A stretch of 64,000 nt of DNA from an uncultured Bacteroidia bacterium (GTDB lineage: Bacteria > Bacteroidota > Bacteroidia > Bacteroidales > F082). Location: the NCBI GenBank assembly GCA_902767725.1, contig CACXIM010000006.1:1-64000 (forward strand), written 5' to 3'. Both the position numbers and the translations under genes were made by a program. Below, piece after piece: positions 1 to 64,000 of this stretch (position 1 is its first letter; the number at the start of each line of letters is the position of its first letter). The notes under the pieces were generated by a model, which made no database searches, was not told the DNA's origin, and worked only from the letters and a program-made list of their open reading frames with translations.

Positions 1-471
1 CATTCCACCAATGGGAAATACATTTGCCAAGAAGACGGCAACTATGTGGTGTGGTACGAGTGCGCCGATGGCTATGGCAAGCAAATCGTTCCGATGGGTG
101 CCGACATGGTGTGCACGCAAATCAAGTTCTATCCCGATACCTTGACAATAGCGAGCGACGGACAGTATTTGAAAGATTGGCATGAGCCCATCGGGGTTTG
201 GAAAACATACGACCGCGAAGGACAGGTGACTGAAATGAAAGACCAGGATGCCGACTATCCTGTGAAGTGGGACCAGATGAAACAAATCCTAGAGGAAAAC
301 CATGTGAATATTGACGACATCATGCGTGGATGGCGGCAAAAGCCTCAGGAGGGCCACCCCGAATGGCGCTTCCAAATGAAGACCGTCAACCGCACCATGG
401 AGACCCTCCGTTTTGATGCCGTAACGGGTAACCTTCTTGAACGGAAATCTATTAAACTTAAGAGAGTTTAA
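1..471 (+). CDS. Partial small protein, paralogue of the gene at 2997
   Basis: The reading frame is open from the first base of the window, so the 5' end is missing; a GTG at 46 is only an internal candidate start. No function is recognised. The protein shares with the product of 2997-3605 a block reading GVWKTYDREG, a preceding segment with DTL and GQ, a following acidic stretch ending in W-(D/E)-Q, and an FD-x-x-TG motif near the C-terminus. The two paralogues flank the metzincin-like protein gene, and the stop lies 15 bases before it. That placement suggests a partner role such as immunity or chaperone, which is inference. Alternatively it is a YwqK/MORN-like protein. Confidence 0.6.
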   Translation, partial: HSTNGKYICQEDGNYVVWYECADGYGKQIVPMGADMVCTQIKFYPDTLTIASDGQYLKDWHEPIGVWKTYDREGQVTEMKDQDADYPVKWDQMKQILEENHVNIDDIMRGWRQKPQEGHPEWRFQMKTVNRTMETLRFDAVTGNLLERKSIKLKRV

Positions 472-486
472 AATAGAATAGTAGTC

Positions 487-2952
487 ATGGCTGGATCAGG
501 AGAATCGGCAAAAAATGGAAATGGTTTTTCTTCGGAAGAAGAGATAGTGGAATCCCATAGCATTGTGGAGTTTCGTCCGCGCAAGGACTGGCGAGGTGAG
601 TATGGTTTCGACTGGGTAAGAAAAGGGAAGGAGGACTACGAGGAAAGAATCAGGCTAAGTAACTCCACAGAGGGTGTTCCCCCGGTTATTTTTACTGAAA
701 TGTTAAAAAGGTATTGGGGTGAAGCCAAATATGAAGAATGGAGGACTCAAATGATAAATGAGTTGAAGAACAACTCTATCTTTATGGATGAGCATTTTAT
801 TGAATGTGGTATTGACAAAAAAGCTAAAGATGAAATCGAAAAGAATAAGGATATTTATGATAATAATGCATGGCTGCGAGATGACCGAATAGCGAGGAAA
901 GCAGTTGCAGAGAATGATGATGTTGATAAAGGCGTCGAGCCTATAGAATACTTTTATTCGCATGAAAATGTTGCTGAAGCAAGGTATTATTTAAATAGTG
1001 GGCGCTTTCATGAGTTGTGGAAGAGTGAAGTGGATTATGATGACATGTATAATGGAAAAGATGAAGCAAATAAAGCAATCTTTAAACTGGACTATTTTTT
1101 ATGGAATGCGGGTGAAAAAATTTCCATGATGAAAAAAGGAGATAGTTACATTATTCCATATTATACGGAAGGGAATGGGGTTACTATTGGAGACTTGCCT
1201 AGCGTGTTTTGCATTTATAAACAAACAGATTTGTTAACGAATGATTATTCAGAGCTATATGACAAGCGCTTGAGTGAAATGGTGGATATGGCAAGAAAAG
1301 GTTTTTTTGACAATGGGGATATAGGAATTCTGAAAATAGGAGATGATGGTTTATTAAAGGATCTTAGGGATTATCCGGAAACTAAGCCGTTGTCAAATTG
1401 TCGTATTATTCAATATGTCACGTTAATGGGAATGGTTACATTGACCTACAGAAAAATCAATGGAATCTTGTCATTATTGGCCAATTTGCATGGCTGTGGT
1501 TATCAGCTTTATTATGAGGATGGGAAACTGAAGGAAATCAAGAATGGAGGATGGAAAAAACTGGCCGCTTTGGGTGCTTCTGAGAGAAAAAAAGTCATGG
1601 AATTGGCTCAAATATACCTTTCAGCGGAGCTGGTCAACGATACAGAGTTGGACGATTTGGTCAAAATAATGGACAAGGTGCAGGACGGCTCTATCGACAA
1701 TGTTGTAGTCCGTATTGGCTCGCCTCAAGGATTCAGAAATTTTCAAATAAATCCAGCTGAAATCAAAAAGGACACTCGGAGGAGGAAAAGTTGGCATAAC
1801 CTTGATATAAGGAGTTGGAAGGAAGAGTATGAAGCTTCCTTCCGTACGTTTCTGCATATTCTGATTAAGGATAAGAGTAAAGAATATAAGAGGTATCTTG
1901 TACCCGTATTATCGATACCTCATGAGAACATAAAAAGGACATGGTTCAAATTTAATAGTGCATTTGATGCTCCAAAAACGATAGATGAGCCTCAAGGGGA
2001 GTATGAACTTCAATTATATTATAATGGGGAGTGTGATAAGTTAGTATTTGAAGCCGATGCGCCGTCGTCCATTAAAATTGACCCACCCATCCTCGAGAAA
2101 CCTAAAGAAACAAACACCATTAAGGTTAAATACACTGGCGTTTATGTTCCTCAAGTTACTGTGAATGTAAAAGGAGTTATAACGCATTGGTACAAGAAAG
2201 ATGATGTGGAACTGGCAGGGCAATTGATGATCAGGATCAATCATATTCAAGAGGTGTTGAGAATTTTTTCGGTTAAAGTGCGCATCGATGACGTTCCTCT
2301 TCCCCCAAAATATGTTGACGGCATTAAAGACCAATTTGATTCTTTATCTAATGCCCTTGCGCAGATAGGCTTGAAGTTTGAGTTATTTGAAATCGAGGTC
2401 AAAATATTATCTTCGGATTTGGCAAACTATATGGACGGAGATAAGATTGATACTGATTTGTGTATTAATGATGTTGATATTGGTGATTTTATTATTGGTG
2501 CAGTTCTTAGGAGATATAATAGTATTGAGAAAGATGTTCTCTTCTTAATGGCCCAATCAGTTGTTTTTATCTTCATTAATCGTGGTTTAAAAGACATGCT
2601 TGCATTCCAATGTGAATCTGAACAATACCATTGTTCGTATGAGATGTTTGGAAATTCAATTAGCTTCGATAGGGGTGATGTGACGACTTTAGCTCACGAA
2701 ACAATCCATGCGTTGAGTAGTATGCATTCGTTTCAAATGAAAGGAAATGGTCATAGTAATCCGTTCTGCTTTTCTATATATGGTACTTCAAACATTATGG
2801 ACTATTCTTCGCATAACTATTCATTGCATAAGTATCAGTGGGATATTATGAGAGAAGGTATGATGGTTCTTAGGAGCAAGGCATTAAGGCATCCTAATGT
2901 GAGAATAAGATTGCGTAATAACAAGTTGAACCAAGTGATAAATAAGAAATAA
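487..2952 (+). CDS. Large protein with C-terminal metzincin-type zinc protease signature; candidate secreted effector
   Basis: This 821-residue protein has no signal peptide. Residues 737-747 read HETIHALSSMH, the HExxHxxxxxH zinc site of metzincins, with Ser where Gly is usual. NIMDY at 769-773 fits the metzincin Met-turn. Near the N-terminus (about 28-45) is a FRPxxxWxGEYGFDW segment that resembles, from memory, N-terminal regions of Bacteroidota type VI effectors. The middle, around 500-570, looks beta-rich. The gene is markedly more AT-rich than the downstream operon, which suggests transfer. It lies between two paralogous small genes and upstream of TssEFGK-like genes, so a protease effector with cognate immunity is the favoured reading. 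The catalytic signature is visible; the effector role is inferred. Confidence 0.7.
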   Translation: MAGSGESAKNGNGFSSEEEIVESHSIVEFRPRKDWRGEYGFDWVRKGKEDYEERIRLSNSTEGVPPVIFTEMLKRYWGEAKYEEWRTQMINELKNNSIFMDEHFIECGIDKKAKDEIEKNKDIYDNNAWLRDDRIARKAVAENDDVDKGVEPIEYFYSHENVAEARYYLNSGRFHELWKSEVDYDDMYNGKDEANKAIFKLDYFLWNAGEKISMMKKGDSYIIPYYTEGNGVTIGDLPSVFCIYKQTDLLTNDYSELYDKRLSEMVDMARKGFFDNGDIGILKIGDDGLLKDLRDYPETKPLSNCRIIQYVTLMGMVTLTYRKINGILSLLANLHGCGYQLYYEDGKLKEIKNGGWKKLAALGASERKKVMELAQIYLSAELVNDTELDDLVKIMDKVQDGSIDNVVVRIGSPQGFRNFQINPAEIKKDTRRRKSWHNLDIRSWKEEYEASFRTFLHILIKDKSKEYKRYLVPVLSIPHENIKRTWFKFNSAFDAPKTIDEPQGEYELQLYYNGECDKLVFEADAPSSIKIDPPILEKPKETNTIKVKYTGVYVPQVTVNVKGVITHWYKKDDVELAGQLMIRINHIQEVLRIFSVKVRIDDVPLPPKYVDGIKDQFDSLSNALAQIGLKFELFEIEVKILSSDLANYMDGDKIDTDLCINDVDIGDFIIGAVLRRYNSIEKDVLFLMAQSVVFIFINRGLKDMLAFQCESEQYHCSYEMFGNSISFDRGDVTTLAHETIHALSSMHSFQMKGNGHSNPFCFSIYGTSNIMDYSSHNYSLHKYQWDIMREGMMVLRSKALRHPNVRIRLRNNKLNQVINKK

Positions 2953-2996
2953 AGAAAATGTTAGTATGGTAAATAATTAACATAAAATGCTGTGTC

Positions 2997-3605
2997 GTGA
3001 ATGAGGAGTTATTCGATATTGTTTATTTTGAGGAGCATTTCAAAGAGGGACAATGCCGATTTGAGCATGAAGGTACTACGGTTACTATGCTTGAATCGGA
3101 TGATGCCTATATAGTTCAAACTGATCCGCCCTTTCCCGAAATGGTTTGCGACTTCAAGATGTATTATGCCGACACGCTTACTTTGTTGCTCACGGGACAG
3201 CTTCTTAAAAACGGCAGTACAAAAATAGGGGTTTGGAAGACTTATGACCGAGAAGGGATTCTTGTAGAGGAAAAGGATTATGAGGATGGCTGGAAAATCC
3301 ACTGGGAACAATTGGCCGAAATACTTAGGAAACAGGAGATAGAGTTAGCATCGGTGGTTTCTATTACCAGATTTGATGGCGGTAAAGCTAAACCTGTGGG
3401 AGTTAGAAGAACAAAACGAAGAGTGACAATAGTTCCATCAAATGGAGCGGACAAAGAGGAAGCTAAGAGTCAGAGTGAGTCGGCTATGCAAGAAAAGTAT
3501 TACTGGAAGGTAATACAATTGGCATCAAGTCTTCTTGTGGTTAATTATACATTTGATGGCCAAACGGGTAAGAGGATTGACGTATCTTTTACTGAGATGA
3601 AATAA
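2997..3605 (+). CDS. Small protein paralogous to the gene at the window start; candidate immunity or accessory protein
   Basis: The 202-residue product is predicted from a GTG start; no in-frame ATG lies nearby, and an overlapping ATG one base later is out of frame. It lacks a signal peptide and membrane segments, so it is probably cytoplasmic. It shares GVWKTYDREG and an FD-x-x-TG element with the partial gene at 1-471. A linker of about 40 residues, rich in Lys, Arg and Ser, separates the conserved N-terminal part from the C-terminal end. It follows the metzincin-like gene by 44 bases. Duplicated small genes around a putative toxin often encode immunity proteins, but nothing in the sequence proves that here. 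Confidence 0.6.
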   Translation: MNEELFDIVYFEEHFKEGQCRFEHEGTTVTMLESDDAYIVQTDPPFPEMVCDFKMYYADTLTLLLTGQLLKNGSTKIGVWKTYDREGILVEEKDYEDGWKIHWEQLAEILRKQEIELASVVSITRFDGGKAKPVGVRRTKRRVTIVPSNGADKEEAKSQSESAMQEKYYWKVIQLASSLLVVNYTFDGQTGKRIDVSFTEMK

Positions 3606-3666
3606 AGTGTTTTCAACGAACACCTAAAAAAATGCTGATATTTATAAATTACATTGATTATTTCTT

Positions 3667-3674
3667 TATCTTTG
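3667..3674 (+). promoter_or_regulatory. Bacteroidota -7 promoter box
   Basis: TATCTTTG matches the TAnnTTTG -7 consensus of Bacteroidota housekeeping promoters. It lies 49 bases before the next start codon. No clear -33 TTG was found at the expected distance. It is the best candidate promoter for the gene at 3724 and perhaps for the long cluster behind it. Confidence 0.55.
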
Positions 3675-3723
3675 CCTGCGAAGAGATGTTTAATTAAATG
3701 TAAACCACGAAAACAACACCGAC

Positions 3724-4218
3724 ATGCAATATACATTCAACAAACAAACCCTGTTCTATGACTACTTTCCACATCTGCCTGCATTGCGGATGAAGGAAAG
3801 CTTCGGCTTGAACTACTTCGAACAGTTTGTTATTCGCAGTGAGATCCAAAAGCTTGTCACTGCAGCATACGAAAACTTGGTAGATCAGCACGATCTGCGC
3901 CACTTCGACGTTTATGGCGAGATAGGCGAGCAGTTCGACGACAACTTCTACAGTGAGCTCAAGGTGGCTGTTACCCACAAGCTCCATGACGAGAACACCT
4001 GGACTTTCCTTGACGGTCTCATGCCCCGCTTGGAAATCGAGGACGAGCAAGAGAACGCCGACTTCATGACCAAGATAGGCGCCTCAATGGGTTTATGTCT
4101 GCCCAGGTCGCAGTCCACAGGCCATGTACTGCTCAAGGACGTGCTCATTCTGTTGATCAATTATGACTTGGAGCCGCTGAGCGGGCAGGAGTTGTTGGGG
4201 CTGACTAAGGTGCAATAG
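3724..4218 (+). CDS. Conserved-looking 164-residue protein of unknown function heading the ubiquitin-like/Tss cluster
   Basis: I do not recognise this protein. It has no signal peptide or membrane segment, is acidic, and appears mostly helical, with aromatic-rich ends (NKQTLFYDYFPHLPALRM near the N-terminus). It follows a good -7 promoter box and has the same direction and similar base composition as the following operon. About 100 AT-rich bases separate it from the next gene. By position it might be a cytoplasmic component of the injection or conjugation machinery, but that is only a guess from context. Confidence 0.55.
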   Translation: MQYTFNKQTLFYDYFPHLPALRMKESFGLNYFEQFVIRSEIQKLVTAAYENLVDQHDLRHFDVYGEIGEQFDDNFYSELKVAVTHKLHDENTWTFLDGLMPRLEIEDEQENADFMTKIGASMGLCLPRSQSTGHVLLKDVLILLINYDLEPLSGQELLGLTKVQ

Positions 4219-4316
4219 TTGATAATTAAGAATTGATAATTGATAATTGATAATTGAAGGGTGAGGGATTTGGATAATATGAATCAATAAAAAATATATA
4301 CAATAAAAAATATATA
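4219..4316. repeat. AT-rich intergenic region with two sets of short tandem repeats
   Basis: Bases 4219-4257 contain an iterated aattgata-type unit. Bases 4285-4300 and 4301-4316 are a perfect 16-base tandem duplication (caataaaaaatatata). No terminator hairpin is visible. The second repeat ends four bases before the start codon at 4321, so copy number could affect translation or transcription of that gene. Confidence 0.7.
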
Positions 4317-4320
4317 AAAG

Positions 4321-6075
4321 ATGAAAAAGCATTTACTATTCGCATTGTTACTGCTCTTTGCGGCTACTATGCAAGCACAAGACCCAGTCAACAAACCCGA
4401 CACGCATACGCTGAAGATCTTGTACCTTTTTGAAACCGACTTGACGCAAGCCTTTGACAGTTTTGTCGATGAGTTTGAAGAAGGGCAGAAGTATTCAGTA
4501 GGGTCTCCTGCACTCGAAGGCTACCGCCCCGTTCCTGACACTGTGAGAGGCAAAATGCCTGAGTATGATGTCATCGACACTGTGTTATATCTTGCCGAGA
4601 CCTATACGGTGACAACTATGAGTGAACCAGAAGAAGGCGGAAATACCTCAGGAGGAGGTACTTACGGTTATAACGAAGAAGTCACCGTTACCGCCGAGGC
4701 CAATCAGGGCTTCCAATTTGTCAAATGGGCCGAGGAAGGTGTACAAGTCTCTGATAACGCTAGTTATACATTCACTGTGACTGGTGACCGCATCTTGAAG
4801 GCTGTATTTGAGGCTCAGAGTGTTGAGACCCACACGGTTACCATCAGCCCGTTGATTGCTCACGGTGCCATTAGCGTCAGTCCTTCGGGACAAGTGGAGG
4901 TGGGCACCACGGTCACCATCACCGCCACACCCGACGAAGGCTATGTGTTGGAGAGGCTTTTGGTTTACAATAAGGACGATGTGAGTCAAACCGTCGAACT
5001 CGATGACCAAACTTTTATCATGCCAGCCTTCGATGTGATGGTCAGCGCCATCTTCGACTTGGTAGGCAGCCTGCCTGTCATTAATGAAGATATCACCGCC
5101 CCAGCTCCCATTTGCGCAGGCGATGTGCTTGACCTTACAGCTCCTTCGGTCAGTGATGCCACCTCACAAGCTTGGCAAATGTCGGCCGATGGCTCGTTTG
5201 CTTTGATTGTGGCTTATGAAGGTCAGCCACTTGAAGCTTCTTTCGACGGATGGAAAATACGTTTCGTGGCTTCCAATGCTCATGGCGAGGTTTATAGCAA
5301 TGTTGTTTCCATTACAGTGAAAGATATGAGCGATATGGTGCTTAGCGGTGACCTCAACAGTTGCACTGGTTTGGCTTGTACCTATACCGTTGCCCATGCT
5401 AGTGATGCCGCTCTCACGTGGCAAGTCACTGACGACAAGGCTGTTATCGACCCATCGGGACGTTCGCTGACCGTGCTTTGGGGCACCCAGGGCGCACAGA
5501 GAGTATCAGTGTTAGCCGAAGACCTTGAGTCGGGCTGTTCCGTGGAACTCAGCTTGGACGTGACCGTGCAGTCGTACATCGATGATAGCGACGTTCATGA
5601 CATCGTGGCTAAGAAACATGATGGCAAGGATTATCTCCTAATCTATCCCAATCCCAAGGACACTTATAAATATCAATGGTACAAAGATGGCCGAGCCATC
5701 ACTGGTGCCAACGGGCAGTATTATTATCCAGCTGAGGGTTTGGCTGATGGCGACTATCAAGTCTATATCAGTTTCAATGCCGACAGTAACGGTAATCTTT
5801 TCTGCGGCGCTTTCAGCGCGGTCTATACCGTGGGTGCAAAAAAAGCAGCATGCAACATATATCCCAACCCAGCTCAGATGGGAGAGGGGCTCGTTGTTGT
5901 GAACGAAGGCGACGAAGCTGAGTTGTTCGTTTATTCCCTCGATGGCAAACTCATCCATCGCCAGGTTGTTGCCAATGGCCGTCAAAGCATTAGCGTTGAG
6001 CTTCCACAAGGCATCTATCTGGTTCGTATTAATGCCAATGAGAGTCTTACAACGGAAAGAATTGTTATACAATAA
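4321..6075 (+). CDS. Secreted surface protein with InlB-like repeats and T9SS C-terminal sorting domain
   Basis: The 584-residue protein starts with a signal peptide (MKKHLLFALLLLF...AQ, about 20 residues). Around 100-245 are two beta repeats of the bacterial InlB/Flg_new type, recognisable by the patterns 'G...EEVTVTAEANQGFQFVKW' and 'GTTVTITATPDEGYV'. Ig/PKD-like segments follow at about 255-500. The last 75 residues (YPNPAQ...LFVYSLDGKLI...LPQGIYLVRI) match the type A sorting domain of type IX secretion cargo. It should therefore be exported across the outer membrane and attached or released. Its position at the head of the ubiquitin-like operon is odd, because the next two products are cytoplasmic. 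It may be a surface component of the same machine. Confidence 0.8.
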   Translation: MKKHLLFALLLLFAATMQAQDPVNKPDTHTLKILYLFETDLTQAFDSFVDEFEEGQKYSVGSPALEGYRPVPDTVRGKMPEYDVIDTVLYLAETYTVTTMSEPEEGGNTSGGGTYGYNEEVTVTAEANQGFQFVKWAEEGVQVSDNASYTFTVTGDRILKAVFEAQSVETHTVTISPLIAHGAISVSPSGQVEVGTTVTITATPDEGYVLERLLVYNKDDVSQTVELDDQTFIMPAFDVMVSAIFDLVGSLPVINEDITAPAPICAGDVLDLTAPSVSDATSQAWQMSADGSFALIVAYEGQPLEASFDGWKIRFVASNAHGEVYSNVVSITVKDMSDMVLSGDLNSCTGLACTYTVAHASDAALTWQVTDDKAVIDPSGRSLTVLWGTQGAQRVSVLAEDLESGCSVELSLDVTVQSYIDDSDVHDIVAKKHDGKDYLLIYPNPKDTYKYQWYKDGRAITGANGQYYYPAEGLADGDYQVYISFNADSNGNLFCGAFSAVYTVGAKKAACNIYPNPAQMGEGLVVVNEGDEAELFVYSLDGKLIHRQVVANGRQSISVELPQGIYLVRINANESLTTERIVIQ

Positions 6076-6117
6076 GTTAATAATCAATAAGTAATAATAA
6101 ATAAAAACGTATTAATC

Positions 6118-6432
6118 ATGGAAGAGTATTTTTTATTCCTTAGGTACAAGAACAAGACCATCAAGTTCAAGGTAAATGATCCTACGACAGACTTGGAAGT
6201 GTTGATGACCAACCTGCGCAAGGCGGTTGATGCCACGGGCGCTCGCATTTTCGACATGCCCGAAATGATTGACTATGTCCCTACCGAGTACTTCTTCGGC
6301 AAGAAGGACGAGGTGACAGGCCGCGACATTATCTTACAGCCTAAAGTGGGGAAGACCAAGAAGACCCTGCTTGACTATAACGTGAAGGCAGGCGATACAT
6401 TGGAAGTGATTTCTGATCCTATTGCTGGATAA
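6118..6432 (+). CDS. Ubiquitin-like protein with exposed C-terminal glycine
   Basis: This 104-residue protein has no signal peptide. Its last third, LLDYNVKAGDTLEVI, follows the end of ubiquitin (LSDYNIQKESTLHLV) closely, consistent with a beta-grasp fold. The N-terminal strand pair YFLFLRYKNKTIKFKV fits a beta hairpin. The chain ends in PIAG, so the terminal Gly is already exposed and no processing would be needed before E1 activation. The gene is followed after 21 bases by an E2 gene, and an E1 and a JAMM protease lie in the same run. It is the likely conjugated modifier. Alternative: a non-conjugated YukD-like scaffold, less likely given the neighbours. Confidence 0.8.
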   Translation: MEEYFLFLRYKNKTIKFKVNDPTTDLEVLMTNLRKAVDATGARIFDMPEMIDYVPTEYFFGKKDEVTGRDIILQPKVGKTKKTLLDYNVKAGDTLEVISDPIAG

Positions 6433-6453
6433 ATCTCTAAAAATCATAGCAAT

Positions 6454-7056
6454 ATGGAACAAGCTGAACAAATGAGAGAGATCGACCAGTATAGGCAGAA
6501 CCGTTATGTGGGTCGTAACCGTCGCTTGATGCACGAGTGGGTGGCTATCGACCAGCGTTTCAGGGAGGATAATGACATTACCTATATTATCCGCAAGCGT
6601 AACGCCGACAACCTGCCTACGCAATACGAGATTATCTTTAAGGTGAAATCGTTTTGCAATGTCGAGGAACCCGATGCAAACGGGTTGTGCAAGCCCGTTA
6701 CTGCCGATGAGTTCCACATGAACATTACCATCCCCAATAACTATCCCGCTGTCGACAGCAAGCTGGAGTTCAAGTTCCTTACTAAGGACAGTCAAGGCAA
6801 CCCAATTCCGCATCCCTGGCATCCTAACATCCGCTTCTTTGGGGACTTTGCGGGGCGCGTATGCCTCAACACGCCAGCCTGCGGTACTTTTACCGACCTG
6901 GCTTGGTATGTCGATCGCGTGATGTTGTATCTTAGATACGAGAAGTATCATGCAATGAACACGCCTCCTTTCCCGGAGGACAATAAAGTTGCCGAATGGG
7001 TGCTCGAACAAGCAGAGCCCAACGGCTGGATTGAACAATTAAGAAACGAAAACTAA
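6454..7056 (+). CDS. E2 ubiquitin-conjugating-like enzyme
   Basis: The 200-residue cytoplasmic protein shows the UBC-fold landmarks. Residues 93-99 (IPNNYPA) match the E2 'P.. YP' strand, 123-125 are HPN, and Cys137 in GRVCLN sits where the catalytic cysteine belongs. Trp151 and a 'PPFPEDN' segment after it match the usual helix and Pro-rich turn. HPN to Cys is a few residues longer than in eukaryotic E2s. It would take the thioester-bound modifier from the E1 encoded at 14599. An N-terminal helix of about 45 residues precedes the core. The HPN motif and Cys argue for an active enzyme rather than an inactive UEV-like variant. Confidence 0.85.
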   Translation: MEQAEQMREIDQYRQNRYVGRNRRLMHEWVAIDQRFREDNDITYIIRKRNADNLPTQYEIIFKVKSFCNVEEPDANGLCKPVTADEFHMNITIPNNYPAVDSKLEFKFLTKDSQGNPIPHPWHPNIRFFGDFAGRVCLNTPACGTFTDLAWYVDRVMLYLRYEKYHAMNTPPFPEDNKVAEWVLEQAEPNGWIEQLRNEN

Positions 7057-7062
7057 AACGCC

Positions 7063-8217
7063 ATGAAAAGATTAGCAATTATATTATTGACCCTTATGCC
7101 TACGATACTCTTTGCTCAGTATCAAGTGCAGGTGGCTTCGGGTGAGCCACAAACCTTAAAGGTATCGGTGCCGGCCTATAACGACCGTATTCCCGCCGCT
7201 ATCATGACCATGAAATTCGACTTCAACCCAGATGATGAGACACTTTTGGTCACCATGGGTAGTGGAGGTGTGGCTTCGCCTAACTACAATAAGGTGTGGC
7301 TCCCGCAACACGACATATCGTATAGTGAGATGGCGTCTTACATGAAGTCTCGTGGTATAAAGCTCAAGAAAGCCCAAACTTATGTCGATCAGGAAAACTT
7401 CCTTAACTTGGGTAGCCAACCTATTTCAGCTTCCATTCAATGCGAAGGCATGACATTCACGGGAGTTTACGATGTAAAGACTCCTAAAAACAAGAAGGTG
7501 AAGAAAGAACTTGACAAGCAGATGGTACCTTTGGATGGCAAGATGGAGCTCAATCTGAAATTCGACATCGTCAACAACCGCAGTGACTTGAAGTTGACCC
7601 TGCGCAACCCAATGCCTGCACACCGTAAGGGCAGCAAGGCCATCATCGACTTCGTGGCCAACGATGTGGTTATCGACATCCAACTCGACCGTTGCAAGGA
7701 AAGCCGCCAACTGCTGACTACCATTAACGAATATGTGGAAATGTTTAAGGTTGGAGAGAATAAACTGAACGAGTTGAAAAAATCGGGACGCTCATTGATG
7801 GATAAGGTGAAAGGCCTGTTGAATGAACAGTATCAGGAAATTGACATCAAGCGCTTCAAGAACACGGGTTGTGCCGAGATTGACCAGAAATGTGAGGAGC
7901 TTGAAGCTTATATGACTCGCATCAATGGTACAAAGTCAGGAGAAGGCGGTGGCGGAGGCGGCGGTGGAGGCACCATTAAGACTTCGTGTGGCGTGTCGGA
8001 TTCTGATGTCAAATCAACGACAACCAAATTGAATAACCTTGTGAATGAATGGTCGTTAGCTTCCTCTCCTGCTGCCAAGGCTGAGAAGAAAGCCTCGTTT
8101 GATGCCACCGTGAAGAGCTTTGATGCCAAATTGAACGGTCTCTCTGCTGATTGTAAGAAGAAGATCGACTCGAAGCTGCTTAAGAACTACGAATTTGTCA
8201 AGAAACTCATCAAATAA
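7063..8217 (+). CDS. Exported protein of unknown function with poly-Gly tract
   Basis: The 384-residue product has a clear signal peptide (MKRLAIILLTLMPTILFAQ) and no later membrane segment, so it should be periplasmic or outer-membrane associated. The first 200 residues look beta-rich. The C-terminal part is helical and split by a nine-Gly tract at about 298-306, encoded by a GGN-rich stretch near 7940-7970. Two Cys on either side of the tract (GCAEIDQKCEE and TSCGVSD) and one near the C-terminus (DCKKK) could form disulfides. It sits 6 bases after the E2 gene and 9 before the next, so it belongs to the operon. I do not recognise the family. Confidence 0.65.
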   Translation: MKRLAIILLTLMPTILFAQYQVQVASGEPQTLKVSVPAYNDRIPAAIMTMKFDFNPDDETLLVTMGSGGVASPNYNKVWLPQHDISYSEMASYMKSRGIKLKKAQTYVDQENFLNLGSQPISASIQCEGMTFTGVYDVKTPKNKKVKKELDKQMVPLDGKMELNLKFDIVNNRSDLKLTLRNPMPAHRKGSKAIIDFVANDVVIDIQLDRCKESRQLLTTINEYVEMFKVGENKLNELKKSGRSLMDKVKGLLNEQYQEIDIKRFKNTGCAEIDQKCEELEAYMTRINGTKSGEGGGGGGGGGTIKTSCGVSDSDVKSTTTKLNNLVNEWSLASSPAAKAEKKASFDATVKSFDAKLNGLSADCKKKIDSKLLKNYEFVKKLIK

Positions 8218-8226
8218 GTTGAAACC

Positions 8227-9006
8227 ATGAGGAAATACGTCAGCATACTCTTTGTCGTTGGGCTATTGTCGTTTTTTATGCCTAGGCCTTGTTTGGCACA
8301 GGATGAGATTACGGAATATGTCGCCGACGAACTCAAGGAATTCTACAAGGATTTGGACAAGATGGGTAGGCGGATCGATACGGCTGAGAATGTTGAGATG
8401 TATGAGACTGAGTTTAAGGCTCGCCACCAACTAGTGGAATCATGGTACAACATCAATAGTGAGATCATCTTCTCCGAGAAGTCCTTGCAGATGAAGTATA
8501 TCCAATACACCAGCCTCTATGAGCAGATATTGAAACGTATAGAGGAAAAGAAGGCGGAGAAAGTCAAGGCGGAGAAGATCCAGAAACTGACAGGCAAGTT
8601 CAACGGCTTCCTTCAGGAGATGAACACCATGGAAGAGAAGGGTAATCTGTATGTAGCCAACAAACGGATTGACTCACTCAAGATAATCAAGGACAAGGCC
8701 AACGATTGCTTCAACAGGGCGACCATGGAATATGGCAAGAGTCAAGAGCTCATCGACGAGGAAGAAGATCTGGAGACTTTGTGGGAGAGCATAAAAGATG
8801 CAAACTCCCGTATATCCAAGTTGGAAGTCATCAAAGGCTTTTGGGACAACATCGATTTGAAGTGGATTCTGATGCTCGTGGGTGTCCTTGCAGGTATCAC
8901 CCTTATCATTACCATGATTTCAAACAAGGTGAAGTCGGCCAAGATGACCAAAGTCCCTAAAGTAAAGAAAGAAAAGAAGAAAGAAGAAGACGTTCCTTCA
9001 ATCTAA
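8227..9006 (+). CDS. Signal-peptide, coiled-coil, single-TM envelope protein with lysine-rich cytoplasmic tail
   Basis: This 259-residue protein begins with a signal peptide (about 25 residues ending CLAQ). Residues 30-210 are charged and strongly helical, with coiled-coil character. A transmembrane segment follows near 216-234 (WILMLVGVLAGITLIITMI), and the last 25 residues are almost all Lys, Glu and Val, which places them in the cytoplasm. The layout of a periplasmic rod with an inner-membrane anchor resembles small envelope parts of secretion systems such as TssO or TssQ in Bacteroidota, but no sequence identity is claimed. It is spaced 9 and 5 bases from its neighbours. Confidence 0.65.
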   Translation: MRKYVSILFVVGLLSFFMPRPCLAQDEITEYVADELKEFYKDLDKMGRRIDTAENVEMYETEFKARHQLVESWYNINSEIIFSEKSLQMKYIQYTSLYEQILKRIEEKKAEKVKAEKIQKLTGKFNGFLQEMNTMEEKGNLYVANKRIDSLKIIKDKANDCFNRATMEYGKSQELIDEEEDLETLWESIKDANSRISKLEVIKGFWDNIDLKWILMLVGVLAGITLIITMISNKVKSAKMTKVPKVKKEKKKEEDVPSI

Positions 9007-9011
9007 TCGCT

Positions 9012-10607
9012 ATGAAAAACAAAATCGTAACTATAGTTTCCATCCTTTTGCTGGTAACGGTTGGGGTGATGGCCCAAGCACCCACCATGACTTTCGACGG
9101 CACCAAGCTGCGCGTCATGGTACCTGAGGGCTATCTGGAGCTGAAGCGTGATGCCATAAGCAACGAGGCTGTCCGTGACTGCTTCAATTGGACCGAAGAT
9201 GGTAGTTGTATTTTCATGTCTCAGTCTAACCCGTACATCTTTCAACCCAAAGGATTCCCTAAAGACGCGCAGTTAAGCATTGATGGACTGTTTAATGGCG
9301 AGCCTGTCAAGATCGCTGTAGAGATGGTGGAAGCAGCTCCCATTGGCAATAACAACAACGGTAACGGGAATGATAAGAAGACTGACTCGAGCCTGCTTGT
9401 GATTATTGGTATCGTTGTGTTGTTGCTGGTGTTGCTCGTCGTCTTTATGGTATTGAAGAAAAAGAAGAAAAGGGTTAAGGTCACTACGAAAGAGACCAAT
9501 GATCCCAACATCATTTCTGCCATTACCGATGAGTCAGTGAAATACGAAAAGGGGCTTCAGCATGTTAAGCAGCGGATGAACGAATACCTCACCTTCGACA
9601 TGGACATGGTGTTCGCCGATACCGCGGTCAACAAGGTGTACATGAACACTGGCCTTATTAAGAAACTGTATGACTTCTTCAACGGATCGCTTGAAGCTGA
9701 CGGACGTACCAACGAGACTGGATGTTTCATCTTAGGATGCTGGGACTACGAAGAAGGTCGTCGCAACCGCTACGACATCAGTCTTGAGGAAATGGTGGAA
9801 CCAGGCGACGATGCCAACTTCGGCGAATACAGCCTCAATTTCGGCAAGAAGATCAGTATCAATATGGCCTCGGTCATCGACAATCTTCAACAGAAGTCGA
9901 AACGCGACTATGTGTTGACCTGCTGGATGCACTCTCATCCTGGCTTGGGCCTGTTCCTCTCCAATCAAGATCTTGTTGTACAACAGCAATTGACCTATTC
10001 AGATCACCGCAACCGATTGATAGCCATCGTGATTGATACCAACACACCCGAATATAAGGTGGGCTTCTTCACGGCTAAGGCCGATGGCAAAATGAACAAT
10101 AAGGAAGAGGTGAAAAGATGGTTCTCGTTTGAGGAAATATATCGTCAAAGCCGTGAGTTGAACCGCACCCAACAGGCAAATAGCTCTCAGGAAGACAGTA
10201 CAGCCAACCATCCCGACTGCTTCAACGTCACCTTGGGCGATAAAAATATAGACATCATCGGTTTTGCGCCTCATGCGATCAATCAAATTGACCATACTTT
10301 GTATGCGGGCGTGAAAGGCGTTGTAGGTTATTTCTTTGGTGAGACCGACAATCGATATGTGCAAGTCGGCTGTTGCCTGCCATACGAGAATGATGAAAAG
10401 TTGGGTTGCCTTATCTTTGGTGATGGACTTAACGAAACTCAACTGGCCAACTATGCTAAAGACATTGCGGGTTGCCGCTTTTTCATCAACAGTACATCCG
10501 ACGACAAGCTGGTCGTTTGGACCAAAAACGAACAAGGTGGTTATGCACCCGCTGGCGAGACCACGTTGTCGCAAATGAAAGAATGGATTAGAAGAAAAAG
10601 AGTTTAA
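9012..10607 (+). CDS. Membrane-anchored JAMM/JAB (MPN+) metalloprotease, deubiquitinase-like
   Basis: The 531-residue protein has a signal peptide (to about 22), a short periplasmic domain, a transmembrane helix at 127-148 followed by a run of Lys, and a cytoplasmic C-terminal half. In that half Glu235, His307, His309, Ser317 and Asp320 form the full JAMM signature (E...HSHPGLGLFLSNQD). JAMM proteins of this class remove or process ubiquitin-like modifiers. Since the co-encoded modifier already ends in Gly, deconjugation from targets is more likely than maturation. Residues 400-530 form a second domain of unknown type. A membrane-tethered JAB is unusual; most bacterial ones are soluble. Confidence 0.85.
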   Translation: MKNKIVTIVSILLLVTVGVMAQAPTMTFDGTKLRVMVPEGYLELKRDAISNEAVRDCFNWTEDGSCIFMSQSNPYIFQPKGFPKDAQLSIDGLFNGEPVKIAVEMVEAAPIGNNNNGNGNDKKTDSSLLVIIGIVVLLLVLLVVFMVLKKKKKRVKVTTKETNDPNIISAITDESVKYEKGLQHVKQRMNEYLTFDMDMVFADTAVNKVYMNTGLIKKLYDFFNGSLEADGRTNETGCFILGCWDYEEGRRNRYDISLEEMVEPGDDANFGEYSLNFGKKISINMASVIDNLQQKSKRDYVLTCWMHSHPGLGLFLSNQDLVVQQQLTYSDHRNRLIAIVIDTNTPEYKVGFFTAKADGKMNNKEEVKRWFSFEEIYRQSRELNRTQQANSSQEDSTANHPDCFNVTLGDKNIDIIGFAPHAINQIDHTLYAGVKGVVGYFFGETDNRYVQVGCCLPYENDEKLGCLIFGDGLNETQLANYAKDIAGCRFFINSTSDDKLVVWTKNEQGGYAPAGETTLSQMKEWIRRKRV

Positions 10608-10618
10608 TTGAAAGAACT

Positions 10619-12994
10619 ATGAAACGTATAGCATTATTTTTATTGTTTTTGGTGTCATTTTGTTTGCCGGTGCTTGCACAAGTAGGCATGGAATTTGGTT
10701 CGGTGGAAGCCAACAAGACGAACCGCTTCGTCGATTTCAAGATGATGCGTGACGGCAAAAAGGTGCCTTATTTTGGGTTGAATGGTGACGATGTCAAGTG
10801 CTTTGAGGTCGTCAATGGCGACACGGTGGAGATTAAAATCGACAGTCTGGTCGATATTAGTGGTGACAAGCAAGTGTCGAACAACCTCACCGTTGTCATA
10901 CTTGCCGACCAAAGCGGTATCCTAAGTGACGATGACTACGTTAAGCTTCTCGAAGCCATTGTCTCGTTCGTGGATGCGCTTCCTGAATATGTCAAGGTTT
11001 ACATTTCAATGATGGGCAACGGCAAGACTGGCGTTACTATGACTGAGCGGATGCATGGAGGCGACGATGTGCGCTCCTTTGTACGTCGCGACAATATTGC
11101 CGATCGCACGCAAGCCGAGAAGTACGTTTATGGATCCATCATATCCAAGATTCAGGAAATCGCCAATGTGCCTGAAGAAGACTGCTTCTATTTCCCCGAC
11201 TACGACACCATCATGGTACACAACAGGGAGCTGAGTAACGACAGCCTTTCTGACAAGATGCTCTTCATCCTTTCCGGCAAAATCGACGAAGACAAAGACG
11301 AGAATTTCTTCCGCGACAAGAATCTTTTCAACAACGAAAAGTATTTGGACATCCCCGATCAACTGAAAGCCATCCATTGCATCTATTTTGGCGATGGCAT
11401 CGAGCCGGAAATGGAAAACGAGTTTAAGTTCATGTGCCATCGTACACCGGAAGGCCGCTTCTATCCCAACTATTCTGTCGACTCGCTGAAAGGCTTGCTT
11501 TTGGGCGCCATCGACAGTATTGCTATGGACTACCGTATGTATTATTCGGTAGGGGAGAAGATGACCTACAATGGGCAGCCCCTTTCACTCTATGTTGATA
11601 TTGACAAGGCGAGTGCCCGAGGGATGAAGCAGTATTCCTTTGGATCAGCCTTGCAGCCGGTTACTTTTGTCCCCTCTGGACAGTTTTCTGTATCCAAGAC
11701 CAAATGGTCGGGCATGTTGTTCGGACTGCTGTTAGGCATCGCCTTCATCGTCTTGGCATATCTCGTCATGCAGTTCCTCGTACCGTTGTTGCAGTACAAG
11801 CGTTTCAAGAGAAAATATGTAAAGAAATTCGATCCTAAAGTTGCTGCCAAAGATGGTAAGGATGTTGTGCTACAGCAATGCTACTATTGCAAGGATGACT
11901 TCCAAGAAGGAGACATCATCGTGACCAAGTGCAAGCACACTGTACACTGGGAGTGTTGGGAAGAAAACCACGATCGTTGTCCCGAGTACGGCCTCAACAG
12001 TTGCAAGGAAGGCATATACTACTACAACCGCAAGCACCTCACCGACGAACGCAACTCTCCGTATTTCACGTCTTGGCTGCTTTATGGATTGATTGGTGGC
12101 TTGATTTCTTGGATTCTTTTCCAACTTATCCCGAGCAGCGGTTTTCTCAGTGGGCCTTTGACTTGGCTTGTCAAGCTGTTTGAGGGTCCCGACAGCGTCC
12201 ATGTCAGTGAATATCTACAGAAGATTCAGCCTTTGCTGCTATGCGGCCTAATTATGGGCTTTGTCATCACGTTCTTGTTCAGCTATCTGATAGAATTCCG
12301 TAGGAAGACTTTCAAGATTTTGTTGATGATATTGTTAAGGTCGATAGGCAATGCCATCATCGGCTGCTTGGCCTTCTTGCTTGGTGCTGTGGTCATCATC
12401 GCCCTTGGCAAGTATATGAACTGTTGGTGGATCGACTGGGTGCCGTGGCTCTTCTTCGGTTGCAGCATCACGTGGTTGCTCTCGTTTAAGTCCGACATTA
12501 AGTTCAAAGAGGCCATTTTGGGCGGTCTCATTTCGGTGGTGCTCAGCTTTGTGGTTATCTATGGTCTTGGCTCATCAGTGCCTGCCATCGGCGTGCTGGC
12601 ATTTATGATTTATGCCGCTGGATTAGGTGCTTCCATTGCTGTGGTGCACTACACCTCGGAGAATTACTATCTCCACATCGAAGGCCCCACTAAGGAGCGT
12701 GATATCGCTATCTACAAGTGGATGAATGTGGCTGGAGGTTCAAACCATGTCACCATCGGCAGCTCGCCCAACTGTGTTATTGAGATGAACTGGGATGACA
12801 GCCCAGAGATTCGCGAAAAGCAGGTTGAGCTCTATATCGACAATGAACATCCCTACTGCTTGGCACTCACAGAAGGCACTACCTATAGCGATGAACAACG
12901 TGTGCTTAAGGAGGGTGACTCCATTCTTCTCGTTCATGGCAGTAGTTTCACCATAGGTAACACCAAATTTACCTATATTGAGAAGGATAAATAA
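10619..12994 (+). CDS. Multi-pass membrane protein with periplasmic vWA-like domain, RING-H2-like finger and C-terminal FHA-like domain; candidate E3
   Basis: This 791-residue protein carries a signal peptide (1-20) and a periplasmic region with a vWA-like start (LTVVILADQSG at 90-100). A transmembrane helix spans about 364-388. A cytoplasmic zinc module follows, with ligands Cys421, Cys424, Cys438, His440, His443, Cys446, Cys454 and Cys462, which is RING-H2 spacing apart from a wider last pair. Five or so more helices run from 486 to 677. The tail (about 690-791) has an FHA-like pattern (VTIGSSPNC ... GDSILL) but lacks the classical GR...S..H residues. With E1, E2, modifier and JAMM in the operon, an E3 ligase role at the membrane is the natural inference. 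It ends in a TAATG overlap with the next gene. Confidence 0.8.
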   Translation: MKRIALFLLFLVSFCLPVLAQVGMEFGSVEANKTNRFVDFKMMRDGKKVPYFGLNGDDVKCFEVVNGDTVEIKIDSLVDISGDKQVSNNLTVVILADQSGILSDDDYVKLLEAIVSFVDALPEYVKVYISMMGNGKTGVTMTERMHGGDDVRSFVRRDNIADRTQAEKYVYGSIISKIQEIANVPEEDCFYFPDYDTIMVHNRELSNDSLSDKMLFILSGKIDEDKDENFFRDKNLFNNEKYLDIPDQLKAIHCIYFGDGIEPEMENEFKFMCHRTPEGRFYPNYSVDSLKGLLLGAIDSIAMDYRMYYSVGEKMTYNGQPLSLYVDIDKASARGMKQYSFGSALQPVTFVPSGQFSVSKTKWSGMLFGLLLGIAFIVLAYLVMQFLVPLLQYKRFKRKYVKKFDPKVAAKDGKDVVLQQCYYCKDDFQEGDIIVTKCKHTVHWECWEENHDRCPEYGLNSCKEGIYYYNRKHLTDERNSPYFTSWLLYGLIGGLISWILFQLIPSSGFLSGPLTWLVKLFEGPDSVHVSEYLQKIQPLLLCGLIMGFVITFLFSYLIEFRRKTFKILLMILLRSIGNAIIGCLAFLLGAVVIIALGKYMNCWWIDWVPWLFFGCSITWLLSFKSDIKFKEAILGGLISVVLSFVVIYGLGSSVPAIGVLAFMIYAAGLGASIAVVHYTSENYYLHIEGPTKERDIAIYKWMNVAGGSNHVTIGSSPNCVIEMNWDDSPEIREKQVELYIDNEHPYCLALTEGTTYSDEQRVLKEGDSILLVHGSSFTIGNTKFTYIEKDK

Positions 12995-14589
12995 TGAAAA
13001 ACTTGAATGATATGAAAAAGATACTTCTTATTCTCATCATGACAGCCATTGCCGCAACCGCATGGGCGCAGTCGCAGATCTCGACGGTCAGAGGCAAGAC
13101 CAAGGATGGCAAGACCATCAAGGTGGACTACTACAAAGGCACTGTTGAAGATGTCATCCAATCGGTGAAATACCAACTTGTCGACGAACTACAAGCCAAC
13201 GTTAAGGATCTGCAGAGCCAGTCCAAGACGTTGCAAACCAAATTGGACGATGCCAAGAGGCAGGTCAAAGAATTGCAGAACCAATTGAGAAACTGTGGTG
13301 ATGCCAGTGAAGCGCAACGGCTCAGAAACCAGTTGACCGAGAAAGATAAGCAAATCACAAAACTGAATAAAGATATTGAGAAGCTCAATGCGCAAATCGC
13401 AGCCTTGCCTAAGGATGACATGAGCGAGACCTTAGACTCGTTGCGTCGGCAACTCATCGAAAAAGAGGGACTTATTTCTTCGGCGAACAAACAGGTGGTC
13501 AAATTGAATGCTGATGTGGTCCAGCTTGAAAAAGACAAAGAGGAGTTAAACAAGCGAATCGAGAGTTTGTCGCAGCAAGGCGACAATGCGGAAGAGATTC
13601 AGAGACTAAATAAGCAAATTGAGGAGAAAGACGTTCAAATCGGTCAGCTCAACAATAAGATTGCCAGGAACGAAGATGTCATCGACTCTCTGAAGCGAAA
13701 CACGAAAATTGTGGTGCCTGGCGACAATGATCAGCAGCTGAAAACACTGCGTGACGAGATAGCTGCAAAGGAAACTACCATTAGCGAATTGAGAAGAGAT
13801 CTCGACAACTGCCGCAAAGGCATAGTTAAGTCGGTCAAGTCGCCTGTCATCGGCTTTGAAGTAGGCTTCGGTCCTGCCTTCCCAGGCAGCAGCGTTGCCG
13901 AGCCTTGGGCCAAGGAGGTGAAGTCGTGTCTGCAAGCCGATGTTTATTTTGGAACGGCACGTTTGTCGGAATCGTTCCCCATCTCAGTGGAAGCTGGTTT
14001 GGGCTTCCGCAAGTTCGGCATGGCCGCTCGCCTCAACGAGTATAATACCACCCTTGATGCCGTGGATGCCGATGGCGATAGCTACAAGGCCATCTATGCT
14101 TTCGATGGTCTTGAGGAAAGCCTTTCGCTGACTTACCTCGACATCCCGATTCGTCTTTGCATCGGTCAACCTGCCAAAGAGCGTGTGTCGGCATACGTCA
14201 AGTTGGGTGTTACCCCTTCTATCAAGATGGGCTCCACCTTTGAAGGCAAGGGCAAATACAGCTTGAAGGGCTATTATCCCCAATGGGACGTGACATTAGA
14301 GAATGTAACTCCTTTGGAATTCGGCAGCGACATGGACTGCTATGAAGGCGTGGAGCCGGAAGTGAAGGGCTTCAACTTGTGGGGCAACGTGGCCTTTGGC
14401 GCCTACGTACCTTTCAAGGGCTCACATATCGTGCTCAACGCAGGTGCCAAGTTGGATTATCCTCTCATGGGCATAGGTACCATCAACACGACTGACAACT
14501 TGCCTGACGGCAAGGCTGGCTTGCTCCAAAACGGCGGCAAGGTGGTCGTTCCCAGTATCGAAGTTGGACTAGTGTATACACTTAAATAA
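12994..14589 (+). CDS. Coiled-coil outer-membrane-barrel-like protein
   Basis: The 531-residue product can start at 12994, overlapping the previous stop by one base, or at the ATG at 13012. The second start gives a cleaner signal peptide (MKKILLILIMTAIAATAWAQ). Residues 55-270 form a long heptad-rich coiled coil (repeated KLNxxI, KDKEELNK patterns). The C-terminal 250 residues are rich in Gly, aromatic residues and alternating hydrophobics, as in small PorT/OmpA-like beta barrels (VGFGPAFPGS, LGFRKFG, KLGVTPSIKMG), and end in VGLVYTLK. A barrel with a periplasmic coil could join the outer membrane to the inner-membrane RING protein. The barrel assignment is by pattern only. Confidence 0.7.
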   Translation: MKNLNDMKKILLILIMTAIAATAWAQSQISTVRGKTKDGKTIKVDYYKGTVEDVIQSVKYQLVDELQANVKDLQSQSKTLQTKLDDAKRQVKELQNQLRNCGDASEAQRLRNQLTEKDKQITKLNKDIEKLNAQIAALPKDDMSETLDSLRRQLIEKEGLISSANKQVVKLNADVVQLEKDKEELNKRIESLSQQGDNAEEIQRLNKQIEEKDVQIGQLNNKIARNEDVIDSLKRNTKIVVPGDNDQQLKTLRDEIAAKETTISELRRDLDNCRKGIVKSVKSPVIGFEVGFGPAFPGSSVAEPWAKEVKSCLQADVYFGTARLSESFPISVEAGLGFRKFGMAARLNEYNTTLDAVDADGDSYKAIYAFDGLEESLSLTYLDIPIRLCIGQPAKERVSAYVKLGVTPSIKMGSTFEGKGKYSLKGYYPQWDVTLENVTPLEFGSDMDCYEGVEPEVKGFNLWGNVAFGAYVPFKGSHIVLNAGAKLDYPLMGIGTINTTDNLPDGKAGLLQNGGKVVVPSIEVGLVYTLK

Positions 14590-14598
14590 GACTCCGCA

Positions 14599-15807
14599 AT
14601 GGAAGAAGTAGAAATCAAAGAATGGGGTAGGGAAGTCTTCGACCTGTTGTCGTGGTACAAGATGGACACCGTGAAGAACGCCAAGGTGATGGTGGTCGGC
14701 GCGGGAGCCTTGGGTAACGAAGTGCTGAAAAACCTTGCCTTGTTTGGCGTGGGCAACATCTATATTGTTGACTTCGACACCATAGAGTATAGCAATCTGA
14801 CACGCTCTGTGTTGTTCAGGGAGAATGATGCTGACAAAGGCTATTACAAAGCTGAGGTGGCAGCTCGCAAGGTACGCGAGATCAACCCGAACATCAACGT
14901 TCAGTACATTTGCGGAAAACTCAATACAGACGTGGGCTTGGGCCTCTATCGTCAAATGGACGTAGTCATTGGCTGTCTTGATAGTCGTCTGGCTCGCTTG
15001 CAGCTTAACCGTCTTTGTATGCGTGCCGATGTGCCATGGGTGGAAGGCGGCATGGAGAATTTGACAGGTAACGTCCGTGTCTTCAAGCAGGGCGAGAACT
15101 GCTATGAATGTGGCCTTACCGAAAATGCCAAGCAGAACATCTTCCAGCAGTTGTCGTGTGCAGGTGTGGCCCATCGCAACGAGAATGTGGGTCGCATCCC
15201 CACCACACCAGTCATCGCCTCTATTATCGGCGCCGTTGAGGTGCAGGAAGCCATGAAGCTGATCCATAAGGAAGAGGTGCAGTCGGGCGTGTTTTCCACC
15301 CTGCTCGGCAAATGGTTCCACTATGAAGGCATGCATAACCACGTCTCCGTATACGATTCTAATGCTTTCTTCGACGACTGCCCTTCACACGAATGCTGGA
15401 CCGATATCATGAAGATGCCTGCCTTGAGTGCTGAAACCCGTATCAACGATGCCTTCACTATGATCAAGGAGACATTCGGTGTCAACGAAGTGGAGATTAA
15501 CTTGCGCAATGACAAGTTTGTCGATGTCATCGTTTCGAAGAACGATAACCAACGCTTTACACCCATGTTGCCCGAGTCGAAGATCTCGGATTACATCGAC
15601 GGCAACTTCGACTTGTATACCCGCTCGAGGGCTGACCTCAACCAGAATGCCTACGAGAATATCGACGAGAACTTCCCTTATCAACGTCTAACTTTGCACG
15701 AAATCGGCATCCCTTATCTTGATGTCATTGAGGTGACTACGGAGAACGGTGTTCATCATATCGAACTCAGTGGAGACGTTGAACGTTATCCCATTATCGT
15801 CAAATAG
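14599..15807 (+). CDS. E1-like ThiF/MoeB-family adenylyltransferase (ubiquitin-activating-like)
   Basis: The 402-residue cytoplasmic protein has the E1 adenylation core: GAGALG at 34-39 for ATP, Asp58, Asn66-x-x-Arg69, Lys84 and the CLDSR segment at 126-130. Cys168 and Cys171 (CYEC) with Cys261 and Cys266 (CPSHEC) can form the zinc site. Cys187 precedes GRIPTTPVIASIIGAVEVQE, the crossover loop region where E1 enzymes carry their catalytic cysteine. The C-terminal 130 residues are a separate domain whose end (RLTLHEIGIPYLDVIEV) looks like a beta-grasp fold, as in the E2-recruiting ubiquitin-fold domain of eukaryotic E1s. It should adenylate the modifier at 6118 and pass it to the E2 at 6454. 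Confidence 0.88.
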   Translation: MEEVEIKEWGREVFDLLSWYKMDTVKNAKVMVVGAGALGNEVLKNLALFGVGNIYIVDFDTIEYSNLTRSVLFRENDADKGYYKAEVAARKVREINPNINVQYICGKLNTDVGLGLYRQMDVVIGCLDSRLARLQLNRLCMRADVPWVEGGMENLTGNVRVFKQGENCYECGLTENAKQNIFQQLSCAGVAHRNENVGRIPTTPVIASIIGAVEVQEAMKLIHKEEVQSGVFSTLLGKWFHYEGMHNHVSVYDSNAFFDDCPSHECWTDIMKMPALSAETRINDAFTMIKETFGVNEVEINLRNDKFVDVIVSKNDNQRFTPMLPESKISDYIDGNFDLYTRSRADLNQNAYENIDENFPYQRLTLHEIGIPYLDVIEVTTENGVHHIELSGDVERYPIIVK

Positions 15808-15815
15808 TTACAGCT

Positions 15816-16589
15816 ATGTCATATATCGACAAAGACCCTAACAATCAAGAACTGCTGGCCGAATTGTTGCTTTCGGTTTATTTTCCTAATGTCAAGAGTT
15901 GGAATGCCTCTTATGGGAGCTTCTTCTCGCGCAACTATTCCGGTGACTTGAGGTCGGTGCATGCCGATACGAATACGGTTACGTTATCGCGCAATGGCCT
16001 ATACGACATCCTGCCTGAAAAGATGTTCTTTGACGTAGACGAATTGCGTTTCAGGGAGAGCCGTGATTTGGCACAAAGAATAGACGAAATCTATGAGGAG
16101 GAGAAGAACATCAAGGACTATTTCATGCCTTTCGACTCTTTCTTCTTTAACCAGTCGTGCCATTATCACGCCATGGCAGCCCAACTCATCGACGATGAAG
16201 CCAAATGGCTACTTAAGCTTCTGTTTGACTACGACATCGATGCGGAGGAGAATCCTTACGTCAAGCAAATGGCGCCGCTTTTGCTCCATGTGACAGAGAT
16301 TAGGGCCGACCTTGATTTGATTGCTCAGATCCTTGCAGAGATTTTGGATTGCAAGATCGACTATCAAGTCAACCATCAGGACGAGGTGCTCTTTGTGGTA
16401 CACAAAAGGGACCTTAGCAGTGCGGAGTATTATGCCTTTGTGAAAGAACTCAAGCCCTTGTTTGACTTCGTTACCTTTTGGTTTATCTCCATGGAAATGG
16501 ATTGCCTATATAAAGTGAAGGATTACCACCAGCCATTCATTCTTTCGACCGAACGGCCGTTGGTTCTTGATTATAACACACATATTTGA
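15816..16589 (+). CDS. tssG: TssG-like contractile-system baseplate subunit
   Basis: This 257-residue soluble protein follows the E1 gene by 8 bases. The N-terminal pattern LLAELLLSV...SFFSRNYSGD followed by LSRNGLYDILPEKMFF fits, from memory, the Bacteroidota TssG family, in which an FSR..s.D element and a LYD.LPE segment recur. The remainder has no enzyme motifs. In type VI baseplates TssG dimerises with TssF to form the wedge with TssE. The assignment leans on the presence of TssK-, TssE- and TssF-like genes directly downstream. Confidence is moderate because TssG is a fast-evolving family. Confidence 0.6.
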   Translation: MSYIDKDPNNQELLAELLLSVYFPNVKSWNASYGSFFSRNYSGDLRSVHADTNTVTLSRNGLYDILPEKMFFDVDELRFRESRDLAQRIDEIYEEEKNIKDYFMPFDSFFFNQSCHYHAMAAQLIDDEAKWLLKLLFDYDIDAEENPYVKQMAPLLLHVTEIRADLDLIAQILAEILDCKIDYQVNHQDEVLFVVHKRDLSSAEYYAFVKELKPLFDFVTFWFISMEMDCLYKVKDYHQPFILSTERPLVLDYNTHI

Positions 16590-16620
16590 GAATTACATTA
16601 ATGATATACAGTAATATACT

Positions 16621-17505
16621 ATGAATACAGATATCAGAATCGATTGGCAGTCTGGCATGGAAATCACGCCCCAGACCTTCATCGACATGGAAAACAACAT
16701 CTCGGAGAACAGATTGCTGGTCCGTAAGATGATTGCTGCAACCAATTTTGGAGTCATTCCCAGAACCAAATTCTTGGTTTCGCAAGAAATAGTCAACAAC
16801 ACCTTGATGATCAAGCAGATTAATTGCGACATTCTGCTTCCATCGGGGCAGGTGGTTGTGGTAGAGAACAACGAGCCTATGCAACTCGTCATTCCTCAGA
16901 AAGAAGAGCAGGTCTTATATCTTACTGTGGAGCTGGGCGAGAGCATCAAGTCATTCAGCAAAGAAGATATTCCTCATGTGGCCAATGAGATAAAGTTTGA
17001 TTTTAGGCCGCTATCCGAAATCAGGAACGCAGTGCCTCTGCTCAAGCTGATGCAAGTCAATGGTGTGTGGTCGGTCTTCGACCCATACATCTTGCCCGTC
17101 ATGTCGGTCAGATCGTCGGTGATCTTGCTTGAAAAACTGGAAGAACTTAAGCAAGAGACTCAAAAAATCATTGGACACGAGCATGCCATGGTTTTGGAAG
17201 ACCGTGTACTCATCATGTTGTTGCTTGAGCAGCTGGCTTCTTTCCCAGTCGACGACTCGTCGCGCGAGTTGGTGGTGCTTTGCAAGCGCATTGCAAGCGC
17301 GTTAGGATATTCTGTTTATAAGCAGCGTCCCGACTTGCCATCACCCAATCTTATGGATATCGCTCCCTATCTCAATGCCTTCAAATTCTTCCTTTCTGAC
17401 GTTGCCACGGCCATGAACGACCTGAAGGCTACCGTAGTTGAAGTGAAGGAACCTGAACCGGAGCCAGAGCCGCCTGTAGAGGATGTGTTCTGCCCGATTA
17501 TCTAA
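16621..17505 (+). CDS. tssK: TssK-like baseplate adaptor
   Basis: The 294-residue protein begins with IDWQSGMEITPQTF, which matches the TssK hallmark W..GM.I...HF at the N-terminus, and continues with GVIP and a 'CDILLPSGQ' segment typical of TssK shoulders. PLLKLMQVNGVW near 140 also fits the family. It is shorter than proteobacterial TssK (about 440) but close to the length expected in Bacteroidota. TssK links the baseplate wedge to the membrane complex. The C-terminal tail is Glu/Pro-rich (EPEPEPEPP), then ends VFCPII. The gap before the gene is 31 bases. Confidence 0.75.
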   Translation: MNTDIRIDWQSGMEITPQTFIDMENNISENRLLVRKMIAATNFGVIPRTKFLVSQEIVNNTLMIKQINCDILLPSGQVVVVENNEPMQLVIPQKEEQVLYLTVELGESIKSFSKEDIPHVANEIKFDFRPLSEIRNAVPLLKLMQVNGVWSVFDPYILPVMSVRSSVILLEKLEELKQETQKIIGHEHAMVLEDRVLIMLLLEQLASFPVDDSSRELVVLCKRIASALGYSVYKQRPDLPSPNLMDIAPYLNAFKFFLSDVATAMNDLKATVVEVKEPEPEPEPPVEDVFCPII

Positions 17506-17523
17506 CCCCCAAAAAAGTGTTTT

Positions 17524-18003
17524 ATGTTAATTAGGAATCCATTGCAATTACGTTATCCTATCGTAGACCTGGATGATAACAACACGAAGGCGTCTATTGA
17601 TACCTTCCTTAAGCTCTTGATTTCCTCCAATAAATACGATAGCATAGCCGATGAAGAATTCGGCTTCTGTCTTGAGGACTTCCGCTACGAGGGCTTCAGC
17701 TCTGAAGATGCTCGTTTCCTCGACCGTATGCCTGTTCAGAAAGATGCGACCGAAAACACTATGCTGAGTGCCATCAAGAACCCATTATATGGCAAGAAAC
17801 TCATCGGGAATAGCAAGAATGCCGACACCTTCGCGAGGGAACTGAAGACCTGCATTGAGCGGTATGAAAAGCGGCTAAAAGATGTTGCAGTTACCATGGA
17901 TTTCCAGAAAAACGCGAGAATCATCCATGTCATCGTGACCGGCGTCATCAACAATACCGCCAATACGATTTATTATAACGAGTTTAATATTGAAGTCTGG
18001 TAA
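17524..18003 (+). CDS. tssE: TssE/gp25-like baseplate wedge protein
   Basis: The 159-residue protein has the gp25-like pattern: an N-terminal helix with a series of small polar residues, EFGFCLEDF at about 45-53, then a C-terminal half with CIERYEKRLKDVAV, matching the I..YE.RL..V signature of gp25/TssE, followed by paired beta strands. In phage T4 and type VI systems this protein joins the wedge to the sheath. The gene lies between the TssK- and TssF-like genes with gaps of 18 and 14 bases. Confidence 0.72.
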   Translation: MLIRNPLQLRYPIVDLDDNNTKASIDTFLKLLISSNKYDSIADEEFGFCLEDFRYEGFSSEDARFLDRMPVQKDATENTMLSAIKNPLYGKKLIGNSKNADTFARELKTCIERYEKRLKDVAVTMDFQKNARIIHVIVTGVINNTANTIYYNEFNIEVW

Positions 18004-18017
18004 AAAACGGAATAATT

Positions 18018-19763
18018 ATGACACAAGAAGATTATGATATTCAGGTTCAGGTCGACAATTTGATGCAGAAAGTCCTGGAATCGTGGAAGCGCGAAGGCAA
18101 ATGGGATGGAAATAACCCCAATTCGCCCTTCTACGGCTTTGAGAAGGACCCGCTGCTGCGCATCCTTCTGACAGCTTTTGTCTATCAGACCAATGGCTTG
18201 AAGACGGATATTCAAAATATGGAGCAAGAATTGATTGGCGACTTTCAGAATGCCATCTTGCCTTATAAACTCACGCAGTCCATTCCAGCCTTTACGATGA
18301 TCAAGACTGCCAAATCCGAGAACGAAAAAAAACCGCTTTTCTGCGACGAAACTTCTACCTTCCTTGTTAAGAAGGAGTCATTGCGCATCAAAGAATATTT
18401 CCCGTTTCATCCTTTGTTCCGATCCAAAATCATAGGAATGAAAGTCAATGGTGTCACCAAGATTGCCAGTGACAAATGGAATGTCAATATCGATGTTAGC
18501 GATACCGATGCTGATCTGTCATACTTTGGTTTCTTGGTTAATGGATTGAAATATAGTGATTTGAATGTTTATTGGAACAACGAAAAGCTTCCTTTAATCA
18601 AACCATGGGAGTATGACCGTTTTCCGAAGACCTCATGGTTTGCCGACTCCAATGTCGCTTATAACAAATCTTTGGTTTTTGGCGATGAAACCATCTGGCA
18701 CGACCTGTGGGCGGAGTTGAACGTGAACTATTATATGGTGGTACCGACCTTCCATCGTCAGATAGACTCAGATATGATTAATTTTGTGTTTGAGTTTGTC
18801 GGGATGTCGAAGCCATTCAATTTCGATACCGAAAATCTGGTCTTCAACTGTCTGCCGGCACTCAATGTTATCAAGAAGGATTTCCAGCTATCGAATAATG
18901 AACCTATCGCTAAGCTTGCCATCGAGCCTGACTTTGAGGAGACTGAAGAAAGCGCGGTGCGCATGGTCAATTCGGCCCTTGCCGAGAACAACCACCCGGA
19001 TTTCTTCATGAGTCTCATTAAGAATCCTAATTCTACATTGGACGATTGGAACAAGGTTAGTTTGCGCCGATTCGGTTGCGAGCGTTTCAATATGGATGAG
19101 TTGATACGCCTCGCTGACCAACTCTCTATCCGCTATGAGTCAGATTTTTATGCCTTCCAAAAGATTCACAAGATGCAGAACGTTGATAAGATTCGTCGTC
19201 TGGATATCGTGTTGAAAGACATCATAGGAGCAATTACAAACACCAAAACACCTACTTCGGGCGTTTATGCCATTTTGAAAAAAGGCAAGGCCGACGTGCA
19301 GGTTAACATCCAGCTTTCCGGACTTTTCACTGATGGCGCCTATTCCAACGACATTGATATCTTCAGTGAAGTGGTGCCCCCCAAGACCTTCGAAAAGAAT
19401 GAGACCCGCCTGCTCTTCAAGACTTTCGGCGGCAAGGACGAGGTCATTGACAAGGACGAAAAGAACATGCTGGCCAAGTACTATGCTCGTACCAACGACC
19501 GCATTGTGACCCGTGCCGACATAAAGGCTTTTTGTTTCCGTTATTTTGCCCAAAACGGCTTTGGCGAGGCTTTACTCGATGTGACGAGCGTGATTGAACG
19601 CAAAGATGGCTTGGCGACACAACACGTGACACTACAACTGAAGAGTGACTTTGTGCGCGACAGGGAAGACATTTCCATGCTGATCGACCGCTTGAAGAAA
19701 CTTATTCAAGTACGCAGTGTCAATCTGATTCCTGTTGTGGTGGAGTATTTGGCTGTGGTGTAG
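18018..19763 (+). CDS. tssF: TssF-like baseplate wedge protein
   Basis: At 581 residues this has the length of TssF. The N-terminal region, KDPLLRILLTAFVYQTNGLKTDIQNMEQEL, then ILPYKLTQSIPAFTM, matches TssF, where DP...RLL.. F.. is followed by a P..PS segment. A late segment ARTNDRIVTRADIKAFCFRYF resembles the 'R.vt.ed....' element shared by TssF and phage gp6-type baseplate proteins. It closes the operon. Its last 44 bases overlap the 3' end of miaA on the opposite strand. No sheath, tube or ClpV gene follows. Confidence 0.72.
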   Translation: MTQEDYDIQVQVDNLMQKVLESWKREGKWDGNNPNSPFYGFEKDPLLRILLTAFVYQTNGLKTDIQNMEQELIGDFQNAILPYKLTQSIPAFTMIKTAKSENEKKPLFCDETSTFLVKKESLRIKEYFPFHPLFRSKIIGMKVNGVTKIASDKWNVNIDVSDTDADLSYFGFLVNGLKYSDLNVYWNNEKLPLIKPWEYDRFPKTSWFADSNVAYNKSLVFGDETIWHDLWAELNVNYYMVVPTFHRQIDSDMINFVFEFVGMSKPFNFDTENLVFNCLPALNVIKKDFQLSNNEPIAKLAIEPDFEETEESAVRMVNSALAENNHPDFFMSLIKNPNSTLDDWNKVSLRRFGCERFNMDELIRLADQLSIRYESDFYAFQKIHKMQNVDKIRRLDIVLKDIIGAITNTKTPTSGVYAILKKGKADVQVNIQLSGLFTDGAYSNDIDIFSEVVPPKTFEKNETRLLFKTFGGKDEVIDKDEKNMLAKYYARTNDRIVTRADIKAFCFRYFAQNGFGEALLDVTSVIERKDGLATQHVTLQLKSDFVRDREDISMLIDRLKKLIQVRSVNLIPVVVEYLAVV

Positions 19764-20646
19764 CGACTATGTCTATCTCATCAGTGGTAATCCACTGATA
19801 GCTATTGTCTTTCCTTAACCACGTCATCTGCCGCTTGGCATATTGCCGCGTGTGGGTTTTGATTTGCTGCACGGCTTCGGCAAGGGTGCATTGTCCGTCG
19901 AAATAGGCGAATAATTCTTTGTAACCTACAGTGTTCAAGGCATTCAAATCTCGCTTGGGATAGAGTGCCTTGGCTTCATTAAGTAGTCCTTGTTCCATCA
20001 TCATGTCCACACGTTTGTCGATGCGCTCGATGAGCTGCTGACGGTCCCAAAGCAAGGCGTATTTCTTGATGTCGAAGTCGCGCCTGACGGTGTTGCCGCT
20101 GCGGAATGAGGAAAAAGGTTTTCCGGTTTGGTAGCATACCTCCAAGGCGCGCTGCAGGCGGCGTGGGTTCTGCTGATCGACGATGGCGAAATAGTCGGGG
20201 TCAAGGCGCAGGACTTCTTCTTGGAGAGCTTTCAAGCCACCTTCATCAAACAGGTTTTGCACTTTTTCCCTGATTTCAGGCTTCACGTCGGGCATGGTGT
20301 CGATGCCATTGCACACCGCATTGATGAAAAGGCCAGAGCCACCTGTCATGACGACAGCGTCATGGGTCTTGAAGAGCTCGTCCAGAAGCTGGATGGCATC
20401 GTGCTCATAGTCGGCGACGTCGTATTTGTCCTCGATGCTGATGTGGTGCACGAAATAATGCTTGGCTTGACTCAGCTCTTCCTCAGTAGGTGCAGCCGTG
20501 CCGATGCTCATCTCCTTATAGAACTGTCGGCTGTCAGCAGAGAGGATGACGGTGTTCAAGGCCTTGGCCACTTTGATGGCGAAAGCGGTCTTGCCTGAGG
20601 CAGTGGGGCCGGCGATGACGATGAGAGTTTCCTTTTTATTGGACAT
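19720..20646 (-). CDS. miaA: tRNA dimethylallyltransferase MiaA
   Basis: The 308-residue enzyme transfers an isopentenyl group to A37 of tRNAs reading UNN codons. The P-loop GPTASGKT is near residue 12, SADSRQFYK and the DYEHDA region follow, and QNPRRLQRALEV is the tRNA-binding signature. Length is normal. The last dozen residues (PQPNTPPQQESD) are low-complexity and antisense to the end of the TssF-like gene, so the natural stop may have been lost when the neighbouring cluster arrived. Confidence 0.95.
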   Translation of the reverse strand: MSNKKETLIVIAGPTASGKTAFAIKVAKALNTVILSADSRQFYKEMSIGTAAPTEEELSQAKHYFVHHISIEDKYDVADYEHDAIQLLDELFKTHDAVVMTGGSGLFINAVCNGIDTMPDVKPEIREKVQNLFDEGGLKALQEEVLRLDPDYFAIVDQQNPRRLQRALEVCYQTGKPFSSFRSGNTVRRDFDIKKYALLWDRQQLIERIDKRVDMMMEQGLLNEAKALYPKRDLNALNTVGYKELFAYFDGQCTLAEAVQQIKTHTRQYAKRQMTWLRKDNSYQWITTDEIDIVATPQPNTPPQQESD

Positions 20647-20682
20647 GAGACTTTAGACTGAGAAGGGTTATTATTGCGCTTT

Positions 20683-20778
20683 TTACCCTCATGGCGGAGG
20701 AACATCCGCCATCTCCTGAGCATGAAGGAGTACCCTTTTTGTTCAGGAGATTGCGGGTCAAGCCTGCAATGAGGGTTA
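20683..20778. repeat. Nested inverted-repeat element between miaA and cca
   Basis: The intergenic stretch holds several nested palindromes: GGCGGA...TCCGCC at about 20693-20710, ATCTCCTGA...TCAGGAGAT across 20711-20752, and attgcgggtcaagcctgcaa at 20750-20769. Outer arms (taccctcat / atgagggtta) pair over the full length. The innermost palindrome recurs at 34685 and 35090, so this is a dispersed family. It may also act as a terminator. Confidence 0.65.
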
Positions 20779-20813
20779 ATGGCGCGGATGTAGGCATAAG
20801 GTCTATTGTCTTG

Positions 20814-22289
20814 TTATACTTTATTCGGCACCGGTCCATTATTAGCCACTACAATCGGCTTGCTGATTTCTTTCACCACGCTCAGCCCCAGTTTCTTTCC
20901 TTCTTCCTTCATAAAGGCATACGCCTCGCTGAAGTTGTTTCCGATGACTCCGTCCAAAATGGCCTCGCGTATGGCATTCTTGATCACGCCGACTTCACGA
21001 CCTTCGGGGATGCCGAAGGTCTCCATGATGGCGATGCCGTCGATGGGCGGTTGCCAGTTGCGCAGATGGTCTTTGGCTTCGATCTCTTTCAGCTTTTCCT
21101 GGACGATTTCGAAATTGTGGTGAAACTTCTTCACCTTCTCTTCGTTCTTTGAGGTGATGTCGGCATGGCAGAGCAACATAAGATCGTCGATGTCGTCGCC
21201 AGCGTCAAAGAGAAGCCTTCTTACCGCGCTGTCTGTGACAATGTCTTCGGCCAACACGATGGGGCGGAGGTGAAGGAGCACGAGCTTCTCCACGTATTTC
21301 ATCTTTTCGTTCAAGGGCAACTTCATGGCGGCGAAGATCTTGGGCACCATCTTGGAGCCTTTGAACTCGTGGCCGTGGAAGGTCCAGCCAGTGCCGTCTT
21401 CCCAGCGTTTGGTCTGCGGCTTGGCGATGTCGTGCAGTAAGGCAGCCCAGCGCAGCCAGAGGTCGTCGCTCTTCTCGGCCACTTGGTCAAGCACTTGTAG
21501 CGTATGCAGGAAGTTGTCCTTATGGCCTCTGCCTTGAACCACCTCAACCCCTTTCAGCTGTGAGAGCTGGGGGAAGATGAGTTTCAACAGCCCGCTTTCG
21601 TCCAACAACTTGAAACCTATGGAGGGTTTCGGCGAGAGAATGATCTTGTTCAGCTCCTCGGTGACACGCTCCATCGACACGATCTTAATGCGGTGGGCGT
21701 TGCGTTTGATGGCCTCAAACGACTCAGGCTCGATGTAGAACTTCAGCTGTGAGGCGAAGCGCACGGCGCGCATCATGCGAAGCGGGTCGTCGGAATAAGT
21801 GATGTCGGGGTCTAAAGGTGTCCGCAATAGCAGCTCTTCCATGTCGCCCATGCCGTTGTATTTGTCGATGAGGCTACCGAAGTCCTCGGCGTTGAGGCTG
21901 ATGGCCATGGCGTTGATGGTGAAGTCGCGGCGGCTGATGTCGTCTTCCAGCGTGCCGTTTTCCACCACGGGCTTGCGGCTGTTGCGGTCGTAGGATTCCT
22001 TTCGGGCTCCCACAAACTCCACTTCCATGCCGTCAAAACGGATCATGGCCGTGCCAAAGGCACCGTAGTATTTGGCTTCTTTGTGACCGGGCAGGAGAGA
22101 GGCGACCTTTTTGGCCAGCGTGATGCCGCTGCCCACGGTGACTACGTCGATGTCGTTTGACGGGCGACGCAACAGGATGTCACGGACATACCCGCCTATG
22201 ACGTAGGTCTTGTAGCCCAACTCCGCGCTGGCGTAGGCAATCACCTTAAAGATCTTGCTGCTGATATGTTTCTTGAAGTCGTAGTTCAT
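20814..22289 (-). CDS. cca: CCA-adding tRNA nucleotidyltransferase with HD domain
   Basis: The 491-residue protein has the class II nucleotidyltransferase core: GGYVRDILLRRPSNDID near residue 32 carries the DxD metal site. RRDFTINAMAI and the neck and body helices follow. An HD phosphohydrolase motif (LLHDIAKPQTK) lies near 290. It matures tRNA 3' ends; the HD domain is common in such enzymes of this phylum. Its start codon overlaps the clpC stop by one base (TGATG), so the two are probably co-transcribed. A poly(A) polymerase function cannot be excluded by sequence alone. Confidence 0.88.
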   Translation of the reverse strand: MNYDFKKHISSKIFKVIAYASAELGYKTYVIGGYVRDILLRRPSNDIDVVTVGSGITLAKKVASLLPGHKEAKYYGAFGTAMIRFDGMEVEFVGARKESYDRNSRKPVVENGTLEDDISRRDFTINAMAISLNAEDFGSLIDKYNGMGDMEELLLRTPLDPDITYSDDPLRMMRAVRFASQLKFYIEPESFEAIKRNAHRIKIVSMERVTEELNKIILSPKPSIGFKLLDESGLLKLIFPQLSQLKGVEVVQGRGHKDNFLHTLQVLDQVAEKSDDLWLRWAALLHDIAKPQTKRWEDGTGWTFHGHEFKGSKMVPKIFAAMKLPLNEKMKYVEKLVLLHLRPIVLAEDIVTDSAVRRLLFDAGDDIDDLMLLCHADITSKNEEKVKKFHHNFEIVQEKLKEIEAKDHLRNWQPPIDGIAIMETFGIPEGREVGVIKNAIREAILDGVIGNNFSEAYAFMKEEGKKLGLSVVKEISKPIVVANNGPVPNKV

Positions 22290-24871
22290 CAGACTTTGGC
22301 TTCTTCAAGGACTTTCTTCTCATTCGGGATGATGTTGACGGCGGTCTCCTCGTTGTTTTCCGCCAAATCGATGCTGATGGTGTCGCCGATGTGGAGGTTG
22401 GACGAGATGATGGCCTCTGCCAACACGTCTTCCACATACTTTTGGACGGCACGCTTCAATGGGCGGGCGCCATATTGTTCGTCCCAGCCCTTCTCGGCGA
22501 GGAAGTCCATGGCCTTGTCGGTAATTTCGATCTTGTAGCCCATCTCTTCAACGCGCTTGACCACTTCACGGATTTCAATGCCGATAATCTTCTGGATGTC
22601 CTTCTTCTCCAAGGCGTTGAACATCACCACGTCGTCGACGCGGTTGAGGAACTCAGGTGCGAAGGTGCGTTTCAAGGCGTTGTCGATGACGCTCTGCGAG
22701 TACTCGTTCTTGCTGTTGAGCTTGGCTTGTGTGCCGAAGCCCACGCCTTGACCGAAGTCCTTCAGCTGGCGCGAGCCAATGTTGGAGGTCATGATGATGA
22801 TGGTGTTCTTGAAATCGACCTTGCGGCCGAGGCTATCGGTCAGTTGACCGTCGTCGAGGACTTGGAGCAAAAGGTTGAACACGTCGGGGTGGGCCTTCTC
22901 GATTTCATCAAGCAAGACGATGGAGTAGGGCTTGCGACGCACCTTCTCGGTGAGTTGACCGCCTTCTTCGTAGCCCACATATCCGGGAGGCGCTCCCACG
23001 AGGCGCGACACGGCGAACTTCTCCATATATTCGCTCATGTCGATGCGGATGAGGGCATCCTCGCTGTCGAAGAGGAATTTGGCCAGCACCTTGGCGAGGT
23101 AGGTCTTACCGACGCCTGTGGGGCCGAGGAAGATGAACGAGCCGATGGGTTTGTTCGGGTCTTTAAGTCCGGCACGGTTGCGGCGGATGGCACGGGTCAC
23201 CTTCTTGATGGCCTCGTCCTGGCCGATGACGGTGCCAGCCAACTCGGTCTCCATGTGCATCAGGCGGTCGCCTTCGTTCTTGGCGATGCGCTGCACGGGC
23301 ACGCCGGTCATCATGGCGACGACCTCGGCGACGTTTTGCTCGGTCACAGGCTGACGGTGTGCTACGGCGTTGTCTTCCCATGCCTTTTTGACATCTTCGA
23401 GCTGTGCCATAAGCTTCACTTCTTCGTTGCGGTACATGCCCGCCTCTTCGAATTTTTGTTCGGCGATGGCGGCTTTTTTGTCTTTACGCACGGCGTCGAG
23501 ACGGCTTTCCAACTCGGTGATCTCGCATGGCACGTCGATGTTCTTGATGTGTACTCGTGCACCGGCTTCGTCCAAGGCGTCGATGGCCTTGTCGGGCAGG
23601 TGACGGTCGCTGAGGTAACGGTCGGTGAGTTTTACGCAGGCTTCGATGGCCTCGGGCGTGTAGGTGACCAGGTGATGGTCTTCGTATCTCGGTTTGATGT
23701 TGTTCAAAATTTCGATGGTCTCGGCGGGCGTGGTGGGCTCGACGAGGATCTTCTGGAAGCGGCGTTCCAAGGCCCCGTCTTTCTCGATGTACTGGCGGTA
23801 TTCGTCGAGGGTGGTGGAGCCGATGCACTGCAACTCGCCGCGAGCCAAGGCAGGCTTGAACATGTTGCTGGCATCCAAGGAGCCATTGGCGTTGCCTGCC
23901 CCGACGAGGGTGTGGATCTCGTCGACGAAGAGGATGATGTCGCGGTTGTTCTCCAACTCGTTGAGGATGGCCTTGATGCGTTCCTCAAACTGGCCGCGGT
24001 ATTTGGTGCCGGCCACGATGGAGCCAATGTCGAGCATGACGACGCGTTTATTAAATAAGGTGCGCGGCACGCGGTGCTGCACGATGCGGATGGCTAGGCC
24101 TTCGGCGATGGCCGACTTGCCCACGCCAGGCTCACCGATGAGGATGGGGTTGTTCTTCTTGCGTCGGCTTAAGATCTGGGCGATGCGTTCCAGCTCGCGC
24201 TCACGGCCTACGATGGGGTCGAGGCGGTTTTCCTCGGCAGCTTTGGTGAGGTCGCGGCCGAAGTTGTCGAGCACCGGCGTCTTGCTCTTGGCGGCAGGAG
24301 TCTTCTTGGGTTTCTCCTGTTGCGGCCGGATTTCGTTCATCAGGTCGTCTTCTTCCTCCTCGTCATCATCATTGAAGATGTTGGAAGCGTAGCCTTGTTG
24401 CTCTTCGGGCGCCGATTCCTGCGGGTCGCTGTTTTCGGCTGTGAAGCGCAGCAGCTCCTGCTTGAAGTTGTCGTAGTTGATGCCTTCAAACTCGAGGTTT
24501 TGCGAGATGATGTTGTTCTTCTCGTGCAGGATGGCCAGCATGAGGTGTTCGGAGCGGACGATGTCCGAATGGAATTCCTTGGCGATGATATAGGTGAACT
24601 TCAGGACGCGCTCGGCCTGCTTGGTCAGAGGCAAGGCCAACACTTGGCTGGAGTTGCTGTTGGCGGTGCGTACCGAGGCTTCCAGTTTCTTTGAAAACAC
24701 TTCGATGTTCAGGTTGAGGTTTTCCAAAATGCGGATGGCGCTGCTGCCACCTTCCTTCAACATGCCTAAAAACAGGTGCTCCAACCCGACGTATGCGTTC
24801 CCTAGACGTTGTGCCTCTTGATGGCTAAGTGACAAAATGGCACGAACGCGGGGAGAGAATTTTGCATCCAT
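22289..24871 (-). CDS. clpC: ATP-dependent Clp protease ATP-binding subunit ClpC
   Basis: The 860-residue Hsp100 unfoldase has the double Clp N-domain (1-150, starting FSPRVRAILSLSHQEA), an acidic linker, two AAA+ modules with Walker A motifs GEPGVGKS and GPTGVGKT, and between them a UVR-type segment (FEEAGMYRNEEV) diagnostic of ClpC over ClpA or ClpB. A VGAPPGYVGYEEGG pore loop is present. It delivers substrates to ClpP. Although it lies near the TssEFGK genes, it is the ordinary housekeeping ClpC and not ClpV: the UVR segment argues against a sheath-recycling role. Confidence 0.95.
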   Translation of the reverse strand: MDAKFSPRVRAILSLSHQEAQRLGNAYVGLEHLFLGMLKEGGSSAIRILENLNLNIEVFSKKLEASVRTANSNSSQVLALPLTKQAERVLKFTYIIAKEFHSDIVRSEHLMLAILHEKNNIISQNLEFEGINYDNFKQELLRFTAENSDPQESAPEEQQGYASNIFNDDDEEEEDDLMNEIRPQQEKPKKTPAAKSKTPVLDNFGRDLTKAAEENRLDPIVGRERELERIAQILSRRKKNNPILIGEPGVGKSAIAEGLAIRIVQHRVPRTLFNKRVVMLDIGSIVAGTKYRGQFEERIKAILNELENNRDIILFVDEIHTLVGAGNANGSLDASNMFKPALARGELQCIGSTTLDEYRQYIEKDGALERRFQKILVEPTTPAETIEILNNIKPRYEDHHLVTYTPEAIEACVKLTDRYLSDRHLPDKAIDALDEAGARVHIKNIDVPCEITELESRLDAVRKDKKAAIAEQKFEEAGMYRNEEVKLMAQLEDVKKAWEDNAVAHRQPVTEQNVAEVVAMMTGVPVQRIAKNEGDRLMHMETELAGTVIGQDEAIKKVTRAIRRNRAGLKDPNKPIGSFIFLGPTGVGKTYLAKVLAKFLFDSEDALIRIDMSEYMEKFAVSRLVGAPPGYVGYEEGGQLTEKVRRKPYSIVLLDEIEKAHPDVFNLLLQVLDDGQLTDSLGRKVDFKNTIIIMTSNIGSRQLKDFGQGVGFGTQAKLNSKNEYSQSVIDNALKRTFAPEFLNRVDDVVMFNALEKKDIQKIIGIEIREVVKRVEEMGYKIEITDKAMDFLAEKGWDEQYGARPLKRAVQKYVEDVLAEAIISSNLHIGDTISIDLAENNEETAVNIIPNEKKVLEEAKV

Positions 24872-24945
24872 ATAATTACAATTCTTTTATTTTCAATACT
24901 TTAATAAAAAACCCAACTTTTCACTTGTCTGATTTGTTCAGAGTG

Positions 24946-24953
24946 CAAAGGTA
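24946..24953 (-). promoter_or_regulatory. -7 promoter box for clpC
   Basis: On the minus strand this reads TACCTTTG, matching TAnnTTTG, about 75 bases before the clpC start. No convincing -33 element was found. A divergent box for the next gene lies about 72 bases away. Confidence 0.5.
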
Positions 24954-25024
24954 CAAACAAAAACCGCGCCGCGCCACTATATTTGAAAAGAATGGAAAAA
25001 TAATGTGAATGATAGAAAAGTGTT

Positions 25025-25032
25025 TATTTTTG
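25025..25032 (+). promoter_or_regulatory. -7 promoter box that moves the start of the next gene downstream
   Basis: TATTTTTG matches TAnnTTTG. It lies inside the longest possible reading frame (from 25005), so the mRNA would begin near 25039 and translation must start later, at the ATG at 25065. Confidence 0.55.
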
Positions 25033-25064
25033 CAGGAAAATCTTCAGAAAAAGGAAAAAGTAAG

Positions 25065-25664
25065 ATGCACGAAATTGCAAACGATCCCTTTTATGGGCTA
25101 CTGAAACTATATGACGATTGTGTCATCGATTATTGTCTACTGCAATGTGATACTCCTTATCAGGGCGAGGAATCACATAGAAGGGCTCTTGAGCTCTCCA
25201 TACAGATTTTACAAGCACGAGAGGCGGATTATTATGAATTGAAATACGATATTGACCAAGCAAAGGCAATTAGGATTGAGGCGGAAACGCTGCTTTATGC
25301 CCCGAGAATATTGAGAAGGGACTACTATGGCAATGCGTTTTATGATTGCGAATGGGAATGTCAAAACACTGGTGATAAGATACCTTATTGGTACGCCTTT
25401 TTGGAACCGCCCCATGGTGCTTCTTTCGGGTATGTAAAGAATCATCGGTACATCAAAAAGCGGGATTATGAACCAGAAGACTTTCAAAAGCTGAACCAAG
25501 TTTTGTTTCCCAATGGCTCGGACACTTTGGAAGTGTATGAGTGGTCGACGGATTGGACCAACTATTTCGATGACGGTCATGAATGGTGGGGCGCATCGTG
25601 TTGGACGGTCTATGACAAGAGTTTGAACAGGTTTGTGGTCATCATGGCTTCGGCAACGGATTAA
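25065..25664 (+). CDS. Hypothetical protein, 199 residues
   Basis: I do not recognise this protein. The ATG at 25065 is chosen because a promoter box lies upstream of it inside the longer frame and aaggaaaaag precedes it as a weak purine-rich site. The product (MHEIANDPFYGLLKLYDD...) has no signal peptide. It has a helical first half and an aromatic-rich second half with several Trp and Tyr (WSTDWTNYFDDGHEWWG) and ends in a beta-rich segment. It is moderately AT-rich. It may be a lineage-specific SMI1/KNR4-like or other small soluble protein, but that is speculative. Confidence 0.6.
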   Translation: MHEIANDPFYGLLKLYDDCVIDYCLLQCDTPYQGEESHRRALELSIQILQAREADYYELKYDIDQAKAIRIEAETLLYAPRILRRDYYGNAFYDCEWECQNTGDKIPYWYAFLEPPHGASFGYVKNHRYIKKRDYEPEDFQKLNQVLFPNGSDTLEVYEWSTDWTNYFDDGHEWWGASCWTVYDKSLNRFVVIMASATD

Positions 25665-25700
25665 AATGTGTTTGACCGAAAGGGAAGTTTTTGCCCATTT

Positions 25701-25734
25701 TTTGTCGAACCTATCGGATTATTTTGTATCTTTG
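25701..25734 (+). promoter_or_regulatory. gyrA promoter
   Basis: TATCTTTG at 25727-25734 is a good -7 box, and TTTG at 25701-25704 lies 22 bases upstream as a likely -33 element. The start codon of gyrA is 37 bases downstream. Confidence 0.7.
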
Positions 25735-25771
25735 CACCCTTATTTGTAAAAGCGAAAAATAGAACCAGAAA

Positions 25772-28372
25772 ATGGACGAAAATAATATCAATAATCCTGA
25801 AAATCAGGAAGAAATGCCTGAAGAACTCTCAGGAGAAAAAATAATCAAAGTCAATCTTGAAAACCAGATGAAGTCGGCTTACATCGACTATTCGATGTCC
25901 GTCATCATCTCGCGTGCCTTGCCCGACGTGCGCGACGGCCTCAAGCCCGTGCACCGTCGTGTGCTCTACGGCATGAAGGAACTGGGCGTCACCTCACGCA
26001 GCGGCTACAAGAAGTCGGCCCGTATCGTCGGTGAGGTGCTCGGTAAATACCACCCGCACGGCGACTCATCGGTCTACGACGCCATGGTGCGTATGGCCCA
26101 GCCTTGGTCACTTCGTTATCCTTTGGTTGACGGCCAAGGTAACTTTGGCTCGGTCGACGGCGACAGCCCCGCTGCCATGCGTTACACCGAGGCACGCCTT
26201 CAGAAGATTGCTGAAGAGATGCTCGACGACCTCGACAAGGACACCGTCGACTTCCAAAATAACTTCGACGACTCGTTGCAAGAGCCTACCGTGCTGCCAA
26301 CGCAGATCCCGACCTTGCTTGTCAACGGTACCAACGGCATCGCTGTGGGTATGGCCACCAACATGGCTCCCCATAACCTCAGCGAATGCGTCGACGGCAT
26401 CATCGCCTATATCGACAACCGTGAAATCACTACCCAAGAGCTGATGCAATACATCAAGGCTCCGGATTTCCCGACTGCTGGTGTCATCTATGGCTACGAA
26501 GGTGTGCGCGAGGCGTTTGAGACGGGTAGGGGACGCATCGTCCTTCGTGGCGAGACCCACTTCGAGGAGCACAACGGCCATGAACGCATCATCGCCACAT
26601 CCATACCTTATCAGGTCAACAAGGCCGAGATGATCAAGAAGACCGCCGACCTCGTCAACGAGAAGAAGCTGGAAGGTCTGGCCGACATCCGTGATGAGTC
26701 AGACCGCAAAGGTATCCGTGTGGTTTATGAGCTGAAACGCGACGCCAACCCCGACGTGGTGCTCAACAAACTGTTTATGATGACTCCGTTGCAGAGCTCG
26801 TTCAATGTGAACAATGTGGCTTTGGTCAATGGACGTCCCTATACCTTGAACCTCAAGCAGTTGATTGAACATTTCGTGGCTCACCGTCACGAAATCATCC
26901 TGCGCCGCACGCGCTTTGAGCTGAAGAAAGCGGAAGACCGTGCCCATATCTTGGAAGGTCTGGCCCGCGCCATCGACATCGTCGATGAGATCATCGCCAC
27001 CATCCGTGCCTGTAAGGGCGGCACCCCCGAAGCCAAGCAAGCCATCATGGACAAGTTTGGCTTCGACGATCCGCAAGCCAGTGCCATCGTGGCTTACCGC
27101 CTCGGTCAGTTGGCCGGTCTCGAAATCAAAAAGATTTTGGACGAGTTGGACGAAATCCACGAACGCATCAAGCATTTCCACGAAATTCTACAAAATGAGG
27201 AATTGCAGTTCCAGATCATCAAGGACGAACTGACCGTCATCAAAGAAAAATATGGCGATGCCCGCCGCACGAGTATTGTGCCCGCTGCTGGTGAGTTCCG
27301 CATGGAAGACATCATCGCAGACGACGCCGTGGTCATCACCATCTCGCACCTCGGTTACATCAAGCGCACGCCGTTGACCGAATACCGCGTGCAGAGCCGT
27401 GGCGGCAAGGGCTCGAAGGGCTCTGCCACCCGCGATACCGACTTCATCGAGCACATCTTCACGGCCACCAACCACAACCATCTGCTCTTCTTCACCGAGC
27501 AAGGTAAGTGCTACAAACTCAGAGCTTTCGAGATTCCCGAAGAGGGCAAGAACAGCAAGGGCCGCGCCATCCAAAACCTGTTGCCGCTTGATAAGGACAA
27601 CAAGGTGATGGCCTACCTCAACGTGAAGAGCATGAGCGATGAGGAATACCTTGAGAACAACTACATCATCCTCTGCACCAAGAAGGGTATCATCAAGAAG
27701 ACGAACTTGGCTGCCTATAAGAACGTGCGCCAAAATGGCATCATCGCTGTCAACATCCGCGAGGACGACCAGCTGCTTGAGGCATGCCTCACCAGCGGCA
27801 ACGACGAGGTGCTGATGGCCGTGCGTTCGGGTAAAGCCGTCCGCTTCAACGAACAGACCGTCCGCCCGATGGGCCGTACCGCAACGGGTGTGAAAGCCAT
27901 CACCTTAGGCTCGCCCAACGACGAGGTCATCGGCATGGTGTGCATCAACGACCCGCAACAGACCGTTCTGGTAGTCTCAGAGAAGGGCTTCGGCAAGCGT
28001 TCCGACATCGAGGACTACCGCATCACCAACCGTGGCGCCAAGGGTGTGAAGACCTTGAACATCACCGACAAGACGGGTGACCTCATCGCCATCAAGGCTG
28101 TGACCGACGACGAAGACTTGATGATCATCAACAAGTCGGGCATCGTGATTCGCATGGCTGTCAGCAAGTTGCGTGTGATGGGCCGTGCCACCCAGGGCGT
28201 GAAGCTCATCGACTTGCGCGGCACCGACGAGATTGCTGCCGTCACCAAGACCGAGCATGAGGACGAAGAAGAAACCGAGGCCGTTGAGCCTGTCGAAACG
28301 CCAACCCCCGATGTAACCGAGGCCCCTGAGCCCATCGAAGGGCCGGTTGAGACTGAAGAAGAGAATAACTAA
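25772..28372 (+). CDS. gyrA: DNA gyrase subunit A
   Basis: The 866-residue protein has the breakage-reunion domain with AMRYTEARL carrying the catalytic Tyr, and a six-bladed C-terminal domain. The GyrA box reads QSRGGKG, one change from QRRGGKG, which favours GyrA over ParC. The quinolone pocket [10 protein letters not shown] keeps Ser and Asp at the two usual resistance positions, so no classical resistance substitution is seen there. The C-terminal 40 residues are a very acidic tail, often seen in gyrases. It introduces negative supercoils with GyrB, not encoded here. Confidence 0.97.
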
Positions 28373-28378
28373 TGAGAA

Positions 28379-28437
28379 GAGCCTCCTATAGATTCCCCTT
28401 TACGCACATGCCCATACTGGAATGACATAGGAGGCTC
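28379..28437. repeat. Inverted repeat downstream of gyrA
   Basis: An 11-base perfect arm GAGCCTCCTAT (28379-28389) pairs with ATAGGAGGCTC (28427-28437) around a 37-base loop. There is no clear U-run, so a simple intrinsic terminator is uncertain; it may be a mobile palindromic element or an mRNA-stability hairpin. Confidence 0.6.
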
Positions 28438-28517
28438 GGTTAACCACTTTGGAACAATAATTGCTATAAAAAAGATTAACCATAACGAAATTGTCAAACT
28501 TTAAATAATTGGAAAAA

Positions 28518-29690
28518 ATGAAAAAAGTAATGATTTTGCTGGTCATCGCTCTCACTGCCAATGTGATGATGGCCCAAAAGAAAGACAGAACCGATGCTTT
28601 CATGTACAACAAGAATGGCCAATATGAGAAAGCCATGAAGGCCATCGACAAGTGCATCAACCACGAACAATTCCTTGGCATGAAGCCCAACGACCAAGCC
28701 CAAGCTTGGCTGTATCGTGCCGCCATCTACCAAAACGTCATCCAATCAGGTGACGAGGCTTTGATTGCCCAGGCTCCCAATGCTTTGGAAGTGGTTTACG
28801 AGTCACTGATGAAGTGCATGGAAAACAAGGACTTCCTTGACGACAACAAACAGGAGATCTATTCCCGCGTGATGTCGGTCATGAACAACTACTATACGAA
28901 AGCTGCCGACGATTACAACACTGGTAAGTTTACCGAAGCTGCCCCCTTGTTTAAGAAGGCATACGACATCGCCAAGTCGATGGGTAGCTCAGATGCCAAT
29001 GAGATGCTGAACCTCGCCGCCACTTCGGCCTTGAGAGCCCAAGACTACAACACGGCTTTGACCTATTTCAATGAGGTGAAGGCCAATGGTGCCGACGGTG
29101 TGGACGTCTACAAGCACCTTGCTGCCTGCTACAACGGTCTGGGCGATGCCGATCAGGCCATGGCCATGATCAATGCCGGTTTGGAAAAAGACCCCAGCGA
29201 CGCCAGCCTCATCGTTGAGAAAGTCAATGCATACATGAAGGAAGGCAAAGCCGTTGAAGCCGTTGCTGACCTCAACAAGCTGCGTGAACTTGATCCCAAC
29301 AATGCCCAGTTGCTCTTCGCATTGGGTACCATCTACGGCGACGAGAACAACAAGGATCTCTTCGATGTCGAAAAGGCCCGCCAATTCTATGAGGACGCCC
29401 TCAAGATCAAACCCGACTACTACGATGCCACCTACAACATTGGTGTGCTCTACACGGGCATGGCCAACAAATACATCGAGCAAGCTAACGAAATCACTGG
29501 TTTCTCGAAGAAGGAACAAGAACAGTACAACGGCCTGATTGAGCAGGCTAACGAGTTGCTGCGTACGGGTCTTCCTTACCTGAAGCAGGCCTACGATGCT
29601 CAGCCTTCCGACGATGTGAAGAACGTGCTTCGTTCCATCTACGTGAAGCTGAACATGATGGAAGAAGTGAAAGCCTTGGAAAACAAATAA
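28518..29690 (+). CDS. Exported tetratricopeptide-repeat protein
   Basis: The 390-residue protein is best started at the ATG at 28518, giving a signal peptide MKKVMILLVIALTANVMMAQ; an in-frame TTG nine bases earlier is less likely. Several TPR-like helical pairs follow (YNKNGQYEKAMKAIDKCI, FTEAAPLFKKAYDIAK, YNTALTYFNEVKA, PNNAQLLFALGTIYGD). Such periplasmic TPR proteins mediate protein contacts in the envelope. A strong terminator closes the gene, so it is probably monocistronic. Confidence 0.8.
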   Translation: MKKVMILLVIALTANVMMAQKKDRTDAFMYNKNGQYEKAMKAIDKCINHEQFLGMKPNDQAQAWLYRAAIYQNVIQSGDEALIAQAPNALEVVYESLMKCMENKDFLDDNKQEIYSRVMSVMNNYYTKAADDYNTGKFTEAAPLFKKAYDIAKSMGSSDANEMLNLAATSALRAQDYNTALTYFNEVKANGADGVDVYKHLAACYNGLGDADQAMAMINAGLEKDPSDASLIVEKVNAYMKEGKAVEAVADLNKLRELDPNNAQLLFALGTIYGDENNKDLFDVEKARQFYEDALKIKPDYYDATYNIGVLYTGMANKYIEQANEITGFSKKEQEQYNGLIEQANELLRTGLPYLKQAYDAQPSDDVKNVLRSIYVKLNMMEEVKALENK

Positions 29691-29715
29691 GGCCTTCCAA
29701 TCCAAACAAAACGAG

Positions 29716-29743
29716 AAAGCCCCGAGAAATCGGGGCTTTTTTT
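29716..29743 (+). terminator. Rho-independent terminator
   Basis: A G/C-rich hairpin AAGCCCCGA-gaaa-TCGGGGCTT is followed by a T run. It is an almost ideal intrinsic terminator for the TPR gene. Confidence 0.9.
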
Positions 29744-29752
29744 GTGTTTTTA

Positions 29753-29784
29753 TTTGGGAAACTCAATTTAGTTTCCTAATTTTG
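29753..29784 (+). promoter_or_regulatory. Promoter of the TerB/Sel1 gene
   Basis: TAATTTTG at 29777-29784 matches TAnnTTTG, and TTTG at 29753-29756 is 20 bases upstream, the expected -33 spacing. The ATG is 22 bases downstream. Confidence 0.75.
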
Positions 29785-29806
29785 CCCTCATCAAATAATA
29801 AATACC

Positions 29807-32287
29807 ATGACGAAAAACACTATTATGGGGCATATCATCAATTTGTTGTCGATTGCCTACGCCGATGGTGGCATCACCGAAGAGGAAAAAAAACTAATTT
29901 GTAATATCTCAGATAATCTAGGCTTGACCAATGAAGAGTTCAACCATTGTCTAGCCACTTGGCAGGAAACAGACGAAGACATCCTAAGGGTATCGATGCC
30001 TGAGGCGGAAGAGGATAGGATCGCCTTCTTGAAAAACATGACCCTGCTGATGATGATTGATGGCGAAATCAACGAGAACGAACGCCAATACATCACCAAT
30101 GCTGCCGAGCTATATGGCTTCGATGGCGAGCAGGCTGTCAATTATTTGATTAAACAGATTCAAGAGGAATACGGCGGTGGTGGAGAAGAAGATGAAGAAG
30201 AGCAGGAGGAAGAGGAAGAAGAGGATGAATTGTTTGAAGGTGTTGTCGATGAAAACCGTATTGATTCGGTATGGTACGACCTGGAATCAAAAGACATCGA
30301 AGAAGCTTTCGACACCATCTATTTGTCAGCTCTGCGCAACGAGCAAGCTAGGGACATCTTTTTGGTCATTCCTGGCATCGACACGCGGCTGTTCAGGCTA
30401 ACTGAGGAGCAAATTGATTTGGTAAAAACGACGGCCGAAAAAGGCTATCCTTTGGCCAAATATGTCTTGGGCCGCTATTATCAAGTGGTGAAGCCCGAGG
30501 GAAGTACCATGGGAGATGCAGGCGAGTTGCTGAAAGCCGCTGCCGACGAAGGCATAGCAGATGCCTATTTTGCTTTGGCTACTATGGTTGAGCAGGGCTA
30601 TTACGGTCCTGTCAACACAGATACATACGATGAGTTATTAAACACAGCCTTGAAGGAGGGTAGTGCCATGGCCATCAGAAGCCATCTGTTGGATACGGTT
30701 CATGGCTTGCATGGCATGAAGGCCAATCCCAAGAAAGCCATCGATAGCATCGTCAACAAGATCTTCGTCGACGAAGAATCCGAAAAGCTCTATCCTTATT
30801 TATATGCCGTAATGGGTGATGCCTATAAGGCGATGGGCAACGAGGCCCAAGCCGACACGTGCTATGAGAAAGCCATTGACTTGGGGTATTTCGAGGCATG
30901 CTCCGACCGTTTTGCCAACAAGCTTACGGGACCTAATGCTGAGTGGAACAGGGAAATGTTCAATATGTTCCTTGATTTCGGCTGCGATGATAAAGACCCG
31001 AAGAGTTTCCTTTATAGGGCTTTAGAGAATATCCATTTTTTTGACAAAAAAGATGCTGCACAGCAAGCAGCCCTTACGGACAAGATTAGGGAAGACCTTG
31101 AGACGGCTGTTGCCTTGGGTCAAGGCAGGGCGGCCTTCTATTTGGGCTATTGCCACTATTATGGCAAATATGGCTTTGTCGAGGACAACAACGCGGCTTG
31201 GCGATGGTTTTGCAAGGGCATGGATTTGGAGGATGGCTATGCGTATGGCGGTCTTGCCCAAATGGTGGATGAGGGCTTCTGTCCCCAAGGGCTGCCCGAG
31301 GACTTTGCTGCCACCTGCCGACTGAATGGACTACGTCGTGGTAACCTGAGCCTATTGGACAAGGTGCTGGAAGTCTATCGGGCAGGCAAGTTGCAGGACT
31401 GTGCCGACGAGATCGAGCAAATCTACATCCCCATGACCGAACAAGAGGAAGACAACTCCGCTATCTCAACGCTGGTCGTCATTAACGCGGAAGGCAAAGC
31501 CTTGCTATGCCATGTCGAGAAGAACGGATGGAATGGTGTGCCCGCCCTCATTGGGGCCAAGCGTCTTGCTCCCATTCGCGTTGACGGTTTGGAAGAGATA
31601 GGGAAGAGGATCGGCTTGACCGAACACCTCACAGCTTGGACTGACCTTGAGGCACCACGAAAAGGTTTGCCTATCAACGCTGTTGCGGCACGGTTTTATC
31701 CAGGTGTCATCGCTGGCGACATTGTCTTCTCGTTGGCTGACAACCTCTACGACCCAATGCCGTTCTATGGCGCCGAAGAGGCTGTTGCCTTGATTCAAGC
31801 CTTGGGTGCCGACTTGGTGAATCCCGATGTGCAGGAACTGGATGTCGTGGTTAAAGAGAGGAAACACATCGAGCCGACACGCAGTATGCTGATCAATGAT
31901 GGTTTCATTGCTAGGGTCGAGCCTGACTGCAAGACCTACATCTTGAGATGTGGCAAGGACTTCTTCACGTTGTTTGAAGAGGAGATGTACGATCCCGCAA
32001 GACTAGACAGTCTTTATGCATTGGGCCAGCGGTTGAAACTTCCAGGTCGTCTAACTGCTTGGATTGACAACACCGCCTTGCGCAAACAGAAGGTTGGGTT
32101 GAACACCATCGTGGACAACGTAGTTGGCAACAGCTTCTATCCTGGCAAGGTTGCCGACAATATCTTCATTGGCATGGAGGACGAAAATTTCAATATGATG
32201 ACGTTCAGCAGTACGGCTCAACTGAAGACCACCCTCATCGCCATGGGTATAATGCCGGGGGACATCATCGAGGTGAAGGAAGGGTAA
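29807..32287 (+). CDS. TerB-like and Sel1-repeat protein with duplicated C-terminal domain
   Basis: The 826-residue cytoplasmic protein opens with a TerB-like helical domain (1-115; AYADGGITEEEKKLI and MMIDGEINENERQYI are the paired acidic motifs). A Glu-rich linker (about 124-145) follows, then Sel1-like repeats to about 500 (YPLAKYVLGRYYQ, GRAAFYLGYCHYYGKYG). The last 260 residues hold two related units that share LTAW.D..A.RK.. N.V...FYPG..A. I. Function is not known; TerB domains are linked to metal or stress responses and Sel1 repeats to protein scaffolds. It has its own promoter. Confidence 0.7.
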   Translation: MTKNTIMGHIINLLSIAYADGGITEEEKKLICNISDNLGLTNEEFNHCLATWQETDEDILRVSMPEAEEDRIAFLKNMTLLMMIDGEINENERQYITNAAELYGFDGEQAVNYLIKQIQEEYGGGGEEDEEEQEEEEEEDELFEGVVDENRIDSVWYDLESKDIEEAFDTIYLSALRNEQARDIFLVIPGIDTRLFRLTEEQIDLVKTTAEKGYPLAKYVLGRYYQVVKPEGSTMGDAGELLKAAADEGIADAYFALATMVEQGYYGPVNTDTYDELLNTALKEGSAMAIRSHLLDTVHGLHGMKANPKKAIDSIVNKIFVDEESEKLYPYLYAVMGDAYKAMGNEAQADTCYEKAIDLGYFEACSDRFANKLTGPNAEWNREMFNMFLDFGCDDKDPKSFLYRALENIHFFDKKDAAQQAALTDKIREDLETAVALGQGRAAFYLGYCHYYGKYGFVEDNNAAWRWFCKGMDLEDGYAYGGLAQMVDEGFCPQGLPEDFAATCRLNGLRRGNLSLLDKVLEVYRAGKLQDCADEIEQIYIPMTEQEEDNSAISTLVVINAEGKALLCHVEKNGWNGVPALIGAKRLAPIRVDGLEEIGKRIGLTEHLTAWTDLEAPRKGLPINAVAARFYPGVIAGDIVFSLADNLYDPMPFYGAEEAVALIQALGADLVNPDVQELDVVVKERKHIEPTRSMLINDGFIARVEPDCKTYILRCGKDFFTLFEEEMYDPARLDSLYALGQRLKLPGRLTAWIDNTALRKQKVGLNTIVDNVVGNSFYPGKVADNIFIGMEDENFNMMTFSSTAQLKTTLIAMGIMPGDIIEVKEG

Positions 32288-32329
32288 GGCAAAAAAACAT
32301 GCTTTTTTTCTTTCTTTTATGAAAAACAC

Positions 32330-32337
32330 TATCTTTG
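32330..32337 (+). promoter_or_regulatory. -7 promoter box upstream of the nfnA-gltD fusion
   Basis: TATCTTTG matches TAnnTTTG and lies 40 bases before the ATG. The expected -33 region is T-rich (ctttcttttatg) without a clean TTG. Confidence 0.65.
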
Positions 32338-32377
32338 CAGGATAATCTGAATAAAACTAACTCTTATTCCATACATT

Positions 32378-34648
32378 ATGTTCGAGATTTTACACAAAGA
32401 AACCTTCGCGGCTGAGACCTACCTCATGGACGTCTATGCGCCGCGTATCGCCCATTCGGCCTTGCCTGGCCAGTTCCTCATCATCAAGATGGAGGAAAAC
32501 TCGGAGCGTATTCCTTTGACCATCAGTGACTATCATCGTGTCAGAGGTACGGTGACCATCGTCTTCAAGGCTATTGGTGAATCCACCAAGAAGATGGCTG
32601 AATACAAGGAAGGCGACCACTTTGCCGACATCGTCGGTCCTTTAGGCAAACCCTCTGAGTTCGCCACGATGACCGCTGAGGAATTGCGCAAGCGTTCGTT
32701 CGTCTTCATCGGCGGTGGTGTGGGTATCGCCCCGATCTATCCCCAGGTGAAGTGGTTGAATGACCATGGTGCCACGGCCGACTGTATCATTGGCGCTCGT
32801 ACCAAGGATCTGCTTATCTTCGAAAAGGAATTGGCAGAGGTCAGTAACCTGTATGTCACTTCCGACGACGGCTCCACGGGCCGCAAGGGTTTGGTGACCG
32901 ATGTGTTGCGCCAGTTGGTGGCCAGCGGCAAGCAGTATGACGAAGCCGTGGCCATTGGCCCGATGATCATGATGAAGTTTGCCACCAAGACCTGTGAGGA
33001 GCTGGGCATCCGTTGCACGGTGTCGCTCAACTCGATCATGGTCGACGGCACGGGCATGTGCGGTGCCTGCCGTGTGAGCATTGGCGGCAAGACCAAGTTC
33101 ACCTGTATTGACGGTCCCGAGTTCTTGGGTAAGGACGTCGACTTCGACGAAGCCATGAAGCGCCAAGCCATGTATAATAATGTGGTGACGCGCAAGCAAC
33201 TCCAAGCCGAGGAGAAAGCCGAAGGCCATAAGTGCCATATCGGAGGTATCTCGGAAGAGAGTTTCGACAAGAAAAAACGTGTCCCTGTGCCAGAACAAAA
33301 GCCAGAAATCCGCGCTCACAATTTCGATGAGGTATGCTTAGGCTATTCGGCCGACATGGCCATCATGGAGGCCCAGCGTTGCTTGCACTGCAAGAGCCCG
33401 CAGTGCGTGGCACATTGCCCCGTCAACGTTGATATCCCTGATTTCATCGCCCGTGTGGCTCAAGGTGACTTTGCAGGTGCTGCTGGCGTCATCAGTTGCG
33501 ACTCGGCACTGCCGGCTGTCTGTGGCCGTGTGTGCCCGCAGGAAACCCAATGCGAAGGCGCCTGCGTGATGGGCAAGAAGTTTGAGCCTATCGCCATCGG
33601 CAAGCTGGAGCGTTTCGTAGGCGACTACGCCATCGAACACGACCTGCATTTCAGCAGTCAAAGCATCCCGAATGGTCACAAGGTGGCTATTATCGGCAGC
33701 GGTCCCTCGGGTTTGACTTGTGCCAAGGACCTGCTTTCGATGGGTTACGACGTCACCATTTTCGAGGCTTTGCACGAGCTGGGTGGCGTGTTGATGTATG
33801 GCATCCCGTCGTTCCGTCTGCCGAAGGACACCGTCGTGAAGAAAGAGGTGGAGAGTGTGCGCAAGTTGGGCGCCAAGTTCGAAAAGGACGTGGTCGTCGG
33901 TCGCACCATCACCATCGACGAGTTGATGAAACGCGAAGGCTTTGAGGCTGTCTTCGTCGGTTCGGGAGCTGGTTTCCCGATGATGATGAACGTGCCGGGT
34001 GAAAACCTCTGTGGTGTGGTATCCGCCAACGAGTTCCTGACCCGTAACAACCTGCTCTTTGCATATAAGGAAGGCTTCGAAACCCCGAACTACGTTGGTA
34101 AGAAAGTCGCCGTGGTTGGTGGTGGCAATGTGGCCATGGACGCTGCGCGTACGGCTTTGCGTCTCGGTGCTGAGGTGCATATCGTCTACCGCCGCTCCGA
34201 GGCCGAGTTGCCTGCGAGAGTGGAGGAGGTGCACCACGCCAAGGAAGAAGGCGTCATCTTCGACCTGCTGACAGCTCCTGTCGAGGTGCTGGGCGACGAA
34301 AACGGCTGGGTGAAAGGCTTCAAGTGTGTGAAGTGCGAACTTGGTGAGCCCGATGCCTCAGGCCGTCGCAGCCCTGTTCCGATCAAGGATTCGGCGTTTG
34401 TTCTTGATGTCGACATGATCATTATGGCTCTCGGTACCTCACCGAACCCGCTCATTGGCAGCACGACGCGCAATCTCGACTTGAACAAGAAGGGTTGCAT
34501 CGTGGCCGACGAGGTGGGCACGACTTCGCGTCCTGGCATCTTTGCCGGTGGCGATGCGGTTAGTGGTGCCGCCACGGTCATCCTCGCCATGGGTGCAGGA
34601 AAGAAGTCCGCCAAGGCGATTGACGAGTACATTAAGAGCCTGCATTGA
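32378..34648 (+). CDS. Fused NAD(P)-dependent oxidoreductase: ferredoxin-NADP reductase-like (NfnA/PyrK) plus glutamate synthase small-subunit-like (GltD/NfnB)
   Basis: The 756-residue protein joins two enzymes usually encoded separately. Residues 1-280 form an FAD/NAD reductase of the PyrK/NfnA type with GMCGACRV, C-terminal to which is a C-x2-C-type FeS ligand set. Residues 300-756 resemble GltD/NfnB: CLHCKSPQCVAHCPVNVDIP carries an FeS site, GSGPSGLTCA and GGGNVAMDAARTA are two dinucleotide-binding folds, and FAGGDAVSGAATVI is the FAD end. The fusion is common in Bacteroidales, where it may work in electron bifurcation between NADH, NADPH and ferredoxin. It has its own promoter and terminator. 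Confidence 0.88.
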   Translation: MFEILHKETFAAETYLMDVYAPRIAHSALPGQFLIIKMEENSERIPLTISDYHRVRGTVTIVFKAIGESTKKMAEYKEGDHFADIVGPLGKPSEFATMTAEELRKRSFVFIGGGVGIAPIYPQVKWLNDHGATADCIIGARTKDLLIFEKELAEVSNLYVTSDDGSTGRKGLVTDVLRQLVASGKQYDEAVAIGPMIMMKFATKTCEELGIRCTVSLNSIMVDGTGMCGACRVSIGGKTKFTCIDGPEFLGKDVDFDEAMKRQAMYNNVVTRKQLQAEEKAEGHKCHIGGISEESFDKKKRVPVPEQKPEIRAHNFDEVCLGYSADMAIMEAQRCLHCKSPQCVAHCPVNVDIPDFIARVAQGDFAGAAGVISCDSALPAVCGRVCPQETQCEGACVMGKKFEPIAIGKLERFVGDYAIEHDLHFSSQSIPNGHKVAIIGSGPSGLTCAKDLLSMGYDVTIFEALHELGGVLMYGIPSFRLPKDTVVKKEVESVRKLGAKFEKDVVVGRTITIDELMKREGFEAVFVGSGAGFPMMMNVPGENLCGVVSANEFLTRNNLLFAYKEGFETPNYVGKKVAVVGGGNVAMDAARTALRLGAEVHIVYRRSEAELPARVEEVHHAKEEGVIFDLLTAPVEVLGDENGWVKGFKCVKCELGEPDASGRRSPVPIKDSAFVLDVDMIIMALGTSPNPLIGSTTRNLDLNKKGCIVADEVGTTSRPGIFAGGDAVSGAATVILAMGAGKKSAKAIDEYIKSLH

Positions 34649-34671
34649 CGCTTAGCTGCGTAGGAAACGTT

Positions 34672-34728
34672 ACCCCTTTTTCCTCATGGCGGGTCAAGCC
34701 CGCAATGAGGAAAAAGGGGTGTTTTTTT
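34672..34728 (+). terminator. Long terminator hairpin containing a dispersed palindrome
   Basis: Arms acccctttttcctcat... and ...aatgaggaaaaaggggt pair almost perfectly over more than 20 bases, followed by GTTTTTTT. The inner part, ggcgggtcaagcccgc, is a copy of the palindrome family also found at 20750 and 35090. It terminates the preceding gene and converges on the gene at 34727. Confidence 0.8.
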
Positions 34729-35026
34729 ATTCCTTTATCTCCACATAAAACACCGTTGGGTCGTCGTCTTCGCAGAACGATTCATCGGTGTAGTATTGCC
34801 CGGGCTTGTCATCGTCCTGGAAGAGGATGAGCGTCACCTTCTTGAAAGGAATGGGTTGTCCGTTTTTGCTGTAACGTTCGATGTCGGCTTCGGTGAGGCC
34901 TTCCATGCGCATCATCTTGAGCATCATGGCAAGGTCGAGGTTGACGTTGAGCAGGTCCTGCTTCCACTCGATGCTGATGACCGCAGTGGTGTAGAGTCTA
35001 AAGTTTTTTACTTCGATTTTTTTCAT
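34727..35026 (-). CDS. Hypothetical small protein, 99 residues
   Basis: I do not recognise this product. It has no signal peptide; the sequence looks like an alpha/beta fold with a Met-rich helix (NLDLAMMLKMMRMEGLTEADIERY) and a C-terminal acidic strand segment (DESFCEDDDPTVFYVEIKE). The start MKKIEVKNF fits its composition. It converges with the terminator of the preceding gene and is flanked by palindromic repeats on both sides. Codon use looks ordinary, and there is no better frame on the other strand, though a longer opposite frame exists over 34796-35086. Confidence 0.55.
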   Translation of the reverse strand: MKKIEVKNFRLYTTAVISIEWKQDLLNVNLDLAMMLKMMRMEGLTEADIERYSKNGQPIPFKKVTLILFQDDDKPGQYYTDESFCEDDDPTVFYVEIKE

Positions 35027-35089
35027 GGGGTTTTCTTTGGCTTCTGGTTTTTGGCTACGGGCTATTGCGAGTCAATCCTTCGGTAGGAG

Positions 35090-35110
35090 ATTGCGGATCA
35101 AGTCCGCAAT
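35090..35110. repeat. Palindromic repeat of the attgcgg family
   Basis: attgcggatcaagtccgcaa is an inverted repeat with a four-base loop. It matches elements at 20750-20769 and 34685-34708 with only one to three base changes, which tend to preserve pairing. Confidence 0.7.
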
Positions 35111-35216
35111 GACGGCTTGAGGGAGGGACTGCCTATTGCCAAGAGCCATAAGCCAGAAGAGATTGAAGACGCAAAAGTCCGAAAAAAAAACGAATTATGA
35201 AGTTTTTGCATGAAAA

Positions 35217-35249
35217 TTGCACCCATTTGCCGTGAATTTTATAATTTTG
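35217..35249 (+). promoter_or_regulatory. Promoter of the MORN/TonB receptor pair
   Basis: TAATTTTG at 35242-35249 is a -7 box and TTG at 35217-35219 is 22 bases upstream. The ATG of the next gene lies 25 bases downstream. Confidence 0.6.
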
Positions 35250-35273
35250 TCCAATCATTAAACGAATAAGACA

Positions 35274-35945
35274 ATGCGTAAGACTCTGATTGTTATTATG
35301 ATGGCGTTTTTTGCCATGCCAATGTTTGCCCAAACCATCGAAAGTGTAGACGTTTCGAAAGCCCCAAACGGTAAATTCTCGACCACCACATCGGATGGCA
35401 TCATCGAAGGTACCGTCGTGAATGGGAAGAAAGAAGGTGCTTGGATTGAGTATTTCAACAATAACACCTATCTGCCCAAGAAGATTGTGTATTATCTGAA
35501 CGGCAAGCGTAATGGCGTTTATGTCGAGATAGACAAGACGGGCTCGATCACGAAAAAGGCCGAGTATAAGAACGACGAACTCGACGGACAGTATAGCGAA
35601 TGGTATCGTGGAGGCCGTCTCTCGAAGATGCATACCTATAGAAACGGTGCCATGGATGGGAAGCAGGTGCTTTGTTACGAAAAAGGCGGCAACCTCGAAG
35701 TGTCGGAATACAAGAACGGTTACCGCAATGGCTTGACGACTTGGTTCTATGAAAATGGTGTCAAGAAAATGACCATAGAATACAAGGACGGCCAGTTCGA
35801 TGGGCTGCAGCAGGCTTTCTATGAAGATGGCTCGCTCAAGAAAGAGGCTTCCTATAAAAACGGTAAGCTTGTTGGCAAGGAGAAGACCTTCTCTGAAAAA
35901 CCGAAGACCAAAATCATCGAAAAGGAAAAGCAAGGAAAGAAGTAA
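35274..35945 (+). CDS. Exported MORN-repeat protein (YwqK-like)
   Basis: The 223-residue protein has a signal peptide (MRKTLIVIMMAFFAMPMFAQ) and about seven MORN-like repeats with the recurring pattern G....W.EY....L, Y.NG..NG and Y.DGSLK (for example GKKEGAWIEYFNNNTY, FYENGVKKMTIEYKDGQFDG). The tail is Lys-rich. Many Bacteroidota genomes hold exported proteins of this kind, sometimes labelled as YwqK-type antitoxins, but toxin binding is not established here. It is followed after 3 bases by the TonB receptor gene, so the two are an operon. Confidence 0.8.
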   Translation: MRKTLIVIMMAFFAMPMFAQTIESVDVSKAPNGKFSTTTSDGIIEGTVVNGKKEGAWIEYFNNNTYLPKKIVYYLNGKRNGVYVEIDKTGSITKKAEYKNDELDGQYSEWYRGGRLSKMHTYRNGAMDGKQVLCYEKGGNLEVSEYKNGYRNGLTTWFYENGVKKMTIEYKDGQFDGLQQAFYEDGSLKKEASYKNGKLVGKEKTFSEKPKTKIIEKEKQGKK

Positions 35946-35948
35946 GCG

Positions 35949-37880
35949 TTGAACCGTAATTTCCTGATTCTCTTTTTTCTTTTTGTTGGCGTGATGCCAT
36001 TGAGGCTTCATGCGCAGGATACGATTTTGTTGCAATCCGTTGAGATAACGGCGGAGAAGAACGACATCGAGGCACTGAGACCTTTGGTGGCGAAGAAGTT
36101 GGATACCTTGGTGCTGCAATCGAAAAGCACGTCCAGCCTCTCCGACTTACTTATCCAACACAGTCCTGTTTTCATCAAAACGTACGGTCCTGGGGGCACA
36201 TCCACGGCTTCGTTTCGTGGCACTACTGCCAGCCACACCCTTGTGCTTTGGAACGGCTTCCAACTCAATGCGCCGAGCCTCGGGCAGGTTGATTTCAGCA
36301 CCATCCCCGTGTTTTTGGCCGATGATGTCAGCCTCAACTGGGGTAGCGGCACTTCCAACAACAGCGGTGGCCTTGGTGGTGCGGTCAACATCGACAATAC
36401 CCACCACTTTGGCGACGGCTTCCTGCTTGACTTGAAGCAGACCTACGGCAGCTTCAACACCTTGGGAAGTTTTGTCACCGTTGGAAACTATGGTAAGAAG
36501 TTCTCTTTCCGTGTGAAAGCCTATCGCAACTCGTCGGACAACGATTTCGAATATGAGAACTTGGCCACCATCCCGCATCAGAAAATGCGACAGCGCAATG
36601 CCGACTTCGTCGACTATGGCGTGATGCCTGAGGTGAGCGTCTTGCTGGGCAGGAATGTCATCTCCGTGTCGTCGTGGAACCAATGGAACAACCGCAACCT
36701 GCCGCCTATCATGCCTAACGTGTTCAACGTCAACTCGGAGGAGTGGACGAGGGATAACTTCTCGCGCAACTTTGTCTCGTTCAAGACCTTTTGGGAGACG
36801 GGCAGCCTGCAGCTGAAGTCGGCGGCTTTCGTTGAAAACCAGCGCTATTTTTTGTTGACACGCAATCCTGTCACCAACGATTCGGTCACCTTTATCAACT
36901 CCGAAAACCATGCCCTGATTTTGCACCAGATTGCCAACTTGGAGCAGCATCTCTACAAGAGCTGGACCCTGAAAGCCAAGCTGCAGTGGGACAACGAGCA
37001 GGTGAGGAGCAACAACTATGAGGGCCTGAAGCGTCGTAACTTGGTGTCGGCCTATGCGGCGCTCAGTGGCGAGCCTTTCGATTGTGCCAGCCTCAACCTC
37101 ACGGCGCGTTACGACTGGACCGATGGCAAGAGCATGGGCCTGTTCCCGACGGCCACCTTCTCTTACCAGTTGCCTTTCTACAAGGCCATGAGCTTCACTT
37201 TAGGCTACAGCCACAACTATCGTAATCCTTCGTTGAACGACCTGTATTGGTATCCTGGCGGCAATCCCGACCTCTTGCCTGAGAATGGGCGCACCGTCGA
37301 CTTGGCCTTGAAATATGGCTTGCAGAAGGGACCTTTCAAGTTCGACCTGCGCACGGGTGGCTACTTCTCCAACGTGAAGAACTGGATCCAATGGATGCCG
37401 ACTTCCTACCGTTTCTGGGTGCCTGAAAATGTGGCCAAGGTTTATGCGCGAGGCATTGAGAACCACGTCGACGCCGCTTTTGTTAAAGAAAACTGGAAAG
37501 TCACCTTGTCGGGCAACTACGTCTTCACCGTCACCACCGACGAGAGCGAGAAAGCCTACCAGCAGGGCACCAACGGCAAGCAGCTCATCTACATCCCGCG
37601 CCACCATGCCAACTTCTTCCTCAACACCCAGTGGAAGACTTGGAACCTAAGCTATACTGTAGAAGTGACAGGTCGCCGCAGCACCTCATACAATGAACAA
37701 GAGTTCTTCGCCTACGACCTGCCTTCGTATGTGCTGCACCATGTCGCCCTTGGCAAGCAACTCAAGAAGTTCCGCATCGAGTTGCGTTGCAACAACCTTA
37801 CGGACAAGGACTACCAGAACGTCATCTGGCGCGCCATGCCGGGCAGGAGTTTTGAGGTGATGGGGGAGTTTAGGTATTAG
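35949..37880 (+). CDS. TonB-dependent outer-membrane receptor, BtuB-like
   Basis: The 643-residue protein is predicted from a TTG start, 3 bases after the previous stop; a signal peptide (to about 22, ending LHAQ) follows directly, supporting that start. A plug domain runs to about 160 (LQSVEITAEK, then SFRGTTASHTLVLWNGFQLNAPSLGQVDFS). The rest is a beta barrel with aromatic-rich strands and the C-terminal end FEVMGEFRY. BtuB-type receptors import corrinoids or similar small ligands; the substrate cannot be read from sequence. Confidence 0.88.
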   Translation: MNRNFLILFFLFVGVMPLRLHAQDTILLQSVEITAEKNDIEALRPLVAKKLDTLVLQSKSTSSLSDLLIQHSPVFIKTYGPGGTSTASFRGTTASHTLVLWNGFQLNAPSLGQVDFSTIPVFLADDVSLNWGSGTSNNSGGLGGAVNIDNTHHFGDGFLLDLKQTYGSFNTLGSFVTVGNYGKKFSFRVKAYRNSSDNDFEYENLATIPHQKMRQRNADFVDYGVMPEVSVLLGRNVISVSSWNQWNNRNLPPIMPNVFNVNSEEWTRDNFSRNFVSFKTFWETGSLQLKSAAFVENQRYFLLTRNPVTNDSVTFINSENHALILHQIANLEQHLYKSWTLKAKLQWDNEQVRSNNYEGLKRRNLVSAYAALSGEPFDCASLNLTARYDWTDGKSMGLFPTATFSYQLPFYKAMSFTLGYSHNYRNPSLNDLYWYPGGNPDLLPENGRTVDLALKYGLQKGPFKFDLRTGGYFSNVKNWIQWMPTSYRFWVPENVAKVYARGIENHVDAAFVKENWKVTLSGNYVFTVTTDESEKAYQQGTNGKQLIYIPRHHANFFLNTQWKTWNLSYTVEVTGRRSTSYNEQEFFAYDLPSYVLHHVALGKQLKKFRIELRCNNLTDKDYQNVIWRAMPGRSFEVMGEFRY

Positions 37881-37889
37881 TATAGAGTT

Positions 37890-38030
37890 AGCAGCCATGT
37901 CATCCCGATGCGGGCATGTGCGTTGGCATGGGATCTATGGCTGCGGTTTTTCCTGTGTTTTTTTGTCGGCAGGGGTTCACACCGCCTGCCTCCACGTAGG
38001 CTGTCGCCCCTTCGGGGCTTGGCTGAATAG
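37890..38030 (-). repeat. Two-module dispersed intergenic repeat (order B then A on the minus strand)
   Basis: Module A (37890-37946) reads on the minus strand ccgcagccatagatccc...atgacatggctgct. Module B (37961-38030) reads agccccgaaggggcgacagc, ggaggcagg and tgtgaacccctgccgacaaa. Both recur at 52091-52211 on the plus strand but in the order A then B. Module B contains the hairpin AGCCCCGAAGGGGCGA. Confidence 0.75.
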
Positions 38031-38085
38031 CAGTTGAAACCAGCCTTTTTTTTAGTCAAACATGAGTGGGCTGTGGAAAAAATCG

Positions 38086-38093
38086 TATCTTTG
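38086..38093 (+). promoter_or_regulatory. -7 promoter box for the type I restriction operon
   Basis: TATCTTTG matches TAnnTTTG and lies 30 bases before the hsdM start codon. Confidence 0.65.
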
Positions 38094-38123
38094 TAAAATT
38101 AATCAGTTTGAATTGTTTTCTCT

Positions 38124-40445
38124 ATGGAAACCTCTCATAATCAAATAGTATCTTTTATTTGGTCGATAGCCGACGATGTGCTACGTGATGTGTTTTTGCG
38201 TGGCCAATACCGTGATGTGATTTTGCCCATGGTGGTGTTGCGCCGTTTGGATGCCTTGCTTGAGCCTACCAAGGAAGAAGTGGAAAAGGAAAGTGGGCTG
38301 GAGAATCTGGACGAGGGCGTGCTGAAAGACATTACGGGCTTGAGTTTCTTTAATACTAGCAAGTGGACACTGAACCGGCTGAAATCGCAGGCTTCGGACA
38401 ACAACGACATCCTTTACGACAATTTCATCGAATACCTCAACGGCTTCAGCGAGAATGTGCGCGATGTGCTGAAGAACTTCGAGTATTACAACAAGGCGCG
38501 CAAGTTGGCCGACAACGACCGGCTCTTGTCCATCATCGAGAAAATCACCGACCCGCGCATCAACCTGACGGATAAGGAGGTGAAAGACCCCGATGGCATC
38601 ATGCTGCCTGCCATGACCAACATCGGCATGGGCACCGTGTTTGAGGAGCTGCTGCGTCGCTTCAACGAAGAGAACAACGAGGAAGCGGGCGAACACTTTA
38701 CGCCCCGCGATGCCATATCGCTGTTGGCGCACCTCGTTTTTGAGCCCGTGAAGGACAACCTTCCCAAGATTATCTCCTTGTACGACCCAGCTTGTGGCTC
38801 TGGTGGGATGTTGACGGAAAGCCGCGAATACCTTATGGATATTGGCGTCAGGAGTGCGGCCATCCAACTGTCGGGAACCGAAATCAACCCGGAGACTTAT
38901 GCCATTTGCAAGTCCGACTTGATTATCAAGGGCGTCGATCCTGGTGGGATGCACTTGGGCAACACCATAACCGACAACGCCTTTTCCGACAAGTCGTTTG
39001 GCTATATGATCACCAATCCGCCTTACGGCAAGTCGTGGAAGACCGACAAGGAGAAGATTTACCACGAAAAGACGCTGCTCGACCACCGTTTTGAACTGCC
39101 GTTGACCAATTTCGCCGGCGAAGAAGAGGTGCTTGACAGCACACCACGCACTTCCGACGGACAACTGCTGTTTATGCTTGAAGAGGTCGACAAGATGAAG
39201 CCTTTGGAGTTCCAGCCTCAAGGCAGCCGCGTGGCTTCCATCCACAACGGGTCGTCGTTGTTTACGGGCGACGCAGGCAGCGGCGAGAGCAACATTCGTC
39301 GTTATCTGATTGAGAATGACTTGGTGGATGCCATCATCCAATTGCCGAACAACATCTTCTATAACACAGGCATCACTACATACGTTTGGCTTTTGACCAA
39401 CAAAAAGGCCGAAAACCGCAAAGGCAAGGTGCAACTGATCGACGCTTCGCAGGCCTTTGAAAAATTGAGGAAAAACCAAGGCTCGCGCAACTGCACCATC
39501 ACGCCCGAACATCGTTCTACCATCCTGAAGACCTACATGGACTTCGTGGAAAAGGAAGCCGATGCCGACAAGGTGGCCTCCAAGATTTTCGACGGCGACG
39601 ACTTCCGCTTCTACAATGTCACCATCGAGCGGCCGTTGCGCTTGAAGAGCCAGTTCAACGCCTTGAAAATCGATGAGATGCTTTTCGACAATGGCGAACT
39701 CGAACTTTCAAAATGGCTGTACCAGACTTACGGCAACCAAGTGTTTGAAGGTTTGGACGTTGAAATTCCGAACATCAAGGAGTATTTGAACGACAACGAG
39801 ATAAAGTTGACTGACAAGAAACTGGCGAAACTCATCAGCGTTAAGGAATGGCAGAGCCGCCGCGACTTGATGGATGCGGCCAAACAACTGATGCATGCCA
39901 TCGGTACGGAGGTCTTCATGGACTACAACCAGTTTGTCGCCAATATTGAGGCTGCGGCCAAGGCGTTGAAGATGGATGTGAAAGGCAACAAGTTGAACAT
40001 CATTGCCCGTGCCATGTCGGTGACAGACCCCGAGACCGCTCCTGTCGTCAAGAAGCAACACAAAGTAGGCAGTAAGGAGGTGGAGAAACTGCTGACCACC
40101 TTTGGCGTGGACGAAAAGCGTTTGGCGGACTACGGCTATTATCCTGGCGAGAAGGGAAGCTATGTATGCCATTATGTTGAATACGAAAGCGACAGCGACC
40201 TGCGCGACACGGAGAAGATTCCCGTGAAGGAAGACATCTACGAATACTTCCAACGTGAGGTGCGTCCCTACGTGGCCGATGCGTGGATCAACCTACCGCC
40301 CACCAAGATTGGCTGTGAGATTTCGTTCAACAAGTATTTCTACAAGCCCGTGCCGCTGCGCACCTTGGAAGAGAACGAGCGCGACATCCTCGAACTCGAC
40401 CGCCAGAGCCAAGGGTTTATCCAGTCATTGTTTAATTTGATGTAA
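38124..40445 (+). CDS. hsdM: Type I restriction-modification methyltransferase subunit HsdM
   Basis: The 773-residue protein has an N-terminal helical HsdM domain (VLRRLDALLEPTKEEVEKE), then the N6-adenine methyltransferase core with DPACGSGG at 221-228 (SAM binding) and NPPY at 298-301 (catalysis). The region after 480 is longer than in a classical HsdM (about 500-550 residues) and has a helical tail of more than 200 residues. It pairs with HsdS at 42581 and HsdR at 48557, but seven other genes now intervene, so it is an interrupted type I locus. Confidence 0.93.
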   Translation: METSHNQIVSFIWSIADDVLRDVFLRGQYRDVILPMVVLRRLDALLEPTKEEVEKESGLENLDEGVLKDITGLSFFNTSKWTLNRLKSQASDNNDILYDNFIEYLNGFSENVRDVLKNFEYYNKARKLADNDRLLSIIEKITDPRINLTDKEVKDPDGIMLPAMTNIGMGTVFEELLRRFNEENNEEAGEHFTPRDAISLLAHLVFEPVKDNLPKIISLYDPACGSGGMLTESREYLMDIGVRSAAIQLSGTEINPETYAICKSDLIIKGVDPGGMHLGNTITDNAFSDKSFGYMITNPPYGKSWKTDKEKIYHEKTLLDHRFELPLTNFAGEEEVLDSTPRTSDGQLLFMLEEVDKMKPLEFQPQGSRVASIHNGSSLFTGDAGSGESNIRRYLIENDLVDAIIQLPNNIFYNTGITTYVWLLTNKKAENRKGKVQLIDASQAFEKLRKNQGSRNCTITPEHRSTILKTYMDFVEKEADADKVASKIFDGDDFRFYNVTIERPLRLKSQFNALKIDEMLFDNGELELSKWLYQTYGNQVFEGLDVEIPNIKEYLNDNEIKLTDKKLAKLISVKEWQSRRDLMDAAKQLMHAIGTEVFMDYNQFVANIEAAAKALKMDVKGNKLNIIARAMSVTDPETAPVVKKQHKVGSKEVEKLLTTFGVDEKRLADYGYYPGEKGSYVCHYVEYESDSDLRDTEKIPVKEDIYEYFQREVRPYVADAWINLPPTKIGCEISFNKYFYKPVPLRTLEENERDILELDRQSQGFIQSLFNLM

Positions 40446-40448
40446 GTT

Positions 40449-41390
40449 ATGGCAAAGAAAGATGAACATACTTACGTTCCGCCGTTTACCGTGAGTGCTG
40501 AAGCCATCAACCTGATTGCGGAAATATCCGGTCAGATAGAGCGCTATGCCATCCGTTTGGAACAGGAAGACGGCTTGCGGCTGCGCAAGGCCAACCGCAT
40601 CAAGACCATACATTCGTCGTTAGCCATTGAGGGCAACACTTTGAGCGAAGACGAGGTGCGCGACATCATTGAAGGAAAGACCGTGGTAGCACCTATTAAG
40701 CAGATTCAGGAGGTGAAAAACGCCATCGCCACCTACGAACTCTATCCCACGTTGGATGCCTTCAAGGAAAAAGACCTGCTGAAGGCGCATGGCGTGATGA
40801 TGCAGGCCTTAATCGACCATCCTGGACGTTACAGAAGTGGAGGTGTGGGTGTGTTTGGTGAGAAGGGCATAGTGCATCTGGCACCACCTGCCGAAAGGGT
40901 TCCTATTTTGATGAGCGACCTCTTCAACTGGCTGAAAAACAGCAAAGACCATTTGCTCATCCGCTCCTGCGTGTTCCATTATGAATTCGAGTTCATCCAT
41001 CCCTTCATTGACGGTAATGGTAGGACTGGTCGTCTGTGGCAATCCTTGATTCTCGGCAAGTTGCATCCTCTGTTTGAGCATTTGCCAGTGGAGAACATGG
41101 TCTATGCCAACCAACAGGCTTATTACGATGCCATTGGTGAGAGCAGCAAACAGGGGCAGTCGGGGCCGTTCATCGATTTTATGTTGGCCGAAATCTTCAA
41201 GACGCTGAAAGCACATCAAGGGGAACCTTTACCTAATAAAGTTCAGGAAGAAGTTCCTAATAAAGTTCCTAATAAAGTTCCTAATAAACTAAGGAATATG
41301 TATCCAGAATTATCCGATGCTACTTGGGATATTCATACAAGGACAGCGGCGTGCAATGGCTCGGAGAGATCTCAAGCCATTGGGACGTGA
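40449..41390 (+). CDS. Fic-domain AMPylator-like protein with abnormal C-terminus
   Basis: The 313-residue protein begins with a Fic_N-like region containing the inhibitory-helix-like S-x-I-E-G-N (SLAIEGNTLSEDEV, residues about 59-72) and has the catalytic motif HPFIDGNGRTGR from His184. It can be expected to transfer AMP to a protein. Type I loci often carry such Fic genes. After about 262 the sequence is unusual: tandem PNKV repeats and then a tail (RTAACNGSERSQAIGT) that is an out-of-frame read of an hsdS 5' remnant. The natural C-terminus is therefore probably lost. Confidence 0.85.
   Translation: MAKKDEHTYVPPFTVSAEAINLIAEISGQIERYAIRLEQEDGLRLRKANRIKTIHSSLAIEGNTLSEDEVRDIIEGKTVVAPIKQIQEVKNAIATYELYPTLDAFKEKDLLKAHGVMMQALIDHPGRYRSGGVGVFGEKGIVHLAPPAERVPILMSDLFNWLKNSKDHLLIRSCVFHYEFEFIHPFIDGNGRTGRLWQSLILGKLHPLFEHLPVENMVYANQQAYYDAIGESSKQGQSGPFIDFMLAEIFKTLKAHQGEPLPNKVQEEVPNKVPNKVPNKLRNMYPELSDATWDIHTRTAACNGSERSQAIGT
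41253..41288 (+). repeat. Three 12-base tandem repeats inside the Fic gene
   Basis: gttcctaataaa occurs three times in succession (41253, 41265, 41277), with a degenerate copy near 41231. The unit is a multiple of three and encodes VPNK, so slippage changes length but not frame. Confidence 0.85.
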
Positions 41391-41392
41391 AA
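41333..41392 (+). pseudogene. 5' remnant of an hsdS gene
   Basis: Translated in the second frame relative to fic this reads SYKDSGVQWLGEISSHWDVKK, which matches the N-terminus of HsdS at 42581 (SYKPSGVKWLGEIPNHWEVKR) and the internal half-repeat at 43207 (MKDSGVEWIGEVPEGWD). It overlaps the end of fic and abuts the next gene, marking a recombination junction. Confidence 0.85.
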
Positions 41393-41402
41393 AAAATAAA
41401 TT

Positions 41403-42584
41403 ATGATGAAAATGGAAACCAAGAATAATTTCGATGGGTTGGTTTGCAATATAACCAGCGTGCAAGACGTGTTGCAGACTCAAGCTGCACATGCCATCAA
41501 TTTGGCATTAACGACTCGCAACTGGTTGATAGGATATTATATTGTTGAGTACGAGCAGAATGGAGAAGATCGGGCTCAGTATGGCGAACAACTGTTGAAA
41601 AAACTGGCAAAACGTATTGGGCGAAAAGGATTGGGAGAACGTCGTCTTTATGAGTTTCGGCAAATGTATTCCACATACCCCAACCTTGCCATGGAAGTGG
41701 TTGCTTATTTGCATAACGGATCGGACACAAACATTTTGCGGTCAGCAACCGCAAAATTACAGATAGAAAGTGCCGAGAACGAAAAATTGCGGTTGGCAAC
41801 CGCCAAATTGTCGGAAAGCACAGAAGCATGGACTACACCGCCCGAAAAGTTGTTCTATCGACTCTCGGCCACGCACTTGATTTTACTTTCAGGCATTTCC
41901 GAACCCTTGAAACGGGCCTTTTACGAGCAGGAGGCTATAAAAGGCTGTTGGACAGTCAAGGAACTCGACCGTCAGGTGTCGTCGCTGTATTACGAGCGCA
42001 TGGGGCTTTCGAAAAACAAGATGGCTTTGCAAAAGCAATTGGCCGACAACAACCGCCCAATCGAGGCCGCCGACATCATCCACGACCCTGTGTCGTTGGA
42101 GTTTCTCGGTTTGCAGCAGCAGGATGTTTTCACCGAAACAAAACTTGAGTCCGCGATACTCAACCATCTCCAACATTTTTTGTTGGAAATGGGTACGGGG
42201 TTTTGCTTTGAGGCACGGCAAAAACGCATCCTTGTTGACCATGATTATTTCAAAGCTGATTTGGTGTTTTACCATCGAATCTTGAAATGCCATGTGATTG
42301 TTGACTTGAAGATTGACCGTTTCAGGCACGAATACGCCTCGCAACTCAATCTCTATCTCAATTATTATAGGCATGAGGTCATGCAGGAAGACGACAATCC
42401 GCCTGTTGGCATTCTGCTATGCACGGATTATGGCGAAACCACCGTGAAATATGCTATCGAAGGCCTGTCGCAGAACCTTTTTGTGAGCAAGTATAAACTT
42501 CAACTGCCTTCGGAAGACGAAATACGCGATTATTTGTTGGCGAATTTCTCCGAAGACGACTACAAACAAAACGACCAACCATGA
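41403..42584 (+). CDS. YhcG-family PD-(D/E)XK nuclease-domain protein (DUF1016)
   Basis: The 393-residue protein has the YhcG N-terminal domain (HAINLALTTRNWLIGYYIVE...QYGEQLLKKLAKRI and RRLYEFRQMY) and a C-terminal nuclease core with ADLVFYHRILKCHVIVDLK, giving the D...D-x-K catalytic pattern. Such proteins occur next to type I modules in many Bacteroidota and are thought to act in phage defence or DNA restriction. The gene overlaps hsdS by four bases (ATGA). Base composition is intermediate between hsdM and the AT-rich insert that follows. Confidence 0.85.
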   Translation: MMKMETKNNFDGLVCNITSVQDVLQTQAAHAINLALTTRNWLIGYYIVEYEQNGEDRAQYGEQLLKKLAKRIGRKGLGERRLYEFRQMYSTYPNLAMEVVAYLHNGSDTNILRSATAKLQIESAENEKLRLATAKLSESTEAWTTPPEKLFYRLSATHLILLSGISEPLKRAFYEQEAIKGCWTVKELDRQVSSLYYERMGLSKNKMALQKQLADNNRPIEAADIIHDPVSLEFLGLQQQDVFTETKLESAILNHLQHFLLEMGTGFCFEARQKRILVDHDYFKADLVFYHRILKCHVIVDLKIDRFRHEYASQLNLYLNYYRHEVMQEDDNPPVGILLCTDYGETTVKYAIEGLSQNLFVSKYKLQLPSEDEIRDYLLANFSEDDYKQNDQP

Positions 42585-43774
42585 ACCGACACCCCTCATA
42601 CAAACCCAGCGGCGTGAAATGGCTCGGAGAGATTCCGAATCATTGGGAAGTGAAGCGCTTTAAACATTTTGGGACATTTTCAAAAGGTAAATTGCCTAAA
42701 AATACTAATTTGGACGGTATAGGTTTTCCAATTATAGGCGCTTCTGAAATGAATGGAAAAGAACCTTCTGTTTTTACTGAAGATATCAATGTACCCCATT
42801 GCCTGCCATACGAGATTCTTATTTTATGGGATGGAGCAAACGCAGGATTGGTTGCTAACAATAAAAAAGGAGTTGTTGCTTCAACGGCAGTAAAATATAC
42901 TTGTATTGACGATAGTATCAATGATCGATATTTGTTTTATCTTGTTAAAAACTATCAGCGTTATTATAAAGACAAGGTTAGTGGAACGACGATTCCCCAT
43001 ATGAATATTGCCTTTATAAATGACACCCCGTTGCTTGTCCCCAAATATGCCGAGCAAACCGCCATAGCCAACTACCTCGATACCGCCACCGCGAAGATAG
43101 ACGCCGCCATAGCGCAGCAGCAGAAGATGATAGACCTCTTGAACGAACGCAAGCAAATCATCATCAACCGCGCCGTAACCAAAGGCCTCAACCCCAATGC
43201 GAAAATGAAGGACAGCGGCGTGGAATGGATTGGGGAGGTGCCGGAGGGGTGGGATACCTGTGCCTTAAAGAAAAAAGCGAAGGTTATTCTAGGAAAGATG
43301 TTATCAAATAATCCCACAAATAAATACAAATACATTTGTGCAAAAGATGTCCATTATGGTGAGATTGATACATCTGACCTTAAAGAAATGAGTTTCACAC
43401 ATGAGGAGAGGCAATTGTATGAAGTAAAAAAAGGCGATATGCTTATTGTAGAGGGAGGTGCAGGCGCTGGTGGTTGTGCAATTGTCAAGGAAGATTTGAA
43501 AAACATATACATTCAAAATTCTATCATGATTGTTAGAGGAGCAGAAAATCTCCTTAACGATTATTTATGCTTCTTCATGCAATCTATCAATCAAAAGGGT
43601 TATATAGAATATATTTGTAATAAAGCCACAATACCACATTTTACAAAAGAAAAAGTGGGCGCGGTAATAATACCTCTTCCGCCATTTAAGAAACAGGTTG
43701 AAATTGTAGATTATTTAAATACAGCAATTGCTCCAATTGATGATGCGATAAAGAATTGTGATCATCATCAATGA
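42581..43774 (+). CDS. hsdS: Type I restriction specificity subunit HsdS, truncated at the C-terminus
   Basis: The 397-residue protein has two target-recognition domains. The first begins SGVKWLGEIPNHWEV and the second MKDSGVEWIGEVPEGWD, joined by the conserved helix DAAIAQQQKMIDLLNERKQIIINRAV. The second half should end with a matching helix and a VVTGKVKV-type tail. Instead the frame ends at NCDHHQ, and the tail (IIINEVVTGKVKV) lies directly downstream in another frame. The helix is also partly deleted. This HsdS may bind DNA poorly or be unstable. The recognition domains are much more AT-rich than hsdM and hsdR. Confidence 0.88.
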   Translation: MNRHPSYKPSGVKWLGEIPNHWEVKRFKHFGTFSKGKLPKNTNLDGIGFPIIGASEMNGKEPSVFTEDINVPHCLPYEILILWDGANAGLVANNKKGVVASTAVKYTCIDDSINDRYLFYLVKNYQRYYKDKVSGTTIPHMNIAFINDTPLLVPKYAEQTAIANYLDTATAKIDAAIAQQQKMIDLLNERKQIIINRAVTKGLNPNAKMKDSGVEWIGEVPEGWDTCALKKKAKVILGKMLSNNPTNKYKYICAKDVHYGEIDTSDLKEMSFTHEERQLYEVKKGDMLIVEGGAGAGGCAIVKEDLKNIYIQNSIMIVRGAENLLNDYLCFFMQSINQKGYIEYICNKATIPHFTKEKVGAVIIPLPPFKKQVEIVDYLNTAIAPIDDAIKNCDHHQ

Positions 43775-43799
43775 AGTGGTGACGGGGAAAGTGAAAGTA
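43770..43799 (+). repeat. hsdS 3'-end scar, copy 1
   Basis: Bases 43770-43799 encode NEVVTGKVKV in the frame lost by hsdS. Together with the upstream IIII read it is the usual HsdS C-terminal motif. Two degenerate copies follow at 45236 and 46598. Confidence 0.85.
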
Positions 43800-43825
43800 A
43801 CTAATTAAAATACCTTTAATTATAT

Positions 43826-45202
43826 ATGAGAACTATATACACTCCATCAACAATCACCAAAGAGTTGGAAGATAAACTTTGGAATGATGCGCTTATCGTT
43901 TTTGACACATGCGCATTGTTGGATTTCTATTTTCTTACTGAAGAGTATCAACAAATAATGAGCGATATTCTAAACGCGTTGAAAGATAGGATTTGGATTC
44001 CAGCACATGTAAAATATGAATTTGAAAAAAACCATGAAAAAGGGGCTTCTAATCCGATAAACGAAAAATACTCAGAAACTAAAATACAGAAGAACAAATT
44101 CGTTGAAGAGCTTAAGGCTTTAATAGAATTATGGGACAAACAATATTATCACCCTTTTATAACTAAGCAATCTTTACAAACTATCAAAGACAGTCTTGCA
44201 GATATGGAACCTAGAATTGCACAAATTAAGACAATAATTTCAATGCAATATCAGGATCGAAAAAAAGAAATTCAAGACTTGAAGGATAAAGATATTGTAG
44301 GTAAAACTGTTAATCAATTAAATTATGGTGAGCCTTTATCTTTTTCAGAAATTAAAAAAATAGCTGAAGAGGGTCGTGTTAGGTATGCTAATCATATTCC
44401 TCCCGGATACAAAGATTCTGGGACAAAGTCAGGCATTAGGCAATATGGGGACTTAATCATTTGGAAAGAAATAATTCGTAAAGCTCGAGAGACCGAAAAA
44501 GATATTATCTTTATTTCAAATGATCAAAAGTCTGATTGGGTAATTACAGATGAGTCAAAAAATGATAGTCTTGCTGAAAAGCCAAATTCAAATGAACTAG
44601 GAAATCCTTGTAGAGAACTGCTTGCCGAATTCGAGGAAGAGACGGGTAGAAATATGTGGATTTATTCTACTTCATCATTTATAACTAAACTAGAAAATAT
44701 TTATAAACCGTCAACACCCCAATTAGAACTACAAGGCAAATTAGGTATCGTGCGTGATGTAATAGAACAGCTTGTTAATGAGCGTAATATCAAAAGGAAA
44801 GCTCGTGAATTTTCTCTATTAATCCGTTGTGATAATTGTGGCGAATTATTTGAAATAGATGCTAACGATTTTTCCTTTGATTGGCAGGTTGAGAGTAGTG
44901 AAGAGAGAGGTATGGGGGTTGAGAGTGAATATGTTTCTTATGAAAATTGCAAATGCCCTACATGTAATCAAGAAAATGATATTGAATTACACGTTTGGGA
45001 ATATCCTGTGGGAGCATTTAATTATCAAGATATTGATGTCTCGCATGGTTCGATTGAAAAGTCTGTAAACTTATCTCATTTCATACATTTCTACGATTAC
45101 GATGAGTGTATAAAATGTGGCGAAAGAGCTATATTAAATGACATTGGCCTTTGCGAAAACTGTCAAGATGAATTTGATAGATTCGTTAATTCTGATGATT
45201 AG
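43826..45202 (+). CDS. PIN-like ribonuclease domain protein with zinc-ribbon C-terminus
   Basis: The 458-residue protein starts with a PIN-like domain (DALIVFDTCALLDFYF, with Asp27 as the first acidic residue; later 'DLIIWKEII' and 'DIIFISNDQKSDW' fit the remaining acidic sites of DUF4935-type PIN domains). The C-terminal third has several Cys pairs: CDNCGE, CKCPTC, CIKCGE and CENC, which can form zinc ribbons. Such proteins are found in defence islands, where the PIN domain likely degrades RNA. It is strongly AT-rich and lies between two hsdS scars. Confidence 0.75.
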   Translation: MRTIYTPSTITKELEDKLWNDALIVFDTCALLDFYFLTEEYQQIMSDILNALKDRIWIPAHVKYEFEKNHEKGASNPINEKYSETKIQKNKFVEELKALIELWDKQYYHPFITKQSLQTIKDSLADMEPRIAQIKTIISMQYQDRKKEIQDLKDKDIVGKTVNQLNYGEPLSFSEIKKIAEEGRVRYANHIPPGYKDSGTKSGIRQYGDLIIWKEIIRKARETEKDIIFISNDQKSDWVITDESKNDSLAEKPNSNELGNPCRELLAEFEEETGRNMWIYSTSSFITKLENIYKPSTPQLELQGKLGIVRDVIEQLVNERNIKRKAREFSLLIRCDNCGELFEIDANDFSFDWQVESSEERGMGVESEYVSYENCKCPTCNQENDIELHVWEYPVGAFNYQDIDVSHGSIEKSVNLSHFIHFYDYDECIKCGERAILNDIGLCENCQDEFDRFVNSDD

Positions 45203-45235
45203 AAAAATATTTAGAAGCAGAAGCAGATAATAATA

Positions 45236-45265
45236 AATGAAGCGGTAATGGGAAAGGTGAAAGTA
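45236..45265 (+). repeat. hsdS 3'-end scar, copy 2
   Basis: Twenty-five of 30 bases match copy 1. In frame with the preceding bases it reads KQKQIIINEAVMGKVKVV, clearly the end of an HsdS (compare ERKQIIINRAV in the intact gene). Confidence 0.85.
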
Positions 45266-45267
45266 GT

Positions 45268-46566
45268 ATGAGCAAGAATCCTATGATATTTCATGGCGAA
45301 TGGTGGGTGCCGGCAGAGGCAGACTTGGATAACCAAGGGCTGTTTCCTATGGTACATAAAGGAATGGAAGCTAAGCACACTGGGACTTTGACGTATTGTG
45401 AAGATAGAGATTCCAAATTGGAATTCTATCATGTTCCAAGTAAATATCAAGCCACATTTTATGACAATAACGAGGTGATGTGGGGAGTGGATGCAAATGG
45501 CCATATTTTTACGCTCTTCAATGTGGTGAGGGAAGGCCCTTTCAATGGAGATTTCACAAATACAGTTTTCAGTGTTGGCTTGATATTGATGGGTGAGCAT
45601 GTGCTATCGATGAAAGAACCTAAATACAATCAGTGCATTGTGCAATTTCCTTATTTAAGGAACTGGGCATTTCATGATAATTTGATCAAAACTCCAAAAG
45701 ATCGCTCACATCCTCAACCAATTATTGACTTAAGTAAATTGGTTACATTGGTTGAAGTCAAGGTTGACAATGCCATTACGTGGGTCTTGCGCGACAAGGT
45801 TGCAGTAAACCGTTCAGTTTATGATTTTAATATCAATCAGCTAACTGAATTTGTGATAGATTCAGATAAGGCTACTCCTGTTGATACGTTTTTGAAACAC
45901 GTAAGAGAGTTTTCTCAGTTTCTTTCTGTCGCGTTGTATGGTGAACAAAGACCCTCTGAAGTAAGACTCTATAGAAAAGCGCAAAATCGTAGCATTCAGC
46001 TTCTGTTTAAGAAAGATAATTCTGTAGATCCACACGCCAATAAATTGATAAAGTTCGACGAATTGAAGGAACAAGTGCCTGCGATGTTAAGGGTATGGCA
46101 CCAGAATTACGACAAGATAGCGCCTATCAGCAGTTATTTGGTGGATTCGCTTCGTAAGAAAAACGAGTTTAGTGTGCCAGATTTCTTGATCATCGCTCAA
46201 GCACTCGATGGCTATCATAAACGCTTCGTAAACAAGAAAAACGGGAAAGACATTAAAAAATACGAAGAACAGATCAAGGTCTTGCTGAACCAATTCAAAG
46301 ATGTTCGAGTAATTCAAGAGTGCAACATTGATCCAGAAGTTTTGAAAGACACTCGTCATAAATATTCGCATCTTTATCCTGACGATGAAAAATCTTCAGC
46401 TGTAGAAGGTGATGAGTTGTATTGGCTGACCGAAAAGTGTAAGATACTATTGACTTGTTGTGTGCTTAATATGATGGGGTTGACAAACGCAGAAATTGAT
46501 TTATGTTGTAACATTCCTATTATTAGGCGGATGTTAGGGTATCTGCCTTTTGCATTTGATGTATAA
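45268..46566 (+). CDS. ApeA-like HEPN-domain anti-phage protein
   Basis: The 432-residue protein has an N-terminal beta-rich region with WWVPAEADLDNQG and GTLTYCEDRDSKLE, typical of ApeA-type defence proteins. A C-terminal HEPN segment contains Arg363 and His368 (RHKYSH), the R-x4-H ribonuclease signature. ApeA proteins block phage growth by cutting RNA, probably when a phage-induced trigger is sensed. The gene is AT-rich, with scars of the hsdS 3' end before and after it. Confidence 0.7.
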   Translation: MSKNPMIFHGEWWVPAEADLDNQGLFPMVHKGMEAKHTGTLTYCEDRDSKLEFYHVPSKYQATFYDNNEVMWGVDANGHIFTLFNVVREGPFNGDFTNTVFSVGLILMGEHVLSMKEPKYNQCIVQFPYLRNWAFHDNLIKTPKDRSHPQPIIDLSKLVTLVEVKVDNAITWVLRDKVAVNRSVYDFNINQLTEFVIDSDKATPVDTFLKHVREFSQFLSVALYGEQRPSEVRLYRKAQNRSIQLLFKKDNSVDPHANKLIKFDELKEQVPAMLRVWHQNYDKIAPISSYLVDSLRKKNEFSVPDFLIIAQALDGYHKRFVNKKNGKDIKKYEEQIKVLLNQFKDVRVIQECNIDPEVLKDTRHKYSHLYPDDEKSSAVEGDELYWLTEKCKILLTCCVLNMMGLTNAEIDLCCNIPIIRRMLGYLPFAFDV

Positions 46567-46597
46567 TATGTAGTTTCGCTGAAAAAGTAGATATAAT

Positions 46598-46626
46598 AAT
46601 GAAGTGTAACGGGAAAAGTGAAAATG
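46598..46626 (+). repeat. hsdS 3'-end scar, copy 3 (degenerate)
   Basis: Aligned to copy 1 with a one-base deletion after position nine, it keeps aatgaagtg, acggg and aaagtgaaa. The deletion breaks the VVTGKVK frame, so this is the oldest-looking copy. Confidence 0.7.
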
Positions 46627-46654
46627 GTGTGAAACTGGTATTTGAAAAATTTAT

Positions 46655-46662
46655 TATTTTTG
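46655..46662 (+). promoter_or_regulatory. -7 promoter box of the ATPase-nuclease pair
   Basis: TATTTTTG matches TAnnTTTG, 30 bases before the ATG at 46692. The pair may therefore be transcribed independently of hsdM. Confidence 0.6.
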
Positions 46663-46691
46663 CAAATTAATATGCTATAATTAGAATAATC

Positions 46692-47972
46692 ATGAAATTG
46701 AAAATCTCAAATCTCGGCCCTATTGATTCGATGGTAATCGATATGTCGAAACCATTTATCCTTTTTGCTGGCGACAATGGAACGGGGAAAACCTATGCTG
46801 CGACATTTCTATATACTTTAATAAAAGTGTTTTCTGTTTCGTTTGATTCTCAATCGGAGAACAATGGAGTAACTATTACACAAAAACAAGAGAGAATTGT
46901 TGAAGGAAAGTTGAATGCGGATGATTTGTATGATTCGTTTTGTGAATTTTTGGATAAAGAACAGAAATGGATTTTGAGGTTCATGAATTTGGATATTAAG
47001 GTAGATTTATTCAAGTGCAAAATTGTTACTACAAAAGAGGAATGGAGAAAAGAATTGTTTCAAAAGTCGGTGTCGATATTTTATGATTACGTTGTAAAAA
47101 AAGCAAATTCTTTTGATTTTCGTGTAAAATTGTTCAGCAACGATGACATTTCTGTTATGCAATCTTACTTGAAAAGGTCGTTGTTTTTTGATGGCATTAT
47201 CGGGGCTAAAATGCTTACGGCAGAACGTAGTGGAATCTATACATTTAGCCGAGAGTTGTCCGCGGGGCGACTTAGAAATCCTGATGAAAGATTAAATATT
47301 CGATATCCAAAGCCAATTGCGGATGGTTTAGCTGATGCAGTGGATGATGTAAGCACAAAGAAGTTCTCCTATTATTCTGATCATCACGAATTTGCCGATG
47401 AGATTGAACAGATAATTTTACATGGGGGTATTACGGTTACAAAAGAAGGGGAAATTAAGTATCATGTTTCTAAAGAAACAGAACTTGGTTTCAACGACTC
47501 ATCCTCTGCTATCAAGACTTTGGCTCCTTTAGTGTTGTATTTACGATATTCCTCAGGCCAATACAATGTTTTGTTTATTGATGAGCCTGAACTAAATCTT
47601 CACCCGAAGAACCAGATCCTTTTGGCGAAAATCTTCGTCAAGATGATTAATGCTGGTCTTCGTTTGGTTATCAGTACCCATAGTGACTATATCATTCGTG
47701 AAATCAACAATATGATTATGGTTGATGGACTGAACAAGGCAGGCGATAAGATTTTTACAAACAAGGGATATGATGAAAGTCTTTGTTTGTCACAAGACAA
47801 GTTTGCCCCTTATTTGTTCCAGAAGGGCAATAATGGCAAAGTGAAAGTGGAGCCGCTTGAAGTGGACAGATACGGATTCAATATGCCTTCCATTGACGAG
47901 GCCATCAATAGCCAAAACGATGTGACGAATACCTTCTATGAAGTTTTGAAGTATGATCACCCAAATAACTGA
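46692..47972 (+). CDS. AAA-type ATPase of an ATPase-nuclease defence pair
   Basis: The 426-residue protein has an SMC/ABC-like ATP site: Walker A GDNGTGKT at 27-34, Walker B LFIDEPELNLHP with Asp297 and Glu298, and a switch His in ISTHSDY. This matches the AAA15/AAA21-type ATPases in OLD-family and related defence systems. It has no Toprim domain. The next gene begins 3 bases later and encodes a candidate nuclease, so the two likely work as one system. The AT-rich composition and position between hsdS scars and hsdR suggest horizontal acquisition. Confidence 0.78.
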   Translation: MKLKISNLGPIDSMVIDMSKPFILFAGDNGTGKTYAATFLYTLIKVFSVSFDSQSENNGVTITQKQERIVEGKLNADDLYDSFCEFLDKEQKWILRFMNLDIKVDLFKCKIVTTKEEWRKELFQKSVSIFYDYVVKKANSFDFRVKLFSNDDISVMQSYLKRSLFFDGIIGAKMLTAERSGIYTFSRELSAGRLRNPDERLNIRYPKPIADGLADAVDDVSTKKFSYYSDHHEFADEIEQIILHGGITVTKEGEIKYHVSKETELGFNDSSSAIKTLAPLVLYLRYSSGQYNVLFIDEPELNLHPKNQILLAKIFVKMINAGLRLVISTHSDYIIREINNMIMVDGLNKAGDKIFTNKGYDESLCLSQDKFAPYLFQKGNNGKVKVEPLEVDRYGFNMPSIDEAINSQNDVTNTFYEVLKYDHPNN

Positions 47973-47975
47973 GTT

Positions 47976-48560
47976 ATGGAATACATAGATTATTTTGAGT
48001 GGATTCTTAACTCGGACTTCCTGCAAAAAGGGGATGAAGCATTGACAATGGTTGAGCCTTCCGATTTGTTGCATGAAGAGCAACGGGTGGACATTAAAAA
48101 TGATACTCGGTCTATTTTGGATATGAAACTTTATTGTTTCAATACCGCGGACAAAAATGTGAATAATCTGTTCCCTTTTTTCAATCAGAGAAGTGTTGAG
48201 CCTAAGGCACCAGAAGGATTAAACCGTTTTTGTGACTATATATTATTAGTACAGCACATTAAAGGATTGTTTGTGTTCTTTCTAGAAATGAAGCGTGGTG
48301 ATAATGATGGTGCAGATAAACAAATAGAGGCATCATGTACTTTTTTTGATTTCATTTTGCAATCGGCGGAGCGTATAAGAGAGGAAAATGGACTTCCAGA
48401 TTTTGATTCGAATAAAGTTCAGTTTCGTAGAATTATCATCAAAGAAGAGAGAAGTAATAAGAGAATGACCAAGGACAATGAAGTGGAAAACTTTGATTTG
48501 GAGGCCGTGAATCTTCACAAATGCCATTCTGAATTTCGTCCTGTTGCTTATTGCAGATGA
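47976..48560 (+). CDS. Candidate PD-(D/E)XK nuclease partner of the upstream ATPase
   Basis: The 194-residue protein has Asp87 (FCDYILLV), Glu104 and Lys106 (FFLEMKRG), followed by a helix with a Gln and Ser/Thr (ADKQIEAS), the spacing of a PD-(D/E)XK nuclease. The region from 70 to 130 is the core. No other domain is recognised. Its stop overlaps the hsdR start (ATGA), so it may be translated together with hsdR. I do not know of this exact two-gene pairing by name. Confidence 0.65.
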   Translation: MEYIDYFEWILNSDFLQKGDEALTMVEPSDLLHEEQRVDIKNDTRSILDMKLYCFNTADKNVNNLFPFFNQRSVEPKAPEGLNRFCDYILLVQHIKGLFVFFLEMKRGDNDGADKQIEASCTFFDFILQSAERIREENGLPDFDSNKVQFRRIIIKEERSNKRMTKDNEVENFDLEAVNLHKCHSEFRPVAYCR

Positions 48561-51500
48561 ATTTGAAGCTAATGATGAACTTATCTCAAACCAACGAACA
48601 AGCCTTCGAGGCACTGATAGAGAAAGCCCTTGTAGGCAGCACCCACGAGGAACGCACGGCAAGCGGGCAGAACGACGTGGAAGCCCAGTCGCCCAACTTG
48701 CAACAATACTATTGGGGCCAGCCCAAGGACATGGACAAGAAACTGGCCATCGACCTGCGAAGGCTGTGGGCTTTCCTTGAGAGCACGCAAAACGATGTGC
48801 TGAAAGAACACAAAGGCAAGGACCTGAAAAGCGAACTGCCCAAGCGCATCTCGAAGGACATCGAGACCTTCGGCGTCATCAAGGTGCTGCGCGAAGGCGT
48901 GGATGTGGACAACATCCATCTTTCGCTGTTCTACCCCAAACCCTCGGCAGCCGACAGCGAGACCTCTAAGCTGAAATACGCCCAAAACCAGTTCTCGCTC
49001 ACCCGCCAGCAGACGTTCTCGGTCGCCAACCCAGGGCTGGAAATCGACATGGTGCTGTTCGTCAACGGTTTGCCTGTCTTCACCTTCGAGCTGAAGAACC
49101 CATGGACACACCAAACCGCCAAATACGATGGGCAAAAGCAATACAAGTCAACGGAACGTAACCCCAAAGAGACTTTGCTCAATTTCGGACGTTGCCTCGC
49201 CCATTTCACCATGGACAAGGACGAGGTGTTTTTCACTACACGTCTCAACCTCGACAAGACCTATTTCATGCCTTTCAACAAGGGCCTGCCCAATGGCCAG
49301 GGCGCGGGCAATCCCGTGAACGCCGAGGGTGGCTACAAGACCTCGTATATGTGGGAACAAATCCTGCAAAAGGACACTGTGGCCGACATCATCATGAACT
49401 ACGTCTGCTTCGACTACGACGAGGCCAAGACCCAGAAGAAGGTGCCCCACATCATGAAGAACGCCAAGAAGCTGATCTTCCCTCGCTATCATCAGCTGGA
49501 TGTGGTAAGCAAATTGGTCGACGATGTGGCGGAAATGGGAGTGGGGAAGACCTACCTTATCGAGCATTCTGCCGGTTCGGGTAAGTCTAACTCGCTCACT
49601 TGGCTGGCTTACAAACTCATCAAAACCTGTCCTAATACGATGGAGGCGGTGAGAGCCAAAGCGGTGGATGCACCGTTGTTCAACTCCGTCATCGTGGTCA
49701 CCGACCGCCGCCTGCTCGACAAGCAGATCTCCGACAACATCAAGATGTTCGGGCAAAGTGCCAAAATCGTGGCTCATGCCGACACCTCGAAGGATTTGAA
49801 GGAAGCCATTGAGAACAACAAGCGCATCATCATCACCACGATACAGAAGTTCCCCTTTATCTGCGACGCCATCAGCGATGTGAGCGACCACAACTTTGCC
49901 GTCATCATCGACGAGGCGCATAGCTCGCAGAGTGGCATCGCTGCCGACAAACTCAACGCCACGGTGCAAAAAGACGCCGACACCGACGGCAGCGACACCG
50001 ATGCCTTGTTGGAGAAACTGATGAAAGACCGCAAGATGAGCACCAACTGCTCCTATTTTGCCTTCACGGCCACACCGAAGAGGGAGACGCTGGAACGTTT
50101 TGGCAGCGAGGATGCCGAAGGCAAGTTCCACCCGTACCATCTCTACAGCATGAAGCAGGCCATCGAGGAAGGCTTCATCCTTGACGTGCTGACCAACTAC
50201 ACCACTTATCGTAGCTATTATGAACTCACCAAGAGCATCGAGGATAATCCGGAATACAACAACGAGCGTGCCCAGAAGAAGTTGCGTGGCGCTGTTGAAC
50301 GCGACCCGAAGACCATCGCGGCCAAGGCCGATGTGATGCTGACCCATTTCGACGCCAAGGTGTTCCGAAGCCATAAGCTGAAAGGTAAGGCCAAGGCCAT
50401 GGTGGTGACCAAGGACATTGAATGCGCCATCAAGTATTATCAGGCGCTGAATCGAATTGTGGTGGACAAAGAGTTGCCCTACAAGATCCTGATTGCCTTC
50501 AGTGGCGAGAAGCGCCTTCAGCAACAAGAGGCCTCGATCTATCCCATCACGGAGAAACTGTATGGCTCAATCGCTGCCGAAGAAAGCGGGAATGCTTGGT
50601 ATGACTATACCGAAGCGGGCATGAATGGCTTCCCCGACACGCAGACGGCCGAGAAATTCGATTCCGACGACTACCGCATTTTGGTGGTGGCCAACAAATA
50701 CCTGACCGGCTTTGATCAACCCAAGCTCTGCGCCATGTATGTCGACAAACCTTTGGCTGGCGTGTTGGCGGTTCAGGCCTTGTCGCGTCTCAACCGTTCT
50801 GCTCCCGACTTGGGCAAGTTGAGTGAGGATCTGTTTATTCTTGATTTCTACAACACCCAAGACGACATCAAGGCGGCTTTCGACCCGTTCTACACCTCCA
50901 CGACTTTGTCGGAAGCCACGGATGTCAATATCCTACATGAGTTGAAGAACACTTTGCTCTCGTTTGGCGTATTCGATATGGATGAGGTTGACGCATTCAT
51001 CGGTTTATACATCCATGGTGCCACTGCCGACCAATGGGCACCCATCATTGATGCCGCCGCCGACCGTTTCAACTTTGATATCGATTGGCCCGAAAACGGC
51101 AAGGCCGATTTCAAGATGAAGTGCAAGCAGTTCGTGAAGATCTATTCGCGGGTGGCGGCTATCATGCCTTTCGAGATGAAGGACTGGGAAAAGCTCTTCT
51201 GGTTCTTGCGTTATCTCATTCCGGGCCTACACATCGCCGGCCCTGACATTGACAGCTTGAAAGACTTGTTGGATTCGGTGGATCTGAACACCTACGGCCT
51301 TCGTCGCACCGCGTTGAACGAGTCCATCGCCTTGGATACTGGCGAGACCACCATCGACCCATTGAAACCAACCATGGTCAATGCGGGAGTGGTAGAAGAG
51401 GACAAAGACCCGCTGGATGAAATCCTTAAAGAGTTCAACAACCGTTGGTTCAACGGCTGGGAGGCCACCCCCGACGACCAGAAAATGAAATTGGTCAGCG

Positions 51501-51730
51501 TCGCACAAGCTGTCGCCGCCGATGAGGATTACCAGACCTTGGTGGTGGGCAATCCTGACCAGCAGGCCGTTGATGACCTTATGATAACCATCATCGACAA
51601 GATTATGAGGAAGAAACGCAAAGGCGACAACTCATTGTACAAGGAGTACCAGCAAAACGAAGGCTTTAAGGCCGACTTCCGAAGTGTCATCACAAGGATG
51701 TTGGGCGACTTGGATTATTTGCAGGCATAG
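48557..51730 (+). CDS. hsdR: Type I restriction endonuclease subunit HsdR
   Basis: This 1057-residue protein begins at the ATG at 48557, overlapping the previous stop as ATGA; an in-frame TTG at 48551 is less likely. Near residue 170 the nuclease motif DMVLFVNGLPVFTFELK is complete (D...ExK). The helicase motor has SAGSGKS from about 338, DEAH from 452, SAT-like FTATPKR, and VVANKYLTGFDQP and QALSRLNR as motifs V and VI. Gene composition shifts sharply to GC-rich at the junction, so hsdR belongs with hsdM to the older operon. Confidence 0.94.
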   Translation: MNLKLMMNLSQTNEQAFEALIEKALVGSTHEERTASGQNDVEAQSPNLQQYYWGQPKDMDKKLAIDLRRLWAFLESTQNDVLKEHKGKDLKSELPKRISKDIETFGVIKVLREGVDVDNIHLSLFYPKPSAADSETSKLKYAQNQFSLTRQQTFSVANPGLEIDMVLFVNGLPVFTFELKNPWTHQTAKYDGQKQYKSTERNPKETLLNFGRCLAHFTMDKDEVFFTTRLNLDKTYFMPFNKGLPNGQGAGNPVNAEGGYKTSYMWEQILQKDTVADIIMNYVCFDYDEAKTQKKVPHIMKNAKKLIFPRYHQLDVVSKLVDDVAEMGVGKTYLIEHSAGSGKSNSLTWLAYKLIKTCPNTMEAVRAKAVDAPLFNSVIVVTDRRLLDKQISDNIKMFGQSAKIVAHADTSKDLKEAIENNKRIIITTIQKFPFICDAISDVSDHNFAVIIDEAHSSQSGIAADKLNATVQKDADTDGSDTDALLEKLMKDRKMSTNCSYFAFTATPKRETLERFGSEDAEGKFHPYHLYSMKQAIEEGFILDVLTNYTTYRSYYELTKSIEDNPEYNNERAQKKLRGAVERDPKTIAAKADVMLTHFDAKVFRSHKLKGKAKAMVVTKDIECAIKYYQALNRIVVDKELPYKILIAFSGEKRLQQQEASIYPITEKLYGSIAAEESGNAWYDYTEAGMNGFPDTQTAEKFDSDDYRILVVANKYLTGFDQPKLCAMYVDKPLAGVLAVQALSRLNRSAPDLGKLSEDLFILDFYNTQDDIKAAFDPFYTSTTLSEATDVNILHELKNTLLSFGVFDMDEVDAFIGLYIHGATADQWAPIIDAAADRFNFDIDWPENGKADFKMKCKQFVKIYSRVAAIMPFEMKDWEKLFWFLRYLIPGLHIAGPDIDSLKDLLDSVDLNTYGLRRTALNESIALDTGETTIDPLKPTMVNAGVVEEDKDPLDEILKEFNNRWFNGWEATPDDQKMKLVSVAQAVAADEDYQTLVVGNPDQQAVDDLMITIIDKIMRKKRKGDNSLYKEYQQNEGFKADFRSVITRMLGDLDYLQA

Positions 51731-51762
51731 AAGTAAGTGAAAGTCTTGAAGTGACAATGGAG

Positions 51763-51770
51763 TATCTTTG
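51763..51770 (+). promoter_or_regulatory. -7 promoter box of the DUF1294 gene
   Basis: TATCTTTG matches TAnnTTTG, and the expected transcription start lies about 10 bases before the TTG start codon at 51788. Confidence 0.65.
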
Positions 51771-51787
51771 CACCCAATAAGCCTCTA

Positions 51788-52102
51788 TTGCTAAAACCCA
51801 TAATCAAGAAAAAAAAACGAACTTTGCATATCATCTTAATCATCTATATCATCCTCATCAATCTTGTTGGCTTTTTCCTTTATGGCCTCGACAAGGCGAA
51901 GGCGAAGCGCAAGGGCGGCCGCATCCCTGAGCGGACGTTGCTTTGGGTGGCACGCCTGGGTGGGGGAGCGGGCTGCTGGCTGGGCATGGCGTTCTTCAGG
52001 CATAAGACCAAGCATATCCGCTTTAAGATACTTGTCCCGCTTTGGACGATTGTCTGGACAGTAGGGGTGGTGCTGCTATTTCTGAAAATGCCGCAGCCAT
52101 AG
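51788..52102 (+). CDS. DUF1294 small membrane protein
   Basis: The 104-residue protein uses a TTG start; no ATG lies before the conserved region. It has two membrane helices (IILIIYIILINLVGFFLYG and LVPLWTIVWTVGVVLLFL) and between them the DUF1294 signature, DKAKAK..GRIPERTLL...GG..G...GM...RHKT. Function is unknown. Its last dozen bases form the start of the dispersed repeat at 52091. Confidence 0.82.
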   Translation: MLKPIIKKKKRTLHIILIIYIILINLVGFFLYGLDKAKAKRKGGRIPERTLLWVARLGGGAGCWLGMAFFRHKTKHIRFKILVPLWTIVWTVGVVLLFLKMPQP

Positions 52103-52211
52103 ATGCCCGCCCGCGCATCAGCTAGCGCCGGCATGACATGGCTGCTGAATCCAGCCCCGAAGGGGCGACAGCTACCACGGAGGCAGGCAATGTGAACCCT
52201 TGCCGACAAAA
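52091..52211 (+). repeat. Two-module dispersed intergenic repeat (order A then B)
   Basis: Module A (52091-52146) begins ccgcagccatagat and ends catgacatggctgct. Module B (52145-52211) contains agccccgaaggggcgacagc, ggaggcagg and tgtgaacccttgccgacaaa. It is the same pair as at 37890-38030, where the two modules have the opposite relative order and strand. Confidence 0.75.
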
Positions 52212-52347
52212 TGAAAGGCAAATGCAGCGTTGGCATGATATGGTGGCAAGTTACACAGGACTGATAACGTGTTTGTTGCGCTGTTTTAGGAATGTGGTAC
52301 GATTGTTGCAGGAAGAAAGACGAACCTAATAAAAACAATTGAGCATT

Positions 52348-52545
52348 ATGTGGATCATCATCGCATCAATACTTGTAGCCTTGGTCACCATCGCCATCAT
52401 GGTGATCAAAGCCACTGGACGTCCTATCATGAACAAACCCACCTGGAAGGGTGGGATTATCTCCTTCCTGGTGGGATTGCTTCCTATCTATCTACTGCTC
52501 TGCCTCTTCGGTGTCATGGGTGTGGAACGCGAGGAGGAGTTCTGA
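52348..52545 (+). CDS. Small two-helix membrane protein
   Basis: The 65-residue product from the ATG at 52348 (an in-frame TTG nine bases earlier is possible) has two hydrophobic helices, MWIIIASILVALVTIAIMVI and GGIISFLVGLLPIYLLLCLFG, joined by a short basic loop and followed by a Glu-rich tail. No family is recognised. It converges with the SPFH gene, with 3 bases between stops. Confidence 0.55.
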   Translation: MWIIIASILVALVTIAIMVIKATGRPIMNKPTWKGGIISFLVGLLPIYLLLCLFGVMGVEREEEF

Positions 52546-52548
52546 CGC

Positions 52549-53367
52549 TTACTTCAAATCGATGAAAGGCACTGAGTTGCCCAGCATGTACTGCGGCATC
52601 TTGCCATCCCATTTCTGCACGGCTTCGTAGTTCACCAGCTTGGGGTTGCTCTCCAAGGCAGCCGCCTTGATGCTCATGGCCTCGGCTTCGGCTTGGGCCT
52701 TGATTTTGGTTTGCTTGGCCTGCTCTTCCACTTGGATGGTGACATTCTTGGCCTTCAGTGCGTTCTGCTCAGCCACCTGCTTCTCCTTGATGGCGGTCTC
52801 GAAGTCGTCGTCGAAGTCGATGTTAGTGATTTGGAATTGGACATTCATGAAATAGTTGCTGTCCAAAGTCTGACGCAGTGATGCTTCTATCTCACGACGG
52901 ACGGCGTCACGGTTTTCAACGATTTCCGTTGCCGCAAAATTTCCAAAGCTTTGTTTCATGGCCGAGCGGATGAAGGGCACTACGATGCGGTTGTGGTAGT
53001 CGTCGCCCACGTTCTTCATCAGCTTGCTGACGTTTTCGCGTACCAGATCATAGTTGATGGTATATTCCACCTCAGAAGTCTGAACGTCACGGGTGTAGCT
53101 GTTTTCTTTTCCGTCGAATTTCTTTTGTTGAACGTTCACGCGCTTGATGGTTTGGATGAAAGGAATCTTCATGTGCAGACCGTCTTGGATCACGTCGTCG
53201 CTCATCTTGCCGAAGGTGGAGAGCACACCGCGTTCCGTCGAGCGGATGGTGTAGAACGAGGAGAAGAACACTAGGATTGCGAATAGTGCCACTACGCCCC
53301 ATGCGATGTAGCGTCCGACTTTTTTCTTGTTTGGGTTGATGTTGATGTTAGTGTAAGATTGAGCCAT
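52549..53367 (-). CDS. SPFH/prohibitin-family membrane protein
   Basis: The 272-residue protein is started at the ATG at 53367, which gives MAQSYTNININPNKKKVGRY before the membrane helix YIAWGVVALFAILVFFSSF; a 15-residue extension upstream is unlikely. The SPFH domain follows (STERGVLSTFGKMSDDVIQDGLHMKIPF), then a helical stalk rich in Ala, Glu and Lys (AEQNALKAKNVTIQVEEQAKQT). Prohibitin-like proteins form ring scaffolds in the inner membrane and often regulate FtsH-type proteases. Confidence 0.88.
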   Translation of the reverse strand: MAQSYTNININPNKKKVGRYIAWGVVALFAILVFFSSFYTIRSTERGVLSTFGKMSDDVIQDGLHMKIPFIQTIKRVNVQQKKFDGKENSYTRDVQTSEVEYTINYDLVRENVSKLMKNVGDDYHNRIVVPFIRSAMKQSFGNFAATEIVENRDAVRREIEASLRQTLDSNYFMNVQFQITNIDFDDDFETAIKEKQVAEQNALKAKNVTIQVEEQAKQTKIKAQAEAEAMSIKAAALESNPKLVNYEAVQKWDGKMPQYMLGNSVPFIDLK

Positions 53368-53425
53368 TTTTCTATCGTTTTGTTTTGTACAATTGTTTGG
53401 GCAAAAATACACATTAATTTTGATA

Positions 53426-53457
53426 TTGCCACTGATTTGGAATTATTTGTATTTTTG
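53426..53457 (+). promoter_or_regulatory. Promoter of the lipoprotein pair
   Basis: TATTTTTG at 53450-53457 is a -7 box with TTG at 53426-53428 as -33 at 21 bases. The transcript would start near 53464, ahead of the ATG at 53483, ruling out the longer upstream frame. Confidence 0.6.
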
Positions 53458-53482
53458 CCATGAAAACCAAAAATATAACGCT

Positions 53483-54133
53483 ATGATAAAGAAGAAAAAC
53501 CTTTTTGGACCCTTTCCCGCTTTACTTATCCTGGGAGCTATGATGTTGTATTTTACGTCATGTAAAGAAGAGCCTCTCCCAACCCCACTCATCCACCTTG
53601 GGGATATTCCCGAGGAGTATCTGGCCACTGTTCCGTATCAGAATGGCGATGTCGTCAAGATGATGCATGAAAGCAGTAAGCTTGTCATCAATTACCGAGT
53701 AGAGAGAAGTAGATTTCATAATATGGATGAGCCTGTTGGAGAAGATTATGATTATCAGGTTGATTTTACCCATTTAAAGCCTGACTATCCTACCTTTGAT
53801 ATGCGCATTACGTTGACAGCCGAATATAAGAAGTATGAACTTGAAGGTGAGGAGGATCCAAAAACAGGCCATATCATGCTGAAAGAGAGTTCTACAGACA
53901 TTCCATTTATCAATACAGACGCTACAGGTTGTACTGTGCTGGATTCTCTCGAAGTGAATGGACATATATATTATGATGTGTTCAAATTGGATTGCAGGCA
54001 TTATGAATTTCCCCCAGATTATGAGATTCAAGCTCATTCAATTTATACATCCACTTGCTATTACAACTATGCGAAAGGCATTATTGGCGTAGAATTGTCT
54101 AACGGTGAAAAATATTGGCTCTATGAAGAATAA
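53483..54133 (+). CDS. Hypothetical lipoprotein, first of a paralogous pair
   Basis: The 216-residue protein starts MIKKKNLFGPFPALLILGAMMLYFTSC, a lipoprotein signal with Cys of the lipobox as residue 27. Residues 28-216 look beta-rich. It shares with the next product the motif EVNGxxYxDV and a beta-rich end, so the pair arose by duplication. Surface export cannot be told; the residues after Cys (KEEPLP) are acidic, in line with lipoprotein surface-export signals of Bacteroidota. Function unknown. Confidence 0.7.
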   Translation: MIKKKNLFGPFPALLILGAMMLYFTSCKEEPLPTPLIHLGDIPEEYLATVPYQNGDVVKMMHESSKLVINYRVERSRFHNMDEPVGEDYDYQVDFTHLKPDYPTFDMRITLTAEYKKYELEGEEDPKTGHIMLKESSTDIPFINTDATGCTVLDSLEVNGHIYYDVFKLDCRHYEFPPDYEIQAHSIYTSTCYYNYAKGIIGVELSNGEKYWLYEE

Positions 54134-54737
54134 ATATTTGATTGTAATTGCTTTACTGGCTGTTTTGGCCTCTTGCAAAAAGGATGAAACAGTTGAGGTG
54201 ACCAAGTACTATGTCGGCGATGAGGCAAAATCTTGGTTGGTGGACGAGTGCAAAAAGGAATATTTCATGCTTGACGAAAATGGCATAGAGCAGGGAATAT
54301 ATGTGCGTGAGCCTGTAGTTGAATACACAAAAGACACGACGTTGGGGGTGTTGCGTGAGCGCATTGCTCAATACAGCTATCCTGATGTTGGTGATGGTAA
54401 GGGCTTTGGTGTTTACATTACAGCGGGTAAGGACAACAAACCTAATGTCGATGAAAGCTTTGCTATCATCTTTAATGGGTGTTATTTCAGCTTCGATGGA
54501 AATGGCTTTAGACCTATGTCGAGTGAACCAAGGTCGGAAATCGAATATATCACTGAGTTGTTGGATGCATTCGAGGTGAATGGCGTTACTTATCACGATG
54601 TGCTTCATATTCAACAGGTTGAAAATAAATCGATGGCAAGTCGTGGCCCTGTTGAACTTTATTATGCCAAACATTATGGCATGATACAATACACTATACC
54701 CTACGGCATCACTTATTTCCGTTTGCCTGCGGAATAA
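54123..54737 (+). CDS. Hypothetical lipoprotein, second of a paralogous pair
   Basis: The 204-residue product is started at the ATG at 54123, which overlaps the previous gene by 11 bases; this start gives [18 protein letters not shown] with lipobox Cys18. The mature part shares [10 protein letters not shown] with EVNGHIYYDV of the first paralogue and ends in a beta-rich segment. The residues after Cys (KKDETVE) are charged. Function unknown. Confidence 0.7.
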
Positions 54738-54754
54738 TAAGGTAGGGCAGTTTG

Positions 54755-54784
54755 TTGCGGATGTTGGAAATTTGTTTATCTTTG
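54755..54784 (+). promoter_or_regulatory. ahcY promoter
   Basis: TATCTTTG at 54777-54784 and TTG at 54755-54757 have 19-base spacing, an excellent match to the Bacteroidota -7/-33 layout. It lies upstream of the ATG at 54823 and inside the longer frame, confirming the later start. Confidence 0.75.
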
Positions 54785-54822
54785 CCCATTCATATTGGAA
54801 GACAAATCAAAAGTATAAACAA

Positions 54823-56253
<1,431 letters not shown>

Positions 56254-56266
56254 TGGATCTCCTGTC

Positions 56267-57391
56267 ATGAAAATTGCGGTAAATACGCGCTTGTTGCTGA
56301 AAGACAAGCTGGAAGGAATCGGTTGGGTGGCCTACGAAACCTTGCGTCGCATGGTGAAGGACCACCCCGAGGTGGAGTTTTACTTCATTTTTGACCGTGA
56401 GCCTGACCCGATGTTTGTTTTTGGCGACAATGTGAAACCCGTAGTGCTGTTCCCACAGGCACGGCATCCTTTCTTGTTTATCTGGTTCTTCGAGTTCTCG
56501 GTGAAGAAAGCATTGAAGCAAATCCAGCCTAATCTGTTTTTCTCGCCCGATGGCTATCTCTGCCTTCGTTCCGATGTGCCGCAAGTGGCTCAGTTCCATG
56601 ATCTTAACTTTGAGCATTTCCCCAAGGACATGCCGAAGATTCATTTGTGGCATTACAAGAAGTACTTTCCGAAGTTTGCCCGTAAGGCCAAGCGCATCTT
56701 GACAGTGTCGGAGTTCTCGAAACAGGATATCGTGGATTGTTATGGCATTGAACCCGAGAAGATAGATGTGGCATATAATGGAGTGAATGAGATCTTTAAG
56801 CCTTTGCCAGAGACCGAAATCATGGAGATTCGCGGCAAGTATAGTGGAGGCTTTCCTTATTTCATGTTTGTGGGTTCGCTGCATCCTCGGAAGAATCTTG
56901 CCAGGCTGTTCTCGGCCTTTGACCGATTCAAGTCATACAACCGAAACGATGTCAAGTTGGTGATTGTGGGGGAAAAACGCTGGTGGACGGAGCCGATACA
57001 GAGGGCTTATGATGCTATGAGCTGCAAGGACGATGTTGTTTTTGTGGGGCGCTTGAGTGCCGAGGACTTGCATCGAGTGACTGCAGCTGCGTTGGCTTCG
57101 GTGTATGTTTCTTATTTTGAAGGTTTTGGCATTCCCATTTTGGAGGCCTTCAAGTGCGATACGCCAGTCATCACCTCAAATGTGACCTCTATGCCGGAGG
57201 TGGCCAAGGATGCTGCCTTGTTGGTGGATCCGTTCAATGAGGATTCGATTGCCAAGGCAATGATCAAAGTGTTGGATGATAAGGTTCGTGAGAGACTGAT
57301 TGAAAAAGGTAGGGAACGTGCCAAGGACTTCTCTTGGGACAAAGCTGCCGATGATATTTGGAATTCATTAATTAAAGCAATAAACGAATAA
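56267..57391 (+). CDS. GT4-family glycosyltransferase
   Basis: The 374-residue protein starts at the ATG at 56267 (MKIAVNTRLLLKDKLEGIG), 13 bases after ahcY. The C-terminal half has the GT4 landmarks: FMFVGSLHPRKNLARLF, VIVGEKRW, and VSYFEGFGIPILEAF with the E-x7-E motif, then 'AALLVDPFNEDSIA'. It is probably a mannosyl- or related transferase that uses a nucleotide sugar in surface-polysaccharide or glycoprotein synthesis. A purD gene follows after 3 bases. Confidence 0.88.
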   Translation: MKIAVNTRLLLKDKLEGIGWVAYETLRRMVKDHPEVEFYFIFDREPDPMFVFGDNVKPVVLFPQARHPFLFIWFFEFSVKKALKQIQPNLFFSPDGYLCLRSDVPQVAQFHDLNFEHFPKDMPKIHLWHYKKYFPKFARKAKRILTVSEFSKQDIVDCYGIEPEKIDVAYNGVNEIFKPLPETEIMEIRGKYSGGFPYFMFVGSLHPRKNLARLFSAFDRFKSYNRNDVKLVIVGEKRWWTEPIQRAYDAMSCKDDVVFVGRLSAEDLHRVTAAALASVYVSYFEGFGIPILEAFKCDTPVITSNVTSMPEVAKDAALLVDPFNEDSIAKAMIKVLDDKVRERLIEKGRERAKDFSWDKAADDIWNSLIKAINE

Positions 57392-57394
57392 AAT

Positions 57395-58765
57395 ATGGCA
57401 AAAATCATAATGTATCCTGGCGAAGCTAAAAAAGATGCAATCGATTGGAAAGAGGTCCAAGGACAACATATCACTGCAGTGAGACGCAACATCTTAGTGC
57501 TTGGCTCGGGTGGTCGCGAACATGCCTTGGCATGGAAGCTGGCTCAGGGCGAAGGCGCACAAGTTTTCATTGCTCCTGGCAATGCAGGAACGGCACAAGT
57601 GGGTGTCAATGTTAACATAAAACCATCTGATTTTGAAGCTGTAAAGGACTTTTGCCTAAAGCAAGAGATTAACCTTGTTGTGGTGGGTCCTGAGCAGCCT
57701 TTGGTGGATGGTATCGTTGATTTCATCAAGGGTGACGCCGAGTTGAGAGGGGTGAAGATTATCGGTCCCGACAAGCGTGGCGCACAACTCGAAGGTAGTA
57801 AGGCATTCGCCAAAGACTTCATGGAGAAGTATGGCGTGCCTACCGCAAAGTGCTTCAAGGTGAATAAGGACAATCTCAGTGAAGGAATCAAGTTCCTTGA
57901 GGGCGTGAAGGCTCCTTACGTGCTGAAGGCCGATGGCTTGGCAGCAGGCAAGGGCGTGTTGATTCTCAACGACATGCAGGAAGCAAAAGATGAACTGGTC
58001 AAGATGCTCGACGGCAAGTTTGGTGCGGCATCGGCCACGGTGGTTATTGAGGAATTTTTGAAAGGCATCGAGGTGTCGGTGTTCGTGCTGACCGATGGCG
58101 AGCATTATGTGCTGTTGCCTGAGGCCAAGGATTACAAGCGCATTGGCGACGGTGACCAGGGCTTGAACACGGGTGGCATGGGTGCAGTCTCTCCTGTGCC
58201 ATTCTGTACACCCGATTTCTTGAACAGGGTTGAGGAACGCATTGTGAAGCCTACGCTCAAGGGCTTGAAAGCCGAAGGCATCGATTATAAAGGCTTCATT
58301 TTCTTGGGCTTGATGAATGATGGTGGCGACCCGTATGTGATTGAGTACAACGTGCGCATGGGCGATCCCGAGACCGAGGCTGTGATGACCCGCATCGAGG
58401 GTGACTTTGCAGACATGCTTTTTGCTTGCGCCGATGGTCGTCTGAACGAAGTGCATTATGCCAAGAGCGAGAAGACGGCGGTGACGGTGATGCTGGTGTC
58501 GGGTGGCTATCCCGAAGCCTACAAGAAAGGTATGATTATGAGTGGGTTAGATAATTTGAAAGATGTCGTCGCCTTCCATGCTGGCACAGCCTTTGATGCT
58601 AACAAGAACGTAGTCACGGCTGGCGGTCGCGTCATTGCGGTGACCGCCCATGGCGACTCGATTGAAGAGGCGAGGGGTATCGCCTATCGCGAGGTGGAGA
58701 AGATCCATTTCGAAGGCATCAACTTCCGCCATGACATTGGACTTGATTTGATGAGATTGCAATGA
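57395..58765 (+). CDS. purD: Phosphoribosylamine-glycine ligase, with N-terminal extension
   Basis: The 456-residue enzyme makes GAR in purine synthesis. Its ATP-grasp core has NILVLGSGGREHALAWKL, EFLKGIEVSVFVLTDG, GDGDQGLNTGGMGAVSP and VIEYNVRMGDPETE. The ATG at 57395 adds about 30 residues before the usual start, which would be near the GTG at 57479; the extension is unusual, and the true start is uncertain. It overlaps the next gene by four bases (ATGA). Confidence 0.93.
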   Translation: MAKIIMYPGEAKKDAIDWKEVQGQHITAVRRNILVLGSGGREHALAWKLAQGEGAQVFIAPGNAGTAQVGVNVNIKPSDFEAVKDFCLKQEINLVVVGPEQPLVDGIVDFIKGDAELRGVKIIGPDKRGAQLEGSKAFAKDFMEKYGVPTAKCFKVNKDNLSEGIKFLEGVKAPYVLKADGLAAGKGVLILNDMQEAKDELVKMLDGKFGAASATVVIEEFLKGIEVSVFVLTDGEHYVLLPEAKDYKRIGDGDQGLNTGGMGAVSPVPFCTPDFLNRVEERIVKPTLKGLKAEGIDYKGFIFLGLMNDGGDPYVIEYNVRMGDPETEAVMTRIEGDFADMLFACADGRLNEVHYAKSEKTAVTVMLVSGGYPEAYKKGMIMSGLDNLKDVVAFHAGTAFDANKNVVTAGGRVIAVTAHGDSIEEARGIAYREVEKIHFEGINFRHDIGLDLMRLQ

Positions 58766-59745
58766 TAAAGTTTTTCAGACAGAGCTATGCCGTTCAGTAT
58801 GTGGTGATTGCCTTGATGGCCATTGCCCTTTGGATTCCCGCGTTCATCTCGGGGAAGGCAACGGTTGGCTTGGAAGAGCCAGTCACACCGTTTTTTAATC
58901 TGGTGGATAGGCTGCTCAGAGGCTCTTCCATCGCTCAACATGCCGTGGCTTTTGTGCTGTTGGTGCTTGAGACCTTGATTTTCAATGCCTTTATGGTGAA
59001 ACACCAGATCGTAGGTAAGGTCAGCACGATGGGAGCTTTTGTCTTTGTCCTGCTGATGAGCCTCACGGTGACGCAAACCAACTTTTATCCTTTCGCTTTT
59101 TCAACTCTATTTATTCTGTTGACAATTGGCAACCTGTTTGACACCTACATGCTCCCTAATCCGGAGATGAATCTGTTGAAGGCAGGCGCTTTTGTCGCCT
59201 TGGCATCGTTGTGTTATTTTCCAGCTATCTTGTTGGTTTTGTGGATAATCGTAGTGCTCCCCGTTTCGAAAAAAGGGTCACTGCGCTTGGAGCTCATCCC
59301 ACTTTTCGGCTTCCTGTTTGTCTATTTTGTGTATTTTGTCTGCGTGTTTCTCTTTGGCGACTTCCGCGCCATGCTGCTGGGCTATAAGGACTACTTCACG
59401 GCCTTCCATTTCTCAGTGGAAGGATTCAACTTGTGGAATATCATCGTGTTAGCTCTTCTGATTGTTCCTACAATACTCATGCTTTTCGGTGGTAAGAACT
59501 CGGGCTTGGAGAAGACGGTAGCCGTTCGAACTAAGATTTCCATGTCGTTGATACTCACCATTTTCGCTTTGTTGACGTTGTTCCTTGGCACCGACGCGCT
59601 GATGAACGGTTTACTCTTCATCGTGCTGTCCATCCTCATTTCGTACACTTTCTCCTACATGAACAATACAGGTTGGGCCAACTTGTTCCTGACCATATTC
59701 ATCATCTTGGTTTTCGCCAACCATTATTACTTCAAACTACTGTAA
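58762..59745 (+). CDS. Multi-pass membrane protein (DUF6427-like)
   Basis: The 327-residue protein has about nine hydrophobic helices spread over its length, with a small conserved-looking N-terminus (MIKFFRQSYAVQYVVI). It resembles the DUF6427 proteins of Bacteroidota, often found between purD and cell-envelope genes; this assignment is from memory and moderate. No active-site motif is visible. It is translationally coupled to purD and followed by rnhB after 3 bases. Confidence 0.7.
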   Translation: MIKFFRQSYAVQYVVIALMAIALWIPAFISGKATVGLEEPVTPFFNLVDRLLRGSSIAQHAVAFVLLVLETLIFNAFMVKHQIVGKVSTMGAFVFVLLMSLTVTQTNFYPFAFSTLFILLTIGNLFDTYMLPNPEMNLLKAGAFVALASLCYFPAILLVLWIIVVLPVSKKGSLRLELIPLFGFLFVYFVYFVCVFLFGDFRAMLLGYKDYFTAFHFSVEGFNLWNIIVLALLIVPTILMLFGGKNSGLEKTVAVRTKISMSLILTIFALLTLFLGTDALMNGLLFIVLSILISYTFSYMNNTGWANLFLTIFIILVFANHYYFKLL

Positions 59746-59748
59746 ACC

Positions 59749-60345
59749 ATGGGGTTGCTGACGCATTATTCGGATTTGATTGAGGCGGGCTGCGACGAGG
59801 CTGGACGCGGGTGTTTGGCGGGTCCGGTAGTGGCTGCTGCAGTCATCTTGAAGAAAGGTGTGGATTATCCCGAGCTCAATGATTCCAAACAACTTACGGA
59901 AAAGAAAAGGATGCAGCTGCGGGAGTTGGTCATGAAAGAGGCGCTGAGCTATGGTGTTGGTATTGTCACGGCGCAAGAGATTGACGAAATCAATATCCTA
60001 AACGCCTCATTTTTGGCGATGCACAGGGCTTTAGATCAACTAACGCTGCGACCTGAATTGTTGCTCATTGACGGCAACCGTTTCAATCCCTATAAAAAGT
60101 TGAAACATATTTGCATTGTGGGTGGCGACGCCAAGTACCAGTCCATTGCGGCAGCTTCCATCTTGGCCAAAACTACAAGAGACATGATGATGGAACAATA
60201 TGGCGAGCAATACCCCGTTTACAATTGGAAAAAGAACAAAGGCTATCCTACGAAGGAGCATAAGCAGGCCATTGCTGACCATGGCACCACGCCTCTGCAT
60301 CGCATGACTTTTAACATGGCCATCCAATTAAAGTTGGACTTTTGA
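59749..60345 (+). CDS. rnhB: Ribonuclease HII
   Basis: The 198-residue enzyme removes ribonucleotides from RNA-DNA hybrids. The N-terminal [18 protein letters not shown] carries the first acidic residues, LLLIDGN a further Asp, and [22 protein letters not shown] a typical Lys/Ser pair. Length is normal. Confidence 0.95.
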
Positions 60346-60368
60346 TAAGATGGCTTAAAGAAAAGAAT

Positions 60369-61187
60369 ATGAGAAATATAATCCATATCATAACCACTTT
60401 CATTTTGTTGCTTTTGACCATAGGTCTGAAAGCACAAAATGAGGTATTAGAGCCATGGTCTGATGTGGATTTCAATGACACGGCTTTGATTGTCTCAGAG
60501 CCTTTTCAGATGCGGATGGTGAATGCCTTGTACTCGAACACAGCGGCTGACGACTTGACGCAATTTGATCATCTTTCGATCCAGAGTGTAGGCGTCCTGT
60601 TGGACAAAGCCAAAGCCAACATGAGGGCTTACGAGTTGATATTGGAGTTCATGTTGAACGGTTACACCAATTTAGGAAGGACGCAAGTGGTTGATTATCT
60701 GCTGAATTATCCCATGTTACACGAAGGGGAGGTCACAATAGAAGAAGGCATGCGTTTGGATAGTATCACCGAGCCCTACCAGTTGGTGAAAATCGGGACG
60801 AAGGCTCCTGATTTCACAGGCGTCACGATTGACGGCAAGACATACGAACTATATGCATCCTTGGCGTCAAAAACCATCGTCGTCTTTTGGTCGACGGATT
60901 GTGAGTACTGCCATGATTTCTTGGTGCAGATTCGTAAAAATCTTAATCTGAAGACTGATTTTGAACTAGTCACGTTTGCTTTAGCCGAGAATGAAGATGA
61001 AGTGAAACAGGCAGTGAAAAAAATGCGTCTGCCCGGATACCATTTCTATGATGAATTGCGTTGGGATAGTAAAGCCTACCTGGATTATCACATCACTTCC
61101 ACGCCGACGGTGTTTGTCTTGGACGAAAACAAGACTATCGTCTGCAAGCCTTACGATTGGCAAGAATTAAAGGATTGGTTGAAATAA
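60369..61187 (+). CDS. Exported thioredoxin-like protein (TlpA/AhpC-TSA-type)
   Basis: The 272-residue protein starts at the ATG at 60369 with a signal peptide (MRNIIHIITTFILLLLTIGLKAQ). The last 120 residues form a thioredoxin-like domain: KIGTKAPDFTGVTIDGKTYEL, then VFWSTDCEYCHDF, a CEYC redox site. 'ITSTPTVFVLDENKTI' fits the cis-Pro loop. It is presumably periplasmic and reduces or isomerises exported proteins. The N-terminal 140 residues are of unknown type. Confidence 0.85.
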   Translation: MRNIIHIITTFILLLLTIGLKAQNEVLEPWSDVDFNDTALIVSEPFQMRMVNALYSNTAADDLTQFDHLSIQSVGVLLDKAKANMRAYELILEFMLNGYTNLGRTQVVDYLLNYPMLHEGEVTIEEGMRLDSITEPYQLVKIGTKAPDFTGVTIDGKTYELYASLASKTIVVFWSTDCEYCHDFLVQIRKNLNLKTDFELVTFALAENEDEVKQAVKKMRLPGYHFYDELRWDSKAYLDYHITSTPTVFVLDENKTIVCKPYDWQELKDWLK

Positions 61188-61220
61188 AATAGTTTTTTAT
61201 CTTGAATATAAATTAGTTAT

Positions 61221-64000
61221 ATGAATATCAAGAAACGTTTATTTGCTTGCTTTGTGTTGGCTTTTTCGGTCGCACAATGCTTTGCCCAGGATGCTGAGTC
61301 GCGCTGGGTGGATTCGGTGTACAACAGTCTTACTATGGAGCAGCGTGTGGGGCAGTTGATCTGCATGCGTGCCAACCTGCCCGACAAACCGTTTAATGAG
61401 AATGTGGCGAAGTACATCAAAAGGTACAACATCGGTGGTGTGTGTTTCTTCCGTGGCGATGCCGATGCGCAAGTGAAGCAGACCAACGAATGGCAGGCCA
61501 TGGCGCAAACCCCGCTGATGGTCTCCATCGATGCTGAATGGGGGCTTGCCATGCGCGTGAACAAGACCTTGGCGTATCCTTATCAGATGACCTTGGGGGC
61601 CATCAAGGATGACCAACTGATTTACGAGATGGGTCAGCAGGTGGCCGAGCAATGCCAGCGCATGGGCATCCATGTGAATTTCGCTCCGGTGGCCGATGTC
61701 AACTCCAATGCGGCCAATCCCATCATCGGGGTGCGCAGCTTTGGTGAGGACCCGCAGAAAGTGGGTGAAAAAGCCTCTGCCTACGCCCAAGGCATGCAGA
61801 GTAAAGGCTTGATAACCACGATGAAACACTTTCCAGGTCACGGCAATACCTCCACCGACTCGCATCTCACCCTGCCCACGGTGACGCGTACGATGGAAGA
61901 GGTGCGCGATATCGAACTTGCGCCATTCCGCTATATGATTGAGAAGGGTGCAAATGGCGCGATGGTGGGTCATCTGTATTTCCCCGCCATTGAGAAGGTG
62001 AAGAACACTTCCTCGTCGCTGTCGCACGGCGTGGTCACTGACCTGCTGAAGGAAGAGATGGGTTTCGAGGGTTTGATTTTCACCGACGGTCTCGACATGA
62101 AGGGTGTTTCGGAGAAAGTGCGGCAGGATAGCGTGCCTTACGTGGCCTTCATGGCTGGCAACGATGTGTTGATTCTGCCCCATGATGTGCCTTACGCCAT
62201 CAAAACCATCAAAAATGCGGCGGAACGTAAACCTGAGGCTGCGGCCAGACTGGAAGAGAGTTGCAAGAAGATCCTGCGCTACAAGTATCGCTCCGGCCTC
62301 GCCCAATATCAACCGGTGTCGACCGAAAACCTGATGACCGACCTCAAGCAGAAGGCCTACACAGACCTGCGTCAACGCCTATATGATGAGGCCATTACCA
62401 TGTTGCGTAACGAAGGTGATGTGATTCCTTTGGCCAATAACAAGAAAATCGCCGTAGTGACCATCGGCAACAAGAAAAACGATGTCAACAATGGACTGAT
62501 TGAACGGGGTTATGGCACCACATCGTTTGTGGTGGAGAAAGACAAGATTGCATCGAAGTCGGCCGAATGGCTGAAACAGCTTGAAAAATTCGACTTGGTG
62601 GTGGTCAGCATCGAGAAGACCAATATGTTTGCCAACAGCAACTATGGCATCAACAAAGCCACAGTGGATTTCTTCAACCGCCTTGTGGCGCAAAACGACG
62701 TGATTCTTAACCTGTTTGCTTGCCCATACGCGTTGGATATGTTCCGTATCAACAACAGTGTGAAAGGCGTGGTGATTGGCTATCAGGACGAGGTGCCTGC
62801 CGTGAACGCCGTCGTGAAACTGCTTTCAGGCGAGATGGATCCCCATGGTATTTTGCCGGTTTCGGTGACGAAGTTCAAGTGTGGCGATGGCATCGTCATC
62901 GGCTGGCCTCCGAAGCCCACCTATAACCTTCCGTTTGTGGAGCCTCCGACCAAACCTGAGCCGGAGAAAGGTCAGCTTATGCAGAATAAACCTACTGAGA
63001 GCCAAAATGATGTGCCGACCCCTGTGAAGAGAATCGACGAACAGTATGCCCGCCGTTTGGACTCAGTGGCCAAGTCGGGCATCGCCAAATATGCCTATCC
63101 TGGATGTCAAGTGCTGGCTATGAAGGATGGTTGTATCGTTTATGACACCTGTTTTGGTACCTTCACTTACGGTGGTGGCCACAAGGTGCAACCTACTGAT
63201 CTCTATGACCTCGCATCTTGCACCAAGATTTTCGCTTCCACCTTGGCCATCATGAAGCTCTATGACGACGGCTTGATCGACCTCAACAAGACCTTGGCCG
63301 ATTTTTTCCCTTATCTGAAAAACAAGGCCCATGGCAAGCTGAAGCTCATCGACATCATGACGCATCAGGCCGGACTGAAGGCATGGATCCCTTTTTATAA
63401 GGTGACGATTGACGAAAACGGGCCGATGGCTGAGTTCTACAGCGATCAGATGGACGAGAGCCACACACTTCGCGTGGCCGAGAATCTCTATATCGTCAAC
63501 GATTATCCCGACCGCATCTTCGATTCCGTGTCGAAGACGCCCTTGGGAAAGAAAAAATACCTGTATAGCGACATGGGATTCTACTACATGCCCAGGATCG
63601 TGAAGCAGATCACCAACCAAAACATCGTGGACTACTTGAACGAGAAGTTCTATTTTCCGATGAACCTTTCTCACATCTGCTATCAGCCTTTGGACCATTT
63701 CACCCGCGACCAGATTGCACCTACCGAGAACGACACCATCTTTCGTATGCAACAGCTTTGGGGCGATGTGCACGACCAAGCCGCGGCCATGTTTGGCGGT
63801 GTGGCAGGTCATGCCGGCCTGTTTGGCAATGCCCACGACTTGGCGGCCATCATGCAGATGTTTCTCGATGGAGGCACCTACAAAGGTGTGCGCTACTTGA
63901 AAGCTTCGACCATCAACTATTTCACCAAGGCGCATTTTGCAGCTTCCAATGACAACCGTCGCGGCATCGGCTTCGACAAGTTACCGCTCAACAAGAAAGG
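61221..64000 (+). CDS. GH3 (NagZ-like) glycosidase fused to serine beta-lactamase-type hydrolase, 3' end outside window
   Basis: The frame is open to the end of the window, giving at least 926 residues. After a signal peptide (to about 22, ending FAQ) the GH3 domain holds KHFPGHG from Lys202 followed by DSH and, at Asp289, TDGLDMKG. The His-loop pattern is that of N-acetylhexosaminidases of the NagZ group. The second module begins near 600 and has SCTK at 666-669, a serine-hydrolase (beta-lactamase) SxxK motif, and YSDMGFYY. GH3-beta-lactamase fusions are widespread in Bacteroidota and are thought to act on peptidoglycan. The final C-terminal part is outside the window. Confidence 0.9.
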   Translation, partial: MNIKKRLFACFVLAFSVAQCFAQDAESRWVDSVYNSLTMEQRVGQLICMRANLPDKPFNENVAKYIKRYNIGGVCFFRGDADAQVKQTNEWQAMAQTPLMVSIDAEWGLAMRVNKTLAYPYQMTLGAIKDDQLIYEMGQQVAEQCQRMGIHVNFAPVADVNSNAANPIIGVRSFGEDPQKVGEKASAYAQGMQSKGLITTMKHFPGHGNTSTDSHLTLPTVTRTMEEVRDIELAPFRYMIEKGANGAMVGHLYFPAIEKVKNTSSSLSHGVVTDLLKEEMGFEGLIFTDGLDMKGVSEKVRQDSVPYVAFMAGNDVLILPHDVPYAIKTIKNAAERKPEAAARLEESCKKILRYKYRSGLAQYQPVSTENLMTDLKQKAYTDLRQRLYDEAITMLRNEGDVIPLANNKKIAVVTIGNKKNDVNNGLIERGYGTTSFVVEKDKIASKSAEWLKQLEKFDLVVVSIEKTNMFANSNYGINKATVDFFNRLVAQNDVILNLFACPYALDMFRINNSVKGVVIGYQDEVPAVNAVVKLLSGEMDPHGILPVSVTKFKCGDGIVIGWPPKPTYNLPFVEPPTKPEPEKGQLMQNKPTESQNDVPTPVKRIDEQYARRLDSVAKSGIAKYAYPGCQVLAMKDGCIVYDTCFGTFTYGGGHKVQPTDLYDLASCTKIFASTLAIMKLYDDGLIDLNKTLADFFPYLKNKAHGKLKLIDIMTHQAGLKAWIPFYKVTIDENGPMAEFYSDQMDESHTLRVAENLYIVNDYPDRIFDSVSKTPLGKKKYLYSDMGFYYMPRIVKQITNQNIVDYLNEKFYFPMNLSHICYQPLDHFTRDQIAPTENDTIFRMQQLWGDVHDQAAAMFGGVAGHAGLFGNAHDLAAIMQMFLDGGTYKGVRYLKASTINYFTKAHFAASNDNRRGIGFDKLPLNKK

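Follow-up and report, generated by a model that had tools for sequence, protein, structure and literature searches.

A predicted ubiquitin-like conjugation pathway shares a gene run with likely type VI secretion baseplate genes in Bacteroidales

Results

The window, that is, the whole 64,000-nucleotide stretch of DNA analyzed here, contains a run of 12 genes, all on the + strand, of which the first encodes a ubiquitin-like protein (UBL), the second an E2, and the last four are likely tssG, tssK, tssE, and tssF. The UBL (6118..6432, 104 aa), whose C-terminal residue is a free glycine, is followed by an E2-like ubiquitin-conjugating enzyme (6454..7056, 200 aa). Next are b1 (7063..8217), which has a signal-like N terminus, is predicted to be secreted or periplasmic, and is kept in both subtypes, and cc2 (8227..9006), for which hydropathy predicts a periplasmic protein with a C-terminal transmembrane (TM) segment. 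These precede a JAB/JAMM deconjugase-like protein with a predicted membrane anchor and cytosolic JAMM domain (9012..10607) and a RING protein, a candidate membrane E3, which harbors, in order, a signal, a vWA-like domain, a TM segment, the RING, several TM segments, and an FHA-like C terminus (10619..12994). OMPcc (12994..14589), for which hydropathy and weak family matches suggest a signal, a coiled coil, and a possible outer-membrane β-barrel domain, and an E1-like activating enzyme of the ThiF type (14599..15807, 402 aa) lead into the likely baseplate genes, encoding the wedge protein TssG (15816..16589), the adaptor TssK (16621..17505), the gp25-like TssE (17524..18003), and the wedge protein TssF (18018..19763).

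An earlier note on this DNA had placed a TssG-like gene 8 bases after the E1 gene on the same strand, which the coordinates bear out exactly. It had also given gaps of 18 to 31 bases between the four baseplate genes; this holds for tssG–tssK (31 bases) and tssK–tssE (18 bases) but not for tssE–tssF, which are 14 bases apart. Sigma-70-like sites were as numerous as in shuffled sequence and terminator-like sites slightly more so, and no operon start was placed. The shared strand, the gaps of at most 31 bases, and a gene order kept in dozens of loci strongly support the notion, also put forward earlier, that the UBL-pathway and baseplate halves belong to one unit.

The relation of the four closing genes to Tss families is weak or absent when single sequences are searched but emerges with family profiles. 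As single sequences, TssK matched TIGR03353 at 2.1e-9 (37 bits, against a cut-off of 100) and TssE matched the gp25/TssE family PF04965 at 4.1e-6 (27.0 bits, against a cut-off of 27.2), and the TssG- and TssF-like proteins matched no Tss family. PF05947 (TssF) was present in 12 of 113 relatives of the TssF-like protein, and the NCBIfam TssF model matched one of 20 TssF rows, at 0.005. In a noncircular test, profiles built from ubiquitin-type rows alone were run at E ≤ 1 against the 192 ORFs of 17 TssN-bearing stretches, several of which do not cover all four genes; counterparts were found in 11 of the 17 stretches for tssG (best 3.6e-21), 15 for tssK (3.2e-13), 6 for tssE (3.6e-12), and 10 for tssF (4.2e-29). 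Each profile matched no more than one gene per stretch, at the expected place. At locus L045, TssG is independently named by PF06996 (9.8e-12) and neighbors TssN (PF17555, 5.1e-88); the TssG profile matched it at 2.9e-10 with L045 left out and at 1e-52 when L045 was in the profile. Alignment profiles of TssG and TssF matched no PDB chain at E ≤ 10, and solved Tss structures thus give these two proteins no sequence confirmation. Collectively, the matches to canonical T6SSiii counterparts agree with the earlier assignment of the four products as TssG-, TssK-, TssE-, and TssF-like and indicate that the genes are likely the baseplate genes of a T6SSiii-related system.

The UBL tested positive as a β-grasp modifier with a C-terminal glycine, and this glycine is free in all 39 aligned rows. 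The E1 matched ThiF at 2.5e-54 as a single sequence and has SUMO E1 subunit 2 as its nearest solved relative (1.7e-28); GxGALGN, R69, K84, D128, and Cys187, the candidate catalytic cysteine, are invariant in 42 of 42 rows. The E2 matched PF00179 under the cut-off (0.0059), as did its C18 paralogue (4e-6), and the E2 family profile matched UBE2K at 8.1e-4. Its HPN motif (residues 123–125) and candidate catalytic Cys137 are invariant (35/35 rows). The E2 profile gathered 1,225 relatives, some of which may belong to other systems; among the 120 matches listed, 7 are named, all as “hypothetical protein,” and a search for the E2 in plasmids gave no match. The RING protein matched zf-RING_2 under the cut-off (3.6e-4), with eight metal ligands invariant in 43 of 43 rows. 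Its predicted model matches vWA and FHA domains, and PF00498 (FHA) occurs in 34 of the 120 relatives listed for a Prevotella-type RING member. The JAB protein, with a predicted TM region at residues 122–153, matched PF14464 under the cut-off (0.048), and E235, H307, H309, S317, and D320 are invariant in its nine rows. JAB is present in just 8 of 46 loci, and UBL removal may therefore be absent elsewhere; a scan of the loci saw the JAMM motif only in window-type loci and L049. These features predict a complete ubiquitin-like conjugation pathway consisting of UBL, E1, E2, and a likely membrane-anchored RING and JAB.

The profile of b1 matched the Prevotella-type F6 family (probability 97.7), and a Pfam search with b1 matched no family; cc2 matched the F7 family (97.4). 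OMPcc gave a weak match to OMP_b-brl_2 (0.042) and weak coiled-coil matches, and its profile matched neither the PEGA nor the F14 family.

Neither of the outcomes named in the earlier note as refuting its view, products unrelated to Tss families or halves never adjacent, was observed. E1 is present in 41 of 46 loci and always adjoins tssG on the same strand, the distance from the E1 end to tssG being −60 to +100 bases in 40 loci and −124 in the other (median −4); this adjacency is not due to chance. Among the five E1-less loci, L002, L011, and L031 begin downstream of the place of E1, L010 is a second tandem cluster, and L045 is a canonical T6SSiii. The UBL starts −60 to +100 bases from the tssF end in 33 of the 46 loci. 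Across loci, UBL, RING, and tssGKEF keep together and candidate effectors vary, and genome G006 contains a tandem second baseplate with its own UBL and RING, without E1, E2, or JAB. Genome G337 harbors a UBL-E1-E2-JAB-RING cassette on a 43-kb contig with no T6SS match and is itself without TssC. The canonical order also varies, with TssN located outside the tssG–tssK interval in L126, L129, and L132. Adjacency of tssG and tssK does not distinguish the new type, since the two genes are also neighbors in the TssN-bearing L126. Mantel correlations cannot tell function from shared descent.

The contractile baseplate described in the earlier note is present, but it is part of more than a baseplate: relatives carry sheath, tube, VgrG, and PAAR-like genes upstream, indicating a whole T6SS. 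The TssC sheath family PF17541 was found in 26 of 28 locus-bearing genomes, Hcp/TssD (PF17642) in all 28, and VipB (PF05943) in none of them. Spike genes of relatives match VgrG (PF04717, 4.5e-17) and the PAAR-like DUF4280 (9.5e-32); the window contig carries neither. The host bacterium is kin of rumen Bacteroidales. In its own genome, TssC is located at the edge of contig C14, whose gene order and lengths are those found left of the locus in G001; Hcp is on C61, apart from the window contig. TssB was assigned by position, its own-genome protein matching PF05591 at just 0.068.

TssN was over the cut-off in none of the 28 genomes (one match, 6e-4, fell under it), and the positive controls worked. 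TssO was likewise over the cut-off in 0 of 28 genomes, compared with 6 of 6 TssN genomes; the one match under it was the cc2 gene of G008 (4.8e-4). TssR was over the cut-off in 0 of 28, though it was positive in just 2 of 6 TssN genomes. G166 and G562 contain T6SS loci with neither TssN nor the UBL pathway, and hence TssN loss needs no UBL. The C-terminal tail of TssK is acidic, closes with P-x-[ILM], and differs from that of canonical T6SSiii TssK; the motif is absent from L049 and L119, two diverged ubiquitin-type TssK proteins. No lysine is conserved in 80% of the 42 ubiquitin-type TssK rows, so a fixed acceptor on TssK appears unlikely from the alignment.

Discussion

In B. fragilis, TssN binds TssK and has a predicted ubiquitin-like domain, and a T6SSiii survey reports a membrane complex, whole or in part, in all 443 systems that it found (PMC10781749). 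Our best reading is that the locus represents a T6SS subtype whose UBL would be conjugated and, together with membrane RING and JAB proteins, assume the docking role proposed for TssN; both conjugation and its target are inferred. For the window, we put at roughly one in two the probability that the UBL pathway, encoded in one run with the likely tssGKEF, places UBL on and takes it off the baseplate at the inner membrane in place of TssN docking. E1 would activate the UBL and hand it to E2. The RING protein, probably seated in the inner membrane, its vWA-like domain facing the periplasm and its RING and FHA domains the cytosol, would steer transfer onto a baseplate subunit, and JAB, where present, would undo the attachment. 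The altered TssK tail may bind an altered membrane partner, and the UBL would govern docking of the injection machine to the cell membrane. Docking is favored by the lack of any tssN match over the cut-off in the 28 genomes, the changed TssK tail, the predicted membrane location of RING and JAB, and the second G006 baseplate with its own UBL and RING. A wider generalization, in which this Bacteroidales subtype has its own UBL and transmembrane RING ligase for each baseplate and a reversible covalent bond both replaces TssN docking and acts as the assembly or firing switch, is offered tentatively. The proposal of the earlier note that a UBL tag controls assembly, disassembly, or cargo of the machine is possible.

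The UBL might instead mark cargo: effectors, VgrG, or PAAR proteins would receive it as a signal of loading or quality and lose it before the machine fires. Indeed, the UBL gene directly follows a PAAR-like (DUF4280) gene in G008 (L081) and in the G006 tandem cluster, and L113 has one unknown ORF between PAAR and UBL. However, candidate effectors change while UBL, RING, and tssGKEF stay joined, with the UBL mostly near the tssF end, and neither the missing tssN nor the changed TssK tail is explained, which makes a cargo mark unlikely. It is quite improbable that the UBL labels spent sheath or baseplate for TssH/ClpV-like disassembly or degradation: though a ClpB-family AAA+ gene stands at the cluster head, ahead of tssB and tssC, a TssH-like gene is also found in canonical and UBL-less T6SS loci (L120, L127, L128, and L129), none of 10 scanned L079 proteins matches a protease family, and RING and JAB are predicted at the membrane, not with the sheath.

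The constant pairing of E1 with tssG, their ends mostly overlapping, and the joint duplication of UBL and RING with the second G006 baseplate argue against an independent defense or regulatory cassette inserted by chance in the T6SS cluster. The related G337 cassette without a T6SS would fit such an origin, as would matches of E1 to E1-E2 defense models (best 7.7e-17) and of JAB to a defense JAB model (1.2e-4), but PADLOC at E ≤ 0.1 gave no match for UBL, E2, RING, TssG, or TssF, and its matches for TssK (0.027) and TssE–DndD (3.7e-4) look like chance; we regard this origin as very unlikely. A UBL that is solely a noncovalent scaffold, or is itself exported, with the enzymes used otherwise, has a precedent in EccD, which employs a ubiquitin-like domain as a scaffold, and in the similar use proposed for TssN (PMC10781749). 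E1 and E2 have invariant candidate catalytic cysteines, the HPN motif and the C-terminal glycine of the UBL are likewise invariant, and RING and JAB are predicted to stay anchored in the cell that makes them; together, these points render it highly improbable.

Here, an E1-E2-RING-UBL set, unannotated so far, is integrated with a contractile injection machine found in Bacteroidales of the gut and rumen. If the docking reading is true, this would be a second prokaryotic job for ubiquitin-like signaling, would hint at baseplate docking in T6SSs without TssN, and would supply a compact system for testing RING-type ligation outside eukaryotes. The bacterial ubiquitin-like systems of known role found in our literature search act in phage defense. 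Burroughs, Iyer, and Aravind reportedly surveyed RING proteins in 2011. Our searches of the open-licence literature yielded no report of a T6SS with ubiquitin-like conjugation, and the term “ubiquitin” is absent from the main text of Coyne 2016 (PMC4714493).

The T6SSiii of Bacteroidota, such as that of Bacteroides fragilis (GA3; PMC10781749), comes from the same phylum and shares with the present system TssC (PF17541), Hcp (PF17642), TssE, TssF, TssG, TssK, VgrG, and PAAR-like and TssH-like proteins, with TssB by position. The present system differs in having no TssN, TssO, or TssR over the cut-off in 28 genomes, another TssK tail, and genes for UBL, E1, E2, RING, and in some cases JAB inside the cluster. 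The prokaryotic UBL/E1/E2/JAB logic is that of BilABCD and type II CBASS (PMC11354881 and PMC10097602), but here E1 and E2 are separate, a RING protein is present, and the context is a T6SS rather than defense. According to PMC11354881, BilB carries a CEHH motif, whereas the E2 here has HPN and Cys, and the BilABCD modifier has two ubiquitin-like domains and a JAB-cut tail, whereas the UBL here is a single short domain of 104 aa that ends in glycine with no tail. The cascade of Caldiarchaeum subterraneum (PMC5654768) likewise combines eukaryote-like E1, E2, RING, and ubiquitin-like proteins in a prokaryote. Unlike the system described here, that cascade is archaeal. It is also soluble and is not known to be accompanied by a secretion machine. 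Finally, EccD of type VII secretion (7b7j and 7b9f) contains a ubiquitin-like domain fused to a membrane protein, in contrast to the free ubiquitin-like domain here, which has a C-terminal glycine and is encoded together with predicted conjugation enzymes.

The UBL Pathway and the Baseplate Genes Form a Single Run

The locus is a twelve-gene run on the + strand (6118–19763) that encodes, in order, a ubiquitin-like modifier (UBL), a conjugating-like enzyme (E2), the predicted periplasmic proteins b1 and cc2, a deconjugase-like protein (JAB), a candidate membrane E3 (RING), a coiled-coil protein with a possible outer-membrane β-barrel domain (OMPcc), an activating-like enzyme (E1), TssG, TssK, TssE, and TssF. 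The largest internal gap is 31 bases, and a miaA-like gene on the opposite strand, at 19720, overlaps the end of the run. The earlier note had placed the E1, tssG, tssK, tssE, and tssF genes (14599–19763) exactly, all on the + strand, and its distances hold for the first three gaps (8 bases for E1–tssG, then 31 and 18), whereas the last is 14 bases, below the 18 to 31 noted.

Directly before the UBL gene is a secreted protein (4321–6075) that contains InlB-like repeats and has a tail for Por (type IX) secretion; a similar-tailed protein occupies the equivalent place in another locus, L079. The region before the locus (46–4218) encodes a protein of 821 aa carrying a metallopeptidase-like HETIH motif, flanked by two small, mutually similar-looking proteins. 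Its N terminus resembles (36–42% over 45–81 aa) similarly placed proteins in relatives, and these genes are a candidate effector and immunity set.

In single-sequence searches, the TssK model (2.1e-9) and, for the TssE-like protein, the gp25 model (4.1e-6) matched the window's proteins under the curated cut-offs, and the TssG- and TssF-like proteins matched no Tss family. Although these matches are weak, the family-level evidence for a predicted Tss identity is strong. The TssF-like protein has 113 relatives, 12 of them with PF05947, and the TssF alignment found a Mucilaginibacter locus (L045) with TssG by PF06996 (9.8e-12) and TssN by PF17555 (5.1e-88). In a noncircular test, profiles built from proteins of ubiquitin-type loci (tssGKEF with the UBL pathway) alone were run on 192 ORFs in 17 TssN-bearing stretches, several too short for all four baseplate genes; they matched exclusively genes at the expected places (tssG in 11 stretches, tssK in 15, tssE in 6, and tssF in 10). 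The Tss-like assignments of the earlier note are therefore upheld by family profiles, which pick out canonical tssG, tssK, tssE, and tssF.

The Arrangement Recurs across Bacteroidales Genomes

A TssF alignment search of genome contigs yielded 45 loci, titled Bacteroidales, Bacteroidia, Bacteroidaceae, Prevotellaceae, Prevotella, Muribaculaceae, Bacteroides, and one Mucilaginibacter. With a second locus of the window's own genome (L049), 46 were scored by phmmer using the window's proteins: E1 was present in 41, tssG 43, tssK 42, tssE 43, RING 42, UBL 38, E2 34, and JAB 8, several absences being due to truncation of the stretch at a contig or flank end. The E1–baseplate pairing that the earlier note proposed to survey is thus recurrent, with E1 ending −60 to +100 bases from tssG in 40 of 41 loci (median −4). 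The order E1-tssG-tssK-tssE-tssF-UBL-E2-RING, on a single strand, is found in 31 of the 46; the window's arrangement, with UBL-E2 first and with JAB and OMPcc, is a second subtype. Prevotella-type counterparts correspond to b1 and cc2 with probabilities of 97.7 and 97.4. Prevotella-type T6SS clusters also contain a ribosome recycling factor-like protein (family F14; L012:5751-6461), and the one such protein scanned, from L012, matched PF01765 (4.4e-13).

The rest of the machine was sought in 28 locus-bearing genomes (27 selected among the genomes that supplied the loci, together with the window's own, which is 79.6% complete and 5.8% contaminated). T6SSiii-family TssC was present in 26, Hcp in all 28, and VipB in none. 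The fetched stretches run TssH-like, TssB (named by position), TssC, Hcp, VgrG, and PAAR-like, with variable genes interspersed, and then the ubiquitin-baseplate run. The window starts at a contig start (C6), and another contig, C14, has TssC, TssB, and TssH at its edge, beside genes of the same order and length as those left of the locus in genome G001; we infer that C14 and C6 adjoin. Contig C18 (L049/L090) carries the second, diverged set, OMPcc-UBL-E2-two unknown ORFs-JAB-RING-E1-tssG-tssK-tssE-tssF; the TssC-Hcp-VgrG-PAAR genes on C61 may serve it. A few genes beyond its tssF there is a gene for a Ser/Thr kinase (PF00069, 2e-44).

In genome G006, two baseplate sets occupy a contiguous 46 kb, the second with its own VgrG, PAAR, UBL, and RING and without E1, E2, or JAB; L005 and L006/L010 look similarly tandem within the extent of the stretches. 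If every baseplate has a modifier and a ligase of its own, UBL and RING should be copied along with it and E1 and E2 should not, which is the pattern here. The TssC tree, with 26 rows, contains a branch (99/98) that has 15 of the 16 ubiquitin-type rows on the same side; the remaining one (L114, G365) takes a basal position in the TssN-bearing group. The program flags long branches, and labels are by genome, with TssC of L085 and L091 off the UBL-gene contig and L074 linked by synteny. The UBL–T6SS association seems to be an old one. Over the 32 of 46 loci with all eight genes, pairwise distances of the four Tss proteins track those of E1, UBL, E2, and RING (correlations of 0.69 to 0.97), which shows shared inheritance, not interaction.

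A Covalent UBL May Replace TssN

TssN exceeded the cut-off in 0 of the 28 locus-bearing genomes (single match below it, 6e-4), as did TssO, which was positive in six of six control TssN genomes. TssR was likewise over cut-off in 0 of 28, but just two of six TssN genomes were positive for it. The sole TssO match in the 28, below cut-off (4.8e-4), was a cc2 relative (L081:18034-18840, G008), and cc2 may be distantly related to TssO. Among 295 genomes of the order, which share G000 and G493 (taken as G007) with the 28, TssC was found in 15, TssN in 6 (6 more below cut-off), and E2 in 5. TssN and E2 never occurred together; TssC accompanied all six TssN and four of five E2 occurrences (Fisher p 2e-5 for E2 versus TssC). 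According to PMC10781749, tssN sits between tssK and tssG, as in controls such as L045, L096, L098, L099, L127, and L128. However, TssN is on the other side of tssK in L126 and beyond tssF in L129 and L132, so tssG–tssK adjacency is no argument; absence of the gene is.

All 42 complete ubiquitin-type TssK proteins counted, leaving out two rows cut by stretch ends, finish in P-x-[ILM] preceded by an acidic stretch, and the window's TssK has this ending too. In contrast, 0 of 15 TssK proteins from canonical (TssN-bearing) loci have it, and 14 of 15 have a terminal Asp following an aromatic-containing stretch. The diverged ubiquitin-type rows L049 and L119 lack the P-x-[ILM] end. This difference suggests a changed docking partner. 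TssE Lys 22, 91, and 92 are kept in 86% of 43 ubiquitin-type rows (0 of 6 canonical), TssF Lys 503 in 95% of 43 (20% of 10), and TssG Lys 235 in 88% of 42 (20% of 10); no TssK lysine was kept in ubiquitin-type but rare in canonical rows of the same comparison. As the alignment spans distant sequences, these lysines are a weak lead to possible acceptors.

The cassette can occur without the T6SS, and the T6SS without the cassette. Five TssC genomes of the 295 had neither TssN nor E2. G166 and G562 have clear T6SS loci without TssN or UBL genes, that of G166 (L120) adjoining kinase, FHA, and M23 peptidase genes; the remaining three (G554, G584, and G587) are represented by short contigs or a fragment at an edge. 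Conversely, G337 (L115–L117) has a UBL-E1-E2-JAB-RING/vWA cassette next to SrfB and Virul_Fac genes, with no Tss match on its 43-kb contig and no TssC in the genome; its UBL has four extra residues past the Gly.

According to PMC10781749, TssN of T6SSiii lies in the inner membrane and binds TssK; the paper assigns its predicted cytosolic domain a ubiquitin-like fold similar to EccD and proposes a role in docking the baseplate. Given that TssN is not found, that the TssK tail is altered, and that a free EccD/ubiquitin-like UBL occurs with a predicted membrane ligase and deconjugase, we propose as the simplest account that docking passed from TssN to a covalently and reversibly attached UBL, which the membrane RING protein would place. 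Searches of open-licence literature found no report pairing a T6SS with ubiquitin-like conjugation. By the TssN and TssO tests the system is not a T6SSiii member as PMC10781749 describes it; its sheath, tube, and baseplate are related to those of T6SSiii.
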